The position numbers and the translations under genes were made by a program. Below are positions 1-64,000 of a stretch of 64,000 nucleotides of DNA, piece after piece. Location: positions 55,630-119,629 of the IMG/VR virus record IMGVR_UViG_3300018080_006015. One strand, 5' to 3'. This DNA comes from a virus. The first letter of the stretch is position 1, and every line of letters starts with the position of its first letter. Under the pieces are notes generated by a model. It ran no database searches, was not told the origin of the DNA, and worked only from the letters and a program-made list of their open reading frames with translations.

Positions 1-1218
1 GGCTTTTATAATGGCAAAAGTTATTGTTATCAGATTTCTTTTACTGGTGGCAGGAAAATTATAGGAACTCCAAATCATAAATTACTTATATTAGGAAATA
101 ATCTTGGGACTTTTCGATGGGCTCAGTTGGAGGATATAAAGCCTGGCGATTTTGTAGTTGGAAGAATTGGCCTGGGTTGTTTTGGGAATAGTCAAAAACA
201 TTTTTCTACTACATTGGGGAATTTCAAATCTAGTATTTCTGGAGGAAATACAAAAAAGGTTAAATTACCCAATAGAATGAGTAAAAAATTAGCTAGGTTA
301 CTTGGGTATTTGACTTCTGACGGATCTGTATCTGATAATGGTATTCGGTTATCACAGTTGCGTAATAATGTGGTGGATGATTTTATAAATATCATAAAAG
401 ATATATTTGGTATTGAATGTTATGTGTGTCCAGACAATCGTGTGGAAGGATTGGTTTCTGTTCAGGTTAATAGTCGTATTGTTCGTGATTTTGTGCGTTA
501 CTTAGGAATAAACGGTAAAGCTCATGAAAAAACTGTTCCCAGATCTATTTTTAAATGCGCTGGTAGACAGCAAACAGCTGAATTTATTAAGGGATTAACG
601 TTGGATGGATTTGTGTCATGTAAAAAATTAGGTATAATGACATCTTCTAGTAAGCAGTTGTGTGCGGAGATTCAAATTATTTTAGATCAGTTTGGAATTG
701 ATTCTGGTATTGTCAAGGTAAATAAAGAAGGAACAATAAGAGAGTTTCCCGGTGGTAATAAATATGCTACAAAGGATGCGTGGACTGTTTATTGTGGCAT
801 GAATGAATCTCAAAAATTTATAGAAAAGATAGGCTTTGCTGAAGACCGAAAAATAGATGAGGCGACAAAAAAACTTAGAGGACCATCTAGGAAATCTTTG
901 GTAGGTCATATTCCTGATTTGAATGTTAGAAATGTATTTAGAAAGAATATTCTTCCGTCAATAAAATCAAACAAATTGTATGAAATGTTTTATTCAATGA
1001 CATGTTATAATAAACAAGGTATGGATATTACAAGAGATACATTGTTAATGTTATGTGATATGGGTTTAGATGTGTCAAAATATAAATCTGAAATATTTGA
1101 TGAGACTTTTGTTTTTAGAAAAGTTGTTAGCTCTGATTTTGTGTGGGAAAAAGATACGTATGATTTATCAGTTGAACATGGCCGCTCTTATGTTGTTAAT
1201 AATTTTGTATCTCATAAT
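1..1218 (+). mobile_element. Intein with LAGLIDADG homing endonuclease (N-terminal splice site outside window)
   Basis: A protein-splicing element inside the ribonucleotide reductase frame. The block B signature TPNHK lies at bases 67-81. Two LAGLIDADG-like helices are visible: LLGYLTSDG at 298-324 and FIKGLTLDGF at 583-612, each followed by an amphipathic stretch, as in monomeric two-motif homing endonucleases. The C-terminal splicing block reads SVEHGRSYVVNNFVSHN and ends with Asn at 1216-1218; the +1 extein residue is Thr. The penultimate His and terminal Asn needed for Asn cyclisation are present, so the C-terminal half appears splicing-competent. The N-terminal nucleophile cannot be seen. 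Insertion lies just before TINLP, a conserved reductase segment, which is typical of inteins. Confidence 0.88.
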
Positions 1219-1896
1219 ACAATAAATTTGCCGAGAAACACAAAACCACAGGTAATTGCTGATATTTATTGGTATGCGTGGAAAAATAATTTAAAAGGAA
1301 TTACCGTGTATGTAGAGGGAACAAAAGATGGTGTTCTTGTTCCAGATGTTGATGAATGTGGAAGGCCATTGAAGATTATTCCCTCAAATGCTCCTAAAAG
1401 GCCCAAAGAGTTAAATTGTGAAATTCATTACGCAACAATTAAGGGAACAAAATGGGCAATTTTGATAGGATTACTGCATAATTACCCATATGAGATGTTC
1501 ATGGGGAAAGCGGAAAAATTCGATATTCCCAATAAATTCAAGGAAGCAAAAATTGTAAAAATTAAAAAGGGAGTATATAATTTATTAACAAATAGCAATG
1601 AATTGTTGGTAGGTGATATAGTTAAAACATCTGACAATGATGATGGAGCATGGACATCTAGAGTTATGTCCATGGCATTAAGACATGGTATTCCTGTTGA
1701 TTATTTGGCAGATCAATTATCAAAGGATGGTAGTGTTGTAGATATAAATAATGTATTAGCCAGGCTTTTAAGAAGATATATAAAGGTAAGAGATAAGAGT
1801 CGCCAGGAAACATGTCCGCAATGTGGTAGTCCTGAACTTATTTATTCCGAAGGTTGTAAAAAGTGTGGTGGTTGTGGTTGGACAGGATGTGGCTAA
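1..1896 (+). CDS. nrdJ: Class II ribonucleotide reductase, intein-containing, 5' end outside window
   Basis: The frame is open from the first base, so the gene begins upstream and no internal Met or TTG is its start. Residues 1-406 of the visible part are intein. The C-terminal extein starts at base 1219 with TINLPRN, a motif conserved in adenosylcobalamin-dependent ribonucleotide reductases, and runs 225 residues. The segment NAPKRPKELNCEIHYATIKG and the C-terminal cysteine cluster (CPQCG, then EGCKKCGGCGWTGC) fit class II enzymes, where terminal cysteines re-reduce the active site. The enzyme converts ribonucleotides to deoxyribonucleotides for phage DNA synthesis in the cytoplasm. The catalytic barrel and active-site cysteines lie outside the window, so class II rather than class I rests on the C-terminal pattern. 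Followed by 30 bp of AT-rich DNA and small unknown genes. Confidence 0.85.
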   Translation, partial: GFYNGKSYCYQISFTGGRKIIGTPNHKLLILGNNLGTFRWAQLEDIKPGDFVVGRIGLGCFGNSQKHFSTTLGNFKSSISGGNTKKVKLPNRMSKKLARLLGYLTSDGSVSDNGIRLSQLRNNVVDDFINIIKDIFGIECYVCPDNRVEGLVSVQVNSRIVRDFVRYLGINGKAHEKTVPRSIFKCAGRQQTAEFIKGLTLDGFVSCKKLGIMTSSSKQLCAEIQIILDQFGIDSGIVKVNKEGTIREFPGGNKYATKDAWTVYCGMNESQKFIEKIGFAEDRKIDEATKKLRGPSRKSLVGHIPDLNVRNVFRKNILPSIKSNKLYEMFYSMTCYNKQGMDITRDTLLMLCDMGLDVSKYKSEIFDETFVFRKVVSSDFVWEKDTYDLSVEHGRSYVVNNFVSHNTINLPRNTKPQVIADIYWYAWKNNLKGITVYVEGTKDGVLVPDVDECGRPLKIIPSNAPKRPKELNCEIHYATIKGTKWAILIGLLHNYPYEMFMGKAEKFDIPNKFKEAKIVKIKKGVYNLLTNSNELLVGDIVKTSDNDDGAWTSRVMSMALRHGIPVDYLADQLSKDGSVVDINNVLARLLRRYIKVRDKSRQETCPQCGSPELIYSEGCKKCGGCGWTGCG

Positions 1897-1926
1897 TTTT
1901 TTTGTTAAATAAATAAAAAAAAGTTA

Positions 1927-2301
1927 ATGAAGAGTGTTATATTAGCTAACAGGGATACATGTCGTATTGTCGAAGAGGAGGCAAAATACGAATTTACCAT
2001 ACATATTTTAGAAAGTATGGGTATCCCTGAGGACGTGTTGGAAGAATGTTTTCCAGAAGGTGGTTTTAATGATTTTTCTGTAAATCATAAAATTAAACTT
2101 AGAGATATATTAAGAAAATTTGATATAACTATATTGGGAAATGGTGATGGGGGATTTAAGATATACGTTGATAAAGAGGTTGTGGCTGAATGGAAAAAAA
2201 GTATTTATTATCTAAAAAAAGATATGTCAAAACTTAAACCATCAGACCAATTGTATGTAGAAGTCCATGTCGAATATTGGACTATTTTTGAGGAGGAATA
2301 A
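1927..2301 (+). CDS. Hypothetical protein, 124 aa
   Basis: No family recognised. The protein is soluble, mildly acidic and probably alpha/beta, with an N-terminal helix-rich half (KYEFTIHILESMGIPEDVLEECF) and a lysine-rich middle. It starts with ATG 30 bp after the reductase stop. No clear Shine-Dalgarno is present in the A-rich leader, so translation may rely on the unstructured A-rich sequence. It ends one base before the next start, which points to co-transcription with the downstream small genes and metallo-aminopeptidase. Confidence 0.6.
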   Translation: MKSVILANRDTCRIVEEEAKYEFTIHILESMGIPEDVLEECFPEGGFNDFSVNHKIKLRDILRKFDITILGNGDGGFKIYVDKEVVAEWKKSIYYLKKDMSKLKPSDQLYVEVHVEYWTIFEEE

Positions 2302-2302
2302 T

Positions 2303-2608
2303 ATGGATAAAGATAATGTAACCGAAGAAACAAAAACAGAAGAGACCGAAACAGAAGCGGTTGTTGAAGAAAAAGCACGATTTGTGTCTAGCGAAGACCT
2401 TGAAAAGATTCGTAATGCTAGAGCAAATCTTGGATTTATGACAATGCAGCTTGAAAAGGTAACTACCGATAAGCGTAGCGCTGAATTGGTATACGAGAAC
2501 CTTATGCTTCGTGTTTATATGAAGTATGGTCTTGGAGAGATGCATTTTGTGAATGAGGAAACTGGTGAAATTCAGGTGCGTAAAGTAGTAGAGGATCAAA
2601 CGGGATAA
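2303..2608 (+). CDS. Acidic hypothetical protein, 101 aa
   Basis: Start chosen at ATG 2303 because a strong GAGGAGG lies about 6 bp upstream; a longer in-frame start at 2267 would overlap the previous gene and has no such site. The first 25 residues are almost all Asp/Glu/Thr/Lys (an EETKTEETETEAVVEE run) and probably disordered. The rest looks like a helical hairpin (SEDLEKIRNARANLGFMTMQ and LVYENLMLRVYMKYGLG) ending in a TGEIQVRKVV strand. Small phage proteins of this shape with a KYGLGE motif are common and uncharacterised. Function unknown. Confidence 0.65.
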   Translation: MDKDNVTEETKTEETETEAVVEEKARFVSSEDLEKIRNARANLGFMTMQLEKVTTDKRSAELVYENLMLRVYMKYGLGEMHFVNEETGEIQVRKVVEDQTG

Positions 2609-2614
2609 TCAATT

Positions 2615-2893
2615 ATGAAGCACACTATAAATGATTTGGCTGATATGGTAGTAGTACGTAATCATTTGCAATTATTGGCAAATGGGCCTCGTGGTGGTCC
2701 CGTAAGTAGAGATGAAGAAAAGGCTATTCGGGAATTTATAGAAAAACTAGATCGCAATATAATTAATTGCGCACTTAGTGATAAGTGTCTTTGTGGCGGA
2801 TCTGGTTGTTGTAAAAAGTCAGCAAAAAAGAAAACAACAAAGAAAACGACTACAAAAGTTGTTAGGAAAAGCCAAGATAACGCCGATGAATAA
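2615..2893 (+). CDS. Small protein with Cys cluster and Lys-rich, histone-like tail, 92 aa
   Basis: The first 55 residues form a helical domain (MKHTINDLADMVVVRNHLQL). Then comes a short cysteine cluster, CLCGGSGCCKK, and a tail rich in Lys and Thr (AKKKTTKKTTTKVVRKS), similar in composition to histone H1-like tails. Such a tail would bind nucleic acid; the cysteine cluster could bind a metal. Both are inferences from composition. The last eight bases overlap the start of the methionine aminopeptidase gene, so the two are probably translationally coupled. Confidence 0.6.
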   Translation: MKHTINDLADMVVVRNHLQLLANGPRGGPVSRDEEKAIREFIEKLDRNIINCALSDKCLCGGSGCCKKSAKKKTTKKTTTKVVRKSQDNADE

Positions 2894-3677
2894 AGACAGA
2901 TTTGCTGAGAACCAATTTATTGTATTAAAAGACGATAAGTGGTTAGAAAGACAGCGATATGCCGGCTCGGTTGTGGCGAAGTGTTTATATCAAGCAAGAC
3001 AAATGATAGAGCAAAAAACTCCTAATTTGTCATTAAAAGATATTGAGCATGAGTGTGTTAAAATAATAAAAGACAAAGATTGTTATCCTACCTTCTTGAA
3101 TTATAAGGGGTTTCCCGGGGCTATATGTGCGTCTGTTAACAAGCAATTAGTCCACGGGATTCCCTCTAATTATAAATTAAAAAATGGTGATATTGTAAAA
3201 ATTGATATTGGCGCTACTTTTGAAGGTGCTATAGGAGATGCTGCAATAACTGTTATTTATGGCGATCCCATTTTATCTAAACATACAGAAATGATTGAAG
3301 TTTGTAAAAAATCATTATATTTGGCAATATCATCTATTGAAGTTGGAAAAAGGTTGGGCATAATCGGCGAAACTATAGATAAATATGTAAAATCATCGGG
3401 TTTTAAGCTGATAGCCTCATATGGTGGTCATGGAATTTCATACAATACCCCACATGCGCAACCTTTTGTATCGAATCGTGCAAATAAAGATAGTGGCGTT
3501 AGAATACAGCCGGGAATGTCTATTACTATAGAACCAATGGTAACTATTGGTAGTGACAAGACAAAAGTAGAACGAGATGGTTGGACAGTTACTACAAAAG
3601 ATGTATCCTCACATTTTGAGCACTCTTTATTTATACGTGAAGATTCAGTAGAAATTCTTACTAAATTGGAAAATTAA
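2886..3677 (+). CDS. map: Methionine aminopeptidase, type I
   Basis: Removes the initiator methionine from new proteins. From ATG 2886 the protein has 263 residues, matching the usual 250-265 of type I enzymes; longer in-frame starts run deep into the preceding gene. All key residues are visible: His90 (LVHGIP), metal ligands Asp107 (KIDIGA), Asp118 (AIGDAA), His182 (GGHGI), Glu216 (TIEPM) and Glu245 (HFEHS). These correspond to His79, Asp97, Asp108, His171, Glu204 and Glu235 of the Escherichia coli enzyme. No SH3-like or zinc-finger extension is present. It overlaps the preceding gene by 8 bp and is followed after 1 bp by a 58-codon gene. It may help process the large amount of structural protein made late, though that role is inferred. 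Confidence 0.95.
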   Translation: MNKDRFAENQFIVLKDDKWLERQRYAGSVVAKCLYQARQMIEQKTPNLSLKDIEHECVKIIKDKDCYPTFLNYKGFPGAICASVNKQLVHGIPSNYKLKNGDIVKIDIGATFEGAIGDAAITVIYGDPILSKHTEMIEVCKKSLYLAISSIEVGKRLGIIGETIDKYVKSSGFKLIASYGGHGISYNTPHAQPFVSNRANKDSGVRIQPGMSITIEPMVTIGSDKTKVERDGWTVTTKDVSSHFEHSLFIREDSVEILTKLEN

Positions 3678-3678
3678 A

Positions 3679-3855
3679 ATGAGAATAGAATTCGATGAAA
3701 AAGGTAATAATTTTATTGAAATAAGGGAAGTGGGGGAGAATATCGCTGTAATATTATCTTCTCAAGACGGAAATAATATTTCAAAAACAATTGTAAATTC
3801 GGTATATTTAACAAAGGAGCAATTTTCGAATATTATTAAAGAGCTAGGGTTATAA
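3679..3855 (+). CDS. Small hypothetical protein, 58 aa
   Basis: An uninterrupted ATG-to-TAA frame starting 1 bp after the aminopeptidase stop. It encodes MRIEFDEKGNNFIEIREVGE then a hydrophobic strand (IAVILSSQ) and a C-terminal helix (LTKEQFSNIIKEL). The alternating pattern suggests a small beta-sheet plus helix fold. Tight spacing and the same strand support a real gene in the same operon. No family recognised. Confidence 0.55.
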   Translation: MRIEFDEKGNNFIEIREVGENIAVILSSQDGNNISKTIVNSVYLTKEQFSNIIKELGL

Positions 3856-3870
3856 TCAGATTTTATCTAT

Positions 3871-3899
3871 TTGTCGAGTAGTAATGTTTAAGTTATATT
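3871..3899 (+). promoter_or_regulatory. Candidate sigma70-like promoter
   Basis: TTGTCG (3871-3876) and TATATT (3894-3899) are separated by exactly 17 bp and lie 61 bp upstream of the winged-helix-like gene, in the only non-coding gap of this block. The match to TTGACA/TATAAT is 4/6 and 5/6. AT-rich DNA gives such matches by chance, so this is only a candidate. Confidence 0.35.
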
Positions 3900-3960
3900 G
3901 TGTTGTAATCGTGTAACTAGTACAAATTATAGGAGAAATTAAAATTGTAGGAGAATATTT

Positions 3961-4296
3961 ATGAAAGCCAGACTAAATAAAGTAAAAGTTGATATTTTAG
4001 TTAATAGAATAAATAGGCGTAAGCTTACAAATAATACTCAGCGCGCATTGTTGTCATTGTTGATTCGTAAGGGACAATGGATGTCAAGAACTACGTTACG
4101 TATGCCAAATGTAGGTTCTCGTATTCGTGATCTGCGAAAATCAGAGTTTGGCGCCTTTAAAGTAGATTGTGTAAATGCAAATAAACTTAGTCGTAAGCGA
4201 GGAAGTAAGATTACGACACGTCCAACTTATTATAGGTTGGATCCTAAATCAATAACACTAAAGGCCTTAAAACGAGCGTTTAAGGGGGTGATATAG
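3961..4296 (+). CDS. Small basic winged-helix-like DNA-binding protein, 111 aa
   Basis: A strongly basic protein. Residues 25-60 read as a helix-turn-helix: helix TQRALLSLLIRKG, turn, then MSRTTLRMPNVGSRIRDLRK as the recognition helix, followed by a probable wing (FGAFKVDCVN) and RPTYYRLDPKS. This order matches winged-helix domains used by many small phage proteins to bind DNA. TAGGAGA precedes the ATG. It has its own candidate promoter and is followed by a strong terminator, so it may be a separate unit. A regulatory role for the adjacent late fibre genes is possible but unsupported by direct evidence. Confidence 0.6.
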   Translation: MKARLNKVKVDILVNRINRRKLTNNTQRALLSLLIRKGQWMSRTTLRMPNVGSRIRDLRKSEFGAFKVDCVNANKLSRKRGSKITTRPTYYRLDPKSITLKALKRAFKGVI

Positions 4297-4322
4297 AGAC
4301 TAAAATTAATATTTAGCAGACC

Positions 4323-4378
4323 GTTGTGTATAAAACCCGGTGACGATTTCGTCACCGGGTTTTTTGTTTTTACACAAC
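4323..4378 (+). terminator. Rho-independent terminator with nested outer inverted repeat
   Basis: Core stem AAAACCCGGTGACG (4332-4345) pairs perfectly with its complement at 4350-4363 around an ATTT loop, and the T-run begins in the right arm and continues to 4370 with one G. An additional outer pair, GTTGTGTA (4323-4330) and TACACAAC (4371-4378), encloses the whole element. It separates the DNA-binding protein gene from the fibre block. Confidence 0.92.
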
Positions 4379-4425
4379 CCGTGTTTCCATTATCTAATTA
4401 TTTTTACAGGCATATTTGAGCATAC

Positions 4426-4454
4426 TTGTGAGATCGTACAGAAATACCTGTAAT
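4426..4454 (+). promoter_or_regulatory. Candidate promoter upstream of fibre block
   Basis: TTGTGA (4426-4431) and TGTAAT (4449-4454) with a 17-bp spacer sit after the terminator and 33 bp before the first fibre-block gene. A partial inverted repeat, TACAGGCATATT (4405-4416) and AATACCTGTA (4443-4452), overlaps it and could be an operator. Transcription of the fibre block must begin near here because of the terminator, but the exact boxes are uncertain. Confidence 0.3.
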
Positions 4455-4487
4455 ATATGTTTTTTAACAACAAAGTAAAGCTGAAAT

Positions 4488-5057
4488 ATGGGTTATAGTA
4501 GTTATCCAAATAAAGTAGATGGTTCAATTGAGCTTCCACCAACTGTTGACAATGTTACACCTGTTAAAGGCGAAGTTGTTAACAGATTAAGAGATGCCAT
4601 TATTGCTATAGAATCTGAACTTGGTGTGTTGCCTAGTGGGACATATGGTACCGTTAGAGCCAGGTTAGATGCTATGGAGGCTCTATTAAGCTGGTTAATT
4701 AAAAAAGTTACCGGTGGTGGTACGGGTGCAGCTGGTGGAGTTCCAACACATAAAGATAAGGCGCTAAGTCCGTTTGTCACTGCTGGAGATGGTTCTTGGA
4801 CCGGATTGTCATTAACAAAGACTCCTGCAAAAGCGACAAACGGAAATGCCTATGTAACCGTTACCATTAATGGATTATCAAGTGTTGTTGGTAATGGTGC
4901 GATAAATAGAGAGTGTTATTTTTCCGGTGATGGTGGGGCTACGGCAAGAACTTATAAGCAATTACAAGCCGGAGATCGTTTATATTGGAATGGTATTATT
5001 GCTAATATGGAGCTGGATCCTAATGATACAGTAGATTTTCATTATGACGTTGTTTAA
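4488..5057 (+). CDS. Short fibre-associated protein, 189 aa
   Basis: The first 65 residues (PPTVDNVTPVKGEVVNRLRD, AIIAIESELGV, GTYGTVRARLDAMEAL) match a segment common at the N-termini of phage tail-fibre and collar proteins, where it forms a helical attachment or trimerising region. Residues about 85-189 form a beta domain (DKALSPFVT, YVTVTINGLSS, CYFSGDGGATA, GDRLYWNG, DTVDFHYDVV) that is repeated in the gene at 7717. It is the first gene of the fibre block and lacks the repeat modules of its larger neighbours, so it may be a connector between the particle and a long fibre. Start ATG has only a weak ribosome site. Confidence 0.65.
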   Translation: MGYSSYPNKVDGSIELPPTVDNVTPVKGEVVNRLRDAIIAIESELGVLPSGTYGTVRARLDAMEALLSWLIKKVTGGGTGAAGGVPTHKDKALSPFVTAGDGSWTGLSLTKTPAKATNGNAYVTVTINGLSSVVGNGAINRECYFSGDGGATARTYKQLQAGDRLYWNGIIANMELDPNDTVDFHYDVV

Positions 5058-5072
5058 TTTAGTAGGGCAAAT

Positions 5073-7658
5073 ATGAGCGGCAAAGTAAATCTAAAACAAC
5101 TATTTCAATCTGATGCGGTTGGAGGCGGAATTATCCATTATGATGGTGATAATTGGGCGTCTTTTAATTCAATGTGCGTATTTGATCATATTGCCGGCCT
5201 CGGGGATGGTTATTGTGATTCAATTGTGTGGATATTTAATGATGATCAACAACCTGTATTAGGTCAGCTTGGGTCTCTAAGTGGTGATGGTTACGATTTT
5301 ATTATTCAAGCACAACCAACTACAGCTCCTGGATCACGGGGTGGTCATTTGGTTTTATCTCCTGGTGTTGGGGATGCATCTAATGGAGAGGTTATTTTTG
5401 TAGTTGGAGCAATTGGTGGACCAGCAGCTGTTGATATGGCCGTTTTAGGTCGTGATGTTGATGGTCCATATTTTGAATTTACAGAAGATGCTGATGTGTG
5501 GCTTGGTCATGGCATAAGAGAATCAGCTGGTAATGGAAGATTATTACATTTTGAAGCGCAAGAGTCTATTTCAGCTTTTTCACGTGGTGGAGAACTAAGG
5601 TTAAGTGGTGGTGTAGGTGAGGCAACCGCAAATTGGCACGGCCCTGTTACAATTTATAGTGGTTCAACTCAGGCGGCATCTTTTGATTATTATCATGCCG
5701 ATATAGATGTTAGGGTTGAGATTGAGCCGGCAGGTCTTGTTGCTACTGGAGAAAGTGCGGTAGATGTAGATTTAAACATTGCTGATGTTGATGATGTTTT
5801 TGCCGTAAGTGCCACATATACTCGTGGGACAACAATAAGTGGAGATAAATTATACGGATGTTACGCGGGTACACCTGGTGATTATTCTGCGGCTGGCGGT
5901 GATAGCAGAGAGGTGAGAGTTGCTGCCTATACAGCTAAAACGCCATTTAATGCTCAGTCAGCTGCAACAATATCAGCATTTTATATTGTTGGAGATTCTT
6001 CTGGTACAAATACTTATGATTATGGATTGTTCTGTCGTGATGAAACTCTTAGAATTGGCACAGAAGCTATTAATGTAAATAACGGCCCTGATATTGAGAT
6101 CATAGCGGGAGATGGAGAAGAAAGTGGAATTACTAATGGCGGTGATATTATTTTAATAGCCGGTGATGGTTATGGAGGTGGAAATGATGGTGTTGTTTAT
6201 ATTCCTGGAAAGCTGACGGTTGACGGTGCTTTAGATCCTATTTCTGTAATTATTCAAGACAAGGTGGCCGGTGATAGTGCATATTTACAAAGTTATGATG
6301 GTTACGCTGTGTCATTCGTTAATCCCGGTGATAATTTTGGCCGAATAAGATACAATGATTTAACGCAGGATTGGGAGTATTCAACGCCAAATACTGCTGG
6401 TTGGCTGTCTATAGGTACTGGTGGTGGTGCTGGAGAATGGACACAATCGGCTAATACTTTATATCCAACAACTGCCACAGTAGATACGTGGCAATTCCAA
6501 GAAGATCCGGCTTTGGGTGGAGTATTAATAACTCAAGAAGACAACACTTTGAGTAGTGGTTCGGGAGAGACTTTTACCATTAGGGCTCAGGCGGCTACTG
6601 GCGGTGGTGGTCGTGGTGGAACATTAGTGTTACAGCAGAGTGCTGGTGCATTTGTTGATGGCAGTGTAGATGTTTGGGATGCGGCTACGCCTACACCAAA
6701 TGTAATAATGAGATGGCTTGATGATGGCCCGTATTGTCATGTTCCAAAATTTGCATTTTTATCTAGCGTAGTTAATCCGACCATTATTCATGAAGCGATT
6801 GCTACTGCGGGGACCGATTTAACCATTCAGGCACAACCATCCGAAGACAATGCTGGTGGAGCATTAATTCTTAACGGTGGTGGTGGAAGTGTAGTTTCTG
6901 GCTCATTTGATGGCGGAAATGTTGAAATAAATGGTGGTGATGCAAATGGAACTGGTGGTAATGGTGGCGATATTCAGTTAACCCCAGGAGGAGGGGGATC
7001 GGCGAGTGGTGATGATGGTGAAGTAATAATGATTTTTGGCTCATCAATTGTAAATACAACCTTTACAACTGACGTTACTGGATATGTTGGCAGTATAGGA
7101 ATTGTATTTTCACAAGCATCTACTAATCCAATAATTACGCAAGATGGGGGTGGTTTAAGCGGCGATCCTGGAGATCCACTGACAATAAAGGCTCAAACAG
7201 GAGCTAGCGATGCACAAGGCGGAGAACTTAGGTTGTTTGGTGGAAATGGCACAACTACATTTGCTGGCGGTGATGTGGTAGTTCACGGCGGTACTTCTTC
7301 ACTTGGTTCTGGGGGAGAGGTACAATTACAAAGCGCAGCAGGTGCGAGCAGAATAAGAGTAGATGATAGTCATTCATATTTGGATGAAGATCTTGAGGTA
7401 ACAGATGATTACGATATTTATCCCACCACTGATGGACAAGGTAGTGTTGGAACAAATGCCAATAGGTTTGGGCTTATACGTGGAGTTACTGTTACTTCTG
7501 GTGACCTGGCGTTTGACGATAGAAAATGCCCAGTGTGTAATCAAGAGTTTCAGGTAGATGACGAGTTAGCATTAAAGGTTATCTGTGTTGAGGATGATGA
7601 TGTAGGACACAGAATTACAAAGACCGTACCAATGCATCAAACATGTTGTAAATCATAA
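5073..7658 (+). CDS. Modular fibre/adhesin protein with C-terminal zinc-ribbon-like motif, 861 aa
   Basis: The N-terminus (VNLKQLFQSDAVGGGIIHYD) matches that of the gene at 7717. Glycine-rich solenoid stretches follow (GGDIILIAGDGYGGGNDG; GGNVEINGGDANGTGGNGGD), with one GKLTVDGALDPISVII hinge at residue 379. The pattern PTIxxE...LTIxAQPS...GGxLxLxGG recurs several times, as in the giant paralogues. The C-terminus differs: from residue 819 it reads CPVCNQEF, then CVEDDDVGH and MHQTCC, a probable treble-clef or zinc-ribbon cluster (CxxC, C, H, CC). This is unusual for a fibre tip and might bind metal or a partner. Probably a structural appendage protein; trimerisation and surface location are inferred. 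Confidence 0.65.
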   Translation: MSGKVNLKQLFQSDAVGGGIIHYDGDNWASFNSMCVFDHIAGLGDGYCDSIVWIFNDDQQPVLGQLGSLSGDGYDFIIQAQPTTAPGSRGGHLVLSPGVGDASNGEVIFVVGAIGGPAAVDMAVLGRDVDGPYFEFTEDADVWLGHGIRESAGNGRLLHFEAQESISAFSRGGELRLSGGVGEATANWHGPVTIYSGSTQAASFDYYHADIDVRVEIEPAGLVATGESAVDVDLNIADVDDVFAVSATYTRGTTISGDKLYGCYAGTPGDYSAAGGDSREVRVAAYTAKTPFNAQSAATISAFYIVGDSSGTNTYDYGLFCRDETLRIGTEAINVNNGPDIEIIAGDGEESGITNGGDIILIAGDGYGGGNDGVVYIPGKLTVDGALDPISVIIQDKVAGDSAYLQSYDGYAVSFVNPGDNFGRIRYNDLTQDWEYSTPNTAGWLSIGTGGGAGEWTQSANTLYPTTATVDTWQFQEDPALGGVLITQEDNTLSSGSGETFTIRAQAATGGGGRGGTLVLQQSAGAFVDGSVDVWDAATPTPNVIMRWLDDGPYCHVPKFAFLSSVVNPTIIHEAIATAGTDLTIQAQPSEDNAGGALILNGGGGSVVSGSFDGGNVEINGGDANGTGGNGGDIQLTPGGGGSASGDDGEVIMIFGSSIVNTTFTTDVTGYVGSIGIVFSQASTNPIITQDGGGLSGDPGDPLTIKAQTGASDAQGGELRLFGGNGTTTFAGGDVVVHGGTSSLGSGGEVQLQSAAGASRIRVDDSHSYLDEDLEVTDDYDIYPTTDGQGSVGTNANRFGLIRGVTVTSGDLAFDDRKCPVCNQEFQVDDELALKVICVEDDDVGHRITKTVPMHQTCCKS

Positions 7659-7716
7659 ACAACAAAAACAACCAACAAAATAGAGAGTCTGACAATAGAA
7701 ATAACAGGTTAAAATC

Positions 7717-9276
7717 ATGACAAAGGTTGATCTAAAACAATTTGCTCAAAGTGGGGCCGTTGACCAAAACGTTATTCGGTATAATGCAACTACAGGTTTG
7801 TGGGAACCTGGTGTGGCAGCTTTTTCTGGTGGTGGTGGTGCCCCTACAGCAGAAGACAAAAACCTTATACCATTTGCTACCGGACCTGGTAATGGACAAG
7901 ATACCGGAATTGAAATTAGCGAAGAACCAATAGGAGATCGTTATGTTACGGTAATTGTTAATGGTATTTCTTCTAGTATAGGAGATGGATATACCTCGTT
8001 GGACTGTTATTTTTCTATAGATGGTGGTCTTACAGCTTTAAATCTGTCTGCGATCACTACTGGTGCTAGGTTATATTGGAATAGTACGATTGCTGGGTTT
8101 CAGTTGGCTCCCACGGATGTAGTTGATTTAGATTACGATGTGTTAGATGGTTACAGTCCGGGCCCAGGCCCTAGTGGCGATTGTGGTTGGACAGATGATG
8201 GCGCTGTGGTTCGTTTGACAACTATTACTGATTTTGTTGGTGTTGGTACTGTTGCCCCTAATTTGAAGTTTGATGTTGTTGGTGATATTGGCGTTTCTAG
8301 TTCTCTAGTTGTTGGTCCATTAGCCACCGCTGCAACTGTTGGTGAAATTCGATTAAATACTGATAACTGGGTAATGTCTCGTCAAGGCGTATCAGATGTG
8401 GGCGTTGTTGGTTATGATTCTGCAGGAACAATGTCTGTATTAGGTCATAATAATCCTGCCTTAATGCCATCATGGACTGCCGCAATATCAACTAATGGGT
8501 TTGTTGCTGGAAGTGCCGTTCCATATATGGCGGTTACTCCAAATTGGGCCGGAGTAAATGGTGTTTATATTAATTTGGACTCTATTCATTTTGAGGAAAC
8601 AATTACAAATCCAATTATTACGCAGGATGCAACAAATTCAGCTGGGGCTGCGTCATATTTAGAGCTGTCCGCACAAGATAATTCAAATGCCGCTGGAATA
8701 GGTGGAAATTTGTTATTAGAACCAGGTGATGGAACATTAATGAATGGTGGTGTTCATATTGGGTTTAATCACAGCACAACAGATGCAGATATTGGCGTTT
8801 GTATAGGCAGATACGCCAGTGCAGAAAATTATGGCGAAGTTGCACAGTCTAATGGTGTTTGGTCTTCTGCCGGTGAGTCTCAGTCATCTAGTCTGGTTTT
8901 AAGGAATGCGTCTTCCGGAGCCGTAACTGTAGATTTGTTTTTAGATGGTATGGCAGAATATTTTGTTTTAGATACTATTAGTACATATATTTTTGAAATT
9001 AAAGTTGTGGGTTCGTCTCCTTCGTTGTGGCCAAATATAGTATCGGCGGCTTATAAGTTTGAACTATGTGGTCGTAGAGATAATTTTGGAACACAGATTA
9101 TGGGATTAGTCAGTAAGACAATTATTTATGAAGACGAAGTTGGTTGGGATTGTGATATTGACATAGATGATACCGGCGCTGATGAATTAAATATACAATG
9201 TACAGGAATTGCCGGCAGAGATATCTTTTGGACTGCATATGTTAGAGCCACAAAGGTTCAAATTCCACCAATCTAA
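7717..9276 (+). CDS. Fibre protein with type-A C-terminal domain, 519 aa
   Basis: N-terminal MTKVDLKQFAQSGAV matches the 5073 gene. Residues about 45-145 repeat the beta domain of the 4488 gene (EDKNLIPFAT, YVTVIVNGISS, CYFSIDGG, GARLYWNS, DVVDLDYDV). The middle has WTDDGAVVRLTT, a VGVGTVAPNLKFDVVGDI motif like those in fibre shafts, and one ITQDATNSAG solenoid segment. The last 130 residues (SSLVLRN to ATKVQIPPI) form a domain also found at the ends of the genes at 9300 and 19057, a probable beta-sandwich tip. The gene therefore looks like a compact mosaic of parts from its neighbours. Confidence 0.7.
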   Translation: MTKVDLKQFAQSGAVDQNVIRYNATTGLWEPGVAAFSGGGGAPTAEDKNLIPFATGPGNGQDTGIEISEEPIGDRYVTVIVNGISSSIGDGYTSLDCYFSIDGGLTALNLSAITTGARLYWNSTIAGFQLAPTDVVDLDYDVLDGYSPGPGPSGDCGWTDDGAVVRLTTITDFVGVGTVAPNLKFDVVGDIGVSSSLVVGPLATAATVGEIRLNTDNWVMSRQGVSDVGVVGYDSAGTMSVLGHNNPALMPSWTAAISTNGFVAGSAVPYMAVTPNWAGVNGVYINLDSIHFEETITNPIITQDATNSAGAASYLELSAQDNSNAAGIGGNLLLEPGDGTLMNGGVHIGFNHSTTDADIGVCIGRYASAENYGEVAQSNGVWSSAGESQSSSLVLRNASSGAVTVDLFLDGMAEYFVLDTISTYIFEIKVVGSSPSLWPNIVSAAYKFELCGRRDNFGTQIMGLVSKTIIYEDEVGWDCDIDIDDTGADELNIQCTGIAGRDIFWTAYVRATKVQIPPI

Positions 9277-9299
9277 AGCAACAAACAGTAGGCATATAA

Positions 9300-12200
9300 A
9301 TGGCAAATGGTTTTATATACGACAGAAGTATACCTCAGATTGAATTAATTGATGGTTATGACGGAACTACCCGTGTAATCATAGACGGATCTGAAAACAC
9401 TAACAGTAAAGTTTATGTTAATGCTATTGCTGGGAATGGTTTGTCCCCCGTTACTATAGATGCCGACTTTGGTGCTGGTGTTCAAAATCAAGTCGCGGTA
9501 TATGCTAATGTTTTTAGATCTGGTCCCATTACAGCATCTGGAGCTGGAATTGGCTGTTATTTGGCTCAGATAGAAGAACATGCCGCTGATGATGTGCGTT
9601 CTATAATTGCTGGTTATTTGGCGTTGGAGCCTAGAAGATCAGCTCCTCATGCCACAGAAAGCGTAGCTGCATTTGCTGCTTTCGGTGATTCTGCCTCTGA
9701 TAATTTGTGGGACAGTACACTAACGATGTACGGTCAAGATTGTATAATTAATGCAACTTCAATGGGTTCGGGTAGTGGGCCAAATTTTGCAGTGTATACG
9801 GGGCAAGGTTATGACGGTTACGGCGGTGGTGATGCTGTATTTACAATGGGTTACGGCGATATTGCTGGCGGAGCTGGTGGTAGTTTTATAGTTTTTCCTG
9901 GATTAGGGCCAACTAGTGGAGAACATGGATCCGCAATCTTTTGGAGTGTAGATGAAGATCAAACGCCAGTACGAATTAGAACCACTGTTCCAAATTTTGC
10001 TGATTTGACAAGGTGGGAGAATTATGATGGTTATTTATTAGCTGCTGTAACTGGTGACGGTCATTTTCAGATGACAGATGGGGCTGTACCAGGATATGTA
10101 TTGACATCTGATTTTGATGGAGTCGCTTATTGGGCCCCTAGTGACGGTTATGATGGATATGGTTATTGGACATTAGATGGTAATTTTTTATATCCCAACT
10201 TTTCTGATTATGACGTTGTAATAGGTGATACTACAACATCTATTCCTGGGGAAAAATTACGAGTAAATGGCGATACAACAATAGATGGTAGATTGAGGGT
10301 CGGGACGGCTACAGATGCTGTTGGTATTGGCGATTTTTCTTCTGGTATGGTTGGTACTACCAGGTTGCATTATAATCAGGCAAATGAGAGTTTAAATCTT
10401 TATGATAATGCAAATCAGCAAGTCATTCAATTACAAGCATTTACTCCGCTTTCGACATTGCCCTATGTTGCGGTTGGACTTGGAACTCTTTTTCTTCCGG
10501 GACCAATTAATCCAGTAAGCCCAGAAACTGTAAGAATAGACAGTCCACTTTCTGGTTTGCGCATAGAGGATAATTTAGGGCCAGCTGGTAGTTATATTGA
10601 GTTTGGAGATGGACAACTTGCTGCCCCATCTCAAGCGATTGGGCCTTTGGGACCTGAGGCTAGATTAATATATCATGCTGGTTTTAATTCTTTAGCGGTT
10701 TCTTATGCCGGCGCTCCTTATGTTCCAATTGGTGGTGGCGCACCTTCTGGTTGGACGGATGATGGCGTTGTTGTTAGATTAACTACCATTAATGATGCTG
10801 TAGGTATAGGTACGGCCACGCCAGCAGCTGGTATGAAGCTTCACGTTGTTGGTGATACTTATTTAGAGTGTGATGATTTTTGGGTAGGTACAGACGGTTA
10901 TGCGCGCATGACCTATTCTAGGCTGCAAGAATCATTAACCCTATTTGACAGTTCTGATCAGGCAACCATATTATTAGACGCATTTACTAATGGTGGGTAT
11001 ATAGGAATAGGATCTACAGCGGTTATGGGTCCAAGCGGTTCAGAGCAATTGAATGTTGATGGTGACGCTTATATTGGGGGAAAACTAACCGTAATTGGAG
11101 AGATCGATCCTGTTTCAGTAACTATTGAGGACAAAGTTACATTTGATTCGGCTTTTTACGAGGCTTATGATGGTAGCAATGTATCTCCTGTTTTACTTTC
11201 TGAGTCGAGAGGATTACTTAGATACAATAATTACACACAAGATTGGGAAATGTCTACCCCAAATACTGGCGGATGGGTTAGTTTTGGTGGTGATGGCTAT
11301 GCCGGTTATTGGGATCTTAAAGACGGATATATTCTTCATCCATTAGATGATGATTTTGATGTTACTATTGGGACAGATAGCGTAACAGGTACTGGCGAAA
11401 AGTTATACGTATATGGTCGTCAAGTAATACGTTGTGACAATCTTCCGTCTGGATCGTCAGAGGCGCTGTATGTTGAGGCGGATATTCAGGAATCCTATCA
11501 GGCGGTAATTAACGCTAGTATACGCAGGATGACCCCTCTTGATGGTTATTATTTCGTTACCGGCATTACTAGTCGTGTTAATAATTTAGCTGCGGACAAT
11601 ATTTATTCTGCCTCTGTGGCATTTGCTGCGGCTGAACCGGATGTAGAAAACCCACAAGCGGTACGAGTTGCTTATGTAGTAGAAGGCAATCAAGATACCG
11701 GCAATTTTTATAATGTTGGTCTTGCGGCGGTTGATCAGGATCTAGAAATCGGATCAGTACGAAGAGCGCCTGGTGATGGCTTTGATGTTAGAATATCTGC
11801 CGGCCAAGGAAGTTTTGATGGTTATGGCGGCACTTTACATTTGAGCAGTGGTGGTGGAGAATCTACAGCTCCTGGTGGTTATGACGGGGCAGATATTGAA
11901 ATGTACACCGGTAATGGTGCATCTACTGGTCCTTTTGCGGGTGCGGCAGGAAATTTGCTGATAATATTAGGTAATGCCTCTTCTGATGGTTTTGTTCCAG
12001 CAGATGGTGGTAGTTGTAATGTTGAGTTGGGTTCGGCGGCAGGAATAGGTGGAAATCCTGGAAGATTTACAATTACTGGAGCTAATGGTCATTTTTCCGG
12101 CCCAATGGCTATATTTCAGAATCAAGATGGTTATTCCGCATTAGAAATTGGCGTAGAAGGATGGGCCTCTGTTGGTGGCGGATTTGGTCTTGCTAATAGG

Positions 12201-15200
12201 GGTGATTTTGCGGCCGGAATAAGTGGTGAGTCCAGCGTAATTTATTTCCAAACAGATGGTGCGATGCGTTGGAATGATAGTGGTGGGCTTAGTACCGTCA
12301 CTATAAATGGTAACACTTCTTTTGTGGGTATTGGTACAGATGTACCATTCGGATCTGAGTCGTTAAGTGTTTTGGGTGATGTTCGTATAGACGGTGAATA
12401 TTTAAGGTTTTCTAAGTATAGCCCTTCACCCAAAATTACAATAGAAAATTACGACCTTGTTGGTGCTGCAAATTCGTTAACTATTAGGTCACAAATTGCA
12501 GATAGGCTAAATTCTATTGGTGGTGATTTGATTTTGGGCGCCGGAGATGCGTTAAATCTTAATGGTACTGGCGGTGATTTAACCATAACGCCAGGACGAG
12601 GAAGTAACACGGATGGCACCCTTTATTTACGGGATGGGCAAGGACAATACGGATTATTAGTTAGAACTAGTGGGGCTTATTCTCCAAACGCATTAGTTGA
12701 CTTTGGAGCCGCTGAGGTTACTTCTAGTGGAAATCCTATATGGAATTTTGGAACATCATTGGCTACATTTGGCGGTAATGTTCAAATTGATGGAAAACTG
12801 ACTGTAGATGGTGCGTTAGATCCCATTTCTGTAACCGTAGAAGATAAAGTTGCCGGAACTGGCGCATATTATGAGGCTTATGACGGAAGTTTAGCCGGCG
12901 TCGTAAATCCTGGAGATGACTTTGGTAGAATTAGATATAATGACAGCACCGGATCGTTTGAGCTGTCTACACCAGTAAGTGGCGGTTGGGTTCCCATGAC
13001 TGGTGGTGGCGGTGGTGGAGGAGACGGTTATTGGTCCTTAGATGGCTACACATTATATCCAGACAGATTTAACTATAATGTTATAATTGGTGACAACCTT
13101 CCTTCTGGTTATGGTGAGAAACTGGCCGTACATGGACGCCAGACAATTTTTGGTGGCGCCATTGATCAGGCCGGGTATAGTGCTCTTTATGTTTCTGCTG
13201 AGTGCGATGTAATTGCTAGTAGTGTAATTAGAGCGCAAATGGATCGTGTTAATCCGGCGCCACCAGGCCAGGTGGTTTCTGGAATTTCTTCTCAGCCTCA
13301 AACTATTGTAGGAGATAGCGGTCAATCAGGTACATTTGCCTTTTTTGCAGAAACGCCACAACGATATGATTTGGATGCGCAGTGTGCGGCCTATGTTTTA
13401 TTTGGTGACGAAAGTTCGGGAGATTATTATGATGCCGCGTTGTTGTCAGTAGATCAGCGAATGGTATTATCTACTATTAGGGCCGGAAGTCCTGGTGATG
13501 GCCCAAATATCTACTTGGCGCCTTGTGATGGTTATGACGGTTATGGCGGAGATGTTATACTACAAGGTGGTAGTGCCTTTTGTACTACAACTCCGTATTC
13601 TGCCGGAGGAATTCAACTACAAGGTGGTGATGCCCGCTCGATTACCGGTAGCCCATTTCCACCCGGTTCATCTATAGATGGTGGTGGAGTTCTAATTGAG
13701 CTGGGAGAGGGCGCAGAGGGTGGTAGTAATGGTATATTTAATGTTACAACCCCAAGAAATACCACAGATGATTTCGTAATATTTAGGGACGGCTATGATC
13801 GCCCGGTATTTTCTGTAGATCCATATCTCGTTGATATTCATACAAATGCTAATGTAAAGAACGACTTGTATGTGGGTGGAAAATTAACAGTAGTAGGAGA
13901 GATTGATCCTATTGCTGTTATTATAGAGAGCCCATTAAATGATGCATATTTGGAGTTTGGCGACGGTCAAAGTGCTGTTATTTCTACATCTAATACTGGT
14001 CGTATTAGGTATAATGATGCTGAACAGAAGTTCCAGATATCAATTAATACTGGGGATTATGAGGATATTGTTACTACGGCCTATTCCGTATGGACTCGCG
14101 ATGTAGCAGGATTTGTATATCCTACATCTGTTTATGATCAGGTGGTTATTGGTGGCTCCGATCCTCCAGGTACAGAACAGTTAAGAGTTAGTGGTGGTGA
14201 TTTCTTAATGGAGGGCGATATTGATTTTGGAGTTAATACAATATCTCCAACATTGTCTCAAAGACAAACATCTGGGATCGGTACAGATTTAAATATAGTA
14301 GCTCAAAGAACTGTTGGTGACGGATATAATGCGGGTTCATTGTGGTTGGTAGGTGGTAATGCCCCGACAACTGGTATGGGGTCTTCGGGTGGCAATGTAA
14401 TTGTTGCTCCGGGAGATGGTGACACAGAGGGGGCGTTTTATTTGAGAAACGCTGCCTTAGACAATATGATTATCGCTCTTGATGATAATATTAACTTTAC
14501 CGTGGTGGGTGGTGGATCTGGTTCTGTTACGGCAACTGGCAATCCTACTTGGAATTTCGGTACATCAGCAGCTACTTTTGGCGGAGATGTATTTATAGAT
14601 GATCAGCTTGGTGTTGGAACAATAACGCCAGACGCTAATTCTAAGGTAGAGATAGAGTACACACAAGTTACAAATGGTCGTAGTTTGTTGATTGACCAGA
14701 CGGTTGGCGCTGTTGGCGTAAATTATGGTGTTGATGTATCTTACACACGGACAAATGGCGCCACTCCGGGACAAATGATGTCCGCTTATCATACGGTATT
14801 AGCTAATGACGCGGCGGACTCAGGAGTTTGGATGGCCGCTTTCCATGCCGATTTACCAGACAAGCTTCCTGGTAATGGTATGTTTGGTATTGTTATTACT
14901 GGAGATGAGGGTGCCACTCAAAATTATGACCAGGCGTTGGTAACAATAAATCAGTCATGTAACATTAGCACCGCACAGTTTAGCGCTGGTAGTTCTTATC
15001 CTATTAGATTAAATACAGGATATCCAAGTGGTGATGGTAGTTCGGGCTTCTTGGAATTAGAAAGCCTAGACGCCGTAGCAACAGCTCCTGGTAGCGCACA
15101 TGAGGCTGGAATTATTTATCTTATTGTGGGTGATTCGGCAGCTGGCGATGGTGCGGCAATAGCAGGATCTGATATCAGGATGTATACTGGAGCTGCAGCC

Positions 15201-18200
15201 AGTGGTATTGGTGGTGGTGCTGTAGACGGAGGAGATGTTCAATTAGTTACTGGTCCTGGTGATGGATATGGATATGGTGGTGGTGTTATTCTTTCTGGCA
15301 CAGGACATGATGAATTTTTCTTGCAAATTAATGATAGTCGTAATGCAGAAACATCTCCGGGAAGCACTGGTCGTATAATTTATGATGCTTCTATTCAGAG
15401 ATTTATGATTTCTCAGAACGGATCGGTATATGCTCCAATTGCCACAGATGATGGATATCTTGGTTCTAAGTGGACGCGAGACGGATCTGTTCTTTATCCA
15501 AATTACCCAGCCACTGATTCTGTAGTAATCGGCGGAACATCTTTGGTTTCGGATGAGTCTTTACATGTTAATGGGCGACAGATAAATGTTGGAGGAGAGC
15601 TTCTTTCTGATGAATCTGCCTTAGAGGTTTCCGGGTCTATAGGACAAACAAGTTCTTCAATAATAAGCTCGAAAATGGAACGATATGCCGCTTTAAATGC
15701 TGGAGATTTTGTTTGCGGCATATCTAGCGACATAAGGACGTTATTGGCAGATGATCCGTTTGCTATAAGAGCATCATTTGTTGCGTCTGGCGTTTATGGA
15801 GATTATGTACCAGCAATAACATCTGCATTTTTAGCAAAACCTGGTGATATTTCTTATGGTAATGTTTTAACAGCCTTGGATCAGCATCTAACCATGAACG
15901 CCGTAACAAGAGATCCTGGCGATGGTTATCATGTATTTATACACGCAGCTAGTGCTTTCGAAAATGGCGATGGCGGTGGGGTGTTTATAAATTCTGGAAA
16001 CGCTGATGCAACTAGCGCTGGCAGTTATTCTGGGGGACCTATTAGACTTGCGGTTGGTCCATCAGAAGCGTTGCCTGGTGGAGAGGCTGATGGAGGAGAA
16101 ATTAGCATACAAACAGGCAGCGGAGTATCAGATGGAGGCGTGTCTGCATATGGTGGGTTGTTTAATATTAGATTAGGATCTGGTTCTGGTGCCGGTTATG
16201 GCGGTGGTGTATTAATTTCTTCATTAGATGGGTACGACGCATATTTGCAAATGGAATCTGGTGAAAACGCACAGGTTTCGGATATTGGTACTGGAAGAAT
16301 CATATATAATGCTACTACTAATAGATGGGAAGTTTCTGAAGATGGCGGTCCTTATAAACCATTAGTAAGTGGCGGGAGTGTTGGAGATGGATATTGGTAT
16401 CGCGATCCTATTGGCGTTTTATATCCCGAAAATGTTGCCGATAATGTGGCTGTAAATGCGACTAGCATGTATGATACAGAGGTATTTAGGGCCGCAGGAG
16501 ATATGGCGGTTGGGGGCGATGTAATATTTGAGTCGCTAGTTGTTGGGCCGTCAATATATCAAGATTCTATTAGTTCTGGTGGCGCTGAAGCACTAACAAT
16601 TAGCGCACAAACAACGGATGATGTAGCTGCAAATGGTGGGGACCTTGATCTGTTCGGTGGTAATGGTGGAGCTACTAGTGGTACGGGCGGTAGTGTTAAT
16701 ATTGCTAGTGGTACTGGTAATAATGACGGAGCTATAAACTTTAAATCGGGCAGTTTTGATCTGTTAAGTTTTGCAAGTGATGGCGGCACACAATCTCGTA
16801 TAATTTTTGATAGTGGAGTTAGTGCTGCTAATATTTATGTTGCACAAGAATTTGGTACGGCAAATGGCTGCGATCTTACAATTTCAGCCCAACCTGGCGC
16901 AATTTCAGGGGGTTCTGGCGGTGATTTAAGATTAATTTCTGGGCAACAAACTGGCGGCGGCATAAGTGGAGATATTGAGCTGAGATGTGGCTTATTTCCT
17001 GTTGCAAGGATATATTCTAATAGTACAATTGCGGGTTTTGTTGCGTTTGATTACTCTATTGGTGATTGTTATATTTTACAAGAACAGAGTTCGTCTGGAG
17101 ATGGCTCTGATTTTTATATTTCGGCTCAGCAGTCATTATCGTCTGGGGACCACGATGGAGGCAAGTTATCATTAAGTGCTGGTGATGGATATGGAAACGG
17201 AAGTGGCGGAAATGTATTAATACAATCTGGAAATGGTGGGGCTAATGTTTTTGGTTATCCTGGTCAAATTGAATTTAAAGCCGGATCGCTTGATCTCGCG
17301 GTCTTGAGAGAATATAATTTAAGCCCAAATTCTGCTAATTTTGTTTTTGATTCTGAGCTATCAAGTGGTGTGGTTATTTTTCAGGACACTGCTCCGGTCG
17401 GTATGGATGGTGCTGATTTTCTAGTTGGGGCACAAGACGCTGGTGCTGGAGGGTCTAACGGTGGCGATTTAATACTATTTTCTGGGCTTGGTAATGTTGC
17501 AGATGGCGCAGTTCAAATAAATGCCGGTAATGCTCCAGTTTTCAGAGTAAGCAGAGATAATGGTACATCGTTAGGACAGATAGAGTTTGATGATAATCTT
17601 TCTGGAGTATTAATATCTCAACAAAATCCATCAGTTTCGGGTGATGGGCGTGATATAACAATTCGGGCTCAAAGTGGTATTGCAGGCTTTGATGGCGGTA
17701 ATATAGAGATATTGTCAGGAGAGGCTGGTGCAGGTGGTACGGATGGAGATATTATACTTAACGCGGGCAGCGGAGAAGTATATATACCCGGCAAATTAAC
17801 TGTAGATGGATATTTAGATCCCTCGGCTGTTATTATAGAAGATAAGGCAACCGGTGATGGTGCCTATTTTGAGATGTACAATGGTACGGCTGTAGCTGCC
17901 CCAGATATTGGTGATAACTTTGCTCGGATACGATATAACAATATATCAAATCAGTTTGAGTCTGCAGTGCCTGGAGGCAGTTGGCAAGTATTAGGTGGTG
18001 GTTCGACCGGTGATGGATATTGGTATAGAGATCCTTTGGGCATTTTATATCCCGAAAATGTTGCTGATAATGTTGTTATTGGCGCCGCATCTATGTATGA
18101 TACAGAGGTGTTTAGAGTAGCGGGAAATACATCTGCTGGTGGGGATATTATATTTGAGTCTTCAGTAACTGGTCCGTCAATATATCAAGACTCTATTAGC

Positions 18201-19037
18201 TCAGGAAATGCAGAAACATTAACAATTAGAGCACAATCCACAAGCGACGCGGCAGCAAGTGGTGGCGACTTAGATATTTATGCCGGTGCTGCCACAAATA
18301 TAACGGGTGGTGATGGTGGAAATCTAATACTTCATAGCGGAAATACCGCTGAACCAGGAACAGATAATGGTTCTATAGATTTGTATAGCGGCAATACAGA
18401 TCATATGGTTTCGTTTAAGATAGATGGCAGCTACACATTGTTAGAATTTCATCCAGATGTGATGCCCGTTATAGTTCAGGAGGACGCTGATTCTGGAGAC
18501 GGATCCGATCTTGTTATTGTTGCTCAAAGCGCTGCGGAAGATGGAGCAAATAGTGGTGGTAATATTGTAATACAGACTGGTGATGGCTATGATGGCGGAA
18601 GTAATGGCATTATAGAGCTTAATGGAAATGTTGAACATAGTTCGGCCGATGTAGTTAGTGGTGTAGCGTTCGGTATGTCAAATACGACATCTGATGCAAA
18701 TCCTGTAAGATTATACTTAGACGAATATGATAATGATTTGGTGCTTGAAGATGATTCGGCGTATACTTTTGATATTATTGTAACAGCGATAAATACTGGA
18801 ACAGGAGATGTTGCTTCGTGGCATTTCTATTATTCTGCAAAGCGTTATGGTGGTATTACCTCAGAAGTTAATGAGTCGGACAAAACCACGATCAGTGATG
18901 AAAGTGGCGGGGTGTGGAGCTGTGATCTGGATGTTAACCAGGCTGTAAACAATGAACTTGATATTGTTTGTGTCGGAGATGTTGGTGAAAATATCAAGTG
19001 GGGCGCAACAGTTAAATTTACCAAAATAAAAATGTAA
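9300..19037 (+). CDS. Giant modular fibre/adhesin protein, about 3245 aa
   Basis: One continuous frame of 9.7 kb. Residues 1 to about 290 form a cap (MANGFIYDRSIPQIELIDGY; CYLAQIEEHA; GYVLTSDFDGVAYWAP) shared with the gene at 27929. After that, modules repeat: a DGYWxxDGxxLYP linker, VVIGxxxxxGxEKLRV, a solenoid of GGD/GGN turns, WNFGTSxATFGG, then the GKLTVDG hinge at residues 594, 1165, 1527 and 2831. Two large segments starting near 16381 and 18008 are close duplicates. The last 130 residues are the type-A domain. Composition is extreme: Gly, Asp, Ser and Thr dominate, with very few cysteines and frequent DGY. No catalytic motif seen. A long, thin, beta-structured appendage is the likely product. 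The frame has no interruption, so selection keeps it intact. Confidence 0.75.
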   Translation: MANGFIYDRSIPQIELIDGYDGTTRVIIDGSENTNSKVYVNAIAGNGLSPVTIDADFGAGVQNQVAVYANVFRSGPITASGAGIGCYLAQIEEHAADDVRSIIAGYLALEPRRSAPHATESVAAFAAFGDSASDNLWDSTLTMYGQDCIINATSMGSGSGPNFAVYTGQGYDGYGGGDAVFTMGYGDIAGGAGGSFIVFPGLGPTSGEHGSAIFWSVDEDQTPVRIRTTVPNFADLTRWENYDGYLLAAVTGDGHFQMTDGAVPGYVLTSDFDGVAYWAPSDGYDGYGYWTLDGNFLYPNFSDYDVVIGDTTTSIPGEKLRVNGDTTIDGRLRVGTATDAVGIGDFSSGMVGTTRLHYNQANESLNLYDNANQQVIQLQAFTPLSTLPYVAVGLGTLFLPGPINPVSPETVRIDSPLSGLRIEDNLGPAGSYIEFGDGQLAAPSQAIGPLGPEARLIYHAGFNSLAVSYAGAPYVPIGGGAPSGWTDDGVVVRLTTINDAVGIGTATPAAGMKLHVVGDTYLECDDFWVGTDGYARMTYSRLQESLTLFDSSDQATILLDAFTNGGYIGIGSTAVMGPSGSEQLNVDGDAYIGGKLTVIGEIDPVSVTIEDKVTFDSAFYEAYDGSNVSPVLLSESRGLLRYNNYTQDWEMSTPNTGGWVSFGGDGYAGYWDLKDGYILHPLDDDFDVTIGTDSVTGTGEKLYVYGRQVIRCDNLPSGSSEALYVEADIQESYQAVINASIRRMTPLDGYYFVTGITSRVNNLAADNIYSASVAFAAAEPDVENPQAVRVAYVVEGNQDTGNFYNVGLAAVDQDLEIGSVRRAPGDGFDVRISAGQGSFDGYGGTLHLSSGGGESTAPGGYDGADIEMYTGNGASTGPFAGAAGNLLIILGNASSDGFVPADGGSCNVELGSAAGIGGNPGRFTITGANGHFSGPMAIFQNQDGYSALEIGVEGWASVGGGFGLANRGDFAAGISGESSVIYFQTDGAMRWNDSGGLSTVTINGNTSFVGIGTDVPFGSESLSVLGDVRIDGEYLRFSKYSPSPKITIENYDLVGAANSLTIRSQIADRLNSIGGDLILGAGDALNLNGTGGDLTITPGRGSNTDGTLYLRDGQGQYGLLVRTSGAYSPNALVDFGAAEVTSSGNPIWNFGTSLATFGGNVQIDGKLTVDGALDPISVTVEDKVAGTGAYYEAYDGSLAGVVNPGDDFGRIRYNDSTGSFELSTPVSGGWVPMTGGGGGGGDGYWSLDGYTLYPDRFNYNVIIGDNLPSGYGEKLAVHGRQTIFGGAIDQAGYSALYVSAECDVIASSVIRAQMDRVNPAPPGQVVSGISSQPQTIVGDSGQSGTFAFFAETPQRYDLDAQCAAYVLFGDESSGDYYDAALLSVDQRMVLSTIRAGSPGDGPNIYLAPCDGYDGYGGDVILQGGSAFCTTTPYSAGGIQLQGGDARSITGSPFPPGSSIDGGGVLIELGEGAEGGSNGIFNVTTPRNTTDDFVIFRDGYDRPVFSVDPYLVDIHTNANVKNDLYVGGKLTVVGEIDPIAVIIESPLNDAYLEFGDGQSAVISTSNTGRIRYNDAEQKFQISINTGDYEDIVTTAYSVWTRDVAGFVYPTSVYDQVVIGGSDPPGTEQLRVSGGDFLMEGDIDFGVNTISPTLSQRQTSGIGTDLNIVAQRTVGDGYNAGSLWLVGGNAPTTGMGSSGGNVIVAPGDGDTEGAFYLRNAALDNMIIALDDNINFTVVGGGSGSVTATGNPTWNFGTSAATFGGDVFIDDQLGVGTITPDANSKVEIEYTQVTNGRSLLIDQTVGAVGVNYGVDVSYTRTNGATPGQMMSAYHTVLANDAADSGVWMAAFHADLPDKLPGNGMFGIVITGDEGATQNYDQALVTINQSCNISTAQFSAGSSYPIRLNTGYPSGDGSSGFLELESLDAVATAPGSAHEAGIIYLIVGDSAAGDGAAIAGSDIRMYTGAAASGIGGGAVDGGDVQLVTGPGDGYGYGGGVILSGTGHDEFFLQINDSRNAETSPGSTGRIIYDASIQRFMISQNGSVYAPIATDDGYLGSKWTRDGSVLYPNYPATDSVVIGGTSLVSDESLHVNGRQINVGGELLSDESALEVSGSIGQTSSSIISSKMERYAALNAGDFVCGISSDIRTLLADDPFAIRASFVASGVYGDYVPAITSAFLAKPGDISYGNVLTALDQHLTMNAVTRDPGDGYHVFIHAASAFENGDGGGVFINSGNADATSAGSYSGGPIRLAVGPSEALPGGEADGGEISIQTGSGVSDGGVSAYGGLFNIRLGSGSGAGYGGGVLISSLDGYDAYLQMESGENAQVSDIGTGRIIYNATTNRWEVSEDGGPYKPLVSGGSVGDGYWYRDPIGVLYPENVADNVAVNATSMYDTEVFRAAGDMAVGGDVIFESLVVGPSIYQDSISSGGAEALTISAQTTDDVAANGGDLDLFGGNGGATSGTGGSVNIASGTGNNDGAINFKSGSFDLLSFASDGGTQSRIIFDSGVSAANIYVAQEFGTANGCDLTISAQPGAISGGSGGDLRLISGQQTGGGISGDIELRCGLFPVARIYSNSTIAGFVAFDYSIGDCYILQEQSSSGDGSDFYISAQQSLSSGDHDGGKLSLSAGDGYGNGSGGNVLIQSGNGGANVFGYPGQIEFKAGSLDLAVLREYNLSPNSANFVFDSELSSGVVIFQDTAPVGMDGADFLVGAQDAGAGGSNGGDLILFSGLGNVADGAVQINAGNAPVFRVSRDNGTSLGQIEFDDNLSGVLISQQNPSVSGDGRDITIRAQSGIAGFDGGNIEILSGEAGAGGTDGDIILNAGSGEVYIPGKLTVDGYLDPSAVIIEDKATGDGAYFEMYNGTAVAAPDIGDNFARIRYNNISNQFESAVPGGSWQVLGGGSTGDGYWYRDPLGILYPENVADNVVIGAASMYDTEVFRVAGNTSAGGDIIFESSVTGPSIYQDSISSGNAETLTIRAQSTSDAAASGGDLDIYAGAATNITGGDGGNLILHSGNTAEPGTDNGSIDLYSGNTDHMVSFKIDGSYTLLEFHPDVMPVIVQEDADSGDGSDLVIVAQSAAEDGANSGGNIVIQTGDGYDGGSNGIIELNGNVEHSSADVVSGVAFGMSNTTSDANPVRLYLDEYDNDLVLEDDSAYTFDIIVTAINTGTGDVASWHFYYSAKRYGGITSEVNESDKTTISDESGGVWSCDLDVNQAVNNELDIVCVGDVGENIKWGATVKFTKIKM
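16381..18245 (+). repeat. Long imperfect direct duplication inside the 9300 gene
   Basis: The segment from about 16381 (GDGYWYRDPIGVLYPENVAD, SMYDTEVFRAAGD, GPSIYQDSISSG) recurs from about 18008 (GDGYWYRDPLGILYPENVAD, SMYDTEVFRVAGN, GPSIYQDSISSG), offset by about 1.63 kb. Similarity holds at DNA level in long patches and extends at least 200 bp. It points to a recent in-frame duplication of one whole fibre module. Confidence 0.75.
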
Positions 19038-19056
19038 TAAATAAAGAGGTTGAACA

Positions 19057-20295
19057 ATGGGATTTAAGCGAGATAATGTAATTGGCAGCATAACTCATAC
19101 AAATGGTATTGTTGTTTTTCCAGATAAAATAACGGTAGGCACAACGTCATTATTGGGCGATGAAACACTACGTGTGGATGGTTATGTAACTGTTGGTGGT
19201 GCTCTGGTTGATACTTTTATAGAAATGACTGATGGTCAGCTGGTTGATGTTAGTAATCCCAATGAAGGTAGAATAAGGTATAATGCATCAACACAACATT
19301 GGGAAATTTCTTCTAATGGGGGTGCATATCAGGTTATTGATACTAGCGCTGGTGAGTGGACTAGAGTTGGTGATACTTTGGAACCCAGTACGGCATCAGT
19401 AAACACATGGCAGTTTGATGAGACAGCTTTTGGCGAGCCATATATTAAGATTGAGCCAACTAGTTCTGCGCCGGGTAAGGCTTTAACAGTTATTGCGCAA
19501 AATACAAGTGCTGGTAGTTCTGCGGCCGGCGATTTAAGATTATATGGTGGCGAAAGCGCTAATAGTGGTCCTGGTGGTAATACTACTTTGAAAGGAGGTA
19601 CGGCAGCGAATGGTACTGGCGGGTATGCACGAGTAGAAGGTGGTAGGGGCGCAACAGGTGACGGTGGTGATATAATAATAATTCCCGGTTCTGGATCTGT
19701 TAGTAATGGCGAAATACAAATAAAAGATGCTAATAGTATTGATCAAATTGTTATAGGTAATGATTTAGTTAATTTTACAGGTCTGTCTGTTATAGCGGAT
19801 GGTAATCCAACCTGGGAGTTTGGATCCGGAAACGCTACCTTTGAAGGTAACGTTCTTGTTGAGTCTGATTTGGAAGTAGAGGGCAAATTAGTTATAGATG
19901 GTTATTATGATATGGCGCCTGCTAGAAGCTTGGTGGCTATTGGTCAGACAACCGATACAACCCCAACCGAACTTTTAGTTAATCTCGCAGATAGGGTGGT
20001 TATACAAGATAATTCTAATTGTTCGTTTTCTTTGTTAGTTTCTGCCAGAAGAGTTGATTCAAATGGCGAAAACGCTACATTTATGTTTGAAGGAAATATT
20101 CATCGCGATAGCGGAGTGGGAACAACTGTTTTGGATGATTATCAAAAAACTATTGTTCATACCGATGATGCGGACTGGGATGTAGATATAAGCGCCGATG
20201 TAGTAAATGGCGCTCTTAAAATAGAAGTTGTTGGCGAGAACGCAAAAGTCATTATATGGGCAGCAAGAATAGATACAATGGAAATTGTTTATTAA
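19057..20295 (+). CDS. Fibre protein with type-A C-terminal domain, 412 aa
   Basis: The cap (MGFKRDNVIGSITHTNGIVV, FPDKITVGT, GDETLRVDGYV, EMTDGQLVDVS, EGRIRYNASTQHWE) is shared with the next gene at 20363. Then come a WTRVGDTLEPSTASVNTWQF linker, one solenoid stretch (GGNTTLKGGTAANGTGG), NPTWEFGSGNATFEGNV and a degenerate hinge, EGKLVIDGYYDMAP. The type-A C-terminal domain (from about residue 285 to VIIWAARIDTMEIVY) completes it. It is a minimal one-module version of the giant proteins, which helps define the module. A GAGGTTG ribosome site precedes the ATG. Confidence 0.7.
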   Translation: MGFKRDNVIGSITHTNGIVVFPDKITVGTTSLLGDETLRVDGYVTVGGALVDTFIEMTDGQLVDVSNPNEGRIRYNASTQHWEISSNGGAYQVIDTSAGEWTRVGDTLEPSTASVNTWQFDETAFGEPYIKIEPTSSAPGKALTVIAQNTSAGSSAAGDLRLYGGESANSGPGGNTTLKGGTAANGTGGYARVEGGRGATGDGGDIIIIPGSGSVSNGEIQIKDANSIDQIVIGNDLVNFTGLSVIADGNPTWEFGSGNATFEGNVLVESDLEVEGKLVIDGYYDMAPARSLVAIGQTTDTTPTELLVNLADRVVIQDNSNCSFSLLVSARRVDSNGENATFMFEGNIHRDSGVGTTVLDDYQKTIVHTDDADWDVDISADVVNGALKIEVVGENAKVIIWAARIDTMEIVY

Positions 20296-20362
20296 TTTCC
20301 AATTTATGTATCAGAATTAGTGACGCTAATGTGTGGGAATATATTAATGGAGACAATAGGTA

Positions 20363-23300
20363 ATGGGTTTCACTAAAAATAATACTGATGGTACTATCAT
20401 TCATGAAACTGGTGTAGTTTCTTTTCCAGAAAAAATATCTGTTGGTACGGATGTTATCAGAAGTGACGAAACCGTTCATATTGATGGATATCTTTTTATA
20501 GATAGTGCAGCGAGTGACGCCTGCGTAGAAATGGGCGATGGTTATTTTGCCGATGTTAGTTTGCCTAATGAGGGTCGTATTAGGTATAATATTGTTACGC
20601 AACAGTTTGAGGTGTCTACGGATGGTAACCCCTATGTAGGTATTTCAACTGGTCCTCAGGCTGGTCCTTGGAATGAGGGTGCTGGAGTAGTATACCCAGA
20701 TTATGCTGCATGGGACGTGGCTATCGGTGATTCCATTATGTTTGACACCGAAAAGTTGCGAGTTGTAGGTGATATCGCCATTCAAGGTGGAATAGTTATT
20801 GAGGACTCAGTAGTTGATCCTGCTATTTATCAATATGAGACGGCTGGTGCTGGAAATACTTTATATATAAGCGCTCAAGAAACTACAACAAATAATCAGA
20901 CGGCTGGAGATTTACAGCTATTAGGTGGTGATGCTCCGGTACTTGCTGGTGGATCTACTGGCGGAAATGTAATTTTAATTCCTGGGGTTGGTGATACTCC
21001 TGGTTATACTTCAATCCAAACATCTATTGGTGGCGAGTTGTTTAGGCTGGGATCTGATGGTGTTATTAACTTTTCAACAAGTGCCACAAGTATAACCGCA
21101 TCAGGAAATCCAACATTTAATTTTGGCACAAGCCTATCTACATTCGGAGGAGATGTAGATATATCCGGAAAACTTACGGTGGATGGATATATCGATCCTG
21201 TTGCAATGATTATAGAAAGTGCAGGAAATGATGCGTTCTTAGAGATGGGTGCGGGACAACTTGCTGGAAGAAGTCAATTAGGAGAGGGTCGAATTAGATA
21301 TAATGATCTATCTCATCAGTTTGAACTTTCAACAAATAACGATCCTTATGTTGCTATATCTACCGGGGGTTCTACTAGCCCTTGGACAGAACTGGGTGGC
21401 CAAGTATATACTAATAATTCTTCTTGGAATGTTTCGCTCGGCATATCTACCCAATATGATCAAGAAAAATTGCGAGTCTATGGGGAATCTATTTTTGAAA
21501 CGGCAGATTTTGATGATGTACCAGTTACAATTAAAGCTGGTCCAGTACAAAACGAGGTTTTGCTTGAGCTTGTTACTGATACAGAAAACACAATATTTGA
21601 AATTGATGGATATGGTGGAGTTTTTTGGGGAGAAGATGTTCCGGCGCCAATCTTAACTCAAGAAACAAATGCCGGCCCTGGAAATGCAACGAATCTTACA
21701 ATACAAGCGCAATCTATGGAATCTGGTGGTCTTGGAGATGGCGGATTTCTTATTCTAAAAGGTGGTCTTGGAGATGGTGTTGGTGGAGCCGCGGGGGCTG
21801 TAATTGTAGAGAATGTTGATGCCGGAGCAGTACCGTTTACTATTCAAGGGTCGCCCGGTCAATCAGCTGGCTATTTTGAAATTAGCGATGGTTACAATAT
21901 TATTTTTGATGTTGCTGATGATATTTCTGTAGGGTGTGGTGATATTGTTCCTATAAATGCCCCGGGCACATTAAGCAACTTGGGCATTTCTGGTGGTGGT
22001 GACGAGTGGGGTAGTATATACTTATCGGATGATCAAGAGATAGTATTTGGTACTACACAGGATATCCGGCTTTATCATAATTCGGCAAGCCATCATCTAG
22101 AATTCAATTCTAACGTTGTAAGTGAAACGAATGATGCTTTTCAGTTTTATGCCACAGTAGGTGATGCCAATTTTATATCTATTGCAAGTTTAACAGTTAC
22201 AAGATCTGCCCCGCTAACTGGTGGAAATGTATTTACTGTTTGGGGAGGTGGTGTTGATGGTTATGTGGGCGACTCCTCAGATTCAGCTATTGTAGTTTAT
22301 GGGGCTTTGCCATTAAATACACCATCAGATGCAAATATAATAGGCTTTGCATGTCTTCCATTCGGGATTGATTATGATATTGGCTTGTTACTTCCAGATA
22401 ATGTTCCTATACATTTGGGATCTGATATTTCTTCGGGATCTCAATTATGGCATGATGGGTATGGTGTTGTAACAAATAGTAATACGTGGTCATTTGGTGG
22501 CGATGTAGATATATCTGGGAAACTAACTGTTGATGGTTATTTAGATCCTCCAGCTGTAATTATCGAAGATAAGGTTTTTGGTGATGGGGCGTTTTTCGAG
22601 ATGAAGGATGGTTCAGGTGCTGGTATAAGTTCATCCGATGAGGGTAGAATTCGATATAATCAAGCAGAGCAAAGATGGGAAATGTCAGCCAATGCTAATC
22701 CTTATGAACCAATAGGTGGGGCTAGTACTTCTCCGTGGTCTGAAAATGCTGGCGTTATCTATCCTACGACTCATGCAACTGATGATGTTGTTATTGGTAC
22801 GAATGCCATGGTAGGTACTGAAAGATTCTACGTATATGGTGATTCAGCTTTTGGAGCTAGTGCAACGTTTCCAACTGTAGGATCAATAAGATTGGCGCGA
22901 GGTGGTAATAATGGGCTTTATTCTATTGATTCTGGTTCGGCAAATGTTCAATTATTACAGTTTGATTTATCTGATCAGGTTGTTCTTGGAGGCACAGGGC
23001 CAACAGGACCTGCAGATGTTGTAATTCAAGCTGGTGAAGTTTGGTTGTCTGGTGGAATAAATTATTCTACATCTAAATTTGAGATGCAGGATGATGAGCT
23101 TTATTGGGCAGATAATATTGGTACTCCTCCTGGTGGTCCTTATGTTTATCAAGAGGATAACACAACATCTATTGCTAGAAGAGACTTTACAATAATTGCT
23201 CAGACCGACAGAATTACAGATGGAACTTCTGGGTGGCTTAAATTGGCAGCAGGAGGCGATACTGGTTATGGTGGTGGAATAGGTGGCGATGTAGTTATTT

Positions 23301-25309
23301 ATGGCGGACTATCTGATACTGGTCCAAGTGAGGCTGAAACTGGTGGAGATGTTGTTTTATGTCAAGGAAATGGCTACTATACAGGAAAGATTAGATTTAC
23401 TCAGCCCGCGGCAGCTAGATTGGGGAATCCAGGCGCTGATATTATGGTTATTGATGGTACCACCATTGATATGACTGGTGCAACATCTATTTTAGGTCTT
23501 CCTGCTGGTGCAACGGCTTGGGAAGATGCTGGAAATACTCTTTATCCCGCAAATAATGAGGATGTTGTAATTGGTGGAACAGATGCTGATGGTTACAATT
23601 TAAGGGTTGTTGGAGATGCGAAATTTAATAGCGATGTATATATTGATGGTAAACTTACTGTTGATGGATATATTGATCCTATTGGAATTATCCTAGAAGA
23701 TTATACTGGCGATGGTGCTTTTATACAAATGGCTGACGGTCAAGCTGCAGATGTGAGTTCATCTGATGAGGGCCGGATAGTTTATAATGCTTCCAATAGT
23801 AGATTTGAAATGTCTGTAGATGGAAGTTCTTATCAAGAAATTCCAACAGGCTCTATAGAGTGGACTCGTTCAAGTGATGTTTTAGAACCATCTACATCAT
23901 CGGTAAATACATGGCGCTTTGATGTTAATGCTGGGGATGTTGTAATAACTCAAGAAGAAAATCCCGCATTTAGTTCTTCTGGAGCTATGCTTACAATTAA
24001 AGCTCAAGATGCATCTAGTGGTGGTAGTACCGGAGGAATGTTGGCATTAAAACAGGCTGCAGGATGGAGTGCCGGTGCGGCTGGGCCGATAGAAATACAA
24101 GATAGTTCGGGTGCAGAGTTATACACATTTGAAGCCACCGGTCAACTTACCATGGAAGATGATTATGATTTTGTTCCTGCTACAAGTACTCATGGTCAAA
24201 TAGGAACAGCATCTTCTAAGTTTAATAATGCTAATTTAAGCGCTTATGCCGCAATTGGTGCCTCAAATCTTGCTGATGCTGGCGCAGTTAGACTTTCTAA
24301 TAATACCGGCATATATGGTAGAAATTCTGGAAATTCCGCAAATATACTACTTGTTTCTACTAATGCTACTGATGATGTTGTTATCGGTGATTCTTCTACA
24401 TCTGTTGAGTTAGGTGCGGATTTACATTTCGATGATGATTTTGGACCAAATATTACTCAAAATGATAGAACAGGTAATGCTGCTTGGTCTATGGGCATTA
24501 AGGCTCAAAGCGTTACTGGTGGTGGAGATTACGCTGGTGGAAGTATTACAATTGAAGGTGGTAATGGTCAAGGGACTGGATCTGGCGGTGATGTTAATAT
24601 AACAACAGGAACACCCGGGGCAAGTGGAGCTGCTGGGACAATAGATTTTAGTATAGATTCTACAAAGGTGGCGTCATTCACTGAGGACGGGACTGGTGAA
24701 TATGTATTAGAGTTTAATAGATCTAACGATTCTATTATTAGACCTGCAGGAACTTCATCCGCTAATGGTGATGATATATACCTACAAGGAGGTACAACTA
24801 CATTTACAAATGCCGATGGCGGAAATGCTATTATTGATGGTGGTCGCGGAGATGGAACCGGAGATAATGGTTATGTTGAGTGTCAATCTGGTGGAACGCG
24901 CACTCTTCCAATTGGATCGCATACTAGACAAACATTAATTGCTAAACTTGTAAGTATTTCAGGTTCTAGTTGGGCAAATTTGGGAGACGAGGCTGGTGTC
25001 ATTGAGTTCGATCCTACCGACTTCCCATCAGCTAAACGAGTTGTTAAATTTGGAGCTGTGTTTAAGAGAGTAGGTGGTTCTGCTAGCGATATTGTTCACT
25101 TACGCTTACGAGAAGTTGGTGGAGCTACATTATCTGGTACGGAAATAACAACAACATCAGATTCTTTAACATATGTTGAGGTAACATTAGATGTTGGAAC
25201 AGATATCCAGAATAGTTCTCAAATATATCGTGTACAAGCTAAGGTAACTGGCGATATTACTGGAGAGGTAGAAAACGCAGAAATGCGTGTATCTTATGAA
25301 ACAAGTTAG
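20363..25309 (+). CDS. Large modular fibre protein with type-B C-terminal domain, 1648 aa
   Basis: The cap resembles the 19057 gene (MGFTKNNTDGTIIHETGVVS). Hinge modules occur at residues 269, 719 and 1096, with solenoid stretches between. Segments such as TTQDIRLYHNSASHHLEFNS resemble shaft repeats in other tail fibres. The last 125 residues (RQTLIAKLVSISGSSWANLG, IEFDPTDFPSAKRVVKFGAV, LHLREVGG-like, EMRVSYETS) form a domain closely related to the C-terminus of the 45871 gene but not to type A. GGAGACAATAGGTA precedes the ATG. Probably a structural appendage; target unknown. Confidence 0.72.
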   Translation: MGFTKNNTDGTIIHETGVVSFPEKISVGTDVIRSDETVHIDGYLFIDSAASDACVEMGDGYFADVSLPNEGRIRYNIVTQQFEVSTDGNPYVGISTGPQAGPWNEGAGVVYPDYAAWDVAIGDSIMFDTEKLRVVGDIAIQGGIVIEDSVVDPAIYQYETAGAGNTLYISAQETTTNNQTAGDLQLLGGDAPVLAGGSTGGNVILIPGVGDTPGYTSIQTSIGGELFRLGSDGVINFSTSATSITASGNPTFNFGTSLSTFGGDVDISGKLTVDGYIDPVAMIIESAGNDAFLEMGAGQLAGRSQLGEGRIRYNDLSHQFELSTNNDPYVAISTGGSTSPWTELGGQVYTNNSSWNVSLGISTQYDQEKLRVYGESIFETADFDDVPVTIKAGPVQNEVLLELVTDTENTIFEIDGYGGVFWGEDVPAPILTQETNAGPGNATNLTIQAQSMESGGLGDGGFLILKGGLGDGVGGAAGAVIVENVDAGAVPFTIQGSPGQSAGYFEISDGYNIIFDVADDISVGCGDIVPINAPGTLSNLGISGGGDEWGSIYLSDDQEIVFGTTQDIRLYHNSASHHLEFNSNVVSETNDAFQFYATVGDANFISIASLTVTRSAPLTGGNVFTVWGGGVDGYVGDSSDSAIVVYGALPLNTPSDANIIGFACLPFGIDYDIGLLLPDNVPIHLGSDISSGSQLWHDGYGVVTNSNTWSFGGDVDISGKLTVDGYLDPPAVIIEDKVFGDGAFFEMKDGSGAGISSSDEGRIRYNQAEQRWEMSANANPYEPIGGASTSPWSENAGVIYPTTHATDDVVIGTNAMVGTERFYVYGDSAFGASATFPTVGSIRLARGGNNGLYSIDSGSANVQLLQFDLSDQVVLGGTGPTGPADVVIQAGEVWLSGGINYSTSKFEMQDDELYWADNIGTPPGGPYVYQEDNTTSIARRDFTIIAQTDRITDGTSGWLKLAAGGDTGYGGGIGGDVVIYGGLSDTGPSEAETGGDVVLCQGNGYYTGKIRFTQPAAARLGNPGADIMVIDGTTIDMTGATSILGLPAGATAWEDAGNTLYPANNEDVVIGGTDADGYNLRVVGDAKFNSDVYIDGKLTVDGYIDPIGIILEDYTGDGAFIQMADGQAADVSSSDEGRIVYNASNSRFEMSVDGSSYQEIPTGSIEWTRSSDVLEPSTSSVNTWRFDVNAGDVVITQEENPAFSSSGAMLTIKAQDASSGGSTGGMLALKQAAGWSAGAAGPIEIQDSSGAELYTFEATGQLTMEDDYDFVPATSTHGQIGTASSKFNNANLSAYAAIGASNLADAGAVRLSNNTGIYGRNSGNSANILLVSTNATDDVVIGDSSTSVELGADLHFDDDFGPNITQNDRTGNAAWSMGIKAQSVTGGGDYAGGSITIEGGNGQGTGSGGDVNITTGTPGASGAAGTIDFSIDSTKVASFTEDGTGEYVLEFNRSNDSIIRPAGTSSANGDDIYLQGGTTTFTNADGGNAIIDGGRGDGTGDNGYVECQSGGTRTLPIGSHTRQTLIAKLVSISGSSWANLGDEAGVIEFDPTDFPSAKRVVKFGAVFKRVGGSASDIVHLRLREVGGATLSGTEITTTSDSLTYVEVTLDVGTDIQNSSQIYRVQAKVTGDITGEVENAEMRVSYETS

Positions 25310-25327
25310 TAAAGTTGTGATAAAACT

Positions 25328-26137
25328 ATGGACAATACCGTTTGTAAAAAAATAGGAAGACATTTTTGGCTATGGCCTTGGCAACACACAAAAAGGTGTG
25401 CTGTTTGTGGTGCCGTAAAAAATCTTAAAGTAGGTGAAAATACCATTACAGCCAGTCCTGACATTCCTCCAGTTACTGATGTTTTACGCTGGTCAATATC
25501 ACAGTCATCTTTAAACGAGGGTGATATTGGTATGGACACTAATTTAGGCCGACCTCAAGCATATATGCATTCGGATAATCGCGATCTCATACACGCTGAT
25601 GAGTCTATGGCCCAATATGAAACACAAAGATTATCCGCCCCACAACATAGCGTATATTTGGCAGTAGATAGTTCTAAAGATGTTGCGGTTTCTATTAGTG
25701 GGGCTTTTATTGGTGTAAATAGTGGGTTTCCGGTTTATATAGAAATGCGCCCATCTACATATGTCGTTGGAGCTAATGATTTTGCAGTTATAGAGCGTAC
25801 AAGATATCGAATAGGCGTAGGAACTGGAGAAGATCATGTAGGTCATAATGGTCATGGTATTATGTATATGAATTCAATAGATTCTGGTGAGCGACATGAA
25901 GGATGGTTTCAGTCTTTTTTTTGGGTTGATGATCAAAGAGATTGGCTGACAATTACAACACAATCTGGTCATACAGAAATATATGAAGCGGCAGAATATA
26001 TAGTAACATCGCATGCTTATACTAGAATACAAGTTATAGAAGACTTTAATTTAATAGAAATAGCCGGAAATGCCAATGATTTTTTTCAAATAGGATCAAG
26101 ATTTACTGCAGCTTGGTGGCCTATGAAGGCACTCTAG
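25328..26137 (+). CDS. Tandem paralogue 1, N-terminal Cys/His cluster, 269 aa
   Basis: First of three adjacent paralogues. The N-terminus has a compact Cys/His cluster: Cys5, His10, Cys22 and Cys25 in CKKIGRHFWLWPWQ then KRCAVCGA, a probable small zinc-binding knuckle with a tryptophan-rich loop. A linker follows (TITASPDIPPVTDVLRWS), then a beta-rich body and a conserved end (IGSRFTAAWWPMKAL). The middle motif GDIGMDTNLGRPQAYMHSDNR, DLIHADESM is shared by all three copies and resembles domains that decorate phage particles. The gene lies between two giant fibre genes. Function unknown; a fibre-tip or decoration protein is the best guess. Confidence 0.6.
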   Translation: MDNTVCKKIGRHFWLWPWQHTKRCAVCGAVKNLKVGENTITASPDIPPVTDVLRWSISQSSLNEGDIGMDTNLGRPQAYMHSDNRDLIHADESMAQYETQRLSAPQHSVYLAVDSSKDVAVSISGAFIGVNSGFPVYIEMRPSTYVVGANDFAVIERTRYRIGVGTGEDHVGHNGHGIMYMNSIDSGERHEGWFQSFFWVDDQRDWLTITTQSGHTEIYEAAEYIVTSHAYTRIQVIEDFNLIEIAGNANDFFQIGSRFTAAWWPMKAL

Positions 26138-26144
26138 GAAATAT

Positions 26145-26960
26145 ATGAGTACGGGAATTTGTAAAAAAAGAGGGAAACATTTGTGGATGTGGCCATGGCA
26201 ACAGACAAAACGATGTTTATTATGTGGCGCTTTTAAAAATTTACATGTTGGGGAAAGTTCATTAACGTGGAGTCCAGATATTCCACCGGTAACTGATGTT
26301 TTGCGGTGGTCCAGCTCAGAATCTCCAACTCAAGCTGGTGATATTGGAATGAGCACAGTTACCGGAAGGCCAAGATCTTATATTAGTTCTGCAAGTAGGG
26401 ATTTAGTGCATTATGATGAGGCTATGGTTCAAATAGAAACTATTAACGTGGCTGTTCCGTCCCAAGTTATTAATTTTACAGGGCTTGATGGCGATATCGA
26501 TATTGCGTATTGTCTTTCTGGCAATTTTGATGGCGATAATGCTGGTATTCAACATTGGATTGAAATAGATATTAATGGAAATGCTCCAACTGTTAATGAG
26601 CAATATAGAATAGAGAGGACGCTTTATAATACTAATGTTGGTGGCGTTGTTGAAGATCATACATCTGGCACTACAGCTCATCCCATTATGTGGGTAAGAA
26701 ATTTTGACAGTTCAATTAGGGAGGGATGGTTTCAGTCTTGGATTTGGGCATTAAAGTCATATGATTGGATTTTTATAAATACTTTGTCTGGTCATAGTGA
26801 GTGGGTGGATGGTCAAATTTATATCGTTACATCGCATTCATTTTTGCGCATAGAAGCAGATCAAATCAACACAATATCGGTGGATGGTAATATTGGAGCG
26901 TATTTTGAGCCTGGTTCAAGGTTTACTCTTGCATATTGGCCGATGAAAGATTTGCCGTAA
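26145..26960 (+). CDS. Tandem paralogue 2, N-terminal Cys/His cluster, 271 aa
   Basis: Second copy, 7 bp after the first, with AGGAAAT before its ATG. The cluster is kept (CKKRGKHLWMWPWQ, KRCLLCGA) as are PPVTDVLRWSSSES, GDIGMSTVTGRPRSYISSAS and the end PGSRFTLAYWPMKDLP. The central 100 residues diverge strongly from copies 1 and 3, while the ends are conserved. This pattern fits a conserved attachment part with a variable exposed part. REGWFQSWIWALKSYDW aligns with HEGWFQSFFWVDDQRDW of copy 1, so the fold is the same. Confidence 0.6.
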   Translation: MSTGICKKRGKHLWMWPWQQTKRCLLCGAFKNLHVGESSLTWSPDIPPVTDVLRWSSSESPTQAGDIGMSTVTGRPRSYISSASRDLVHYDEAMVQIETINVAVPSQVINFTGLDGDIDIAYCLSGNFDGDNAGIQHWIEIDINGNAPTVNEQYRIERTLYNTNVGGVVEDHTSGTTAHPIMWVRNFDSSIREGWFQSWIWALKSYDWIFINTLSGHSEWVDGQIYIVTSHSFLRIEADQINTISVDGNIGAYFEPGSRFTLAYWPMKDLP

Positions 26961-26973
26961 TTTTGAGGAAATA

Positions 26974-27786
26974 ATGAAAAAATCATTGTGTAAAAAAATT
27001 GGAAGACATTTTTGGTTATGGCCTTGGCAAAGATGTAAGCGATGTATTGTTTGCGGCGCATTTCAAACCTTGCAAGCTGGCGAAAATACTATTACTTCCT
27101 CCCCTAGTGCGGGATTTGATGTTTTAAGATGGTCTGGCAGTCAAAATGCCTTACAAGCTGGTGATTTGGGTATGGATACTGCAACTGGGCGCCCACAAGC
27201 ATACATTCATTCAGCAAATCGCGATCTTATACATATTGATGAGTCTATGGCTCAAATAGAAACAATACGTGTATCTGCCCCTACGAATTCTGTGGGTTAT
27301 GGTCCTGTTGTTGGAGATCGTGCTGGTGCTTTTTGCATAACAGGGATGTATCTGGGATTACAACAGGCTCCTTCATTGGATTATTTGATTTATTTGGGAG
27401 TAAATGGTACAGGACCAGCATTAGGTAATAGTCATTATATTATTGAAGACACATATGGTACTCCGGGTGATACTCAATATTCAGGAAATAGAAATGCTAT
27501 TGTTCATGGTTGGGATGGAGATTTTGGAGATGTACACGAAGGATGGTTCCAAACTTGGGTGTGGGTAGGTAGAGATATTGAATATATTGTGGCCAACACT
27601 AGGGCGGGAGTTATGCAGTGGGATGATGGGGTGTTGTTTTCTACTACACAACATTCATATTTACGAATGCTGCAATCAGATGTTGGGTCTGAAATAACCT
27701 CATTGGAAATTATTACGGATCCTGTTGGTTTTTTCCAAGCTGGCTCTAGATTTACATTTTCTTGGTGGCCTATGCAAACATTATAA
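26974..27786 (+). CDS. Tandem paralogue 3, N-terminal Cys/His cluster, 270 aa
   Basis: Third copy, 13 bp after the second, with a TTGAGGA ribosome site. Cluster: CKKIGRHFWLWPWQ then KRCIVCGA. It is closer to copy 1 than to copy 2 in the N-terminus and in GRPQAYIHSANRDLIHIDES. The PPVT part of the linker is missing here (SSPSAGFDVLRWSGSQ). The C-terminus AGSRFTFSWWPMQTL matches the others. A 142-bp gap follows, and then the largest gene of the window begins. Confidence 0.6.
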   Translation: MKKSLCKKIGRHFWLWPWQRCKRCIVCGAFQTLQAGENTITSSPSAGFDVLRWSGSQNALQAGDLGMDTATGRPQAYIHSANRDLIHIDESMAQIETIRVSAPTNSVGYGPVVGDRAGAFCITGMYLGLQQAPSLDYLIYLGVNGTGPALGNSHYIIEDTYGTPGDTQYSGNRNAIVHGWDGDFGDVHEGWFQTWVWVGRDIEYIVANTRAGVMQWDDGVLFSTTQHSYLRMLQSDVGSEITSLEIITDPVGFFQAGSRFTFSWWPMQTL

Positions 27787-27823
27787 AATTTGCACATTAA
27801 AATTAAGTAATAATAACAAAAAT

Positions 27824-27875
27824 TTGAGCTATCCAACGCCTAATTTTGCATTGCTGTAGGTATTGAACTATCCAA
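27824..27875 (+). repeat. Short direct repeat in intergenic gap before the giant gene
   Basis: TTGAGCTATCCAA at 27824-27836 and TTGAACTATCCAA at 27863-27875 match at 12 of 13 bases with a 39-bp period. They sit in the 142-bp gap 27787-27928, one of the few non-coding gaps in the fibre block. A binding site for a transcription factor, or a scar of duplication, are both possible. Nothing else is recognisable in the gap. Confidence 0.4.
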
Positions 27876-27928
27876 TTTTACCTAATAAATTGCTTTTTAG
27901 TAATAATACACATATAGCGAGATGAATA

Positions 27929-30900
27929 ATGGCGAATGGTTTCATATATAATAGAAGCATCCCAGAAATTAGACTAATAGACGGTTATGATCAAAACGAT
28001 GTGGTTATAATTAGTGGAGATCGTGATTCTGGTCTAAATTTGGGTGTTACGGCGGATCTAGATGTTCCCGGTCCACCACCAATATCTTTTATAACAAGTT
28101 TTGGCCCTGGAGTTGTAAATACTGGTGTGGTTTCCGCCACAATGGACCGTCCCGCTCCGATGGTAGATTCAAGCAGCGGATTGGTATGTTATTTTGCTCA
28201 GGCTGAAGAACATGCTGGCGATATAGATACAACGCTTATTGGTGGTTTTGCTGCGATAGAGCCTGTTAGAAGCCCATTTGGACATGCACACGCAGCAGCT
28301 TTTGTTGCTTCAGGAAATCCTGTTACTGGTGATGATTGGGATTCTACCTTATTTTGTCTAGATACCAACTGTGTTATTACTACTATTACTGGTTTTGATG
28401 GTTATGGTCGTTATTTTTTGGTTCAAACTGGTGATGGTTATGAACAGTCTGGTGGAGATGCCATTTTTGCGCTTGGAGATTCTTATGGTTCTACACCGGA
28501 TACATATGGTGGTAATTTGCTTGTTCGACCTGGTCTTTCTGAAGTTGGATTTCCTGCAGGAGACCATGGAAAAGTTGTTTTAGAGGCTAGAGCATCTGAT
28601 CAGCAGCTTCTTGCAGTGAGGGGGTTTGCAGGACAGACAAGAGACCTTGTAACCTTTACGGATGAAACGGCCACAACCTATTCTGGAATAACAGCTGATG
28701 GAAGATATTTTTTAATTGACGGGGCGATGCCGGGTTATGTGTTAACCTCGGATGCATTTGGGATTGTACGTTGGGCACCTCCAACTGGCGACGGTTATGA
28801 TGGTTATAGTTATTGGTCGTTGAATGGTACCGATATTCATCCAATAGACGTGGCGTATAATGTGGCTATCGGAGATATCGCAACGTCAGGTGGTGGTGAA
28901 GTATTCTACGTTAGTGGAAGATCATTTATGGATGGTGGTTCATTGCCGCCTTTTTCTGATGCGTTATTGGTTGAGGCTAATTGCGATAATGGAAATGTTT
29001 CTGTTATTGAGGCTTCGATACAAAGGATCAATCCATTAGGTCCCGGAGAAATTGTTTCCGCTATTAAAGTTGGCGCAGAAAATGTCTTGGGAGATCATCC
29101 ATCTTCAGCTATGGCTGGAATTTTGTTTGATGCTCCAACTATAAATGATTCAAATCCACCATCAGGTGCCATAGTTGTATTTGGAGATAGTGCTTCTGGT
29201 AATTATTATCAGGGAACTGTTGTGGCTCTTGATCATGATTTAAATTTGTCATGTGATAGAATATTTTCTGGACCTGGTGATGGTCCTAATGTGGCAGTAT
29301 TTGCCGCCAGTGGTGTTTCGAATGGTGTTGGTGGTGTCATTTCTATGCAAACAGGTAGTGCCGATGCAGCTGGTGCTCCTCCTGGTACTGCACTTGCTGG
29401 TGGAGCATTATTATTTCAAACCGGAGATTCATCATCAAGTGCAGCGGCTATAGATGGCCCGCTTATGTATTTTTTGTGCGGCAATGCGAGTAGCACTAAT
29501 GGCGATCCAGCTACTGGTGGTGGTGTACAGTTTAATATGGGCTATGGTGACGGCATTGGCGGTCGAACTGGAGAATTTATCATAAATGATCCAGTTATGA
29601 ACAAATATGTTAGAGTAGATTTTGATGGTTATTCTACCAGACTAAATGGCGGATTAGATCCTAATTTATCTAATGCTCAATTTGAAATTCATGCCGATAC
29701 AAACACAACAAACGGGCCAGGAGCTAGCTTGGCATTATTTGCCAGTAATGCAACTTATGATTTTGGCCCTAGTGGTTTCGATGGTGGAAATATTTGGCTT
29801 CATACTGGTGATGGGTATCAGATTGGTGGCTCTGGCGGATCTGGTGGTAATGTTAATATATTGTGTGGAAGTGCTGCTGCTGGTGGCTCCGGTTTTGGTG
29901 GTGGTGTTATTGTTTCTTTGGGAGAGTCGGATGATTATGATCGACACGGCCGATTTACTGTAGAATCTACTGTTGGAGGTCCGTATTGTAGTACTTATTC
30001 ATCATCTCCGGACACAATAGATATTGTTGGTTTTGCACAGAGCACGTTTAGATTAAGTTCGGAGACAATTGGTGATGGTGTTCCTGGCACATCTTTTTTC
30101 ATTACTGCATCTAACGGTAATGCATCATTGCCTGGTGGGTATGTTGGTGGTGATTTGTCATTGGTGGCTGGACATGGGGCTGTTAATGGCTTATTTGATG
30201 CTGATGGTGGTGGGTTATATCTCTTTGGCGGAGATGCTACAAGTGGTAATATAGGCGCTGATGGTGGGTCTATATACTTCCATCCCGGTGAAGGTGCTGG
30301 TGCTGGTTTTGGTGGCGCGGTTGTAATGCAAGCTGCTGAGGGTCATATTGGTGAGTTTGTTAGAATGCAAACTACTGATGGCTATCCTGTATTTTCTGCG
30401 GGTGTAGAAGGTTGGGTAGAAATAGGGTCGGCAACAGATCCAACAGATTTGGGTGATTTTTCTTCTGGTATAGATGGTTATGCTAGGTTATTTTACGATC
30501 AATCCGAAGGTGCTATAAATCTATTTAGTGGTAATGGAGTGGCCACAGCGGTTTTGTCCGCAAATGTAAATGGTGGATTTTTGGGGTTGGGAACAGTCGG
30601 GCCGTTTGGATCTGAACAATTAAGTGTTGTTGGAGATGCGTATATAGGTGGAAAACTAACTGTGGTTGGCGCTCTAGATCCAATTTCCGTATCTATATTA
30701 GATACTATTGGTGCTGGTGATGGTGCATATTATGAGGCTTATGATGGTAGTGGTGTTGCTCCCGTAGGTCCTGGTGATAGTTTTGGGAGAATTCGTTATA
30801 ATAATCTGTCTCAATCTTGGGAAGCTTCTACTCCAATTACTGGCGGTTGGTTGCCAATTGGTGGGGGAGGACCATCTGGTGATGGTTATTGGAGCTTAAG

Positions 30901-33900
30901 TGATGGGTACATATTATATCCACAAAATACAAATTACGATGTAGTAATCGGCGGGACAGATGTTACTGGGGATGGTGAAAAATTACGAGTTCAGGGACTT
31001 ACATTATTAGAAGGTCAACCAGGACAAGAAGATGCTGTAATTGTTAGTGGTTGGTGTGATTTTGATGACGCAACCGTAGTAAATGTAGAGATGCAGCGAT
31101 TTTCCGGACTAGGCCCTTATGAGGCAGTTCACGGCTATAAAACAGAAGTAACCAGCATACCAAGCGATCATGTTGACTCTTTAACTTCTGCGTTTACTGC
31201 AGATGTGCCTGAAATTGGAAATCCTGCAGCATGGTCTTCTGCTTTTACACTTTTTGGAAATGATAGCTCATTTGATTCGTATACATTTGCACTATTATCT
31301 GTAGATCAAAATCTTAACATAGTTGCTGCAAGATCTCCTTCTGGTGGTCTTCACTCTCCACATATTCAACTGGCAACTACGACACCTATGGATGGATATG
31401 CTGGGGATATTATTATAAATCCAGGAAGTTCTAATGCGGCAAATCCAAATAGTGCTTATAATGGATCGAATTTAGATATAATAACTGGAAACGGATCAGC
31501 TTCTGGGTTTGGTTATGCGGCAGATGGTGGCCATGTTGAAGTAGAGCTTGGTGGTGGTGCGAGTGGCGATGGAACAACCCCCGCAATGGGTGGTGGTTTT
31601 TATGTAAAATTAGGCGCCGGAGATGGTGTCGGTGCTTTAGGTGGTGTATTTCATATAGCCAATTCTCCAACTACAAACAATAATATGTTGGAGCTTACAG
31701 AAAATGATGGAACAACAAAGATAGCTGTTCTTGGTTCTCCTGGATATTTTAATTTGGGCCAAATATATGTGGCGAGTGGCGCCGGAGATTTGGCAGCAGG
31801 AGATGGGTACAATTATCTGTATTATGATGCTTCGGAAATGCGTCTGATGATGACGGATTTGCTTGGCAATCAGCAAATTACATTAGAAGCAGATACAAAT
31901 GGTGGTTATATTGGGGTAGGTGGCGGAGCAACAATTCCTGCAGGACCAGAACAATTAAGGGTAGCAAACAATGCCGTTATAGAAGGTGCGTTAGCTGTTA
32001 ATGCCTCGGGAATGGCTGGAAATGAAACTCTTAGAGTAGATGGCGTTGCCGGACAACCTATGGCTACATTTATAAGGCCGGGCAGTACTTGTGCGTCTTC
32101 ACAAATTGCCATTGATGTACAGGCAAGGGGCGATATTTTAGCCGGGGATACATGCCAGGTTGTAAGAATTTTGGGAGGAATTGGAGCCAACAACGCCGGT
32201 AGCACAGGTATTGCTTTAGATGTAAATGCAGAAAGCGATGGTAGTTGGACGGCTGGGGCCAGTGGTATTGGGTTGAAATTATCTGGTGGTAAAGTAGATT
32301 CTGATGGTACCTTTATAGTTGAACATATATTGCAGCCAGCAACGATTGGTGGAAACCCATCATATGTTGATACCATATTGAAGGTTGAAAAGGCAGGTGG
32401 AACGTTAGTAGATAATTATTTTGAAATTGTAGACCTAACAACTGCTGCATCTCCTATATTTAGTGTTAGTGAGACATTATTTAATTGTACATTAGATGCA
32501 GAGTTTAACGCTGATGTACAAATAGACGGGAAACTAACAGTAGATGGATATATTGATCCGATTGGTATTATTATAGAAAGCCTAACTAATGATGCTTTCT
32601 TAGAACTTGGCGATGGACAAAATGCTGTTGTATCTGGACCTGGTACTGGTCGTTTAATTTATAATGATTCTACACAGGCATTTATGATGTCTGTAGATGG
32701 TGGCCCTTACCGTATTATTGGGACGGGCGGTGGTGGAGGTGATGGATATTGGGAGCGTGATGAGTCTGGTTTCTTGTATCCTGTTTTTTCCGGAGATGAT
32801 ATTGCTCTAGGGTCAGATCCGGCTTCAATTGGAGTTATTAGATTAAATAATAATGAGGGAATTTATTGGAATAACACCTTGGGTACTGGAGATATTAGGG
32901 GGTTATTCGTTGATTCTAATAATGATGTATTAATTGGAAGTACGGGTGGTTCCCAAAGAGATGTCGTATTAAATGTTCCAACTGGTAACGAGCTAAGAAT
33001 GCAAATTAATAGCTCGGATATGGTTGAGGTGGCGTCTAACTATATAATATTAAATCCACGTCAGTTGGTTTTTGATAGTTCGACAAGCTCACCAATCATA
33101 TATCAAGACCAAGATATAACACCAGGTGTAACTGGTCAAAACCTTACTGTCCAAGCCCAGAATTGCCCCGGCGGTGGTGGGGCTGCTGGTGGTTCTTTAT
33201 ATTTGGAGCCTGGAAATGGAAATATAGCAGGTTCTGTTGTTATAACAGACGCAATTACACCCATCATTACAGTGAATGTAAATGGGGTAGAAATTGGAGA
33301 TCCATTATTCAGATTCGATAAGAGCATAAGTACCCCAACTATTTATCATGAAGATTCTGATGGTTATACTTCTTCATTGACTGTCAGGGCACAAGGAACA
33401 ACACTAAATTCAGGCACAGGAGGAAACCTTAATATTCTAGGCGGCTCTGCGGCTTTTGGTGGCGGATCAACTGGTGGAAGTGTTGTTATTCAGGCTGGGG
33501 CTGGCGACACTGAAGGATCTGTTCTTATAAGAGAGAGTGCTGGAACTACATGGTTATCATTTGCAGGTGGTAATATAAACTTTTCTAATGGCACCACAGC
33601 TGTAACTGCAAGTAGTAATCCAACTTTCAATTTCGGTTCAGGACTATCTACTTTTGAAGGTGATGTCCAAATTGATGGCAAACTAACAGTTGACGGTTAT
33701 CTGGATCCTGTTGCCGTAATTATTGACAGCGCCACAAATGATGCTTTCTTAGAATTTAATGCAGGAGAAAATGCGGCACTTTCTCCGTCTGATGCTGGGC
33801 GCATTATTTATGATAATACTTCCAAGTCATTCATGGCATCAGTAGACGGTGGCGCATATGTTGCCTTGGGTTCTGGTACAGGAGATGGCTATTGGGGCCG

Positions 33901-36900
33901 TGATGTAACCGGATTTTTGTATCCAATTGTTCCAACCGATGGTGTTCAAATCGGTGGCGAATTGGAGATGGATAATAATATCATCCTGAATAAATCCATG
34001 GTCGGTGCGGGATCCCCATCTCATCTAATTGAGTTAATTGGAGAAACCAGCGTAGCAGATCGTTCGGTTTATATATACAACAACTCCTGGGCGGCAGTTG
34101 ATAATTATGGTATTAGGCTTGATGATGATAGCAACAATTTATGTGCTGAATTTGGTTTTGGTGCTGGGCTTGGCTCTATTTGGAGGTTTAATAATGCTTC
34201 AGGTGGTATGAGGCTACATACAGAATCTGGGGTTGAAATTTGGGCACTTAGTCAGGCCGGATCTTGGAATATCCAAAATTTGCATGGCATACAATTTACC
34301 CAACCAGGATTTTCAGGTGGAGCTAGCGCCAATGCATTTAGGGTTATTGGTGGGGCCCATGTTGAATTACCCGCTTCTACTGAGAGATCGGATATAAGTT
34401 TTGAATTAGGGCGAGATGTAGAATTTGCCGCCGGGGCATTAGCTCAACAGAGAGCGGTAATTGTAGAGGCTCCGACTTATAAGTTTGATGGCGCCTCCAC
34501 GTTAACTACAGCTGCCACGTTTGCCATAGAAGGCGCCCCATCAGAAGGTACAAATGCAACTATTACAAATTCGTATGCATTATGGGTACAATCTGGTGAT
34601 TCTAGTTTTGGTGGTGATATCTATTTTGATTCATCTGTATTGTCGCCCACAATACAGCAGAATAATACAACAGTTGGCGATGGAGAAAACCTAAGAGTAG
34701 CCGCACAAAGCAGTTCTGCTATTGGTAGTGCTGGTGGGAATCTAACTCTTGCGGCTGGTTATGGTACCGATGGTTATGGTGGTCATTTGGGCTTATATGC
34801 CGGTAGTTCCGCGGTCTCTGGAATAGGTGGAAATGTTTATCTAACACCAGGAGAAGGCACAACGGTAGGGCAGGTAATAATACGTGAGCCGTTTGGTGGT
34901 ACTAGTATTGTAACGTTTGATGATACGTCAGTCGAATCTCCCGGCAATCCAACATGGAATTTTGGCTCTTCATTAGCTACCTTTGAGGGTGATGTACAAA
35001 TCGACGGCAAGTTGACTGTTGATGGCTATTTAGATCCTATTGCAGTAATAATTGAAAGTGCAACGGATGATGCTTTCCTACAATTATCTGCTGGTGAAAA
35101 TGCTGATATTTCCAGTGCCAATGAATGCCGATTGATATATGATAGTGTTGGTGCTAGATTATTAGTATCTGCAAATGGCGGTCCGTATTCTCCCATTGAT
35201 GGTTACGCAGGATCTTCTCCATGGACATATATTGGAGGTGTTTTATATCCGGATAACTATATTACAGACGCAGTTGTAATTGGTGATAATGCTGTTGTTG
35301 GATCAGAGTCATTAAGAGTGGTCGGAAACACCTCTTTGTTAGGAAATGTCGTTATAGAAGAAGGAACAACGAATCCTTCCATATTACAACTAACAAAAAC
35401 CTCCGGTGCTGCTCAAACATTATCAATTTCAGCACAGTCTAGCAATGATTCTTCTGGCGGTCCATTAACTCTAAATGCTGGAAGTGGATATACGACAGGT
35501 GGCGATATCAATGTGAACGCTGGTGACGGATATACTTGGGGTAATGGTGGTGCTATTCGGTTGCGTGGTGGTGATGCTACTGGAATTTTGGGTAGTGGTG
35601 GTCATGTTTACATCCAAGGCGGAGATTCTGTTGGTGGTACTCAGGGTTATATTATTACTAATTCCAGCCAGGTTGTGTTTAAGGATTTCTCTGGAACTAC
35701 ATTTGCCTCCATAAGTAATGATAATGAGGCATTGTATTTCTCTGGCGGCTCCTCTCCAACCATTCAACATCTTGCTACAAATACATTTACCAATCCACTA
35801 TCTATTATTGGCCAAAACAGCTCAACGGAAGATGGTGGCAATGTTGTAATTTCCGGCGGAGATGCAACGGGAGCTACTGATAAGTCTGGAGGCGATGTCG
35901 AGCTTTATGGTGGGTCCGGAAATGGTATTGGAGTGGCGGGTATTGTTCACTTATTTGGTAGTGGTCATATTCTAACTGTTGATGGATATGATCGGGTAGG
36001 CGTATCTGATGTCGTAACAATAGACGTGGCAAAAGATCGATCTGATGCGTTTAGGTTGATGGAAGATACAAATCTTTATATGCAGGTCTTTACAGATATT
36101 GGTTCCGAATCAATTGTCTTCGGGGGAACAACAAATCCGGATTATGAGTTTTTTGGTACGGGAACCGCAACGTTCGAAGGCGACGTGGAAATAGGAGGCA
36201 AACTTACTGTAGACGGTTATATCGACCCGGTAGCCGTAATAATAGAGAGTGCGACAAATGATGCTTACCTTGGGTTGAGTGCTGGGCAAAACGCCTCACG
36301 TAGTGCTGCGGATGAGGGAAAGATTATTTACAATGCAGTTTCGCAGAAATTCCAACTTTCAGCTAATGGAAATGCTTTTGTAGATTTAGCAACTGGAGGA
36401 AGCAGTGAATGGAATAGAACTGGCGATGTTCTAACTCCCGCAACTGCTAGCGTAAACTATTGGGAATTTGATTCAACCGCCTTAGATCCGGTTATCACCC
36501 AGGCTGATGAAGATGGGTATGATGTTACAGCTCAAACCCTAACCATTAAGGGTCAAGATGTTACTGGTAATTTGAGTGTTGGTGGTGCTGTTGAAATTTG
36601 GGGTGGTGCTGCCGCGTTGGATAGTGGTGATGGCGGTGATGTAATAATTCATGGCGGAAACGCCCCAAGCGCTGTCGGTGGTGATGTAATACTAAGACAG
36701 TCCGGCGGGTTTAATACTGGCGCAATTAGAATACAAAATGTTGCTAGCGATGACATATTATCCTTTAGCAGTAATCAAATTAGCGGCTTGGCCAATAACC
36801 CAACGTGGTTATTCGGAACTGGAAGTGCTAATTTTGGAGCAGATCTTACCGTTGTTGGTGAGCTTAATGCCGGTAGTGTTGATGTTTCTGATTATGTCGA

Positions 36901-39900
36901 GATAGGAGGCTCACCCGCAGACTCAGGCGCTATTAGACTGGAAAATGCTGATGTTATAAACTTCAGAGAAAATGGCGGTCTCGGAAATATACGCGCACTT
37001 ACAGTAGATGTTAACGACGATATTTTTGTGGGAAGCAATAGTACTTACCAAAGAGATGTTGTTTTGCACGTACCTACTGGTAACAATATAAGAATGCAAT
37101 ATGGGCCTGGTATTACAACAGCAGCAAGATTTGTTACTGGTGCAAATGCTGTGGCTATGGATCTTACTGATGGTTCTGCCGCTGGTGTTGGAAACCTAAA
37201 CGAAGGAAGATTGCGTTACAACAATGTTACAGAAACATTCCAGGTGTCTACAAATCATGGTTCTTATGAAGATATTTTAACTGGCGCATTTCCTGAAGTC
37301 AGTAAATGGACAAAAGATGGTTATGTATTATATCCAAATGATTATGAAAACGAGATAGTTGTTATTGGCGACACTTCCCCGTTTACAGATGAAATACTTT
37401 CTGTACATGGTAAGCAAGTTATAGATGCTGGAGCGTTAGGAGACAATGACTTTGGATTATCTGTTGTTGGTTACTTAGACGGTACTCAAACGGCTCTAAT
37501 TTGGTCTCATATGGTTAGAGACGGTTATTGGGGTGTAAATGGTTTGGCAGGAGCAATTGGTGCTGATGTAGCGACCCAAATTGGAGATGATCCTGATAGT
37601 AATGTGGCGGCTTTTGTTGCCACTCCTCCCGCTATATATTCAACAGATCCCAATACATATGCGTTTTTGGCAATGTCTGGTGGCGGAACTGGTTATGAGA
37701 CTACTCTTGGCGCTTTAGAGCAAGATCTGTTAATTCGTACTGATGTTCCCGTTGGCGCTCCAGATGGTTATGGTTACGATATTATATTAGAAACCGGACC
37801 AGGAACGGCCGCTTCAGGAGCTTATCGTGGCGGTGAAATAACATTGCGCGCTGGCAATGCTGTTGCTGCTGTTGGGTCACGATCTGATGGCGCTAGCATT
37901 TTTGTAGAAACAGGTGATGCTGCTTCAAATGGTGGCGGAAATGCTGATGGTGGTGATTTTGAGGTTCTATTAGGAGATGGTGCCGGTGGCGGATCTACCG
38001 GAAGTATGGTGGTAAGAGCTGGCCTAGGAAATGATGATTATGTTGTATTTGAAAATAACTCAGGGGCCAGATCGTTAACGGCTGGTGGTTTAGGTTGGGC
38101 TTATGTTGGTTCTGCCTCCGATCCTAGTGCTCCAGGAGACTTTGCTGCTGGATATCAAAATTCTACAAGAATGTTTTTCAGTCGTGATTTAGAAACATTT
38201 CAATTGTTTGATGGTACAAATGCAAACACTTTTGCCATTGAAATAGATTCAGGTTATGTCGGAATAGGATCGGGCGCAACAGGTGGGCCATCTGGGACCG
38301 AATTATTACAAGTTGATGGTGATGCTTATATAACCGGAAAACTTACTGTTGACGGATATTTAGATCCCATTGGTGTAATAATAGAGAGTCCAACATTTGA
38401 TGCTTTCCTTGAACTTGGTGTTGGTGATGGGGCAAGTTTGGCTCCTCCAGATACTGCAAGATTAATTTACGACCAATACAATAATAAACTACGAGTATCC
38501 TATAGTGGTGCCCCATATCAAGATGTTGGTGGGGATGGATATGGAGCTTCTCTGTGGACACAAGTTGGCGATAATATGTGGCCGGCAGCTGGTACTAGCG
38601 CTAATGTTATAGTTGGTGATTTCTCTCAAGACGGATATGAGAAATTTAAAGTTGTTGGTGATCTTGGTCAGTCGGTAATGTATGTGGAGCGGCCAGAATC
38701 TGATATTACTGACGATAAAGAAACATCTGTAACATTTAACCTTACACCCAATAATATTGTAAGTGGCGGAGAGGTAGGCGCAGTACACATTCAAGCTGGC
38801 GCAAGAGGTGATATAGGGTCTGATACATTTGCTGTTGGCCTTGCTATTGATTCTGTATGGGAAGGTAATATGGCATCTGACTCTGTCGCTTCTGCTATGA
38901 TTGTTGAGTGTGGGACCAGAAGCACTAACGCTGAGTATACTGCTGGTGCTATATTTGTCTTACCAGAAGAAATAGAGGGCGGATATGATTCTGGTTTGTC
39001 TGATATGTTGCGTTTACTTAATGAGGGCGGCACATTAGGTAACTTTATCAATTGTGAAATGCCTGGTGAAATAAGTGCATTTAAGGTAACTGGTGATGGT
39101 TATGTTGGTATTGGTCAGGCAAATCCGACAACACAATTAGATGTTGTTGGCAAAACTATATTGCAGGACTTGCAAATAACAGGATCATTAACTTCTGATG
39201 GTTATGTTTTAACTTCAGATAGTTTAGGCAATGCTGTGTGGGCTCCTGCTGGTGGCGGAAGTTATTGGCAGCGAGATCCTGTTGAAGGAATTGTATATCC
39301 TAGCGTATTAACTGATAGTATTGGGGCACCAGCAGATATTATTTCTGTAAACGGTGGAATGCTTTATTGGCGTGATAGCACTGATACTCTTGATATAGAG
39401 GTGTTAACACTTGATGCTTCTGATAATATTATAGTTGGTCAAAATACGACAGATTTTAATAACATTGCACTATCTGTCGGAAATTCTGGCGTAATAGAAA
39501 TGCAAACAGGTGGTCTTGCCAGATATACCGTAGAAAGTAACGGCAACCTTACGATGGAAGGTGATTTTGATTTTGTTCCTGATGGAGATGGACAGGGCGA
39601 AATTGGAACGACAGGATCTAGATTTGCATCATCGCATTTTAGCTCTTATATGGCTGTTGGTGTTGGTGCTGGGTTGCCAAGTGTCGGTGCTGTTAGACTG
39701 CAAAATAATTTGGCCATTGAGTGGTCTAGTGCGGCAATTAATGATGTTCAAGTTCTTTCGTTAGATAACTCAGATCAAATAAATGTTGGAAGTTTGGATG
39801 CCGATCTTGCCGGTATTATTTACAATACACCATCATCTACATTTCATAGCTTAAGAATAAACAACGCAAGTATTCTTGAGTTGGCATCTGCATTTGTTGA

Positions 39901-42900
39901 GGTAAGCCCGGCGGATTTGCGATTTGATAATGATGTTAATAATCCTATCTTTAGGCAGTTTGATGATACTAACGATTCTGCTACTGGTTGGTTGTTTACT
40001 ATTCATGCTCAAGACATGACTAGTAATGTTGATACTACTGGTGGTGATTTGTTAATTCGAGCGGGTAATGCTAATACTGGTGGGACCGGAACAGGCGGAA
40101 CCTTACATTTGCGAGCGGGTAACTCAACAACAGAAGGTTCCGTAATTATTGAGCAATCTGATGGTACTGGTATGATGTCCTTTGCATCTGATACCAATAC
40201 CGTTACGGCGCCGTCTAATCCAACCTGGAATTTTGGAACTGGTGTTGCAACATTTGGTAACGAGGTAAACGCTACTAGTTTTGATGCGACAAACTTTATC
40301 GAGATAGGAAGTTCTCCAGCAACTGTTGGCGCATTAAGAATGACTAATAATCATTCTGTTTATTGGAGGAACGAGCAAGGCACTTCAGATATTCGTACAT
40401 TATTTGTTGATGGTTATAACAATATAACTCTTGGCGATGATCTTGGTGATGTAAATGATGTTGTAATTTATGCCGCATTAAATAAGGAAATCCACTTAGA
40501 CGTTAATAACGATACAAGATTTAGTGTAAGTGAAACTGGCGTCCAATGTTATGAAAATGCAACATTCTTAGAAGATATTCTTGTGGTTGGAGATGCCGAC
40601 TTTGAAGGCGACGTACAGATTGATGGCAAGCTCACAGTAGATGGTTATATAGATCCGATAGGCATAACCATAGAAGATCATTATGGTAATGGCGCTTATA
40701 TGGAAATAGGTGATGGTACTGCCGCTCCTCTTTCAAGCCCAGGTATGTGCAGAGTAATTTATGATTCGACAGCACAAGAGCTTTTGGCATCTTTCGGGGG
40801 AAATGCTTATGAGGTCATTGGTACTGGCGGCTCTTCTGATGGATATTGGAGTTATGATTCTGTAACAGGTACTTTATATCCCAAACTTGATTGGACAAAT
40901 GATACGCTAGTTCTTGGTGACAATGAAATGGCTGGCGCAGAAATGATGCGTGTTACTGGGGCTGTTCGATTTGAATCTCATATGGAATTAGGCACCATAC
41001 TTCCGGGTAATGGCGCAATTAGGATGGAGAGTGATAGCGCGATTGTTGCTAGAAACTTTGGAGACTCTGCTGATATCAATTTAATATCAAATGAGAGAGA
41101 AGGGGCAACTGATCAGTGTAATATTATTATTGGTAATAATGACGCAACAGCCTTAAATGATATGCAATTTAATCTTCCAACGGGTGGTGCATATCAGTCC
41201 TTAATAGCTGGCACAAGATACATGAGGTTACAAGAAAGTGAGTTGCTTCTAGGTGCGAGTGGTTCTGGTTACAATCTTAATTTTGATGCTGGCGTTTCTG
41301 ATCCAAGTATTTTCCAGATAACATCACCTGATAATGGAATTACCGGTAATGAGTTGAGGGTTCGCGCACAAAGTGTTAGCGGAACGGTTTCACATGGCGG
41401 CTTATTAGTTCTTGGTGGAGGTGATGCTGATGATGGTCATGGTGGCGGTGCTATTCTATTTGGTGGAGACGGCACTGGTGGTGGTGCCTATAATGGCGGC
41501 ACAGTAACATTACGTCCCGGCCAAGGGGGAAGTAATAATGGAACTATTTCTATAGAAGATGCAACTGAAACAGCACAGATTGTTGTTGATGATGACGAAG
41601 TAGATTTTGTTGGTTCTGCAGTAGTTTCAACGGGAAATCCAACATGGAATTTCGGAACGGGAGCTGCTACATTTGAGGGTGATGTTCAGATTGATGGTAA
41701 ATTGACCGTAGATGGGTATCTAGATCCGATAGCCGTAATTATAGAGAGCGCTACGACCGATGCATTCTTGGAATTAGGCGCTGGTGAAAATTCCAGCCCA
41801 AGTCTCGCTGGAACAGGTAGGATTAGGTATAACAGCTCTACCGATAAATTTGAGATGTCAGAAAACGGTGGAAGTTATGGTGAAATTCCGACAGGCAGCG
41901 TAGAGTGGAATAGGACATCTGATACTTTAAGTCCATCAACGTCTAGTGTAAATGAGATAGAGTTTGGCGCAACAGCTGGCGATATTTCGATTACGCAGGC
42001 TAATAATACTACTGGTAATGGCTCTACTATAACTATTAGTGGCCAGACTTCAGGTGGCGGCAATGGTGATGGCGGTAATGTTGTAATAGAAGGTGGCGTA
42101 CCTCATGGTTCTGGCGCTCCTGGATATGTTGATCTAGATATTCAACATATGGCAGGATCAACTTATAGCACTCTTAAGGACGCCATAAACCAACAGTTTA
42201 CTCCTACTGTTATTACTGGCGGAAATATTACAGATAATGGTGATGGAACTGTTGCTGTTACTGCCGGCACTGGTATAATTAAGACTACTGACTCTAGATA
42301 TGGCGAGACAATATTTATAGATTGGGCCGCAAATAATAGCTTAAGCCTAACAGATGAGTCTATTAACTTTATTTATTGCGATTATAATGGGGGCTCTCCG
42401 CAGCTTAGTGTGGAGACTGTTGACACTAATTTGTGGAACCAAACCAGAATTCGAGTTGGTATGGTTTGGCGTGATGGTACTGTGGCCCATATTTGGGTTG
42501 CTAATTCTGAGTTTAATAGTTTGGGCGGTCAATGTTCTAGGCGTTTTTGGGAAGACCAGGGAGCACATAGAACAAGTGGAATGATCATAAGCGAAACGGG
42601 TACTAGAAACTTTGCTCTAACGTCTGGTGTCTTCTGGGCTGGATTTAGTAAAACCACAACCCCATCATTTGATATGTCTGGGGCAGATACGTTTAATTAT
42701 TATTATACTTCGGATTCTGGCACGAGCTGGACAAAGGTGACAGGCCAGACTCAAATAAATAATACTCAGTATAATGATATCACAGCTGGGCTTTCGACGT
42801 TATCTAACAATAGATATGGTGTTCATTGGGTATACGTAGATGTTGCGGGCGATGAAGTTCATGTGGTTTATGGTCAGGGAAATTACCTACTGGCCCAAGC

Positions 42901-43888
42901 AAACGATGCCCAACCACCATCCGTTATACCTCCTGTTGTAGGTGGTTTCTGTTTGTTGGTCGGCAAGATAATTATTGACAAGGACGACACATCTTTCACA
43001 GCAGTGCTAACGCCATTTACAACTTCCTTTAGCGGATCTATTGTACAAAATCACAATGATCTGGCAGGTATACAGGGCGGTACAGGCAGCGAGTATTACC
43101 ATTTGACTGCCGCAGAATATTCTGATCTCGGATTATGGACAGATGGCGGAACGGTATTGTACCCATCTGATAGTGAGACCGTAGTTATTGGCGATACAAC
43201 AATGTCTGGAGCGGAAACCCTTAGAGTTGTTGGTGATGCGTTAGTTGAAGGTGACACTACTATTACAGGTAAACTCACTGTAGATGGGTATATTGACCCC
43301 GTTGGTATTACTATAGAAGATGGTGCTGGCAATGGCGCATTCTTTGATGTTGGACCAGGTGATTCTGTCGATTTTAGTCCTGGAGGAATGGGCAGGCTTC
43401 GATATAATTCTGCTACTGATAAATTTGAAGTATCAACAAATGGTGGTAATTTTAGTGAAATAGCTATTGGAAACGCAAATGTTATATCAGGGTTAACTAC
43501 GACAGGACTATCAGAGGGTGATTTTGGTTATGTTTCCGACGCAGATATCGTATCTAAAACAGATTCAAAAACAGAAGCATCATCTTATTCTATAGGAGCT
43601 AACGAAGGAATTGTTGGAACTATAACTATTTCTGGTGTAATTGAAAATGCAAAATTTACAACAACAGGTGGTGAGCCGGCCAATGGTGCTCCAGTTTATT
43701 TGGCATCCTCAGATGAAGAAGCAAATGCAACCGGCAAATTAACAGCAACCGCACCAACCGGACAAGGTAGCGGAGCCGGTGCAGGAAATTTTGTTGCTGA
43801 AGTTGGTATTTGTATAAGCAATGGTAATTACGCGGGATCTAAAACATGTAAAATTCTTTTGCAACAAAAAAGAGTTGTTAGTGTATGA
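27929..43888 (+). CDS. Giant modular fibre/adhesin protein, about 5319 aa
   Basis: A single 15.96-kb frame, among the longest for any phage protein. The cap (MANGFIYNRSIPEIRLIDGY, CYFAQAEEHAG, PGYVLTSDAFGIVRWAP) is a paralogue of the 9300 cap. Nine hinge modules occur at residues 908, 1534, 1917, 2360, 2757, 3470, 4233, 4590 and 5114, each preceded by a solenoid and often by WNFGTGxATFEGDVQID and followed by GRIxYNxxTxxFxxSxxGG. Residues about 4748-5060 carry a different, non-repetitive domain (DGTVAVTAGTGIIKTTDSRY, FIDWAAN, SETGTRNFALTSGVFW, NNRYGVHWVYVDV, VVYGQGNYLLAQA, HNDLAGIQGGTGSEYYHL) of a type seen in other phage fibres near the receptor-binding end. The last 140 residues are type C, shared with the 44110 gene. 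No stop or frameshift interrupts it. Confidence 0.78.
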   Translation: MANGFIYNRSIPEIRLIDGYDQNDVVIISGDRDSGLNLGVTADLDVPGPPPISFITSFGPGVVNTGVVSATMDRPAPMVDSSSGLVCYFAQAEEHAGDIDTTLIGGFAAIEPVRSPFGHAHAAAFVASGNPVTGDDWDSTLFCLDTNCVITTITGFDGYGRYFLVQTGDGYEQSGGDAIFALGDSYGSTPDTYGGNLLVRPGLSEVGFPAGDHGKVVLEARASDQQLLAVRGFAGQTRDLVTFTDETATTYSGITADGRYFLIDGAMPGYVLTSDAFGIVRWAPPTGDGYDGYSYWSLNGTDIHPIDVAYNVAIGDIATSGGGEVFYVSGRSFMDGGSLPPFSDALLVEANCDNGNVSVIEASIQRINPLGPGEIVSAIKVGAENVLGDHPSSAMAGILFDAPTINDSNPPSGAIVVFGDSASGNYYQGTVVALDHDLNLSCDRIFSGPGDGPNVAVFAASGVSNGVGGVISMQTGSADAAGAPPGTALAGGALLFQTGDSSSSAAAIDGPLMYFLCGNASSTNGDPATGGGVQFNMGYGDGIGGRTGEFIINDPVMNKYVRVDFDGYSTRLNGGLDPNLSNAQFEIHADTNTTNGPGASLALFASNATYDFGPSGFDGGNIWLHTGDGYQIGGSGGSGGNVNILCGSAAAGGSGFGGGVIVSLGESDDYDRHGRFTVESTVGGPYCSTYSSSPDTIDIVGFAQSTFRLSSETIGDGVPGTSFFITASNGNASLPGGYVGGDLSLVAGHGAVNGLFDADGGGLYLFGGDATSGNIGADGGSIYFHPGEGAGAGFGGAVVMQAAEGHIGEFVRMQTTDGYPVFSAGVEGWVEIGSATDPTDLGDFSSGIDGYARLFYDQSEGAINLFSGNGVATAVLSANVNGGFLGLGTVGPFGSEQLSVVGDAYIGGKLTVVGALDPISVSILDTIGAGDGAYYEAYDGSGVAPVGPGDSFGRIRYNNLSQSWEASTPITGGWLPIGGGGPSGDGYWSLSDGYILYPQNTNYDVVIGGTDVTGDGEKLRVQGLTLLEGQPGQEDAVIVSGWCDFDDATVVNVEMQRFSGLGPYEAVHGYKTEVTSIPSDHVDSLTSAFTADVPEIGNPAAWSSAFTLFGNDSSFDSYTFALLSVDQNLNIVAARSPSGGLHSPHIQLATTTPMDGYAGDIIINPGSSNAANPNSAYNGSNLDIITGNGSASGFGYAADGGHVEVELGGGASGDGTTPAMGGGFYVKLGAGDGVGALGGVFHIANSPTTNNNMLELTENDGTTKIAVLGSPGYFNLGQIYVASGAGDLAAGDGYNYLYYDASEMRLMMTDLLGNQQITLEADTNGGYIGVGGGATIPAGPEQLRVANNAVIEGALAVNASGMAGNETLRVDGVAGQPMATFIRPGSTCASSQIAIDVQARGDILAGDTCQVVRILGGIGANNAGSTGIALDVNAESDGSWTAGASGIGLKLSGGKVDSDGTFIVEHILQPATIGGNPSYVDTILKVEKAGGTLVDNYFEIVDLTTAASPIFSVSETLFNCTLDAEFNADVQIDGKLTVDGYIDPIGIIIESLTNDAFLELGDGQNAVVSGPGTGRLIYNDSTQAFMMSVDGGPYRIIGTGGGGGDGYWERDESGFLYPVFSGDDIALGSDPASIGVIRLNNNEGIYWNNTLGTGDIRGLFVDSNNDVLIGSTGGSQRDVVLNVPTGNELRMQINSSDMVEVASNYIILNPRQLVFDSSTSSPIIYQDQDITPGVTGQNLTVQAQNCPGGGGAAGGSLYLEPGNGNIAGSVVITDAITPIITVNVNGVEIGDPLFRFDKSISTPTIYHEDSDGYTSSLTVRAQGTTLNSGTGGNLNILGGSAAFGGGSTGGSVVIQAGAGDTEGSVLIRESAGTTWLSFAGGNINFSNGTTAVTASSNPTFNFGSGLSTFEGDVQIDGKLTVDGYLDPVAVIIDSATNDAFLEFNAGENAALSPSDAGRIIYDNTSKSFMASVDGGAYVALGSGTGDGYWGRDVTGFLYPIVPTDGVQIGGELEMDNNIILNKSMVGAGSPSHLIELIGETSVADRSVYIYNNSWAAVDNYGIRLDDDSNNLCAEFGFGAGLGSIWRFNNASGGMRLHTESGVEIWALSQAGSWNIQNLHGIQFTQPGFSGGASANAFRVIGGAHVELPASTERSDISFELGRDVEFAAGALAQQRAVIVEAPTYKFDGASTLTTAATFAIEGAPSEGTNATITNSYALWVQSGDSSFGGDIYFDSSVLSPTIQQNNTTVGDGENLRVAAQSSSAIGSAGGNLTLAAGYGTDGYGGHLGLYAGSSAVSGIGGNVYLTPGEGTTVGQVIIREPFGGTSIVTFDDTSVESPGNPTWNFGSSLATFEGDVQIDGKLTVDGYLDPIAVIIESATDDAFLQLSAGENADISSANECRLIYDSVGARLLVSANGGPYSPIDGYAGSSPWTYIGGVLYPDNYITDAVVIGDNAVVGSESLRVVGNTSLLGNVVIEEGTTNPSILQLTKTSGAAQTLSISAQSSNDSSGGPLTLNAGSGYTTGGDINVNAGDGYTWGNGGAIRLRGGDATGILGSGGHVYIQGGDSVGGTQGYIITNSSQVVFKDFSGTTFASISNDNEALYFSGGSSPTIQHLATNTFTNPLSIIGQNSSTEDGGNVVISGGDATGATDKSGGDVELYGGSGNGIGVAGIVHLFGSGHILTVDGYDRVGVSDVVTIDVAKDRSDAFRLMEDTNLYMQVFTDIGSESIVFGGTTNPDYEFFGTGTATFEGDVEIGGKLTVDGYIDPVAVIIESATNDAYLGLSAGQNASRSAADEGKIIYNAVSQKFQLSANGNAFVDLATGGSSEWNRTGDVLTPATASVNYWEFDSTALDPVITQADEDGYDVTAQTLTIKGQDVTGNLSVGGAVEIWGGAAALDSGDGGDVIIHGGNAPSAVGGDVILRQSGGFNTGAIRIQNVASDDILSFSSNQISGLANNPTWLFGTGSANFGADLTVVGELNAGSVDVSDYVEIGGSPADSGAIRLENADVINFRENGGLGNIRALTVDVNDDIFVGSNSTYQRDVVLHVPTGNNIRMQYGPGITTAARFVTGANAVAMDLTDGSAAGVGNLNEGRLRYNNVTETFQVSTNHGSYEDILTGAFPEVSKWTKDGYVLYPNDYENEIVVIGDTSPFTDEILSVHGKQVIDAGALGDNDFGLSVVGYLDGTQTALIWSHMVRDGYWGVNGLAGAIGADVATQIGDDPDSNVAAFVATPPAIYSTDPNTYAFLAMSGGGTGYETTLGALEQDLLIRTDVPVGAPDGYGYDIILETGPGTAASGAYRGGEITLRAGNAVAAVGSRSDGASIFVETGDAASNGGGNADGGDFEVLLGDGAGGGSTGSMVVRAGLGNDDYVVFENNSGARSLTAGGLGWAYVGSASDPSAPGDFAAGYQNSTRMFFSRDLETFQLFDGTNANTFAIEIDSGYVGIGSGATGGPSGTELLQVDGDAYITGKLTVDGYLDPIGVIIESPTFDAFLELGVGDGASLAPPDTARLIYDQYNNKLRVSYSGAPYQDVGGDGYGASLWTQVGDNMWPAAGTSANVIVGDFSQDGYEKFKVVGDLGQSVMYVERPESDITDDKETSVTFNLTPNNIVSGGEVGAVHIQAGARGDIGSDTFAVGLAIDSVWEGNMASDSVASAMIVECGTRSTNAEYTAGAIFVLPEEIEGGYDSGLSDMLRLLNEGGTLGNFINCEMPGEISAFKVTGDGYVGIGQANPTTQLDVVGKTILQDLQITGSLTSDGYVLTSDSLGNAVWAPAGGGSYWQRDPVEGIVYPSVLTDSIGAPADIISVNGGMLYWRDSTDTLDIEVLTLDASDNIIVGQNTTDFNNIALSVGNSGVIEMQTGGLARYTVESNGNLTMEGDFDFVPDGDGQGEIGTTGSRFASSHFSSYMAVGVGAGLPSVGAVRLQNNLAIEWSSAAINDVQVLSLDNSDQINVGSLDADLAGIIYNTPSSTFHSLRINNASILELASAFVEVSPADLRFDNDVNNPIFRQFDDTNDSATGWLFTIHAQDMTSNVDTTGGDLLIRAGNANTGGTGTGGTLHLRAGNSTTEGSVIIEQSDGTGMMSFASDTNTVTAPSNPTWNFGTGVATFGNEVNATSFDATNFIEIGSSPATVGALRMTNNHSVYWRNEQGTSDIRTLFVDGYNNITLGDDLGDVNDVVIYAALNKEIHLDVNNDTRFSVSETGVQCYENATFLEDILVVGDADFEGDVQIDGKLTVDGYIDPIGITIEDHYGNGAYMEIGDGTAAPLSSPGMCRVIYDSTAQELLASFGGNAYEVIGTGGSSDGYWSYDSVTGTLYPKLDWTNDTLVLGDNEMAGAEMMRVTGAVRFESHMELGTILPGNGAIRMESDSAIVARNFGDSADINLISNEREGATDQCNIIIGNNDATALNDMQFNLPTGGAYQSLIAGTRYMRLQESELLLGASGSGYNLNFDAGVSDPSIFQITSPDNGITGNELRVRAQSVSGTVSHGGLLVLGGGDADDGHGGGAILFGGDGTGGGAYNGGTVTLRPGQGGSNNGTISIEDATETAQIVVDDDEVDFVGSAVVSTGNPTWNFGTGAATFEGDVQIDGKLTVDGYLDPIAVIIESATTDAFLELGAGENSSPSLAGTGRIRYNSSTDKFEMSENGGSYGEIPTGSVEWNRTSDTLSPSTSSVNEIEFGATAGDISITQANNTTGNGSTITISGQTSGGGNGDGGNVVIEGGVPHGSGAPGYVDLDIQHMAGSTYSTLKDAINQQFTPTVITGGNITDNGDGTVAVTAGTGIIKTTDSRYGETIFIDWAANNSLSLTDESINFIYCDYNGGSPQLSVETVDTNLWNQTRIRVGMVWRDGTVAHIWVANSEFNSLGGQCSRRFWEDQGAHRTSGMIISETGTRNFALTSGVFWAGFSKTTTPSFDMSGADTFNYYYTSDSGTSWTKVTGQTQINNTQYNDITAGLSTLSNNRYGVHWVYVDVAGDEVHVVYGQGNYLLAQANDAQPPSVIPPVVGGFCLLVGKIIIDKDDTSFTAVLTPFTTSFSGSIVQNHNDLAGIQGGTGSEYYHLTAAEYSDLGLWTDGGTVLYPSDSETVVIGDTTMSGAETLRVVGDALVEGDTTITGKLTVDGYIDPVGITIEDGAGNGAFFDVGPGDSVDFSPGGMGRLRYNSATDKFEVSTNGGNFSEIAIGNANVISGLTTTGLSEGDFGYVSDADIVSKTDSKTEASSYSIGANEGIVGTITISGVIENAKFTTTGGEPANGAPVYLASSDEEANATGKLTATAPTGQGSGAGAGNFVAEVGICISNGNYAGSKTCKILLQQKRVVSV

Positions 43889-44109
43889 TGTACAACTAAT
43901 TTAACTAATAATTTAACATAAAAACGAAATGCTAAATATTACTATTTTATTTGGAGCGTGGGGGCCGAATATAAACGTTTTAGTCTGTTAACGAATTTTA
44001 TTAAGATTTTCGGGGAAGTCGACTGTCTCTGTTTTAAGAAAATAAAAAAAATAATATTTAAAGGAGGAATATAATCTTACTTTTTTAAAACAACTGAGGA
44101 GCAAAAAAA
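43889..44109 (+). promoter_or_regulatory. 221-bp intergenic leader with two ribosome-binding-like sites
   Basis: This is the longest non-coding gap in the fibre block. It holds a consensus AAGGAGG at 44061-44067 with no start codon at a usable distance, a TATAAT hexamer at 44070-44075 that could be a -10 box, and a second site, GAGGA, at 44096-44100, 9 bp before the ATG at 44110. No -35 box is clear. An AT-only direct repeat (AATTTAAC at about 43897 and 43910) occurs just after the giant gene. A separate promoter or processing site for the following genes is likely; no convincing terminator is seen. Confidence 0.4.
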
Positions 44110-45819
44110 ATGACTGACTATCGTCCAATTTATATTAGTGGCGGGAAAGTTATTCAACTTTCTACATCAGACGGTATTGAAGCTGGAACTCAGATTTCAG
44201 CCTCAAGCGGATCTGACTTAACATTAACTGCTAATGCTGCAATTTCTATAGCATCTGGCATAAATTTAGCATCAGCAGGTGGCGCTGCTGATTTTGACTT
44301 TTCTGGCTCTAGTGGTACGTTTAAGACATCTACTGGAGATGTTACTGTTGGAGGTGCTGCAACGTTCACATCTTCAATGGCTATGACAGGATCTAATATT
44401 GATCTAGATCCTACTGGTACTTTTGCATTAGATATGGATGCCTCTCAAACTGTAACAATTACTGTTGCTGATGATTTGGCTAATTCCTTTCTATTACAAG
44501 AAGGCGGAAATGCGTACTTTAGCATCACCACAACCAATGATTCTGAGGCAATAAACATTGGTAATGCTACAACTAATCCCGATTTAAGTCAATTAGGAAC
44601 TGGTCAAGTAACATTTGCTGGTAATGTTGATGCTACCAACGGTTTGGATGTCACCACAGCCGCTTTGACCGCAGCTGCTGGATTGACTGTTAGTGGTGAT
44701 GCAATTACCATGACAGGATCTAATATCGATTTAGATCCAACTGGTACTTTTGCTTTAGATATGGATGCGGCACAAACTGCAACAATTACTGTTGCTGATG
44801 ATTTGGCTGATGCATTCCTATTACAAGAAGGTGCAAATGCATATATAGATGTTACCACAACTACTGACTCAGAAGCAATAAACTTAGGTAATGCCTCAAC
44901 TAATCCCGATTTAAGTCAATTAGGAACTGGTCAAGTAACATTTGCTGGTAATGTTGATGCTACTAATGGTTTAGATGTTACTACAGCTGCTTTGACTGCA
45001 GCCGCTGGTTTAACTATAAGTGGCGATGCAATTACCATGACAGGATCTAATATCGATTTGGATCCTACTGGTACTTTTGCCTTGGATATGGACGCCTCTC
45101 AAACCGTAACAATTACTGTTGCGGACAATTTGGGCGATGCACTTCTAGTACAAGAAGGTGGCAATGCGTATATTGATATTACCACAACAGATTCTTCTGA
45201 AAAGGTTGAGTTTGGTAATGCCACAAGCAATCCCGATTATGAGTTTTTAGGTAGTGGGCTTGTTGATTTGGCAAATGGTACTGCAGAAATTCCTGGCGGC
45301 ACCAGCTTGACAGTTGGCGCTGTTCAATGTACGGCCGGTGTAACTGGTACCAATTTGAATACATTAACTGATGGTTCGAATGCCGATGCATTACATACAC
45401 ATAGTGGTCTTTCTAGTAGCCAAGTTGTTGTTGCTGGTTTAACAACTACCGGATTAGCTGATGGTGATTTTGGTTATGTAAGCGCTAATGGCACTATGAC
45501 TAAAACTGATGCAACTACAGAAGCAAAATCTTATATGTTTGGCGCTAATGAAGGCACTGCTAGCAGCATGACTGTTGGTGGTGTTGTAGAAAACGCAAAG
45601 TTTACAACTGACGGTGGTTCTCCATCAGCTGGTGATCCTGTATATCTAGCCTTAGGAACCGCAGATACTGGAACTGGAGCTGGCAAGTTAACAGCCACAG
45701 CCCCAACAACCGCAGGTCAATATGTGGCAGAGGTTGGAATTTGTTTGGATAATTCTAATTATGACGCCAGCAAAACCTGCGAGGTATTGTTAAGACCCAA
45801 AGTTGTTGTTGCTCTATAA
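44110..45819 (+). CDS. Fibre-like protein with tandem 109-residue repeats and type-C C-terminal domain, 569 aa
   Basis: The N-terminus (MTDYRPIYISGGKVIQLSTS) is short and unlike other caps. Residues about 92-390 contain three tandem repeats with an exact 327-bp step: MTGSNIDLDPTGTFALDMDA, QTVTITVADDL, NAYIDVTTTxxSEAINxGNA, NPDLSQLGTGQVTFAGNVDA. The last 130 residues (VVAGLTTTGLADGDFGYVSA, GANEGTASSMTVGGVVENAK, GDPVYLALG, YVAEVGICLDNS) form the type-C domain shared with the giant gene upstream. This domain resembles small beta domains found on phage particle proteins. It has strong ribosome sites, so it may be made in high amount. Confidence 0.7.
   Translation: MTDYRPIYISGGKVIQLSTSDGIEAGTQISASSGSDLTLTANAAISIASGINLASAGGAADFDFSGSSGTFKTSTGDVTVGGAATFTSSMAMTGSNIDLDPTGTFALDMDASQTVTITVADDLANSFLLQEGGNAYFSITTTNDSEAINIGNATTNPDLSQLGTGQVTFAGNVDATNGLDVTTAALTAAAGLTVSGDAITMTGSNIDLDPTGTFALDMDAAQTATITVADDLADAFLLQEGANAYIDVTTTTDSEAINLGNASTNPDLSQLGTGQVTFAGNVDATNGLDVTTAALTAAAGLTISGDAITMTGSNIDLDPTGTFALDMDASQTVTITVADNLGDALLVQEGGNAYIDITTTDSSEKVEFGNATSNPDYEFLGSGLVDLANGTAEIPGGTSLTVGAVQCTAGVTGTNLNTLTDGSNADALHTHSGLSSSQVVVAGLTTTGLADGDFGYVSANGTMTKTDATTEAKSYMFGANEGTASSMTVGGVVENAKFTTDGGSPSAGDPVYLALGTADTGTGAGKLTATAPTTAGQYVAEVGICLDNSNYDASKTCEVLLRPKVVVAL
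44383..45290 (+). repeat. Three tandem repeats with 327-bp period
   Basis: Units start at 44383, 44710 and 45037 (each at the MTGSNIDLDP codon block), exactly 327 bp (109 codons) apart. Long DNA stretches are identical between unit 1 and unit 2, including CAATTAGGAACTGGTCAAGT. The third unit diverges in its second half (VEFGNATSNPDYEFLGSGL). The constant period and DNA identity point to recent tandem duplication kept in frame. Confidence 0.9.
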
Positions 45820-45870
45820 TTAATGGTAAAGTGTAGGATTCAAATAGAGTTATAAAACGGAGAAAATACA

Positions 45871-48800
45871 TTGGCACAACGCAGATATCTCACCATTGTT
45901 ACTGGCGAACACGAACTTCACAATGAATCTTCTGACTCTCTTAGAATAGATTCGATTGGAATTGGGACCGATCCATCGGCGAATTCTGGAGAGTTTTTAG
46001 CTACTCAAGGTGTTGTTGGTAATAGTGCTTTGTCTGGAAATGGTGAGATTTTGCGTGTCAGTGGTGGCGCATTATTTGATGGCGTGGACTTAACTGTTCC
46101 CGCCATATATGCTACGGCGGAAGTGGCAGACGCTAATTTAACAGCAGTAATAAATATAGCAACTACAAGAGATGGTGCAACTACAGCTGGCCATATGTGG
46201 TCTGCTATGTCCGCTTCTCCACAAGGACATGCCAGTGATGACAGCACTGCGTATTTGGGGGCTTATGTTGCTTCTCCCATAACCAAGAACTCTAGTGCCG
46301 CCCTATTTTCTGGGTTTGGTGTAGTAAATGTTGGTGGAGACGCGGATTATGACTATTCCCTCGTCTCTCTTGGCGGCGATTTGAACTTAGCTGCTTTTAA
46401 TACGGCAGGGGACACGAATGGTCCTTCTGTTTCTATAGAAGCTGCGGATGCTGTTGCAAGCGGAAACGGCGACGGCGGAAGCATCGCTCTTACTCCCGGA
46501 GCAAAAGACGGCACAGGGGCCGACGGCTCTGTGCTCATTGGCAACCCCAGTACCAATGCAGCCGCCTTGGACTTCGATGCCGGATCGGCATGCGACAATG
46601 GTCCGTCTGGTGGCATGCGACTGCGCTACAACCAAGGAACCAACAAGGGGCAGCTGTCGCTTAACGGTGCGTCGTTTGTCGACATCGCTACTGGCTCTAT
46701 TCCGACACTTGAATGGACGCGCTCGTCTACTGTGCTCTATCCGTCGGAGTCTACAGTAAACAAGTGGCAGTTTGATACGTCTGTTTCCGGGGCTACGATT
46801 TGCATTGACAGCAACAGCAGTACAGCTGCCAATCTCACTATTCACGCACAGGACACCTCCTCTGGCGAAGGCGGCGATATAATCATCGCCTCCGGTGCTG
46901 GCACAACGGGGACGCCGAAAATTGGGCTGTATGTGGACAATGGCATCACTGCTCTTGTCGATTTTTACACAAGCTCCCAGGTTGCCACACAACAGTTCAG
47001 CAATTTATACACAGGTGGTGTGCTCATCGAGCAAGCCCAGAAAGCCGACGACGGCGCCGACATGTCCATCAAGGCGCAAACGTCAACTAGCGGCACTGGT
47101 GGAGATCTGAACTTGTATGCTGGTGGGGCAACAACCACCGCGGGCGATGTAAACGTCTATTCTGGCAATGGATCAACAGACGGACAGATTGTCCTACACA
47201 GCGCAAGCAGTGAAATATGGCGTGCGTACAGAAGCTCTAGCAACCCATATTTGAAGGGAACCGGCGTTTCTCACATAGAGTCTACAGACAGTCTGCACCT
47301 AGACGTCAGTGGAAATTATCTGTACCTGAACGTTCCGTTTTATGCCGTATTCGGCAATGACAGCAGCAACCCTGCACTAACCGTCAACGTCGACTATGAC
47401 GGAGCAACCGGCCTGGAGTTCGCCAATACTGTAACCAGTGCAAAGATCGACTTCACCGATAAGTCAAGTGGTAATGGTGTCGATCTGACACTCGCCGGTC
47501 AGACAACGTCTTCCGGAGAAGGTGGGGATGTGGTCATTGGCGCGGGCAGCGGAACGAGCGGAACGCCGAAAGTTACGTTGTGCGGGGATGAGGGTGTGAC
47601 CCAGTGGGCCAGCTTCTACAACTTCCATCTTGTGTTCAATACGCAGCTTGGAGGCTCACCTGCAGCTGGCGGAATTGGCTATGATGGTTCGTCGTTCGAG
47701 ATGACGGACGCAACCGGGACATTCAATCCAAGGAGCACCGGGCTATTTACGCAGGACACAGGATTTGCGTACCTGACCACTACAACTGACATTCTGGTTG
47801 CTGGTGCTTCTTCGGTTGGCGCTGACACGACAGGGCTGATTCTTCGCGGCCATGGCGCGCTTGCGCTAGGCACCGCCACGGGAACCGCCTTGCCCGGCTC
47901 CGGTCTTGTAAGACTGCCACAGGGGGAAAATCTTGGCGTCACGTTCAGGATGTCTGGTTACGATCTTCAGGGCATCCACCTGAACGACGGGGACGATGTC
48001 GTAATCGGCTCTGCGACAGGAAGCACAAGAGCGGACTACATCCAGCTGTGGCCAGGCGTCGGCCTAGACATCAACATCGGTACCGATGACATCATCGACA
48101 TCTCATCAACGGCCATTACCTGGGATGATGCTGTCAATACACCGACCATCACCCACGGGGCGTTGACGACTGGTGTTGCAACACATCTGACCATTGAGGC
48201 TCAGTCTAACTCTGGCGACGGTGGCTCGTACGATGCTGGAGATCTGTTGCTCAACGCTGGCAGTCAAACTAGCTCCGGCGCGGCAGGTGGAGACGGTGGT
48301 AACGTTGTCATCACCGCGGGTGACAGTACCAAGCAATCGGCCGGCTCGATTACGCTAGAAACACCGGACGCCGCATCTGGCTGGGGCGGCAAGCCTGTAT
48401 ATATCCGCCCAGGCAGTGTTACTCATACCTCGTTCGAGCGCGGCGGATCTAGCAAGAACTCGTTCACCACCGGATCAGCTCAGACCACATACGCATTTGA
48501 GCACGGTGCTACCAACGGACTGTTTGAGTTTACAACACAGGGAACCACCGACTACACCGAGTTTAAGACGACGACTCTACGCGTTTCCACCAATGCCGGA
48601 ACAGAGCATACGCGAATATATGCCAGTGGAACAAACAGCGTAATAGAATCCACGGGATCTAGCGGCGAAATACAGCTGTTTACGAACTCCACTCAGCATT
48701 ACACCGTCCGAAACGACGGCTCGATAAAGATGGAGACGGACTCCACCTTCTGGCCACCAGCCGACGGCAACGGCTACCTCGGTAGCGACAGCGTGTCGTG

Positions 48801-49653
48801 GAACACTTTCTATGTTAAGAACATAGCGAACGCATACGACATCACATTCGACTCCTCGCATACCACGCCAACGATCAAACACGAAGACACGAACTCTGGG
48901 GCTGGAGACCCTCTGGAGGTTTGGGCACAGACAACCTCGGATTCGGAAGTGGGGGGTACGCTAGAGCTTCACGGTGGAGATGGGGGTAGCAGTGACGGTC
49001 CGGTTGAGTTCTACAACGGCTCAACACTGATAGCGTCTACGGCGAAGATTGATGAAAATGGGTACGGCTTCCTCTCTGCCCCAGGATACGCGATTGTTGT
49101 CAAGGCTACCGATTCGACTTCCGCCGCAGGTAAAAGTGCTGTTCTAGAGGGAGGTGCTGGTGATGGAGATAGTAATGCTGGCGGCAATGTACTCCTGAAG
49201 GCGGCTCAAGGCGATCCAGATGGGCATGTTAAGGCGTATGCTGGTACGGCGGAGACGTTGCTGCTTAGCCACCAGGTTTGCAAAGCCCCGCTAATTAAAA
49301 GCGAAGAGGCCACGACTGTGTGGACGCAGGTTGGCGATGACAACCCGCTTATCGAGTTCAACCCCGCAGACTATCCGCCTGGTCATAGAAAGATCACATT
49401 TCGCGCAATCATGGACAGCGACAGCTCGCTCTATACATACGCTAGGCTGTACGAGGTGGGCGTTGGGGCGGTTACGGGGTCCGAGGTGAAATCGAATTCT
49501 AGCGCGTGGACTGAGGTCAGCGTCGAAATCGAAGCGCCGGCTGACATCCCGAACTCAAGCGCGCTTTACACGATGCAGATCAAAAAAGACTCTGGCGTTA
49601 CGACGGGGCGCGTGCGCGGCGCCGAGCTTCGTGTGCGCTACGAAGTATCATAG
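45871..49653 (+). CDS. Fibre protein with type-B C-terminal domain and internal GC shift, 1260 aa
   Basis: Starts at TTG 45871, with CGGAG 8 bp upstream; no better ATG is near. The N-terminal 190 residues resemble the giant proteins in style (SIGIGTDPSANSGEFLATQG; MWSAMSASPQG). Solenoid stretches of GGD/GGN type follow, with repeated TIHAQDTSSGEGGDIIIASG-like segments, but the GKLTVDG hinge is absent. The last 125 residues (TVWTQVGDDNPLIEFNPADY, RGAELRVRYEVS) match the C-terminus of the 20363 gene. From about base 46440 the codons become GC-rich (GCC, GAC, ATC, CTG) although the frame continues. The 3' nine-tenths therefore probably came from a GC-richer relative by recombination. Confidence 0.7.
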   Translation: MAQRRYLTIVTGEHELHNESSDSLRIDSIGIGTDPSANSGEFLATQGVVGNSALSGNGEILRVSGGALFDGVDLTVPAIYATAEVADANLTAVINIATTRDGATTAGHMWSAMSASPQGHASDDSTAYLGAYVASPITKNSSAALFSGFGVVNVGGDADYDYSLVSLGGDLNLAAFNTAGDTNGPSVSIEAADAVASGNGDGGSIALTPGAKDGTGADGSVLIGNPSTNAAALDFDAGSACDNGPSGGMRLRYNQGTNKGQLSLNGASFVDIATGSIPTLEWTRSSTVLYPSESTVNKWQFDTSVSGATICIDSNSSTAANLTIHAQDTSSGEGGDIIIASGAGTTGTPKIGLYVDNGITALVDFYTSSQVATQQFSNLYTGGVLIEQAQKADDGADMSIKAQTSTSGTGGDLNLYAGGATTTAGDVNVYSGNGSTDGQIVLHSASSEIWRAYRSSSNPYLKGTGVSHIESTDSLHLDVSGNYLYLNVPFYAVFGNDSSNPALTVNVDYDGATGLEFANTVTSAKIDFTDKSSGNGVDLTLAGQTTSSGEGGDVVIGAGSGTSGTPKVTLCGDEGVTQWASFYNFHLVFNTQLGGSPAAGGIGYDGSSFEMTDATGTFNPRSTGLFTQDTGFAYLTTTTDILVAGASSVGADTTGLILRGHGALALGTATGTALPGSGLVRLPQGENLGVTFRMSGYDLQGIHLNDGDDVVIGSATGSTRADYIQLWPGVGLDINIGTDDIIDISSTAITWDDAVNTPTITHGALTTGVATHLTIEAQSNSGDGGSYDAGDLLLNAGSQTSSGAAGGDGGNVVITAGDSTKQSAGSITLETPDAASGWGGKPVYIRPGSVTHTSFERGGSSKNSFTTGSAQTTYAFEHGATNGLFEFTTQGTTDYTEFKTTTLRVSTNAGTEHTRIYASGTNSVIESTGSSGEIQLFTNSTQHYTVRNDGSIKMETDSTFWPPADGNGYLGSDSVSWNTFYVKNIANAYDITFDSSHTTPTIKHEDTNSGAGDPLEVWAQTTSDSEVGGTLELHGGDGGSSDGPVEFYNGSTLIASTAKIDENGYGFLSAPGYAIVVKATDSTSAAGKSAVLEGGAGDGDSNAGGNVLLKAAQGDPDGHVKAYAGTAETLLLSHQVCKAPLIKSEEATTVWTQVGDDNPLIEFNPADYPPGHRKITFRAIMDSDSSLYTYARLYEVGVGAVTGSEVKSNSSAWTEVSVEIEAPADIPNSSALYTMQIKKDSGVTTGRVRGAELRVRYEVS

Positions 49654-49980
49654 AAAGGGAGACGATGACCGAAACCCTGTACTGTTCCGAGTGCAGCGCT
49701 ACGGCAGAAGCGATAATTAAGGCCAGGATGAGTTCTGCTCCACCGGCTAGGGGTCCAGCTGTCAACGTTACGTCAGAGTTGAAAGACTTGGATTCTGCTG
49801 CTTACGCTGCTATAGAGACTTGGGGTATACCAGGTGCTCTGTTAATAGCCGTTAGCGTTTTTGCCTTCCTTCTTTACAAGAAGTACTGCGAAGTACAAGA
49901 AGCCCGCATTAATGAGCTGAAAGAACTTAATGATAAGACCACCAAGCTCATTGGCGGGTTTAAAGAGACAGTGGTGGAAA
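46440..49980. other. GC-rich island within an AT-rich genome
   Basis: Hand counts of single 60-base lines give 25/60 G+C at 46381, 38/60 at 46441 and 37/60 at 47881, against 23/60 at 33541 in the giant gene. The change is abrupt at the left side, inside a codon-continuous gene, and fades on the right through the small membrane-protein gene at 49665. By 50041 the sequence is AT-rich again. No insertion sequence or direct repeat marks the edges. Confidence 0.85.
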
Positions 49981-50018
49981 TGATCCGCTCTGAGGAAATA
50001 TTAACTTTAACATGTTAA
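49665..50018 (+). CDS. Small single-TM membrane protein, holin-like, 117 aa
   Basis: Residues about 54-71 (GIPGALLIAVSVFAFLLY) form one transmembrane helix. They are followed by a charged coiled-coil-like helix (KKYCEVQEARINELKELNDK, TTKLIGGFKETVVEM). The N-terminal 50 residues are polar with a CSEC pair. This order (TM then charged amphipathic helix) is that of BhlA/UviB-type holins and some phage spanin-like proteins. Its place between the fibre genes and the envelope-enzyme region fits a lysis role, but the call is from topology only. GAAAGGGAG lies before the ATG. Confidence 0.5.
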   Translation: MTETLYCSECSATAEAIIKARMSSAPPARGPAVNVTSELKDLDSAAYAAIETWGIPGALLIAVSVFAFLLYKKYCEVQEARINELKELNDKTTKLIGGFKETVVEMIRSEEILTLTC

Positions 50019-50025
50019 GGGCCAT

Positions 50026-50382
50026 ATGTTAAGAGGAATTTTGATTTTATTGGGAATATTTTTATTTACATCTTGTACGCTAAACATGAATATTGACGAA
50101 ATGGTTATAACAAATGAAATGTGTCAAGATCTTATTGAAAAATTCGGAGAGGATGGAGACGATGATTATGTGCCGGTTGACTATGGGTGTAGTGGTTATG
50201 CGTTAGATGAAGAAAATAACGAATGTCTAACAGAATGTTTTGAACAAGAAGATTGTGATCTTGAACATTATTGTGATTATGTAACCAGTACATGCGAATT
50301 GAAAGGAATTGGCCCCTGTGAGGGAGACGATCAGTGTCGTTCTGGATTGTGTTTATGTGATATGTGTATGAGTTTATTTTAA
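50026..50382 (+). CDS. Cysteine-rich lipoprotein, 118 aa
   Basis: The N-terminus MLRGILILLGIFLFTSC is a short lipoprotein signal with the lipid-acceptor Cys17; Phe at the -3 position is a less usual lipobox. The mature part is very acidic and holds twelve further cysteines, in spacing such as NECLTECFEQEDCD, YCDYVTSTCE and GPCEGDDQCRSGLCLCDMC. Such disulfide-rich repeats resemble eukaryote-like or myxobacterial cysteine-rich modules. It would be exported and anchored in a membrane. A role in superinfection exclusion, spanin function or envelope binding is possible; none is shown by sequence. It ends 4 bp into the convergent metalloprotease gene. Confidence 0.65.
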   Translation: MLRGILILLGIFLFTSCTLNMNIDEMVITNEMCQDLIEKFGEDGDDDYVPVDYGCSGYALDEENNECLTECFEQEDCDLEHYCDYVTSTCELKGIGPCEGDDQCRSGLCLCDMCMSLF

Positions 50383-51035
50383 TATCCGCGCAATTCATAA
50401 TCACGCAAAGCCGTCCATATTACATAGCGCATATCATTTTCTGTAACTGTCATCTTTTTAGCCGAACAATATTGGTGCATAAGTGAGAATTGTTGCCATG
50501 AGTGTGGTATACCTAACAAATGCCCTATTTCATGCATAATTACGGCCTGTAATATATTTTTATTTTTCAATCTATCAGTAACAATTAGCGCAACTCTGGG
50601 AACATATGTCATATAAGCATAACCCCAAATAGTTGCCTTTTCGTATTCATCTATTTGTTGTATTTTTCCATCTGTAGATAATCCTTTTGAAATATAGAAC
50701 CTACTACAAAATTCTTCATCGGAATGTTGTTCTCTTCTATCGTATCCTTCATGTAATGCAACGGCGGATTCATCTACAATTCTAAGTCTTACCAGCCCAT
50801 TAGTTAAAAGCTCCCAAGCCTTTAAAGCTTTTTTTATAATTGTTTTTTCGTCTTTTGTAAAATGTCTATCTATATAAATTTTACGTATAATAATTGGTGG
50901 TAATGGATACTTAGATATTGTTTTATATCCGATTTTTGTTGATAAGCTTTGAAGCGCATAAGCTCCAGCACAAATTGCCAAAACATTTGAAATAACAATG
51001 ATGATCAATAATAAAAGCACTCTATAAATATACAA
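50379..51035 (-). CDS. Membrane-anchored or secreted matrixin-type metzincin protease, 218 aa
   Basis: Residues 168-178 read HEIGHLLGIPH, the full HExxHxxGxxH zinc motif of metzincins, and Met186 in FSLMHQY fits the Met-turn, so family M10-like (matrixin) is the best match. A hydrophobic N-terminus (RVLLLLIIIVISNVLAICAG) is a signal anchor or uncleaved signal. The frame opens with TTG at 51035; a GTG five codons later is an alternative, and neither has a good ribosome site. It is the only minus-strand gene between 4488 and 57518. It might cut host surface proteins or process fibre proteins; both are inferences. Confidence 0.75.
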   Translation of the reverse strand: MYIYRVLLLLIIIVISNVLAICAGAYALQSLSTKIGYKTISKYPLPPIIIRKIYIDRHFTKDEKTIIKKALKAWELLTNGLVRLRIVDESAVALHEGYDRREQHSDEEFCSRFYISKGLSTDGKIQQIDEYEKATIWGYAYMTYVPRVALIVTDRLKNKNILQAVIMHEIGHLLGIPHSWQQFSLMHQYCSAKKMTVTENDMRYVIWTALRDYELRGY

Positions 51036-51102
51036 TCATATTAACTGCATATATACATATATAGGTGAATTATAGTGATTTTTCTACTTATATGGAGTAA
51101 AA

Positions 51103-51519
51103 ATGGGTGATAAGGTATTGAAATTGGCTACACAATTTGAAGCATTAGTGGAAAAATTCGGTGCTAATAAACCGCAAGTAAGTGCGCAACCAAGTGACAT
51201 ACAAAAGGCCTTAGTAGATTCTGGGTTATGGCCTAGTGCTAATGTCGACGAACCATTTAATCCTAACAGTAACGTAGCTAAAAAAATATTCAGTATTATG
51301 GACAACATGGATCCTCCATATGAGGGAAAAATGACGGCTAAACTAAAAGTAGATCCAAAATTAAAAGTTATAATAGATGTATCTGGATCTAGAGCGGAAG
51401 AGTTACAGCCGAAATTGCAAAATGAATTCGGTAAAAAAATGATGGTTGCGCTAAAAGGAAAAGTAGCACCACCAGCCGAAACTCTTGATAATGTAGGATG
51501 GGTGGAAAATGTCGGATAA
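51103..51519 (+). CDS. Hypothetical protein, 138 aa
   Basis: A soluble lysine-rich protein with a helical start (VLKLATQFEALVEKFG), a PSDIQKALVDSGLW segment, a central turn (NMDPPYEGKMTAKLKVDPKL) and a strand (KVIIDVSGSRAEEL) followed by a helix. No family recognised. TGGAG precedes the ATG. It overlaps the next gene by 11 bp, so its product and the membrane HExxH protein are probably made together. Confidence 0.6.
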   Translation: MGDKVLKLATQFEALVEKFGANKPQVSAQPSDIQKALVDSGLWPSANVDEPFNPNSNVAKKIFSIMDNMDPPYEGKMTAKLKVDPKLKVIIDVSGSRAEELQPKLQNEFGKKMMVALKGKVAPPAETLDNVGWVENVG

Positions 51520-52207
51520 CAAATACATAAAAGCATTTTGGGTATTTTACAATGCCTTAACATCATTCTTGCCTGATTTTAATATCAAATATAAAGGCCA
51601 ATCAACATTAATGAAAATTATAGGTTGGTTAATGTTTTTTAATAAAGATTTTATGACAAAATATACAACAACATTGGGAAAAACTGTATATTTTGCTGAT
51701 AAAAGCGTAATAGATGAAGCTACAAATTATGGCCCGGTGGTTATTTTGGGTCATGAGTATGTTCATGCCAAAGATGCTGGTTCTATTCCTAAATGTATAT
51801 GGTTTGTGCTTGCGTATCTTTTTCCTCAAATATTAGCTCCATTCATGCTTTTGTTTTGTTTGATTTATTGGTGGTTAGGGTTGGCTTTATTTATTTTATT
51901 CTTGTTGCCTTTGCCAGCGCCAGGGCGTATGCATTATGAATTACGTGGATATTTGGTGAATATGTTTTTGGCTAATGAAATTCAAAAAAGTTATGGAAGA
52001 AGCGAAGATGTTAGGCGCGAAATGTTGATAGAAAAAGCAGAATTCATAAATGAAAGTTTTTGTTCTTCCGCATATTATTTTATGTGGCCATTTGGAGTCA
52101 AGAAGCAATTACAAAAAGCAATAGATGAGATATTAGCAGAAGAGTTTGCTCAGAGAGATGAAGTTTATAGAGAAATTCTAGAGGCATACAAAAATAGTAT
52201 ATCTTAA
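51509..52207 (+). CDS. Membrane protein with HExxH metalloprotease-like motif, 232 aa
   Basis: Residues 82-86 are HEYVH in VVILGHEYVHAKDAG, an HExxH zinc motif. Two hydrophobic spans follow at about 96-135 (CIWFVLAYLFPQILAPFMLL, WWLGLALFILFLLPLP). The segment MHYELRGY (141-148) could give the third ligand (Glu144), as in gluzincins. The C-terminal 80 residues are charged helix. Proteins with HExxH near membrane spans are often peptidases, but this one belongs to no family I can name. It may act with the metzincin upstream or be a phage membrane protein with a degenerate site. Confidence 0.55.
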   Translation: MSDNKYIKAFWVFYNALTSFLPDFNIKYKGQSTLMKIIGWLMFFNKDFMTKYTTTLGKTVYFADKSVIDEATNYGPVVILGHEYVHAKDAGSIPKCIWFVLAYLFPQILAPFMLLFCLIYWWLGLALFILFLLPLPAPGRMHYELRGYLVNMFLANEIQKSYGRSEDVRREMLIEKAEFINESFCSSAYYFMWPFGVKKQLQKAIDEILAEEFAQRDEVYREILEAYKNSIS

Positions 52208-52239
52208 AACATACAATATTTGAATATCTATCCGTTATA

Positions 52240-52260
52240 TTATGTTAATGAATAACATAA
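52240..52260 (+). promoter_or_regulatory. Perfect 8-bp inverted repeat before the flavoprotein gene
   Basis: TTATGTTA (52240-52247) and TAACATAA (52253-52260) flank a 5-base loop, immediately upstream of an AGGTGG ribosome site and the ATG at 52277. There is no T-run, so it is not a terminator. It could be an operator or an RNA hairpin that affects translation. Confidence 0.4.
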
Positions 52261-52276
52261 CAGGTGGATATTTTCT

Positions 52277-53482
52277 ATGGTTTTTGATGTTGGTATTATA
52301 GGTTGCGGCGTTGCAGGATCTTTTGCTGCTGTTAAAATTGCCGAGAAATATAAAAAATGTTCTTGTGTGGTATTTGATATCGGTAGACCTCCACAAAAGC
52401 GCCGCCGACAACTAGAGGGGTTTCTAGGTTGTTTTCCTACTGGCAATGGAAAGCTTTATCCTAATGATATTGATTGTTTATTTGATTTGATGGATGGAAG
52501 AAAAGTTATTCCGGCATACAAATGGGTTATGAAATATTTTAAAGAAGTTAACCCAATGAAATTAAATAAAGATTCTAAACCTAAACTTTCGGCAATTAAA
52601 AGAATAAGACAAGGAGGTTTTGAATTACAGCAAAATAACTATTTTCAGTGGAAGCCAGAAAGTGTTCATAAGTTATCTAAATTATTTTCAGAAAAATATG
52701 ATAAGGCTAAAAATATAACGTTTTGTTTTGATAATGAGGTTAAATCATTTAGTAAATATAGAAAAAAATTTATTATATCCACAGAAAATGGAGAATTTAC
52801 TTGTAATAAACTTATCTTATGTGTTGGAAGAAGTGGTTGGAGGTGGGTTACAAATTTATACAAGCAATTTGGCATTGTAGCAGATGATGATTGGGCCACA
52901 TATGGTATTAGATTGGAAATGCCGGCCAACGCTTTGCGGGAATTTAATAAATCCCATTGTATTTTATATAAAGACAATTTAGAAATTGGACCATTTAATT
53001 GGGCAGGCACTATTATTCCAGAAGATCATTCTGATTTAGTCATATCAGCATTTAGATCTAATGAAGACCGTTGGAGGTCAGAAAAAGTGTCATTTTCTTT
53101 GCTAAAATCTATTTATCATCAAAATGATGGATGTGCACAGGCTGACAGAATAGGTAAATTATCGTTTTTATTATCAAATGATAGAGTAAGCAGAGAAAAG
53201 GTTTCATCTTTTCTTAACCGTCATAGTTTGTTAAGTTTATTGCCTGAATATAGTTGGTTATATGATACATTATTTGAAATAGAAAAAATAATTCCCAACA
53301 TATGTACAAAGGGTTATTATCATATTCCACATATTTCGCCTATGCCCGCTAAAATAAGATTAGGTGATAATTTAGAATCGGAAATAGAAAATATGTTTGT
53401 TGCAGGCGAAGCTGCTGGAATATATGGAATTATGGGAGCGGCTGTTTCTGGCGTGATAGCTGCAAATAGTGCTTGTGGGTGA
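52277..53482 (+). CDS. FAD-dependent oxidoreductase, COG2509-like
   Basis: The N-terminus FDVGIIGCGVAGSFAA holds the dinucleotide-binding GxGxxG (residues 9-14), followed by the acidic end of strand 2 (VVFDIG). The middle has LILCVGRSGWRWVTNLYKQF and DWATYGIRLEMP, which match uncharacterised FAD-dependent dehydrogenases of the COG2509 type. The C-terminal FAD motif NMFVAGEAAGIYGIMGAAVS is intact (about 374-393). At 401 residues it is shorter than many bacterial members. Its substrate is not known. Flavoproteins of this class appear in bacteria and some large phages; a role in redox or nucleotide modification in the infected cell is a guess. AGGTGG precedes ATG 52277. Confidence 0.78.
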   Translation: MVFDVGIIGCGVAGSFAAVKIAEKYKKCSCVVFDIGRPPQKRRRQLEGFLGCFPTGNGKLYPNDIDCLFDLMDGRKVIPAYKWVMKYFKEVNPMKLNKDSKPKLSAIKRIRQGGFELQQNNYFQWKPESVHKLSKLFSEKYDKAKNITFCFDNEVKSFSKYRKKFIISTENGEFTCNKLILCVGRSGWRWVTNLYKQFGIVADDDWATYGIRLEMPANALREFNKSHCILYKDNLEIGPFNWAGTIIPEDHSDLVISAFRSNEDRWRSEKVSFSLLKSIYHQNDGCAQADRIGKLSFLLSNDRVSREKVSSFLNRHSLLSLLPEYSWLYDTLFEIEKIIPNICTKGYYHIPHISPMPAKIRLGDNLESEIENMFVAGEAAGIYGIMGAAVSGVIAANSACG

Positions 53483-53486
53483 TATT

Positions 53487-53837
53487 ATGGGTGAAAAATA
53501 TTTTAAGGACAATCAAATAATAGCTAAAAACCAATTGGATATATTTTGTTTTCCATCTCTTAAACAAAATGATGACTTATATGATGATGATAAAGATGTA
53601 ATTCATTCTGTTTTAAATATTAAACGTGTCGAGCTTCCACATAACGGTGAAGATTGGGAAATACTAGAAAATGGAAAAGTTGTTTTTGTATTAAAGGGTG
53701 TGCGCTTAACTAAAAAAGAAAAATCCATATTACGAACCGCAGATGGTATTAATTTATTGCTGAAAGAGTATAAAGCTGGAAATACATCAGTAAACAAAAT
53801 AAAAACAAAACTTAGAAACTATTGGAAAAAAAAATAA
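53487..53837 (+). CDS. Hypothetical protein, 116 aa
   Basis: The start is placed at ATG 53487; an earlier GTG in frame would overlap the flavoprotein gene. Acidic first half (DDLYDDDKDVIH), a small beta part (EDWEILENGKVVFVLKGVRL) and a basic helical end (KIKTKLRNYWKKK). The segment GVRLTKKEKSILRTADGINL, LLKEYKAG resembles the helical tails of DNA- or RNA-associated proteins, but no family is recognised. The stop overlaps the next start in a TAATG. Confidence 0.55.
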   Translation: MGEKYFKDNQIIAKNQLDIFCFPSLKQNDDLYDDDKDVIHSVLNIKRVELPHNGEDWEILENGKVVFVLKGVRLTKKEKSILRTADGINLLLKEYKAGNTSVNKIKTKLRNYWKKK

Positions 53838-54025
53838 TGATTAAGTACGGTGGAATGATAAAAAGAGGAAAAATTCCTTATATTATATTTTCTAATGAAC
53901 AAGAACATTTTGTTGAGATTCCATTAGACCAATATACGGCACAACTAATTGCCGTATATTTAGAGAAAATTTCATCAAAAGAAAATAAGCCATTTGAACA
54001 TAACAATGACGAACCAGCCGAATAA
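53837..54025 (+). CDS. Small hypothetical protein, 62 aa
   Basis: ATG 53837 overlaps the preceding TAA; a TTG five codons earlier is less likely. The product begins MIKYGGMIKRGKIPYIIFSN, with a probable beta-hairpin, then a helix (DQYTAQLIAVYLEKISS) and an acidic tail. No family recognised. A 100-bp gap follows that contains only a short hairpin (CGCC/GGCG near 54060-54072) and AT-rich DNA. Confidence 0.5.
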   Translation: MIKYGGMIKRGKIPYIIFSNEQEHFVEIPLDQYTAQLIAVYLEKISSKENKPFEHNNDEPAE

Positions 54026-54125
54026 TTCACATTAACAAAATTACTCATTAATATATTTACGCCTTGTCGGCGCGTCTTTTATGAGTTACATTAAGGGTGG
54101 TGGCCATAAGTGTAAGGAGATTAAT

Positions 54126-54779
54126 ATGAATTCAGATTATATTATTTACGTTGTAGATACAGAAACCACGGGACTGAACGCTGTAGCTAATGATGTTATT
54201 GAAATTTCTATGTGTCGGTTTTCTTTAAATGACTCTGATAATAGAGAGCAAAAAACATGGCTACTCAAGGCTTTAAACCCAGAAACAATTAGTGAAGAAG
54301 CATTAAATGTCAATAAGCACAAGCGTAATGATATTTTGCATCTTACTAAATTTGGACGAGAAAATTATAAAGAGCCCTCAGATGTATTAGTAGAAATCGA
54401 GCAATGGATGATGGAAGATGGTGTGTCTGCTATGGACCGGGTTTTCGCTGGCCAGAATCCAAATTTTGATGTTAAAGCGATGATAGAGTTATGGAGAAAA
54501 GTTGACAGCATAGATACATTTCCATTTGCGGTTGAGCGGGGAAACAGAGTAATTGATACAAAACAACTTGCTTTGATGGTTGATTTATGTACTGGACAAA
54601 GACGGAGATATTATAATTTATCCTCTCTTGTAAAATCTTTTGGTGTAAAAAAAGCAAAAGCTCATACGGCCGCCGGAGATGTTCAAATGACTACAGATTT
54701 ATTTATTAAATTTTTAGCACCATTAAAGGAGACTGTTTCAAATGAATTTAAGACATGCTATAGTAGCTCCGATGTATAA
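54126..54779 (+). CDS. DEDDh 3'-5' exonuclease (DnaQ-like)
   Basis: Hydrolyses DNA or RNA from the 3' end. From ATG 54126 (TAAGGAG upstream; the in-frame ATG at 54081 has none) the motifs are Exo I DTETTG (Asp11, Glu13), Exo II GQNPNFDVKA (Asp115) and Exo IIIh HTAAGDVQMT (His180, Asp185), so the catalytic set is complete. Length 217 residues is normal for stand-alone epsilon-type or RNase T-type exonucleases. It overlaps the next gene by 38 bp. It may proofread for the phage polymerase or degrade host nucleic acid; the polymerase is not in this window. Confidence 0.9.
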   Translation: MNSDYIIYVVDTETTGLNAVANDVIEISMCRFSLNDSDNREQKTWLLKALNPETISEEALNVNKHKRNDILHLTKFGRENYKEPSDVLVEIEQWMMEDGVSAMDRVFAGQNPNFDVKAMIELWRKVDSIDTFPFAVERGNRVIDTKQLALMVDLCTGQRRRYYNLSSLVKSFGVKKAKAHTAAGDVQMTTDLFIKFLAPLKETVSNEFKTCYSSSDV

Positions 54780-55455
54780 ATTAAAAATTCCAAAATTTTT
54801 ACAACTTCCTACCGTTGTTGAATTAGGAAAAAGTGAACATAATTTTCTCCCATCTAGGCGTTTTAACAAATTCGAAAAAGGATATTGTTGGGAAGATTAT
54901 GACAAGGAAATGAAAGAAAAATATCCAATTAGATTCTTTATAAACAAAGAATTGAGAACATGGCTGGTCGTCCATCTTAGGATGCCAATAGAAAATTCAT
55001 TATATTGGATTGAGTCTTATTTAATCCGAAAAGATCATTTAATAGACCTAAGAATGCCAGATGTTGTGGAAGATTATTATAAATGGGGATATATGGACGC
55101 TCGCGATAAAATATATTTTGCTTGTTTTAGAGTTTTAAAAGATTATATTGAAAAAGAAAAACCTACTAATTTGCGCGAACATTATTCTCCAGAGGAAATA
55201 AATAACGATCCTGGAATGAAAGCTCAACAGGATTGTTATGATGAGGCTCAAAGAATTTATCGATATTTTATGGGTGGACGAAAAGAATGGCAAGATAGAA
55301 TCGATGCTCTATTCAAAAAAGCCAAATCAGCCGAAACCGAAAAGGAGGCTGATAGATTAATGAATATTTGGTTGAAGGAAACTGCTAAATTTGAAGAAGG
55401 AGAAGATGAAATCTTTGTATCATTAATGAAAATTAGACGTGGTCTTTGGACGTAG
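54742..55455 (+). CDS. Conserved phage protein of unknown function, 237 aa
   Basis: AAAGGAG lies 10 bp before ATG 54742. Motifs YPIRFFINKELRTW, YWIESYLIRKDHLIDLRMPD and YYKWGYMDARDKIYFACFRV have the pattern of a protein family that I recall from many tailed phages, always of unknown function. The C-terminal 100 residues are charged helices with a possible coiled coil (RIDALFKKAKSAETEKEADR). It is translationally coupled to the exonuclease by overlap and may work with it in DNA metabolism. Confidence 0.65.
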   Translation: MNLRHAIVAPMYKLKIPKFLQLPTVVELGKSEHNFLPSRRFNKFEKGYCWEDYDKEMKEKYPIRFFINKELRTWLVVHLRMPIENSLYWIESYLIRKDHLIDLRMPDVVEDYYKWGYMDARDKIYFACFRVLKDYIEKEKPTNLREHYSPEEINNDPGMKAQQDCYDEAQRIYRYFMGGRKEWQDRIDALFKKAKSAETEKEADRLMNIWLKETAKFEEGEDEIFVSLMKIRRGLWT

Positions 55456-55506
55456 AATTAATATATAGGCATTAAAGTAAACTCTATGTTTACAAAGGAT
55501 GCCCAT

Positions 55507-55809
55507 ATGACCAAAAATAACGAGAATGAGGATACTGTTTTTTTAGATGAAAAACTTATAGAAAAATTTGCCAGAAAAATAGAAAAAGCAATAAACTCTA
55601 TATTAGACACAAATGAATATGAAAGTTATTCGTTAGAATTATTGTTAGTTTTACTTTCATTTAGTTCTCAGATTTCTATAGATATTCAGATGGACGAAGA
55701 AGATTTTACACATTTTATCAAAGAAACTTATAAAAAAGTTATCGATGAAATGGGTGAAGATATAAAAAACAAAAATATTGAAGAATTAGATATTTCACAA
55801 TTAAATTAG
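55507..55809 (+). CDS. Small acidic hypothetical protein, 100 aa
   Basis: ATG 55507 is chosen because AAAGGA lies 8 bp upstream; ATG 55486 has no such site. The protein is helical and acidic (LIEKFARKIEKAINSILDTN, LELLLVLLSFSSQISIDIQM, EEDFTHFIKETYKKVIDEMG). It probably forms a small helical bundle. No family recognised. Confidence 0.5.
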   Translation: MTKNNENEDTVFLDEKLIEKFARKIEKAINSILDTNEYESYSLELLLVLLSFSSQISIDIQMDEEDFTHFIKETYKKVIDEMGEDIKNKNIEELDISQLN

Positions 55810-55829
55810 ATTGAAGAAAGGTATTTTAT

Positions 55830-56093
55830 ATGGATATAGATAATGAAGACATTTATGATGCTATGCGTAGTTTGTTTAGATATTGTCAAATGCAGGATTT
55901 AAAAGCTCCGGATCTCTTAATAGATACCGAGAGTGAAATATTGTTAAAACGCATTGGAAAATTAAATGCTCACGAAATTTACGAGATGATGAATCTGTGG
56001 CCCAATTTTTATGCGCAGCAATTAGCTCATGATGAAATACAAAATCAACAATGTGAACAAGATCTCGAAGATATGATTGTGAATTCAAATTAG
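55830..56093 (+). CDS. Small acidic hypothetical protein, 87 aa
   Basis: GAAAGG lies upstream of ATG 55830. A helical acidic product (DIYDAMRSLFRYCQMQDL, LLKRIGKLNAHEIYEMMNLW, DEIQNQQCEQDLEDMIV). No family recognised. The gene lies 20 bp after the previous one in the same operon. Confidence 0.5.
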   Translation: MDIDNEDIYDAMRSLFRYCQMQDLKAPDLLIDTESEILLKRIGKLNAHEIYEMMNLWPNFYAQQLAHDEIQNQQCEQDLEDMIVNSN

Positions 56094-56119
56094 AGCTAAT
56101 AAAATTATATATTAGTACT

Positions 56120-56464
56120 ATGGTTGTACGCCCCGCTGCTGTTATATTTATAAATGCTGATTTGACCGATAATGTCAGAAATATGCTGGTTAAACAGCTG
56201 CACATAAATGATGTCGTTGATGGTTATGTGTTTGATCAACGTATTGCCTCCGATACCAATTATGTTAACAATATCAAGCAGTTGGACTTGCGGGTTATGG
56301 TTGTTAGATCGTCTATGCAGGAGCTACAAAACAGAGAATATGCTGATGTAGTCTGCTTTTTCAAAAACGGTTTAATAAGTATTTTAGAAAACAAATTTGG
56401 TCCTCCAGGTCAAACTTACAGGGTTGTAAATTTAGATTGGGGTGATCTATGCATTTATTATTAA
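56120..56464 (+). CDS. Hypothetical protein, 114 aa
   Basis: The frame from ATG 56120 gives an alpha/beta protein with strands AAVIFINADL and LRVMVVRSS, and a WGDLCIYY end. The pattern is like a small Rossmann-type or receiver fold, but no motif confirms it. No ribosome site is visible; the start could be one of the later in-frame codons. It ends 12 bp before the Gly/Arg-rich gene. Confidence 0.5.
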   Translation: MVVRPAAVIFINADLTDNVRNMLVKQLHINDVVDGYVFDQRIASDTNYVNNIKQLDLRVMVVRSSMQELQNREYADVVCFFKNGLISILENKFGPPGQTYRVVNLDWGDLCIYY

Positions 56465-56476
56465 AGGAGAAATATT

Positions 56477-56674
56477 ATGCCTAATAGAGATAAAACTGGA
56501 CCTAAAGGAGATGGTCCTAAAACTGGACGTGGACTTGGTCCTTGCAAAAAAGATAAAACTAATCAAGGTGGTGGCCTAGGTAAAGGTCGCGGATTTGGTG
56601 GTCGTGGTTTTGGTGGTGGTCAGGGCAGACAAAACAGAAATAGACGAGGCAGAAGAGGGAGGGGTCGGAGATAA
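56477..56674 (+). CDS. Gly/Arg-rich small protein, DUF5320-like start, 65 aa
   Basis: MPNRDKTGPKGDGPKTGRG then LGPCKK matches the pattern of DUF5320-like small proteins (MP..DGTGP.G.GP.TGRG). The rest is almost wholly Gly, Arg and Lys (GRGFGGRGFGGGQGRQNRNR), like RGG-box RNA-binding tails. Strong AAAGGAG site, and an immediate terminator, indicate efficient expression as the last gene of the operon. RNA or DNA binding is inferred from composition. Confidence 0.65.
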   Translation: MPNRDKTGPKGDGPKTGRGLGPCKKDKTNQGGGLGKGRGFGGRGFGGGQGRQNRNRRGRRGRGRR

Positions 56675-56695
56675 TTAATGATTAATTAATGTTTT

Positions 56696-56724
56696 AAAGC
56701 CTCAATCCATTTTGGGGCTTTTTT
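56696..56724 (+). terminator. Rho-independent terminator
   Basis: AAAGCCTCAA (56696-56705) pairs with TTGGGGCTTT (56712-56721) with one T-G wobble and a TCCATT loop, followed by a T-run to 56724. It ends the 52277-56674 operon. Confidence 0.88.
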
Positions 56725-56759
56725 GTTTGTTAATTTTATAAATAATTTCGCATTTTAAT

Positions 56760-57518
56760 ATGATGTTAGATCCTACATATAATATTCCACCAATGGATCC
56801 TCTTTTCATTCCATGTAAAGATACTCCATTAACAGAACAAGAAGTAACTTATTATCTTAGGGAGGCCTGGAAAGAAATATATGGAGAATATCCTTCATTA
56901 GATAGTTTGGCTATTTTATGGGGACAAGTGGCGTTAGAATGTGGTCGTGGCAAATATTCTAGATGTTATAATTTTGGTAATGTTAAAAGGCGTAAAGGAG
57001 AAACATATACTTCGTATGAGTGTGGAGAATATATTAATGGAAAATATTATCAGTTTTGGCCATATCATCCGCAAACATTCTTTATGGCCCATAAATCAGC
57101 TCTAGAGGGCGCCAAATTCCACCTAAAATTTTTAGCAGGACGTAAAAGGTATAAGAAGGCATGGAAAGAAGTAATAAATGGAGACCCAATTAAATATGTA
57201 TATGAATTAAAACGGGGTGGATATTTTACAGCTCCATTAGATAAATATACACAGGTAGTGGTAAACCTAACAAACGAATTTAAAAGACGCGCAGATGAAC
57301 TTATGTCATGGCAACCACCTAAGCCGGAATCAGAACCTAAAGAAGATTATGAGCTGATTCCAGAAATAAAAGAACCAGCTCATGAGGTTACAGATCTAAT
57401 TCCAGACACAAAAGATCCAAATAAAAATCCTGATGAAGAAAAAATTAATACAATTGTAAAAATCTTTATGACAATTTGGGCTTTTATTATTGGTTTATTT
57501 GCGTCTAAGAAACCCTAA
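56760..57518 (+). CDS. Muramidase/glucosaminidase-like cell-wall hydrolase with C-terminal membrane segment, 252 aa
   Basis: The core (YYLREAWKEIYGEYPSLDSL, AILWGQVALECGRGKYSRCY, NFGNVKRR) is that of glucosaminidase/transglycosylase-like lysozymes: a catalytic Glu60 in WGQVALE followed by YNFGN. It would cut glycan strands of peptidoglycan. After residue 180 is a proline/glutamate-rich linker, and residues about 228-247 (INTIVKIFMTIWAFIIGLFA) form a hydrophobic helix ending in KKP. Such a tail anchors or guides the enzyme to the membrane. A related enzyme lies at 57975 on the other strand. The start is one of two adjacent ATGs. Confidence 0.72.
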   Translation: MMLDPTYNIPPMDPLFIPCKDTPLTEQEVTYYLREAWKEIYGEYPSLDSLAILWGQVALECGRGKYSRCYNFGNVKRRKGETYTSYECGEYINGKYYQFWPYHPQTFFMAHKSALEGAKFHLKFLAGRKRYKKAWKEVINGDPIKYVYELKRGGYFTAPLDKYTQVVVNLTNEFKRRADELMSWQPPKPESEPKEDYELIPEIKEPAHEVTDLIPDTKDPNKNPDEEKINTIVKIFMTIWAFIIGLFASKKP

Positions 57519-57532
57519 TCAGTATTTTATAT

Positions 57533-57958
57533 TTATTTTTTATCTGCGGCTTCCATTTGTTTTACTACTTTATTGGCCCATGATCTTCCGGCGTCACCTC
57601 CCCATAATTCCCAGGCTATTCTACCTTTATCTTCCCAGGGTTGCTTTCCAGGAGGTACCTGTTTAGCTTTTTCGTGTCTGTCGAAAAATGCCTTCATTCT
57701 TCGTATTGTTGCAGGGCTAATAGTATTTCTGTTTTTTAAATTAACCGCTCTTTGAACACCACTGCCAACACCTTCTGATTTGGCTTGTTGCGTACTAAGA
57801 CCGCCTTTTCCTTTATTTTTCTTTCTCCATTCCAAACCTCTAGCGGCGGCTTCTGCGACTGACGTTGGTGGTTTGAAATTTATATGTTCGTATTTTTTAG
57901 GAATGGATGCTTTCTTTATTATTTCTATGGCCTTATAAAATTCTTCTTGTATTATCAT
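57533..57958 (-). CDS. Conserved phage protein of unknown function, 141 aa
   Basis: A basic protein with KPPTSVAEAAARGLEWRKKN, GLSTQQAKSEGVGSGVQRAV, ISPATIRRMKAFFDRHEKAK and GRIAWELWGGDAGRSWANKV. I recall this pattern as a conserved domain in many phage and prophage proteins, sometimes fused to larger virion proteins. No function is established to my knowledge. It lies convergent to the muramidase gene and 16 bp downstream of the minus-strand muramidase, so both minus-strand genes probably share a message. Confidence 0.65.
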   Translation of the reverse strand: MIIQEEFYKAIEIIKKASIPKKYEHINFKPPTSVAEAAARGLEWRKKNKGKGGLSTQQAKSEGVGSGVQRAVNLKNRNTISPATIRRMKAFFDRHEKAKQVPPGKQPWEDKGRIAWELWGGDAGRSWANKVVKQMEAADKK

Positions 57959-57974
57959 ATTGGTTCCTAATATT

Positions 57975-58535
57975 TTACTTAGATTTCTTCAGTTTTGGTA
58001 TAACTTTATAAGTTGCCTTCGAATATAATTGCCGCATAGCCTTTCCATATTGTATAGGATCTGCGCCATAATATCCGCACCCATACAATATTCTAGCCGC
58101 CCACTCGGGAGCACCAGCGTCAAATGCTGGCAATGATGATTTGCACATATTGCGTATTACACTCCAATATGCCCTCGAACCCTCTGCAAAATTGGGAAAT
58201 GATCTAAATGGATGGCCGGCAATGATATAATATGGCACCTTTTTAAGTGTGCTAATATTGCCCAAATTATAATTGTATGTAAGTCTGCCCTGGCCATTTT
58301 CTATAGCAACTTGGCTCCAAGCAACAGCTAAGCGCTTATTTGATGGGGCATATCCAAAAACATCTATATGTCCTTTTTTTAACACTTCGGCCAATGGTAC
58401 AACCTTGATTGGCGTATGCGTTTTTGGAACTCTATTAGGATTTTTATTTTCCGCATGTGTTATATTAGTAGATATAATAATTAACGTTAAAACTATAGTT
58501 AAGATCTTGAATATTCTAAATAATTTTTCTTTCAT
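57975..58535 (-). CDS. Exported muramidase-like protein, 186 aa
   Basis: Signal peptide MKEKLFRIFKILTIVLTLII then ISTNITHA with a likely cut after Ala28. The core (RLAVAWSQVAIENGQGRLTY, NYNLGNIS) is related to the protein at 56760, with Glu79 in the catalytic position and YNLGN following. It is thus an exported peptidoglycan hydrolase or transglycosylase-like protein. Unlike its relative it has a cleavable signal and no C-terminal membrane helix. Divergent from the amidase at 58577, with 41 bp between starts that must hold both promoters or ribosome sites. It could assist lysis or be a virion component. Confidence 0.68.
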   Translation of the reverse strand: MKEKLFRIFKILTIVLTLIIISTNITHAENKNPNRVPKTHTPIKVVPLAEVLKKGHIDVFGYAPSNKRLAVAWSQVAIENGQGRLTYNYNLGNISTLKKVPYYIIAGHPFRSFPNFAEGSRAYWSVIRNMCKSSLPAFDAGAPEWAARILYGCGYYGADPIQYGKAMRQLYSKATYKVIPKLKKSK

Positions 58536-58576
58536 ACATATATGTCGTTAATTTGCTATATTCGTGAGAGGATGGT

Positions 58577-59386
58577 ATGGGTACAAAAAATACAAGCATT
58601 ATAGCCGCTGGTAAAAAATTTGATGTTGGTTGTCGGGTAATTACTTGGGATGAGGAGGAGGGTTTATCTTTTTACCCCAAAAAACATTTCTATGCAAGAA
58701 ATTGGTCATTTAAAGAATTGCAACAAAAAATGAAATGTTTTGTTGTGCATCATTCTGTTACATATACGGCTCATAGTATGTTTCGCGGATTAAATGCCAG
58801 GGGATTAAGTGTAAATTTCATGATAGATGATGATATCAATGAGGACGGAATAGCAACTATATATCAGTGCGCGGATATTAAAGAAGGATGTTGGTCACAT
58901 TATCCGCTAAACGAAGAAGGACCTGGCGTAGAAATTAGTTATCATCCAGAATATTGGGATAATCCTAATCTGTATTCTGCATATTATCAGGCTAAGTTTG
59001 GTGTTCAGCCGCATGATGTTGTAACAGACGTTATTCGTGGAAGAAAATTTAAGGTTTTCGCTCCTACAGAGGCTCAAGTAAAAGCATGTATACGACTTCT
59101 TTGGGGTTTCCACGAACTATTTCCAAATGTTAGGCCAGAGTTTCCCAAAGATGAAAATGGAAATGTTAGCAAGGTTACAAGAAAAGAAATTCAAGATGGT
59201 TTTCTTGCGCATTTCCATGTGAGTAATGTAAAAGTAGATCCTATGGGGTTTCCTTTTGAAAGAGTTGAGAAAGAAGTAGAACAATTACACAAAGAATATC
59301 AAAATAAACAGAGTAATAAACCTACAATCACATTTGTTTCAGGAATATGGGACAAAATTTCTTCATTAATGAAATTAAGAGGATAA
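58577..59386 (+). CDS. N-acetylmuramoyl-L-alanine amidase (amidase_2 type)
   Basis: Cleaves the lactyl-amide bond between the glycan and peptide of peptidoglycan. Residues CFVVHHSVTY (His58, His59) give the first zinc ligand; GLSVNFMIDDDINEDGIATI matches the strand after it, and FLAHFHVSNVKVDP (His212, His214, Lys219, Asp221) gives the second ligand and the catalytic and third-ligand residues in T7-lysozyme order, with Asp where T7 has Cys. Length 269 is longer than the minimal domain because of a C-terminal helix and a final amphipathic segment (ITFVSGIWDKISSLMKLRG). GAGAGGAT precedes the ATG. It lies 1 bp before the next gene, so the two form a unit. Confidence 0.85.
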   Translation: MGTKNTSIIAAGKKFDVGCRVITWDEEEGLSFYPKKHFYARNWSFKELQQKMKCFVVHHSVTYTAHSMFRGLNARGLSVNFMIDDDINEDGIATIYQCADIKEGCWSHYPLNEEGPGVEISYHPEYWDNPNLYSAYYQAKFGVQPHDVVTDVIRGRKFKVFAPTEAQVKACIRLLWGFHELFPNVRPEFPKDENGNVSKVTRKEIQDGFLAHFHVSNVKVDPMGFPFERVEKEVEQLHKEYQNKQSNKPTITFVSGIWDKISSLMKLRG

Positions 59387-59387
59387 T

Positions 59388-60317
59388 ATGCCAGAAATTA
59401 GAGACGTAATAATAAATGTATATTCTTGTTCTGCTCAGGCTCCGTGTCATAAGTGGAAAGATGAGTTTTTTACTAATTCCCCTATAATTATAAATGTACC
59501 AGGTGGAAGCTCGTCTATTTATAGAACATCAGCAATAAGATGGGCAAAAACTGGTGATGCATTTAAAGCAGCTGTAAAAGAAAGAACGGGACTAGATATC
59601 GAAGTTGGCAAACGGGGATTAACTACATTTTCTTTGGGCTGGACTTTTGCTGATGAGTTGCTTAAGTTTAAATCAGAAAGAGATAAACTTGATACCTATT
59701 TGTTATTAGACGGGTGTCACACATCTACATTGGATCATTGGATTCAATATGCAAAAAGAGCCGCAGAAGGAGATGCATTTATGGCTATGGCCCATTCTAG
59801 TATTGTTCCGCCATTTGTTAGCACTACTGTTACAAATTCTAAGATTTTTGATGAGGCATTTAAGCTTAGAGAAAAATATCCCGATCCAATTGAAATTCCC
59901 GATTATATATTGCACGCCAAACTGCCAGATAAAGGCGTAACAATTTCTTTGGGTGCCTCACCTGGTTTGCCAGCTATATCAAAAACATGGACAGAAGATC
60001 CATTGAAGAATAATGTGGTTGCTGGTAATTTGACACGTTTTCATTATACCGGTAATGATAGGCCAGATCATGTTTATATTGCTTGGTATGTAAGTAAGAG
60101 ATTGTGGAATTGGTTTGGTGATACGTGGTCTGAGGAAAAAGAAGAAATATCTCCAGAGCCCATACCGGATGTTACCACAGAAGACGAACCAGAACCCGCC
60201 CAAGATCCAATCCAAAAACCCGAACAACCAGAGGATAATAAGGAAAAAGCAACTGTTACGGGTTGGCAGGCTTTTATTGCTGTATTGTTATCATTTTTAA
60301 GAAAGCTATTTAGTTAG
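59388..60317 (+). CDS. Probable serine hydrolase with C-terminal membrane segment, 309 aa
   Basis: Strand IIINVPGGSSS, nucleophile-like turn TTFSLGWTFAD (Ser82 in a F-S-x-G context) and LLLDGCHTS (Asp108) follow an alpha/beta-hydrolase order; His136 in AMAHSS or a later His could complete a triad. It may be an esterase or amidase acting on envelope lipids or polysaccharides, like LysB-type enzymes. Residues 240-285 are Pro/Glu-rich, and the end (WQAFIAVLLSFLRKLFS) is hydrophobic, like the tails of the muramidase and, weakly, the amidase. The family is not certain. The last 4 bp overlap the convergent Lys/Glu-rich gene. Confidence 0.5.
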   Translation: MPEIRDVIINVYSCSAQAPCHKWKDEFFTNSPIIINVPGGSSSIYRTSAIRWAKTGDAFKAAVKERTGLDIEVGKRGLTTFSLGWTFADELLKFKSERDKLDTYLLLDGCHTSTLDHWIQYAKRAAEGDAFMAMAHSSIVPPFVSTTVTNSKIFDEAFKLREKYPDPIEIPDYILHAKLPDKGVTISLGASPGLPAISKTWTEDPLKNNVVAGNLTRFHYTGNDRPDHVYIAWYVSKRLWNWFGDTWSEEKEEISPEPIPDVTTEDEPEPAQDPIQKPEQPEDNKEKATVTGWQAFIAVLLSFLRKLFS

Positions 60318-60925
60318 TTTCTTTTGGAGAAATTGCTGAATGCTCTTTTTTTGTCGATATTTTTAGGCCTTTTTTTAATTTCTTCTACGGGTGTTTCCGG
60401 CCCAAAGATTTCTTCCATATCTTCTTTTGATTTTTGTTGGGCTGCTCTGTAAGATTTAGGTGGCATTGCAGGCAAACTTTTCTCCTCTTCCTGTGCTACA
60501 CATTCTATTTCTTCTACTATTTTTATTTCTCTTTTTTTACTTTTCCAAGGCTTTTTTTTTGAGGGGGTTTTCTTTTTGCCAGATTTCTCACTTCTTTTTT
60601 TTGATTTTGTGCTATTTTCTTTTTCTTCCTTTTCAGCCAATACCGTTTCGCGATGTTGCTTGGCCCTTTCAACCTTCTCTCTTCGTTCTTCTTCTTTTTC
60701 CAAATCTTTTTTTAATCTGGCTCTTTCTTTCTTTGCCCCCTTGTTCGGTCCAAGTTTTTGATCTAGCTTTTCTATTTTTTGCATTGTGTTAAGATTATTA
60801 TGTTCTTTTTGCCGAACATTCGCACTTTCTTTACGTTGTTCTTTCTTCTTTATTCGGCTTGGCTTGTGCCAGCTGATTTTCCCGATTTGAGCTTTTTCTT
60901 CTTGATCTGACATTTCTTTCTCCAT
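60314..60925 (-). CDS. Lys/Glu-rich coiled-coil protein, 203 aa
   Basis: Over half the residues are Lys, Glu, Arg or Gln. Long charged helices are predicted (RARLKKDLEKEEERREKVER; KKRSEKSGKKKTPSKKKPWK), with a C-terminal acidic patch (VEEIECVAQEEEKSLP). It may bind DNA or act as a scaffold or tail-assembly component; no family is recognised. GGAG lies 6 bp before the second ATG (60913), so translation may start there rather than at 60925. It is the last gene of the minus-strand operon and begins 1 bp after the endonuclease stop. Confidence 0.5.
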   Translation of the reverse strand: MEKEMSDQEEKAQIGKISWHKPSRIKKKEQRKESANVRQKEHNNLNTMQKIEKLDQKLGPNKGAKKERARLKKDLEKEEERREKVERAKQHRETVLAEKEEKENSTKSKKRSEKSGKKKTPSKKKPWKSKKREIKIVEEIECVAQEEEKSLPAMPPKSYRAAQQKSKEDMEEIFGPETPVEEIKKRPKNIDKKRAFSNFSKRN

Positions 60926-60926
60926 T

Positions 60927-61724
60927 TTAAAACTGTTGAGCTACCATTTTGCATAATTCTATAAAATACTTTTGATTTAATGATCCTTTTACTTTATTGA
61001 TATCTTTATGTACCCATTGCACATTTCCTTTAATATAACCTACAGATGAGTCTATTCTATCTAATGATGCATTTGTTTCATGTGGGAAACTGTTTCTTCC
61101 GAACCATAATTGTTGATTTGTAAGTGCACACTTTTCATTTTGTGATATAAATAATTCCCACAAGTATTTTTTAGAAAGATTAAATTTTATGTTTCTTCTT
61201 TTTGCGCCACGTTTTATTTCGTAAAATTTTGTTCCGCTTATGAGCCCAACTCCTTTAAAAGCTCCGTTATTAGGCCCCCTAATAAATCTGCCTTTTTCTA
61301 TAACAGCGCAGCCACAAGACATAACCCTATTTGATTTAACACTATCGATTCTTTTTATACACTCTTTTCCACACTCACACACACACCTGCAAAATCTTCT
61401 CAGTTTATTTGTTGAATAATGTTCTGGAATATATGTTTTAGGCAATACCTCTAGAACTGTTAATTTATTGTATTTCTTTCCAACTAAATTATCATATGCT
61501 TTGCCGTGAGTAAAATGAGAAAAGTCTATACCAAATTCTATAGCTTGTTTTTTTAGATGATTGTGATGCTTTATACCAAGGTACCTTGCTGCTCCACGGA
61601 AACTTGTACTGTTTTTTACAGCTTCTTCTAGTTTAACAATATCTGTTTTCACATAACCTCCCAAATAACTACCATTGCTTGGTATTTGTATGTTACAATA
61701 GTAGTTGTTTGGGATTATTATCAT
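60927..61724 (-). CDS. HNH-type endonuclease, 265 aa
   Basis: The N-terminal 60 residues are a helix-turn-helix-like segment (VKNSTSFRGAARYLGIKHHN). A Cys cluster follows (CRCVCECG at 112-119 and SCGC at 136-139), part of the LVGKKYNKLTVLEV...CGC domain common in phage homing endonucleases. The catalytic part is CALTNQ then NASLDRIDSSVGYIKGNVQW, VHKDINKVKGS, the ending of HNH enzymes of the group I intron/free-standing type. It would nick or cut DNA and could spread by homing. Its ATGA start overlaps the macro-domain stop, so it has become part of the operon. Confidence 0.8.
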   Translation of the reverse strand: MIIIPNNYYCNIQIPSNGSYLGGYVKTDIVKLEEAVKNSTSFRGAARYLGIKHHNHLKKQAIEFGIDFSHFTHGKAYDNLVGKKYNKLTVLEVLPKTYIPEHYSTNKLRRFCRCVCECGKECIKRIDSVKSNRVMSCGCAVIEKGRFIRGPNNGAFKGVGLISGTKFYEIKRGAKRRNIKFNLSKKYLWELFISQNEKCALTNQQLWFGRNSFPHETNASLDRIDSSVGYIKGNVQWVHKDINKVKGSLNQKYFIELCKMVAQQF

Positions 61725-62224
61725 TCTGGCAAGTCATATATTGTTACATTTATTCCTTTAGATATTAGCGTTTTCTTTATTATATTTTCAATTATTGACC
61801 AATCTTTACAACCACCAAGACCACAGCCAAATTTGGGGCCATGCACACTACTTCCATTATATTTGGCAATTTTTGCAACTTTCTCTAAGCACGTTTCCAA
61901 AGCATCATATCGAATTGGTGGTTTTCCATCTTTGTCGGATTTGATATCATGCTGTGCAATCATATTTATAATTGTGGTGTCAGATTGTACGTTTACCTCT
62001 TGGATCTCACCAAGTAGAAATCTATTTTGTGATCTATACCATCTTCTATATTCTTCCTCTGGTTTTTTCCAACGTTTGCTCAAAGATAATACGAAGCCCT
62101 TCCCCCATTTTCCTACATCATTGCAAATATGAATAATAATTCTATGACCTGCAGAAACCGGAACTGTGGCGTCTCCGGTCTTATATCTTAAATGTCCTTG
62201 CATAAAATTTCTTGGTTGCTCCAT
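61721..62224 (-). CDS. Macro-domain protein (ADP-ribose binding/hydrolysing)
   Basis: Macro-domain signatures: HICNDVGKWGKGF (33-44) corresponds to the Asn/Gly loop that holds the distal ribose, and VHGPKFGCGLGGCK (127-140) to the phosphate-binding loop; the strand TTIINMIAQHD lies between. Such domains bind ADP-ribose and in many cases hydrolyse ADP-ribose 1''-phosphate or remove ADP-ribose from proteins or nucleic acid. Length 167 is normal for a one-domain protein, and it resembles the Poa1-like group. It overlaps its neighbours on both sides (TAATG upstream, ATGA downstream), so it is co-translated with NAD synthetase operon genes. Confidence 0.85.
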   Translation of the reverse strand: MEQPRNFMQGHLRYKTGDATVPVSAGHRIIIHICNDVGKWGKGFVLSLSKRWKKPEEEYRRWYRSQNRFLLGEIQEVNVQSDTTIINMIAQHDIKSDKDGKPPIRYDALETCLEKVAKIAKYNGSSVHGPKFGCGLGGCKDWSIIENIIKKTLISKGINVTIYDLPE

Positions 62225-62841
62225 TATATCTCCAAATCATTTATTATTTTGTTACTAAGATCTTCATTAAAATATAACATTTTTTCTTTAAGCTTATTAT
62301 TAGGAGGCCATATAGTAGCCCACGATTTTGTTATTTTAGCTGCTATAGGTCCTTGAATTCTTAATATATCTACCGCTAAATAATCAAAAACATTAATATT
62401 TTTGACTATAGGTCGTAATGTGTTTATGCCACAACTAAGTGGTGGTTGATTTTTATTCCATTCGTTTTTGGATAAGGAGATTAATCTTAAGCGCTTGTCT
62501 CGACCAAACAACCAAATAAAAGATATATTCATTTCATTATCATTATCTCTCCCAAATGAAACAAAACCCCATGTGCTCATTTTAGATAGTTTTTTGGGAT
62601 GGGCTTTAAAATATAAATCAGTTACAAGTGTATCTATTTTATTAGAGGAGCTGTTTACAATAGAATTAATCTTTTTCTTATTGGTAATCTTTAAATAATT
62701 GCCCAAATGATCTGTCCAACTTTTCCAAGAGTTGAGCGGATATAAATCACAAATCTCGATAATTGTGGCAATTTCGGGGCTATGCGGAAGAAACGCTTTT
62801 ACATTTTCAACCGCTTGTTTTCTATTTATAGTTTTTTTCAT
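62224..62841 (-). CDS. Hypothetical protein, 205 aa
   Basis: A basic, mixed alpha/beta protein (INRKQAVENVKAFLPHSPEI; CDLYPLNSWKSWTDHLGNYL; TWGFVSFGRDNDNEMNISFI). No family recognised. The gene overlaps the upstream unknown gene by 20 bp and its stop overlaps the macro-domain start, placing it firmly in the operon. Confidence 0.55.
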   Translation of the reverse strand: MKKTINRKQAVENVKAFLPHSPEIATIIEICDLYPLNSWKSWTDHLGNYLKITNKKKINSIVNSSSNKIDTLVTDLYFKAHPKKLSKMSTWGFVSFGRDNDNEMNISFIWLFGRDKRLRLISLSKNEWNKNQPPLSCGINTLRPIVKNINVFDYLAVDILRIQGPIAAKITKSWATIWPPNNKLKEKMLYFNEDLSNKIINDLEI

Positions 62842-63301
62842 TCAGAAACAATTTGGCCAATTCTTTTTCATTAATAATTTCGCCCGACTCTATTAGTTGG
62901 AAAGCTTTTTTCATCATTTCGCCATTTAAAATCTCTTTTTGTTTTTTGAATTTATCCATGGCTATTTTGTATTCAGAAAGATCTTTTTTCCATTTAGCGT
63001 ATTTTTGTTTATATTTATTAAGTCTTTTTTGATAAGATAACATTTTTTGTTTAAGTTTTGGATTGGGCATTTCTTTTGAATATTGTATTTCAACAACGGC
63101 ACCATATTCCTCGGTCTCGATGTTTATATGAACATTATTTGGATCAATTTTTTGCTCTTCACATACCTTTAAAAGAGTTTTTATCGATATATGATCGCCA
63201 CATAATCTCTCATCGTATAGGTATGATATCTCCGAGATAGTTTCTTGTGGTTTACACGGTCTAGTTGGCTTTATTGGCCTTATTGGTTTATTTAGTTTCA
63301 T
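62822..63301 (-). CDS. Hypothetical coiled-coil protein, 159 aa
   Basis: A proline/lysine-rich start (KLNKPIRPIKPTRPCKP) is followed by a small beta part (NVHINIETEEYGAVVEIQYS) and a long charged coiled coil (KLKQKMLSYQKRLNKYKQKY, AKWKKDLSEYKIAMDKFKKQ). No family recognised. Its ATG overlaps the NAD synthetase stop by 4 bp. Confidence 0.55.
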   Translation of the reverse strand: MKLNKPIRPIKPTRPCKPQETISEISYLYDERLCGDHISIKTLLKVCEEQKIDPNNVHINIETEEYGAVVEIQYSKEMPNPKLKQKMLSYQKRLNKYKQKYAKWKKDLSEYKIAMDKFKKQKEILNGEMMKKAFQLIESGEIINEKELAKLFLNEKNYK

Positions 63302-64000
63302 CTTACAAAACCCTCTATATGTCTTATTTTACATATCGGAATAGCTGGGTTGTGTTTGTGCCTGGTTAACTTTTCCATCTGATGAATTTTAGCCACCACT
63401 ATTCGTTGACGTCCTGTTAATCGCATCCAAGCCCTATGATTTACAGGATCTTGTTCATTAGTAATTATTTGATTTTTTTCATTTTCCCTATCAGCCCATT
63501 CTATTTCGTCATATGTTACGCCCATCTCTTCTTCGTCTGTTTGATTAGCGTTAGGTCCCCATAAATCTGCCGTAGGTTTTGCGTCAATAATCTTTTGCGC
63601 ACTCTTTGGAATATTGCCATCTTTATCTGTAACCAAATATCTAAACAATTCATACACTTCGCTTTTATATAAATCTCCAATGGGCGAAATATCTACGCAA
63701 CCATCGCCAAATTTGTTGTAATATCTAACCAAATTATCTTCACATCTGTTTCCTGTCCCAACAATTAAACCTCGATAAACATGTGATAAATAAGATAGTA
63801 CAGGGGTTCTTAAGCAAGATTTTAATGTTCCTGTTGGTACATTGTTTTTCAGATTTTGTTTTATATCAGCGCTTTCATGAAAGGTTTCAATAGCTATCTC
63901 ATTTTTAATTACAGAATAACCTTCACTCAAATCAAATGAAAAAAATTTTAAATCAAAATCTTTGGCAAAATAATATGCGTTGTCGGCTACATTAGAAGAA
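63298..64000 (-). CDS. nadE: NAD+ synthetase, 5' part outside window
   Basis: The frame stays open to the last base, so the start is outside. The visible C-terminal 234 residues include GTGNRCEDNLVRYYNKFGDG, then VDISPIGDLYKSEVYEL and KPTADLW followed by TDEEEMGVTYDE, all of them conserved in NadE, which makes NAD+ from nicotinic acid adenine dinucleotide and ammonia with ATP. The ATP-pyrophosphatase P-loop (SGGVDS) is upstream of the window. A glutaminase domain cannot be excluded. It heads a tight operon with the macro-domain gene, so it probably supports NAD+ levels during infection, perhaps against NAD-depleting immunity; that use is inferred. Confidence 0.9.
   Translation of the reverse strand, partial: SSNVADNAYYFAKDFDLKFFSFDLSEGYSVIKNEIAIETFHESADIKQNLKNNVPTGTLKSCLRTPVLSYLSHVYRGLIVGTGNRCEDNLVRYYNKFGDGCVDISPIGDLYKSEVYELFRYLVTDKDGNIPKSAQKIIDAKPTADLWGPNANQTDEEEMGVTYDEIEWADRENEKNQIITNEQDPVNHRAWMRLTGRQRIVVAKIHQMEKLTRHKHNPAIPICKIRHIEGFVR

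Follow-up and report, generated by a model that had tools for sequence, protein, structure and literature searches.

A sharp GC3 step inside a fibre-like gene of an AT-rich phage and its probable origin by in-frame recombination with a GC-rich phage

The distal part of ORF 45871-49653, a fibre-like gene of an AT-rich phage, was very probably replaced in frame by recombination with a GC-rich phage carrying homologous fibres. The gene lies in the window, i.e., the whole stretch of 64,000 nucleotides analysed in this study, which is taken from the IMG/VR virus record IMGVR_UViG_3300018080_006015. Its codons 1-196 (45871..46458, plus strand, TTG start, GC3 0.31) form an AT-rich, native-looking N-terminal part homologous to the AT-rich fibre ORFs 5073-7658 and 27929-43888, and codons 197-1260 (46459..49653, plus strand, GC3 0.59) form a GC-rich C-terminal part of repeat modules and a distal tip, with module homology to AT-rich fibre ORFs. 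The AT-rich phage, which has a contractile-tail-type baseplate, would have kept the N-terminal 196 codons of one fibre gene and acquired the remaining approximately 1,060 codons (repeat shaft modules and tip) together with the small membrane-protein-like ORF behind it; this DNA, 3.5 kb altogether, would come from a GC-rich phage whose homologous fibre gene followed the same module grammar. The left join would lie inside a Gly-rich module common to both genes, because of which the frame and the module register would be kept, and the right join would fall where the small ORF ends. The expected effect would be an altered cell-surface target, because the N-terminus of a fibre anchors to the virion and its distal end binds the receptor; for this phage, we infer the recombination route, the anchoring and the receptor binding alike. 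The swapping of distal fibre parts is already known, and the present case is a clear and recurrent example of it in a large-phage family that is little studied. Mosaics in the tail fibres of phage P2, pointing to horizontal exchange of host-recognition genes, were reportedly described by Haggard-Ljungquist and co-workers in 1992. The trace of fibre-tip exchange is a clean one, falling within one gene, and it recurs at one locus in a family whose G+C varies widely. Because the step shows where the retained part meets the exchanged one even when no donor sequence is at hand, it could be used to map such parts in other uncultured phages.

In the concatenated codons of four neighbouring genes (44110-50382), the maximum-likelihood GC3 segment was 46,459-49,994, with a GC3 of 0.579 inside as compared to 0.243 outside (LR 241), far from the even GC3 on both sides that the earlier note had named as evidence against a recombination. 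This island is 3.5 kb long. Change-point likelihood (within 2 lnL) placed the left junction at 46339..46468 (best 46459, plus strand), inside the Gly-rich repeat module ...NGPSVSIEAADAVASGNGDGGSIALTPG..., in register with ORF 5073-7658, and the right junction at 49985..50003 (best 49994, plus strand), just before the stop of ORF 49665-50018. ORF 45871-49653 alone has a single change point at codon 196, where GC3 rises from 0.31 to 0.59 with an LR of 51.5, and the maximum LR in 2,000 codon shuffles was 20.8. The abrupt AT-to-GC shift that had been reported inside the reading frame is thus confirmed, the underlying G+C counts (25/60 in the line at 46381 and 38/60 in the line at 46441) were exact on recounting, and the reported persistence of high G+C through the gene end into the next gene, followed by a fall, agrees with the closing of the segment at 49,994. 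The step had been placed at 46440; its best site lies about 20 bases further downstream, and GC3 is slightly raised (0.30-0.43) over about 200 bases ahead of it, which may be due to chance or to a nested exchange.

The GC3 of the whole ORFs was 0.545 for 45871-49653 and 0.466 for 49665-50018, and that of the remaining 94 ORFs of the 119,629-base record was 0.17-0.34 (ORFs of 60 aa or longer, taken from separate stretches of the record), so that a two-sided island is unique among 96 ORFs. In a tetranucleotide scan, 46401-49600 was the most distant segment of the record, by a narrow margin; both this and the GC3 analysis had been suggested in the earlier note. The frame stays open across the step and the repeat style is barely altered, as the earlier note had held, and GC1, GC2 and the amino-acid composition differ little as well. 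Local selection on codon usage, e.g., for the translation or folding of a long fibre, could raise GC3 in place without foreign DNA, and such selection would fit the near constancy of amino-acid composition between the island and the rest while synonymous codons differ. But the change is a step and not a gradient, the GC skew and CpG change too (CpG rho 1.09 v 0.74), the island reaches almost to the end of a second ORF unrelated to the first, and no such shift is seen in the phage's other fibre genes, even the longer ones, all of which makes this origin scarcely credible. A GC3 step of 3.5 kb is probably also not what a diversity-generating retroelement would make.

The small GC-rich ORF carried with the island (49665..50018, plus strand, 117 aa) is GC-rich over its codons 1-110, and by inspection it has one predicted membrane helix and a charged C-terminus. 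Its motif GPAVNVTSEL(K/R)xL was also found in fibre-like ORFs of two large IMG/VR contigs (L010:7923-9398, L010:9497-10300 and L011:7500-8720), and the L010 stretch with this motif is GC-rich (60%). At the right border of the island, an 8-base direct repeat, ATGTTAAG, is present at 50012-50019 and 50026-50033, i.e., where the small ORF ends and the next one begins; it may be chance or micro-homology.

ORF 45871-49653 matched no Pfam or PHROG profile and no curated fibre family, and it is called fibre-like because of its repeat architecture, its multiplicity and its place in a record that also carries a set of baseplate genes. It shares glycine-rich modules such as GRIRYN...EWTRSSxVLYPSxSxVNxWxFD with the giant neighbouring ORFs. 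The paralogue at 5073..7658 (plus strand), which is AT-rich throughout, is colinear across the left junction (aa 144-506 v aa 29-327, E 5.8e-14), with identities of 60/168 (36%) to the left and 51/131 (39%) to the right of the junction in one colinear alignment. Since this alignment stays in register, the foreign segment replaces the homologous part of a gene and is not a random fusion. The present-day paralogue itself (36-40% protein identity) is too diverged at the DNA level to have served as a substrate for recombination. The distal tip domain (49096..49650, plus strand) is homologous to the AT-rich tip of ORF 20363-25309 (24734..25306, plus strand), with 34% identity over 185 aa and 37% over the last 129 aa; both the homology of the two tips and the existence of homologues of both compositions, as proposed earlier, are therefore borne out. 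In 30 records, the tip profile was found only in the present phage, apart from a weak match in a small ORF of record G024 that is not GC-rich. An AlphaFold model of the tip gave Foldseek matches to jelly-roll or lectin-like structures, i.e., BC2L-C lectin (TM about 0.6), CBM6 and the phi812 spike, which serve only as a lead because the pLDDT of the model was 54; by analogy, the tip may bind a receptor. Upstream of the gene, 25328-27786 is occupied by three paralogous ORFs in tandem (269-271 aa), which share a conserved N-terminus rich in Cys and Trp; the first of them has no PHROG match.

The same locus was compared among relatives. The fibre locus of the present phage (4488-49653) extends over about 45 kb and includes a 5,319-aa ORF (27929-43888), whereas the syntenic place in G001 (IMGVR_UViG_3300037808_002131) holds about 5 kb of other, shorter fibre genes, flanked by homologues of window ORFs 3961 and 4488 and of the metalloprotease and FAD ORFs described below. 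In the 459-kb record G006 (IMGVR_UViG_3300028920_000022), the region between these flanks holds module fibres and, after them, three related genes. The first (L132:762-1685) is all AT-rich, and the second (L132:2273-4837) and the third (L132:4834-7386) contain LamG/ConA-like lectin domains and switch in composition, with GC3 rising from 0.19 to 0.69 after codon 43 and from 0.28 to 0.62 after codon 347 (LR 98), respectively. In their alignment, the first 300 columns are present in AT-rich and GC-rich versions, and the AT-rich gene ends in ...NKQGKID beside the composition switch of the third gene. The 361-kb relative G038 encodes a 304-aa gene in which 40 AT-rich codons are followed by GC-rich ones (GC3 0.15 to 0.48), two genes upstream of the homologue of window ORF 51509. 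In an unguided scan of 762 ORFs of at least 100 codons (785 kb, 25 family records), the best GC3-rich segment of each ORF was scored relative to its own record; the scan is not a whole-genome survey because the 785 kb came for the most part from the surroundings of fibre loci, and the first scanned gene of G006 was listed twice, as two stretches overlap. Scores above 50 were confined to four genes (274, 242, 111 and 53; the next were 40 and 38), namely the island ORF, the two tandem LamG genes of G006 and the G038 gene, all at the same syntenic fibre locus, and in 4/4 of them the GC-rich segment begins at an internal codon and extends to the C-terminus. In all cases, the retained part is N-terminal and the foreign part C-terminal. 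The AT-to-GC fibre chimeras of G006 and G038 are independent events that share both polarity and locus with the island gene. A high-GC3 ORF of record G031 (L134:3193-3519) was set aside, since by inspection it is probably a wrong-frame reading.

These relatives also bear on whether the island is an assembly chimera, in which contigs of an AT-rich and a GC-rich phage from the same metagenome were joined at both island ends. The virus record is a single contig, and assemblers may switch between strains at hypervariable loci, both of which would favour such an artefact. But it would take two joins within 3.5 kb, the second leading back into the same syntenic phage sequence, and the left one would have to keep the frame and the module register with the paralogue. 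An exact overlap would also be needed; no 16-mer of the junction zones recurs in the other family DNA compared, and the longest near-matches to the junctions in other parts of the window measure 12-19 bases. Given all this, and given that two further records, from different metagenomes, repeat the polarity at this locus, a chimera of this kind is quite unlikely.

The donor was sought in several collections. The tblastn search of 50,697 phage records with the whole ORF or its GC-rich part returned no match, so that the close matches in GC-rich phages for which the earlier note had proposed a search were not found there. The tblastn searches of INPHARED with both tips, the first quarter of the giant fibre ORF, the N-terminus of the L010 fibre and the GC-rich segments of G006 and G038 also gave no match, and the only match of all queries was a weak one of the small ORF 49665-50018 (E 0.09). 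Peptide and DNA pattern scans of IMG/VR with the ORF, the tips, the modules and an AT-rich fibre revealed no relative of the island, and short motif matches were obtained for the small ORF alone (L010 and L011). Pattern scans of a genome collection, for which the baseplate and the C-terminal segments of G006 were the queries and in which the sole fibre query was that of G006 and not the island, gave no match.

The family itself contains GC-rich members. The baseplate-J-like protein encoded upstream (L002:703-3942) matches PHROG 6, a baseplate wedge subunit, and, over 27% of its length, shares 32% identity with gp188 of Bacillus phage G; its profile detected 71 IMG/VR loci (41-65% identity), and the contigs that carry them reach 473 kb. 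The GC3 of the family baseplate genes ranges from 0.07 to 0.55, and the fibre module is present in 20/50 records searched. The record IMGVR_UViG_3300035698_012649 (L018/L162) has a GC3 of 0.42-0.60 over ten ORFs and falls in the same baseplate-tree clade as the present phage (34 members, support 0.93). Its codon-usage distance to the island is 0.089; the two halves of the island are 0.085 apart, and the island and the AT-rich fibres 0.227. No fibre module was found in its 17.6-kb contig. Composition and clade together indicate that GC-rich potential donors exist in the same family, and the donor could be such a member. The GC-rich part might instead derive from the DNA of a bacterial host, or from some phage or prophage that does not belong to the family; the phage collections gave no donor, and the 30-aa motif of the small ORF recurs in fibre-like ORFs on two large contigs that fall outside the family as defined by its baseplate. 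This source is nevertheless rather unlikely, as the island has the module grammar and the homologous tip of the phage's own AT-rich fibres, and this grammar is found across the family and was absent from INPHARED phages at the thresholds used. An in-frame recombination with a GC-richer phage, as the earlier note had proposed, therefore remains the best-supported reading in view of the colinear AT-rich paralogue, the GC-rich family members and the same-locus chimeras in two relatives.

Features of distal fibre swaps are present in this locus: behind a native N-terminal part, a foreign distal part follows in the same open frame from the GC3 step onward, and G001, G006 and G038 have alternative distal parts at the same locus. 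At the distal tail-fibre locus of T-even phages (gp37/gp38), recombination between conserved motifs is described in the part of PMC3797505 that discusses Tetart et al. 1998, and fibritin genes carry alien C-terminal domains behind conserved N-termini (PMC3797505). As in the present gene, the N-terminal part is conserved and the distal part is exchanged in frame at a fibre locus, and the join here may likewise lie in a shared repeat module; unlike there, the exchange here is visible as a base-composition step, and no sequence homology to gp37/gp38 was established. Homologous recombination at the conserved N-terminal domains of Ackermannviridae tailspike genes gives chimeric spikes with new receptor-binding domains (PMC11414711), which likewise join a native N-terminus to a foreign C-terminus and are encoded by tandem paralogous genes, as in G006. 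The proteins are different, however, and the chimera and the new host were demonstrated there in the laboratory (PMC11414711) and can only be surmised here. The polarity of such swaps, with the N-terminus anchoring to the virion and the C-terminus meeting the receptor, is given in the relevant passages of PMC11414711 and PMC3797505 and in work cited there, and by analogy the retained-N, foreign-C arrangement observed here would be this known polarity. Distantly related Alteromonas phages have host-recognition modules in common (PMC10579305), which likewise reflect horizontal exchange of host-recognition genes, but whole modules move there and the break lies inside one gene here. It was proposed in PMC2266997 that unusual GC3 regions of phages can stem from transfer between phages with hosts of different GC3; the regions in those genome landscapes are gene-scale, in contrast to the within-gene step of the present phage. 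A more far-reaching and rather doubtful reading is that the family fibre locus is a dedicated exchange site, possibly with a specific recombination system, at which distal parts pass between differently composed phages, always onto retained AT-rich N-termini. If it were true, host range would evolve across phages that differ in genome composition and perhaps also in host.

The flanks of the fibre locus are native and AT-rich. Directly after it lies a matrixin-like metalloprotease ORF (50379..51035, minus strand; Pfam PF00413, E 2e-10), which is 36% identical to L008:8365-9012 and syntenic with G001; the corresponding place in G006 holds a trypsin-like protease (L132:7448-8131). The FAD-dependent-oxidoreductase-like ORF (52277..53482, plus strand) served as a synteny anchor, with homologues in 24 family records, nearly all of them 38-60% identical. 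At the start of the window, ORF 127-1896 bears an intein/LAGLIDADG element, and the matching ORFs of G015 (L149:3476-6247 and 10618-15498) have clear GC3 breaks; these were not counted as fibre swaps, as the genes match the intein-bearing ORF. The small basic ORF 3961-4296 has a GC3 of 0.28 in the present phage, and its homologues L122:7750-8106, L140:9898-10227 and L146:2550-2858 have 0.45-0.50.
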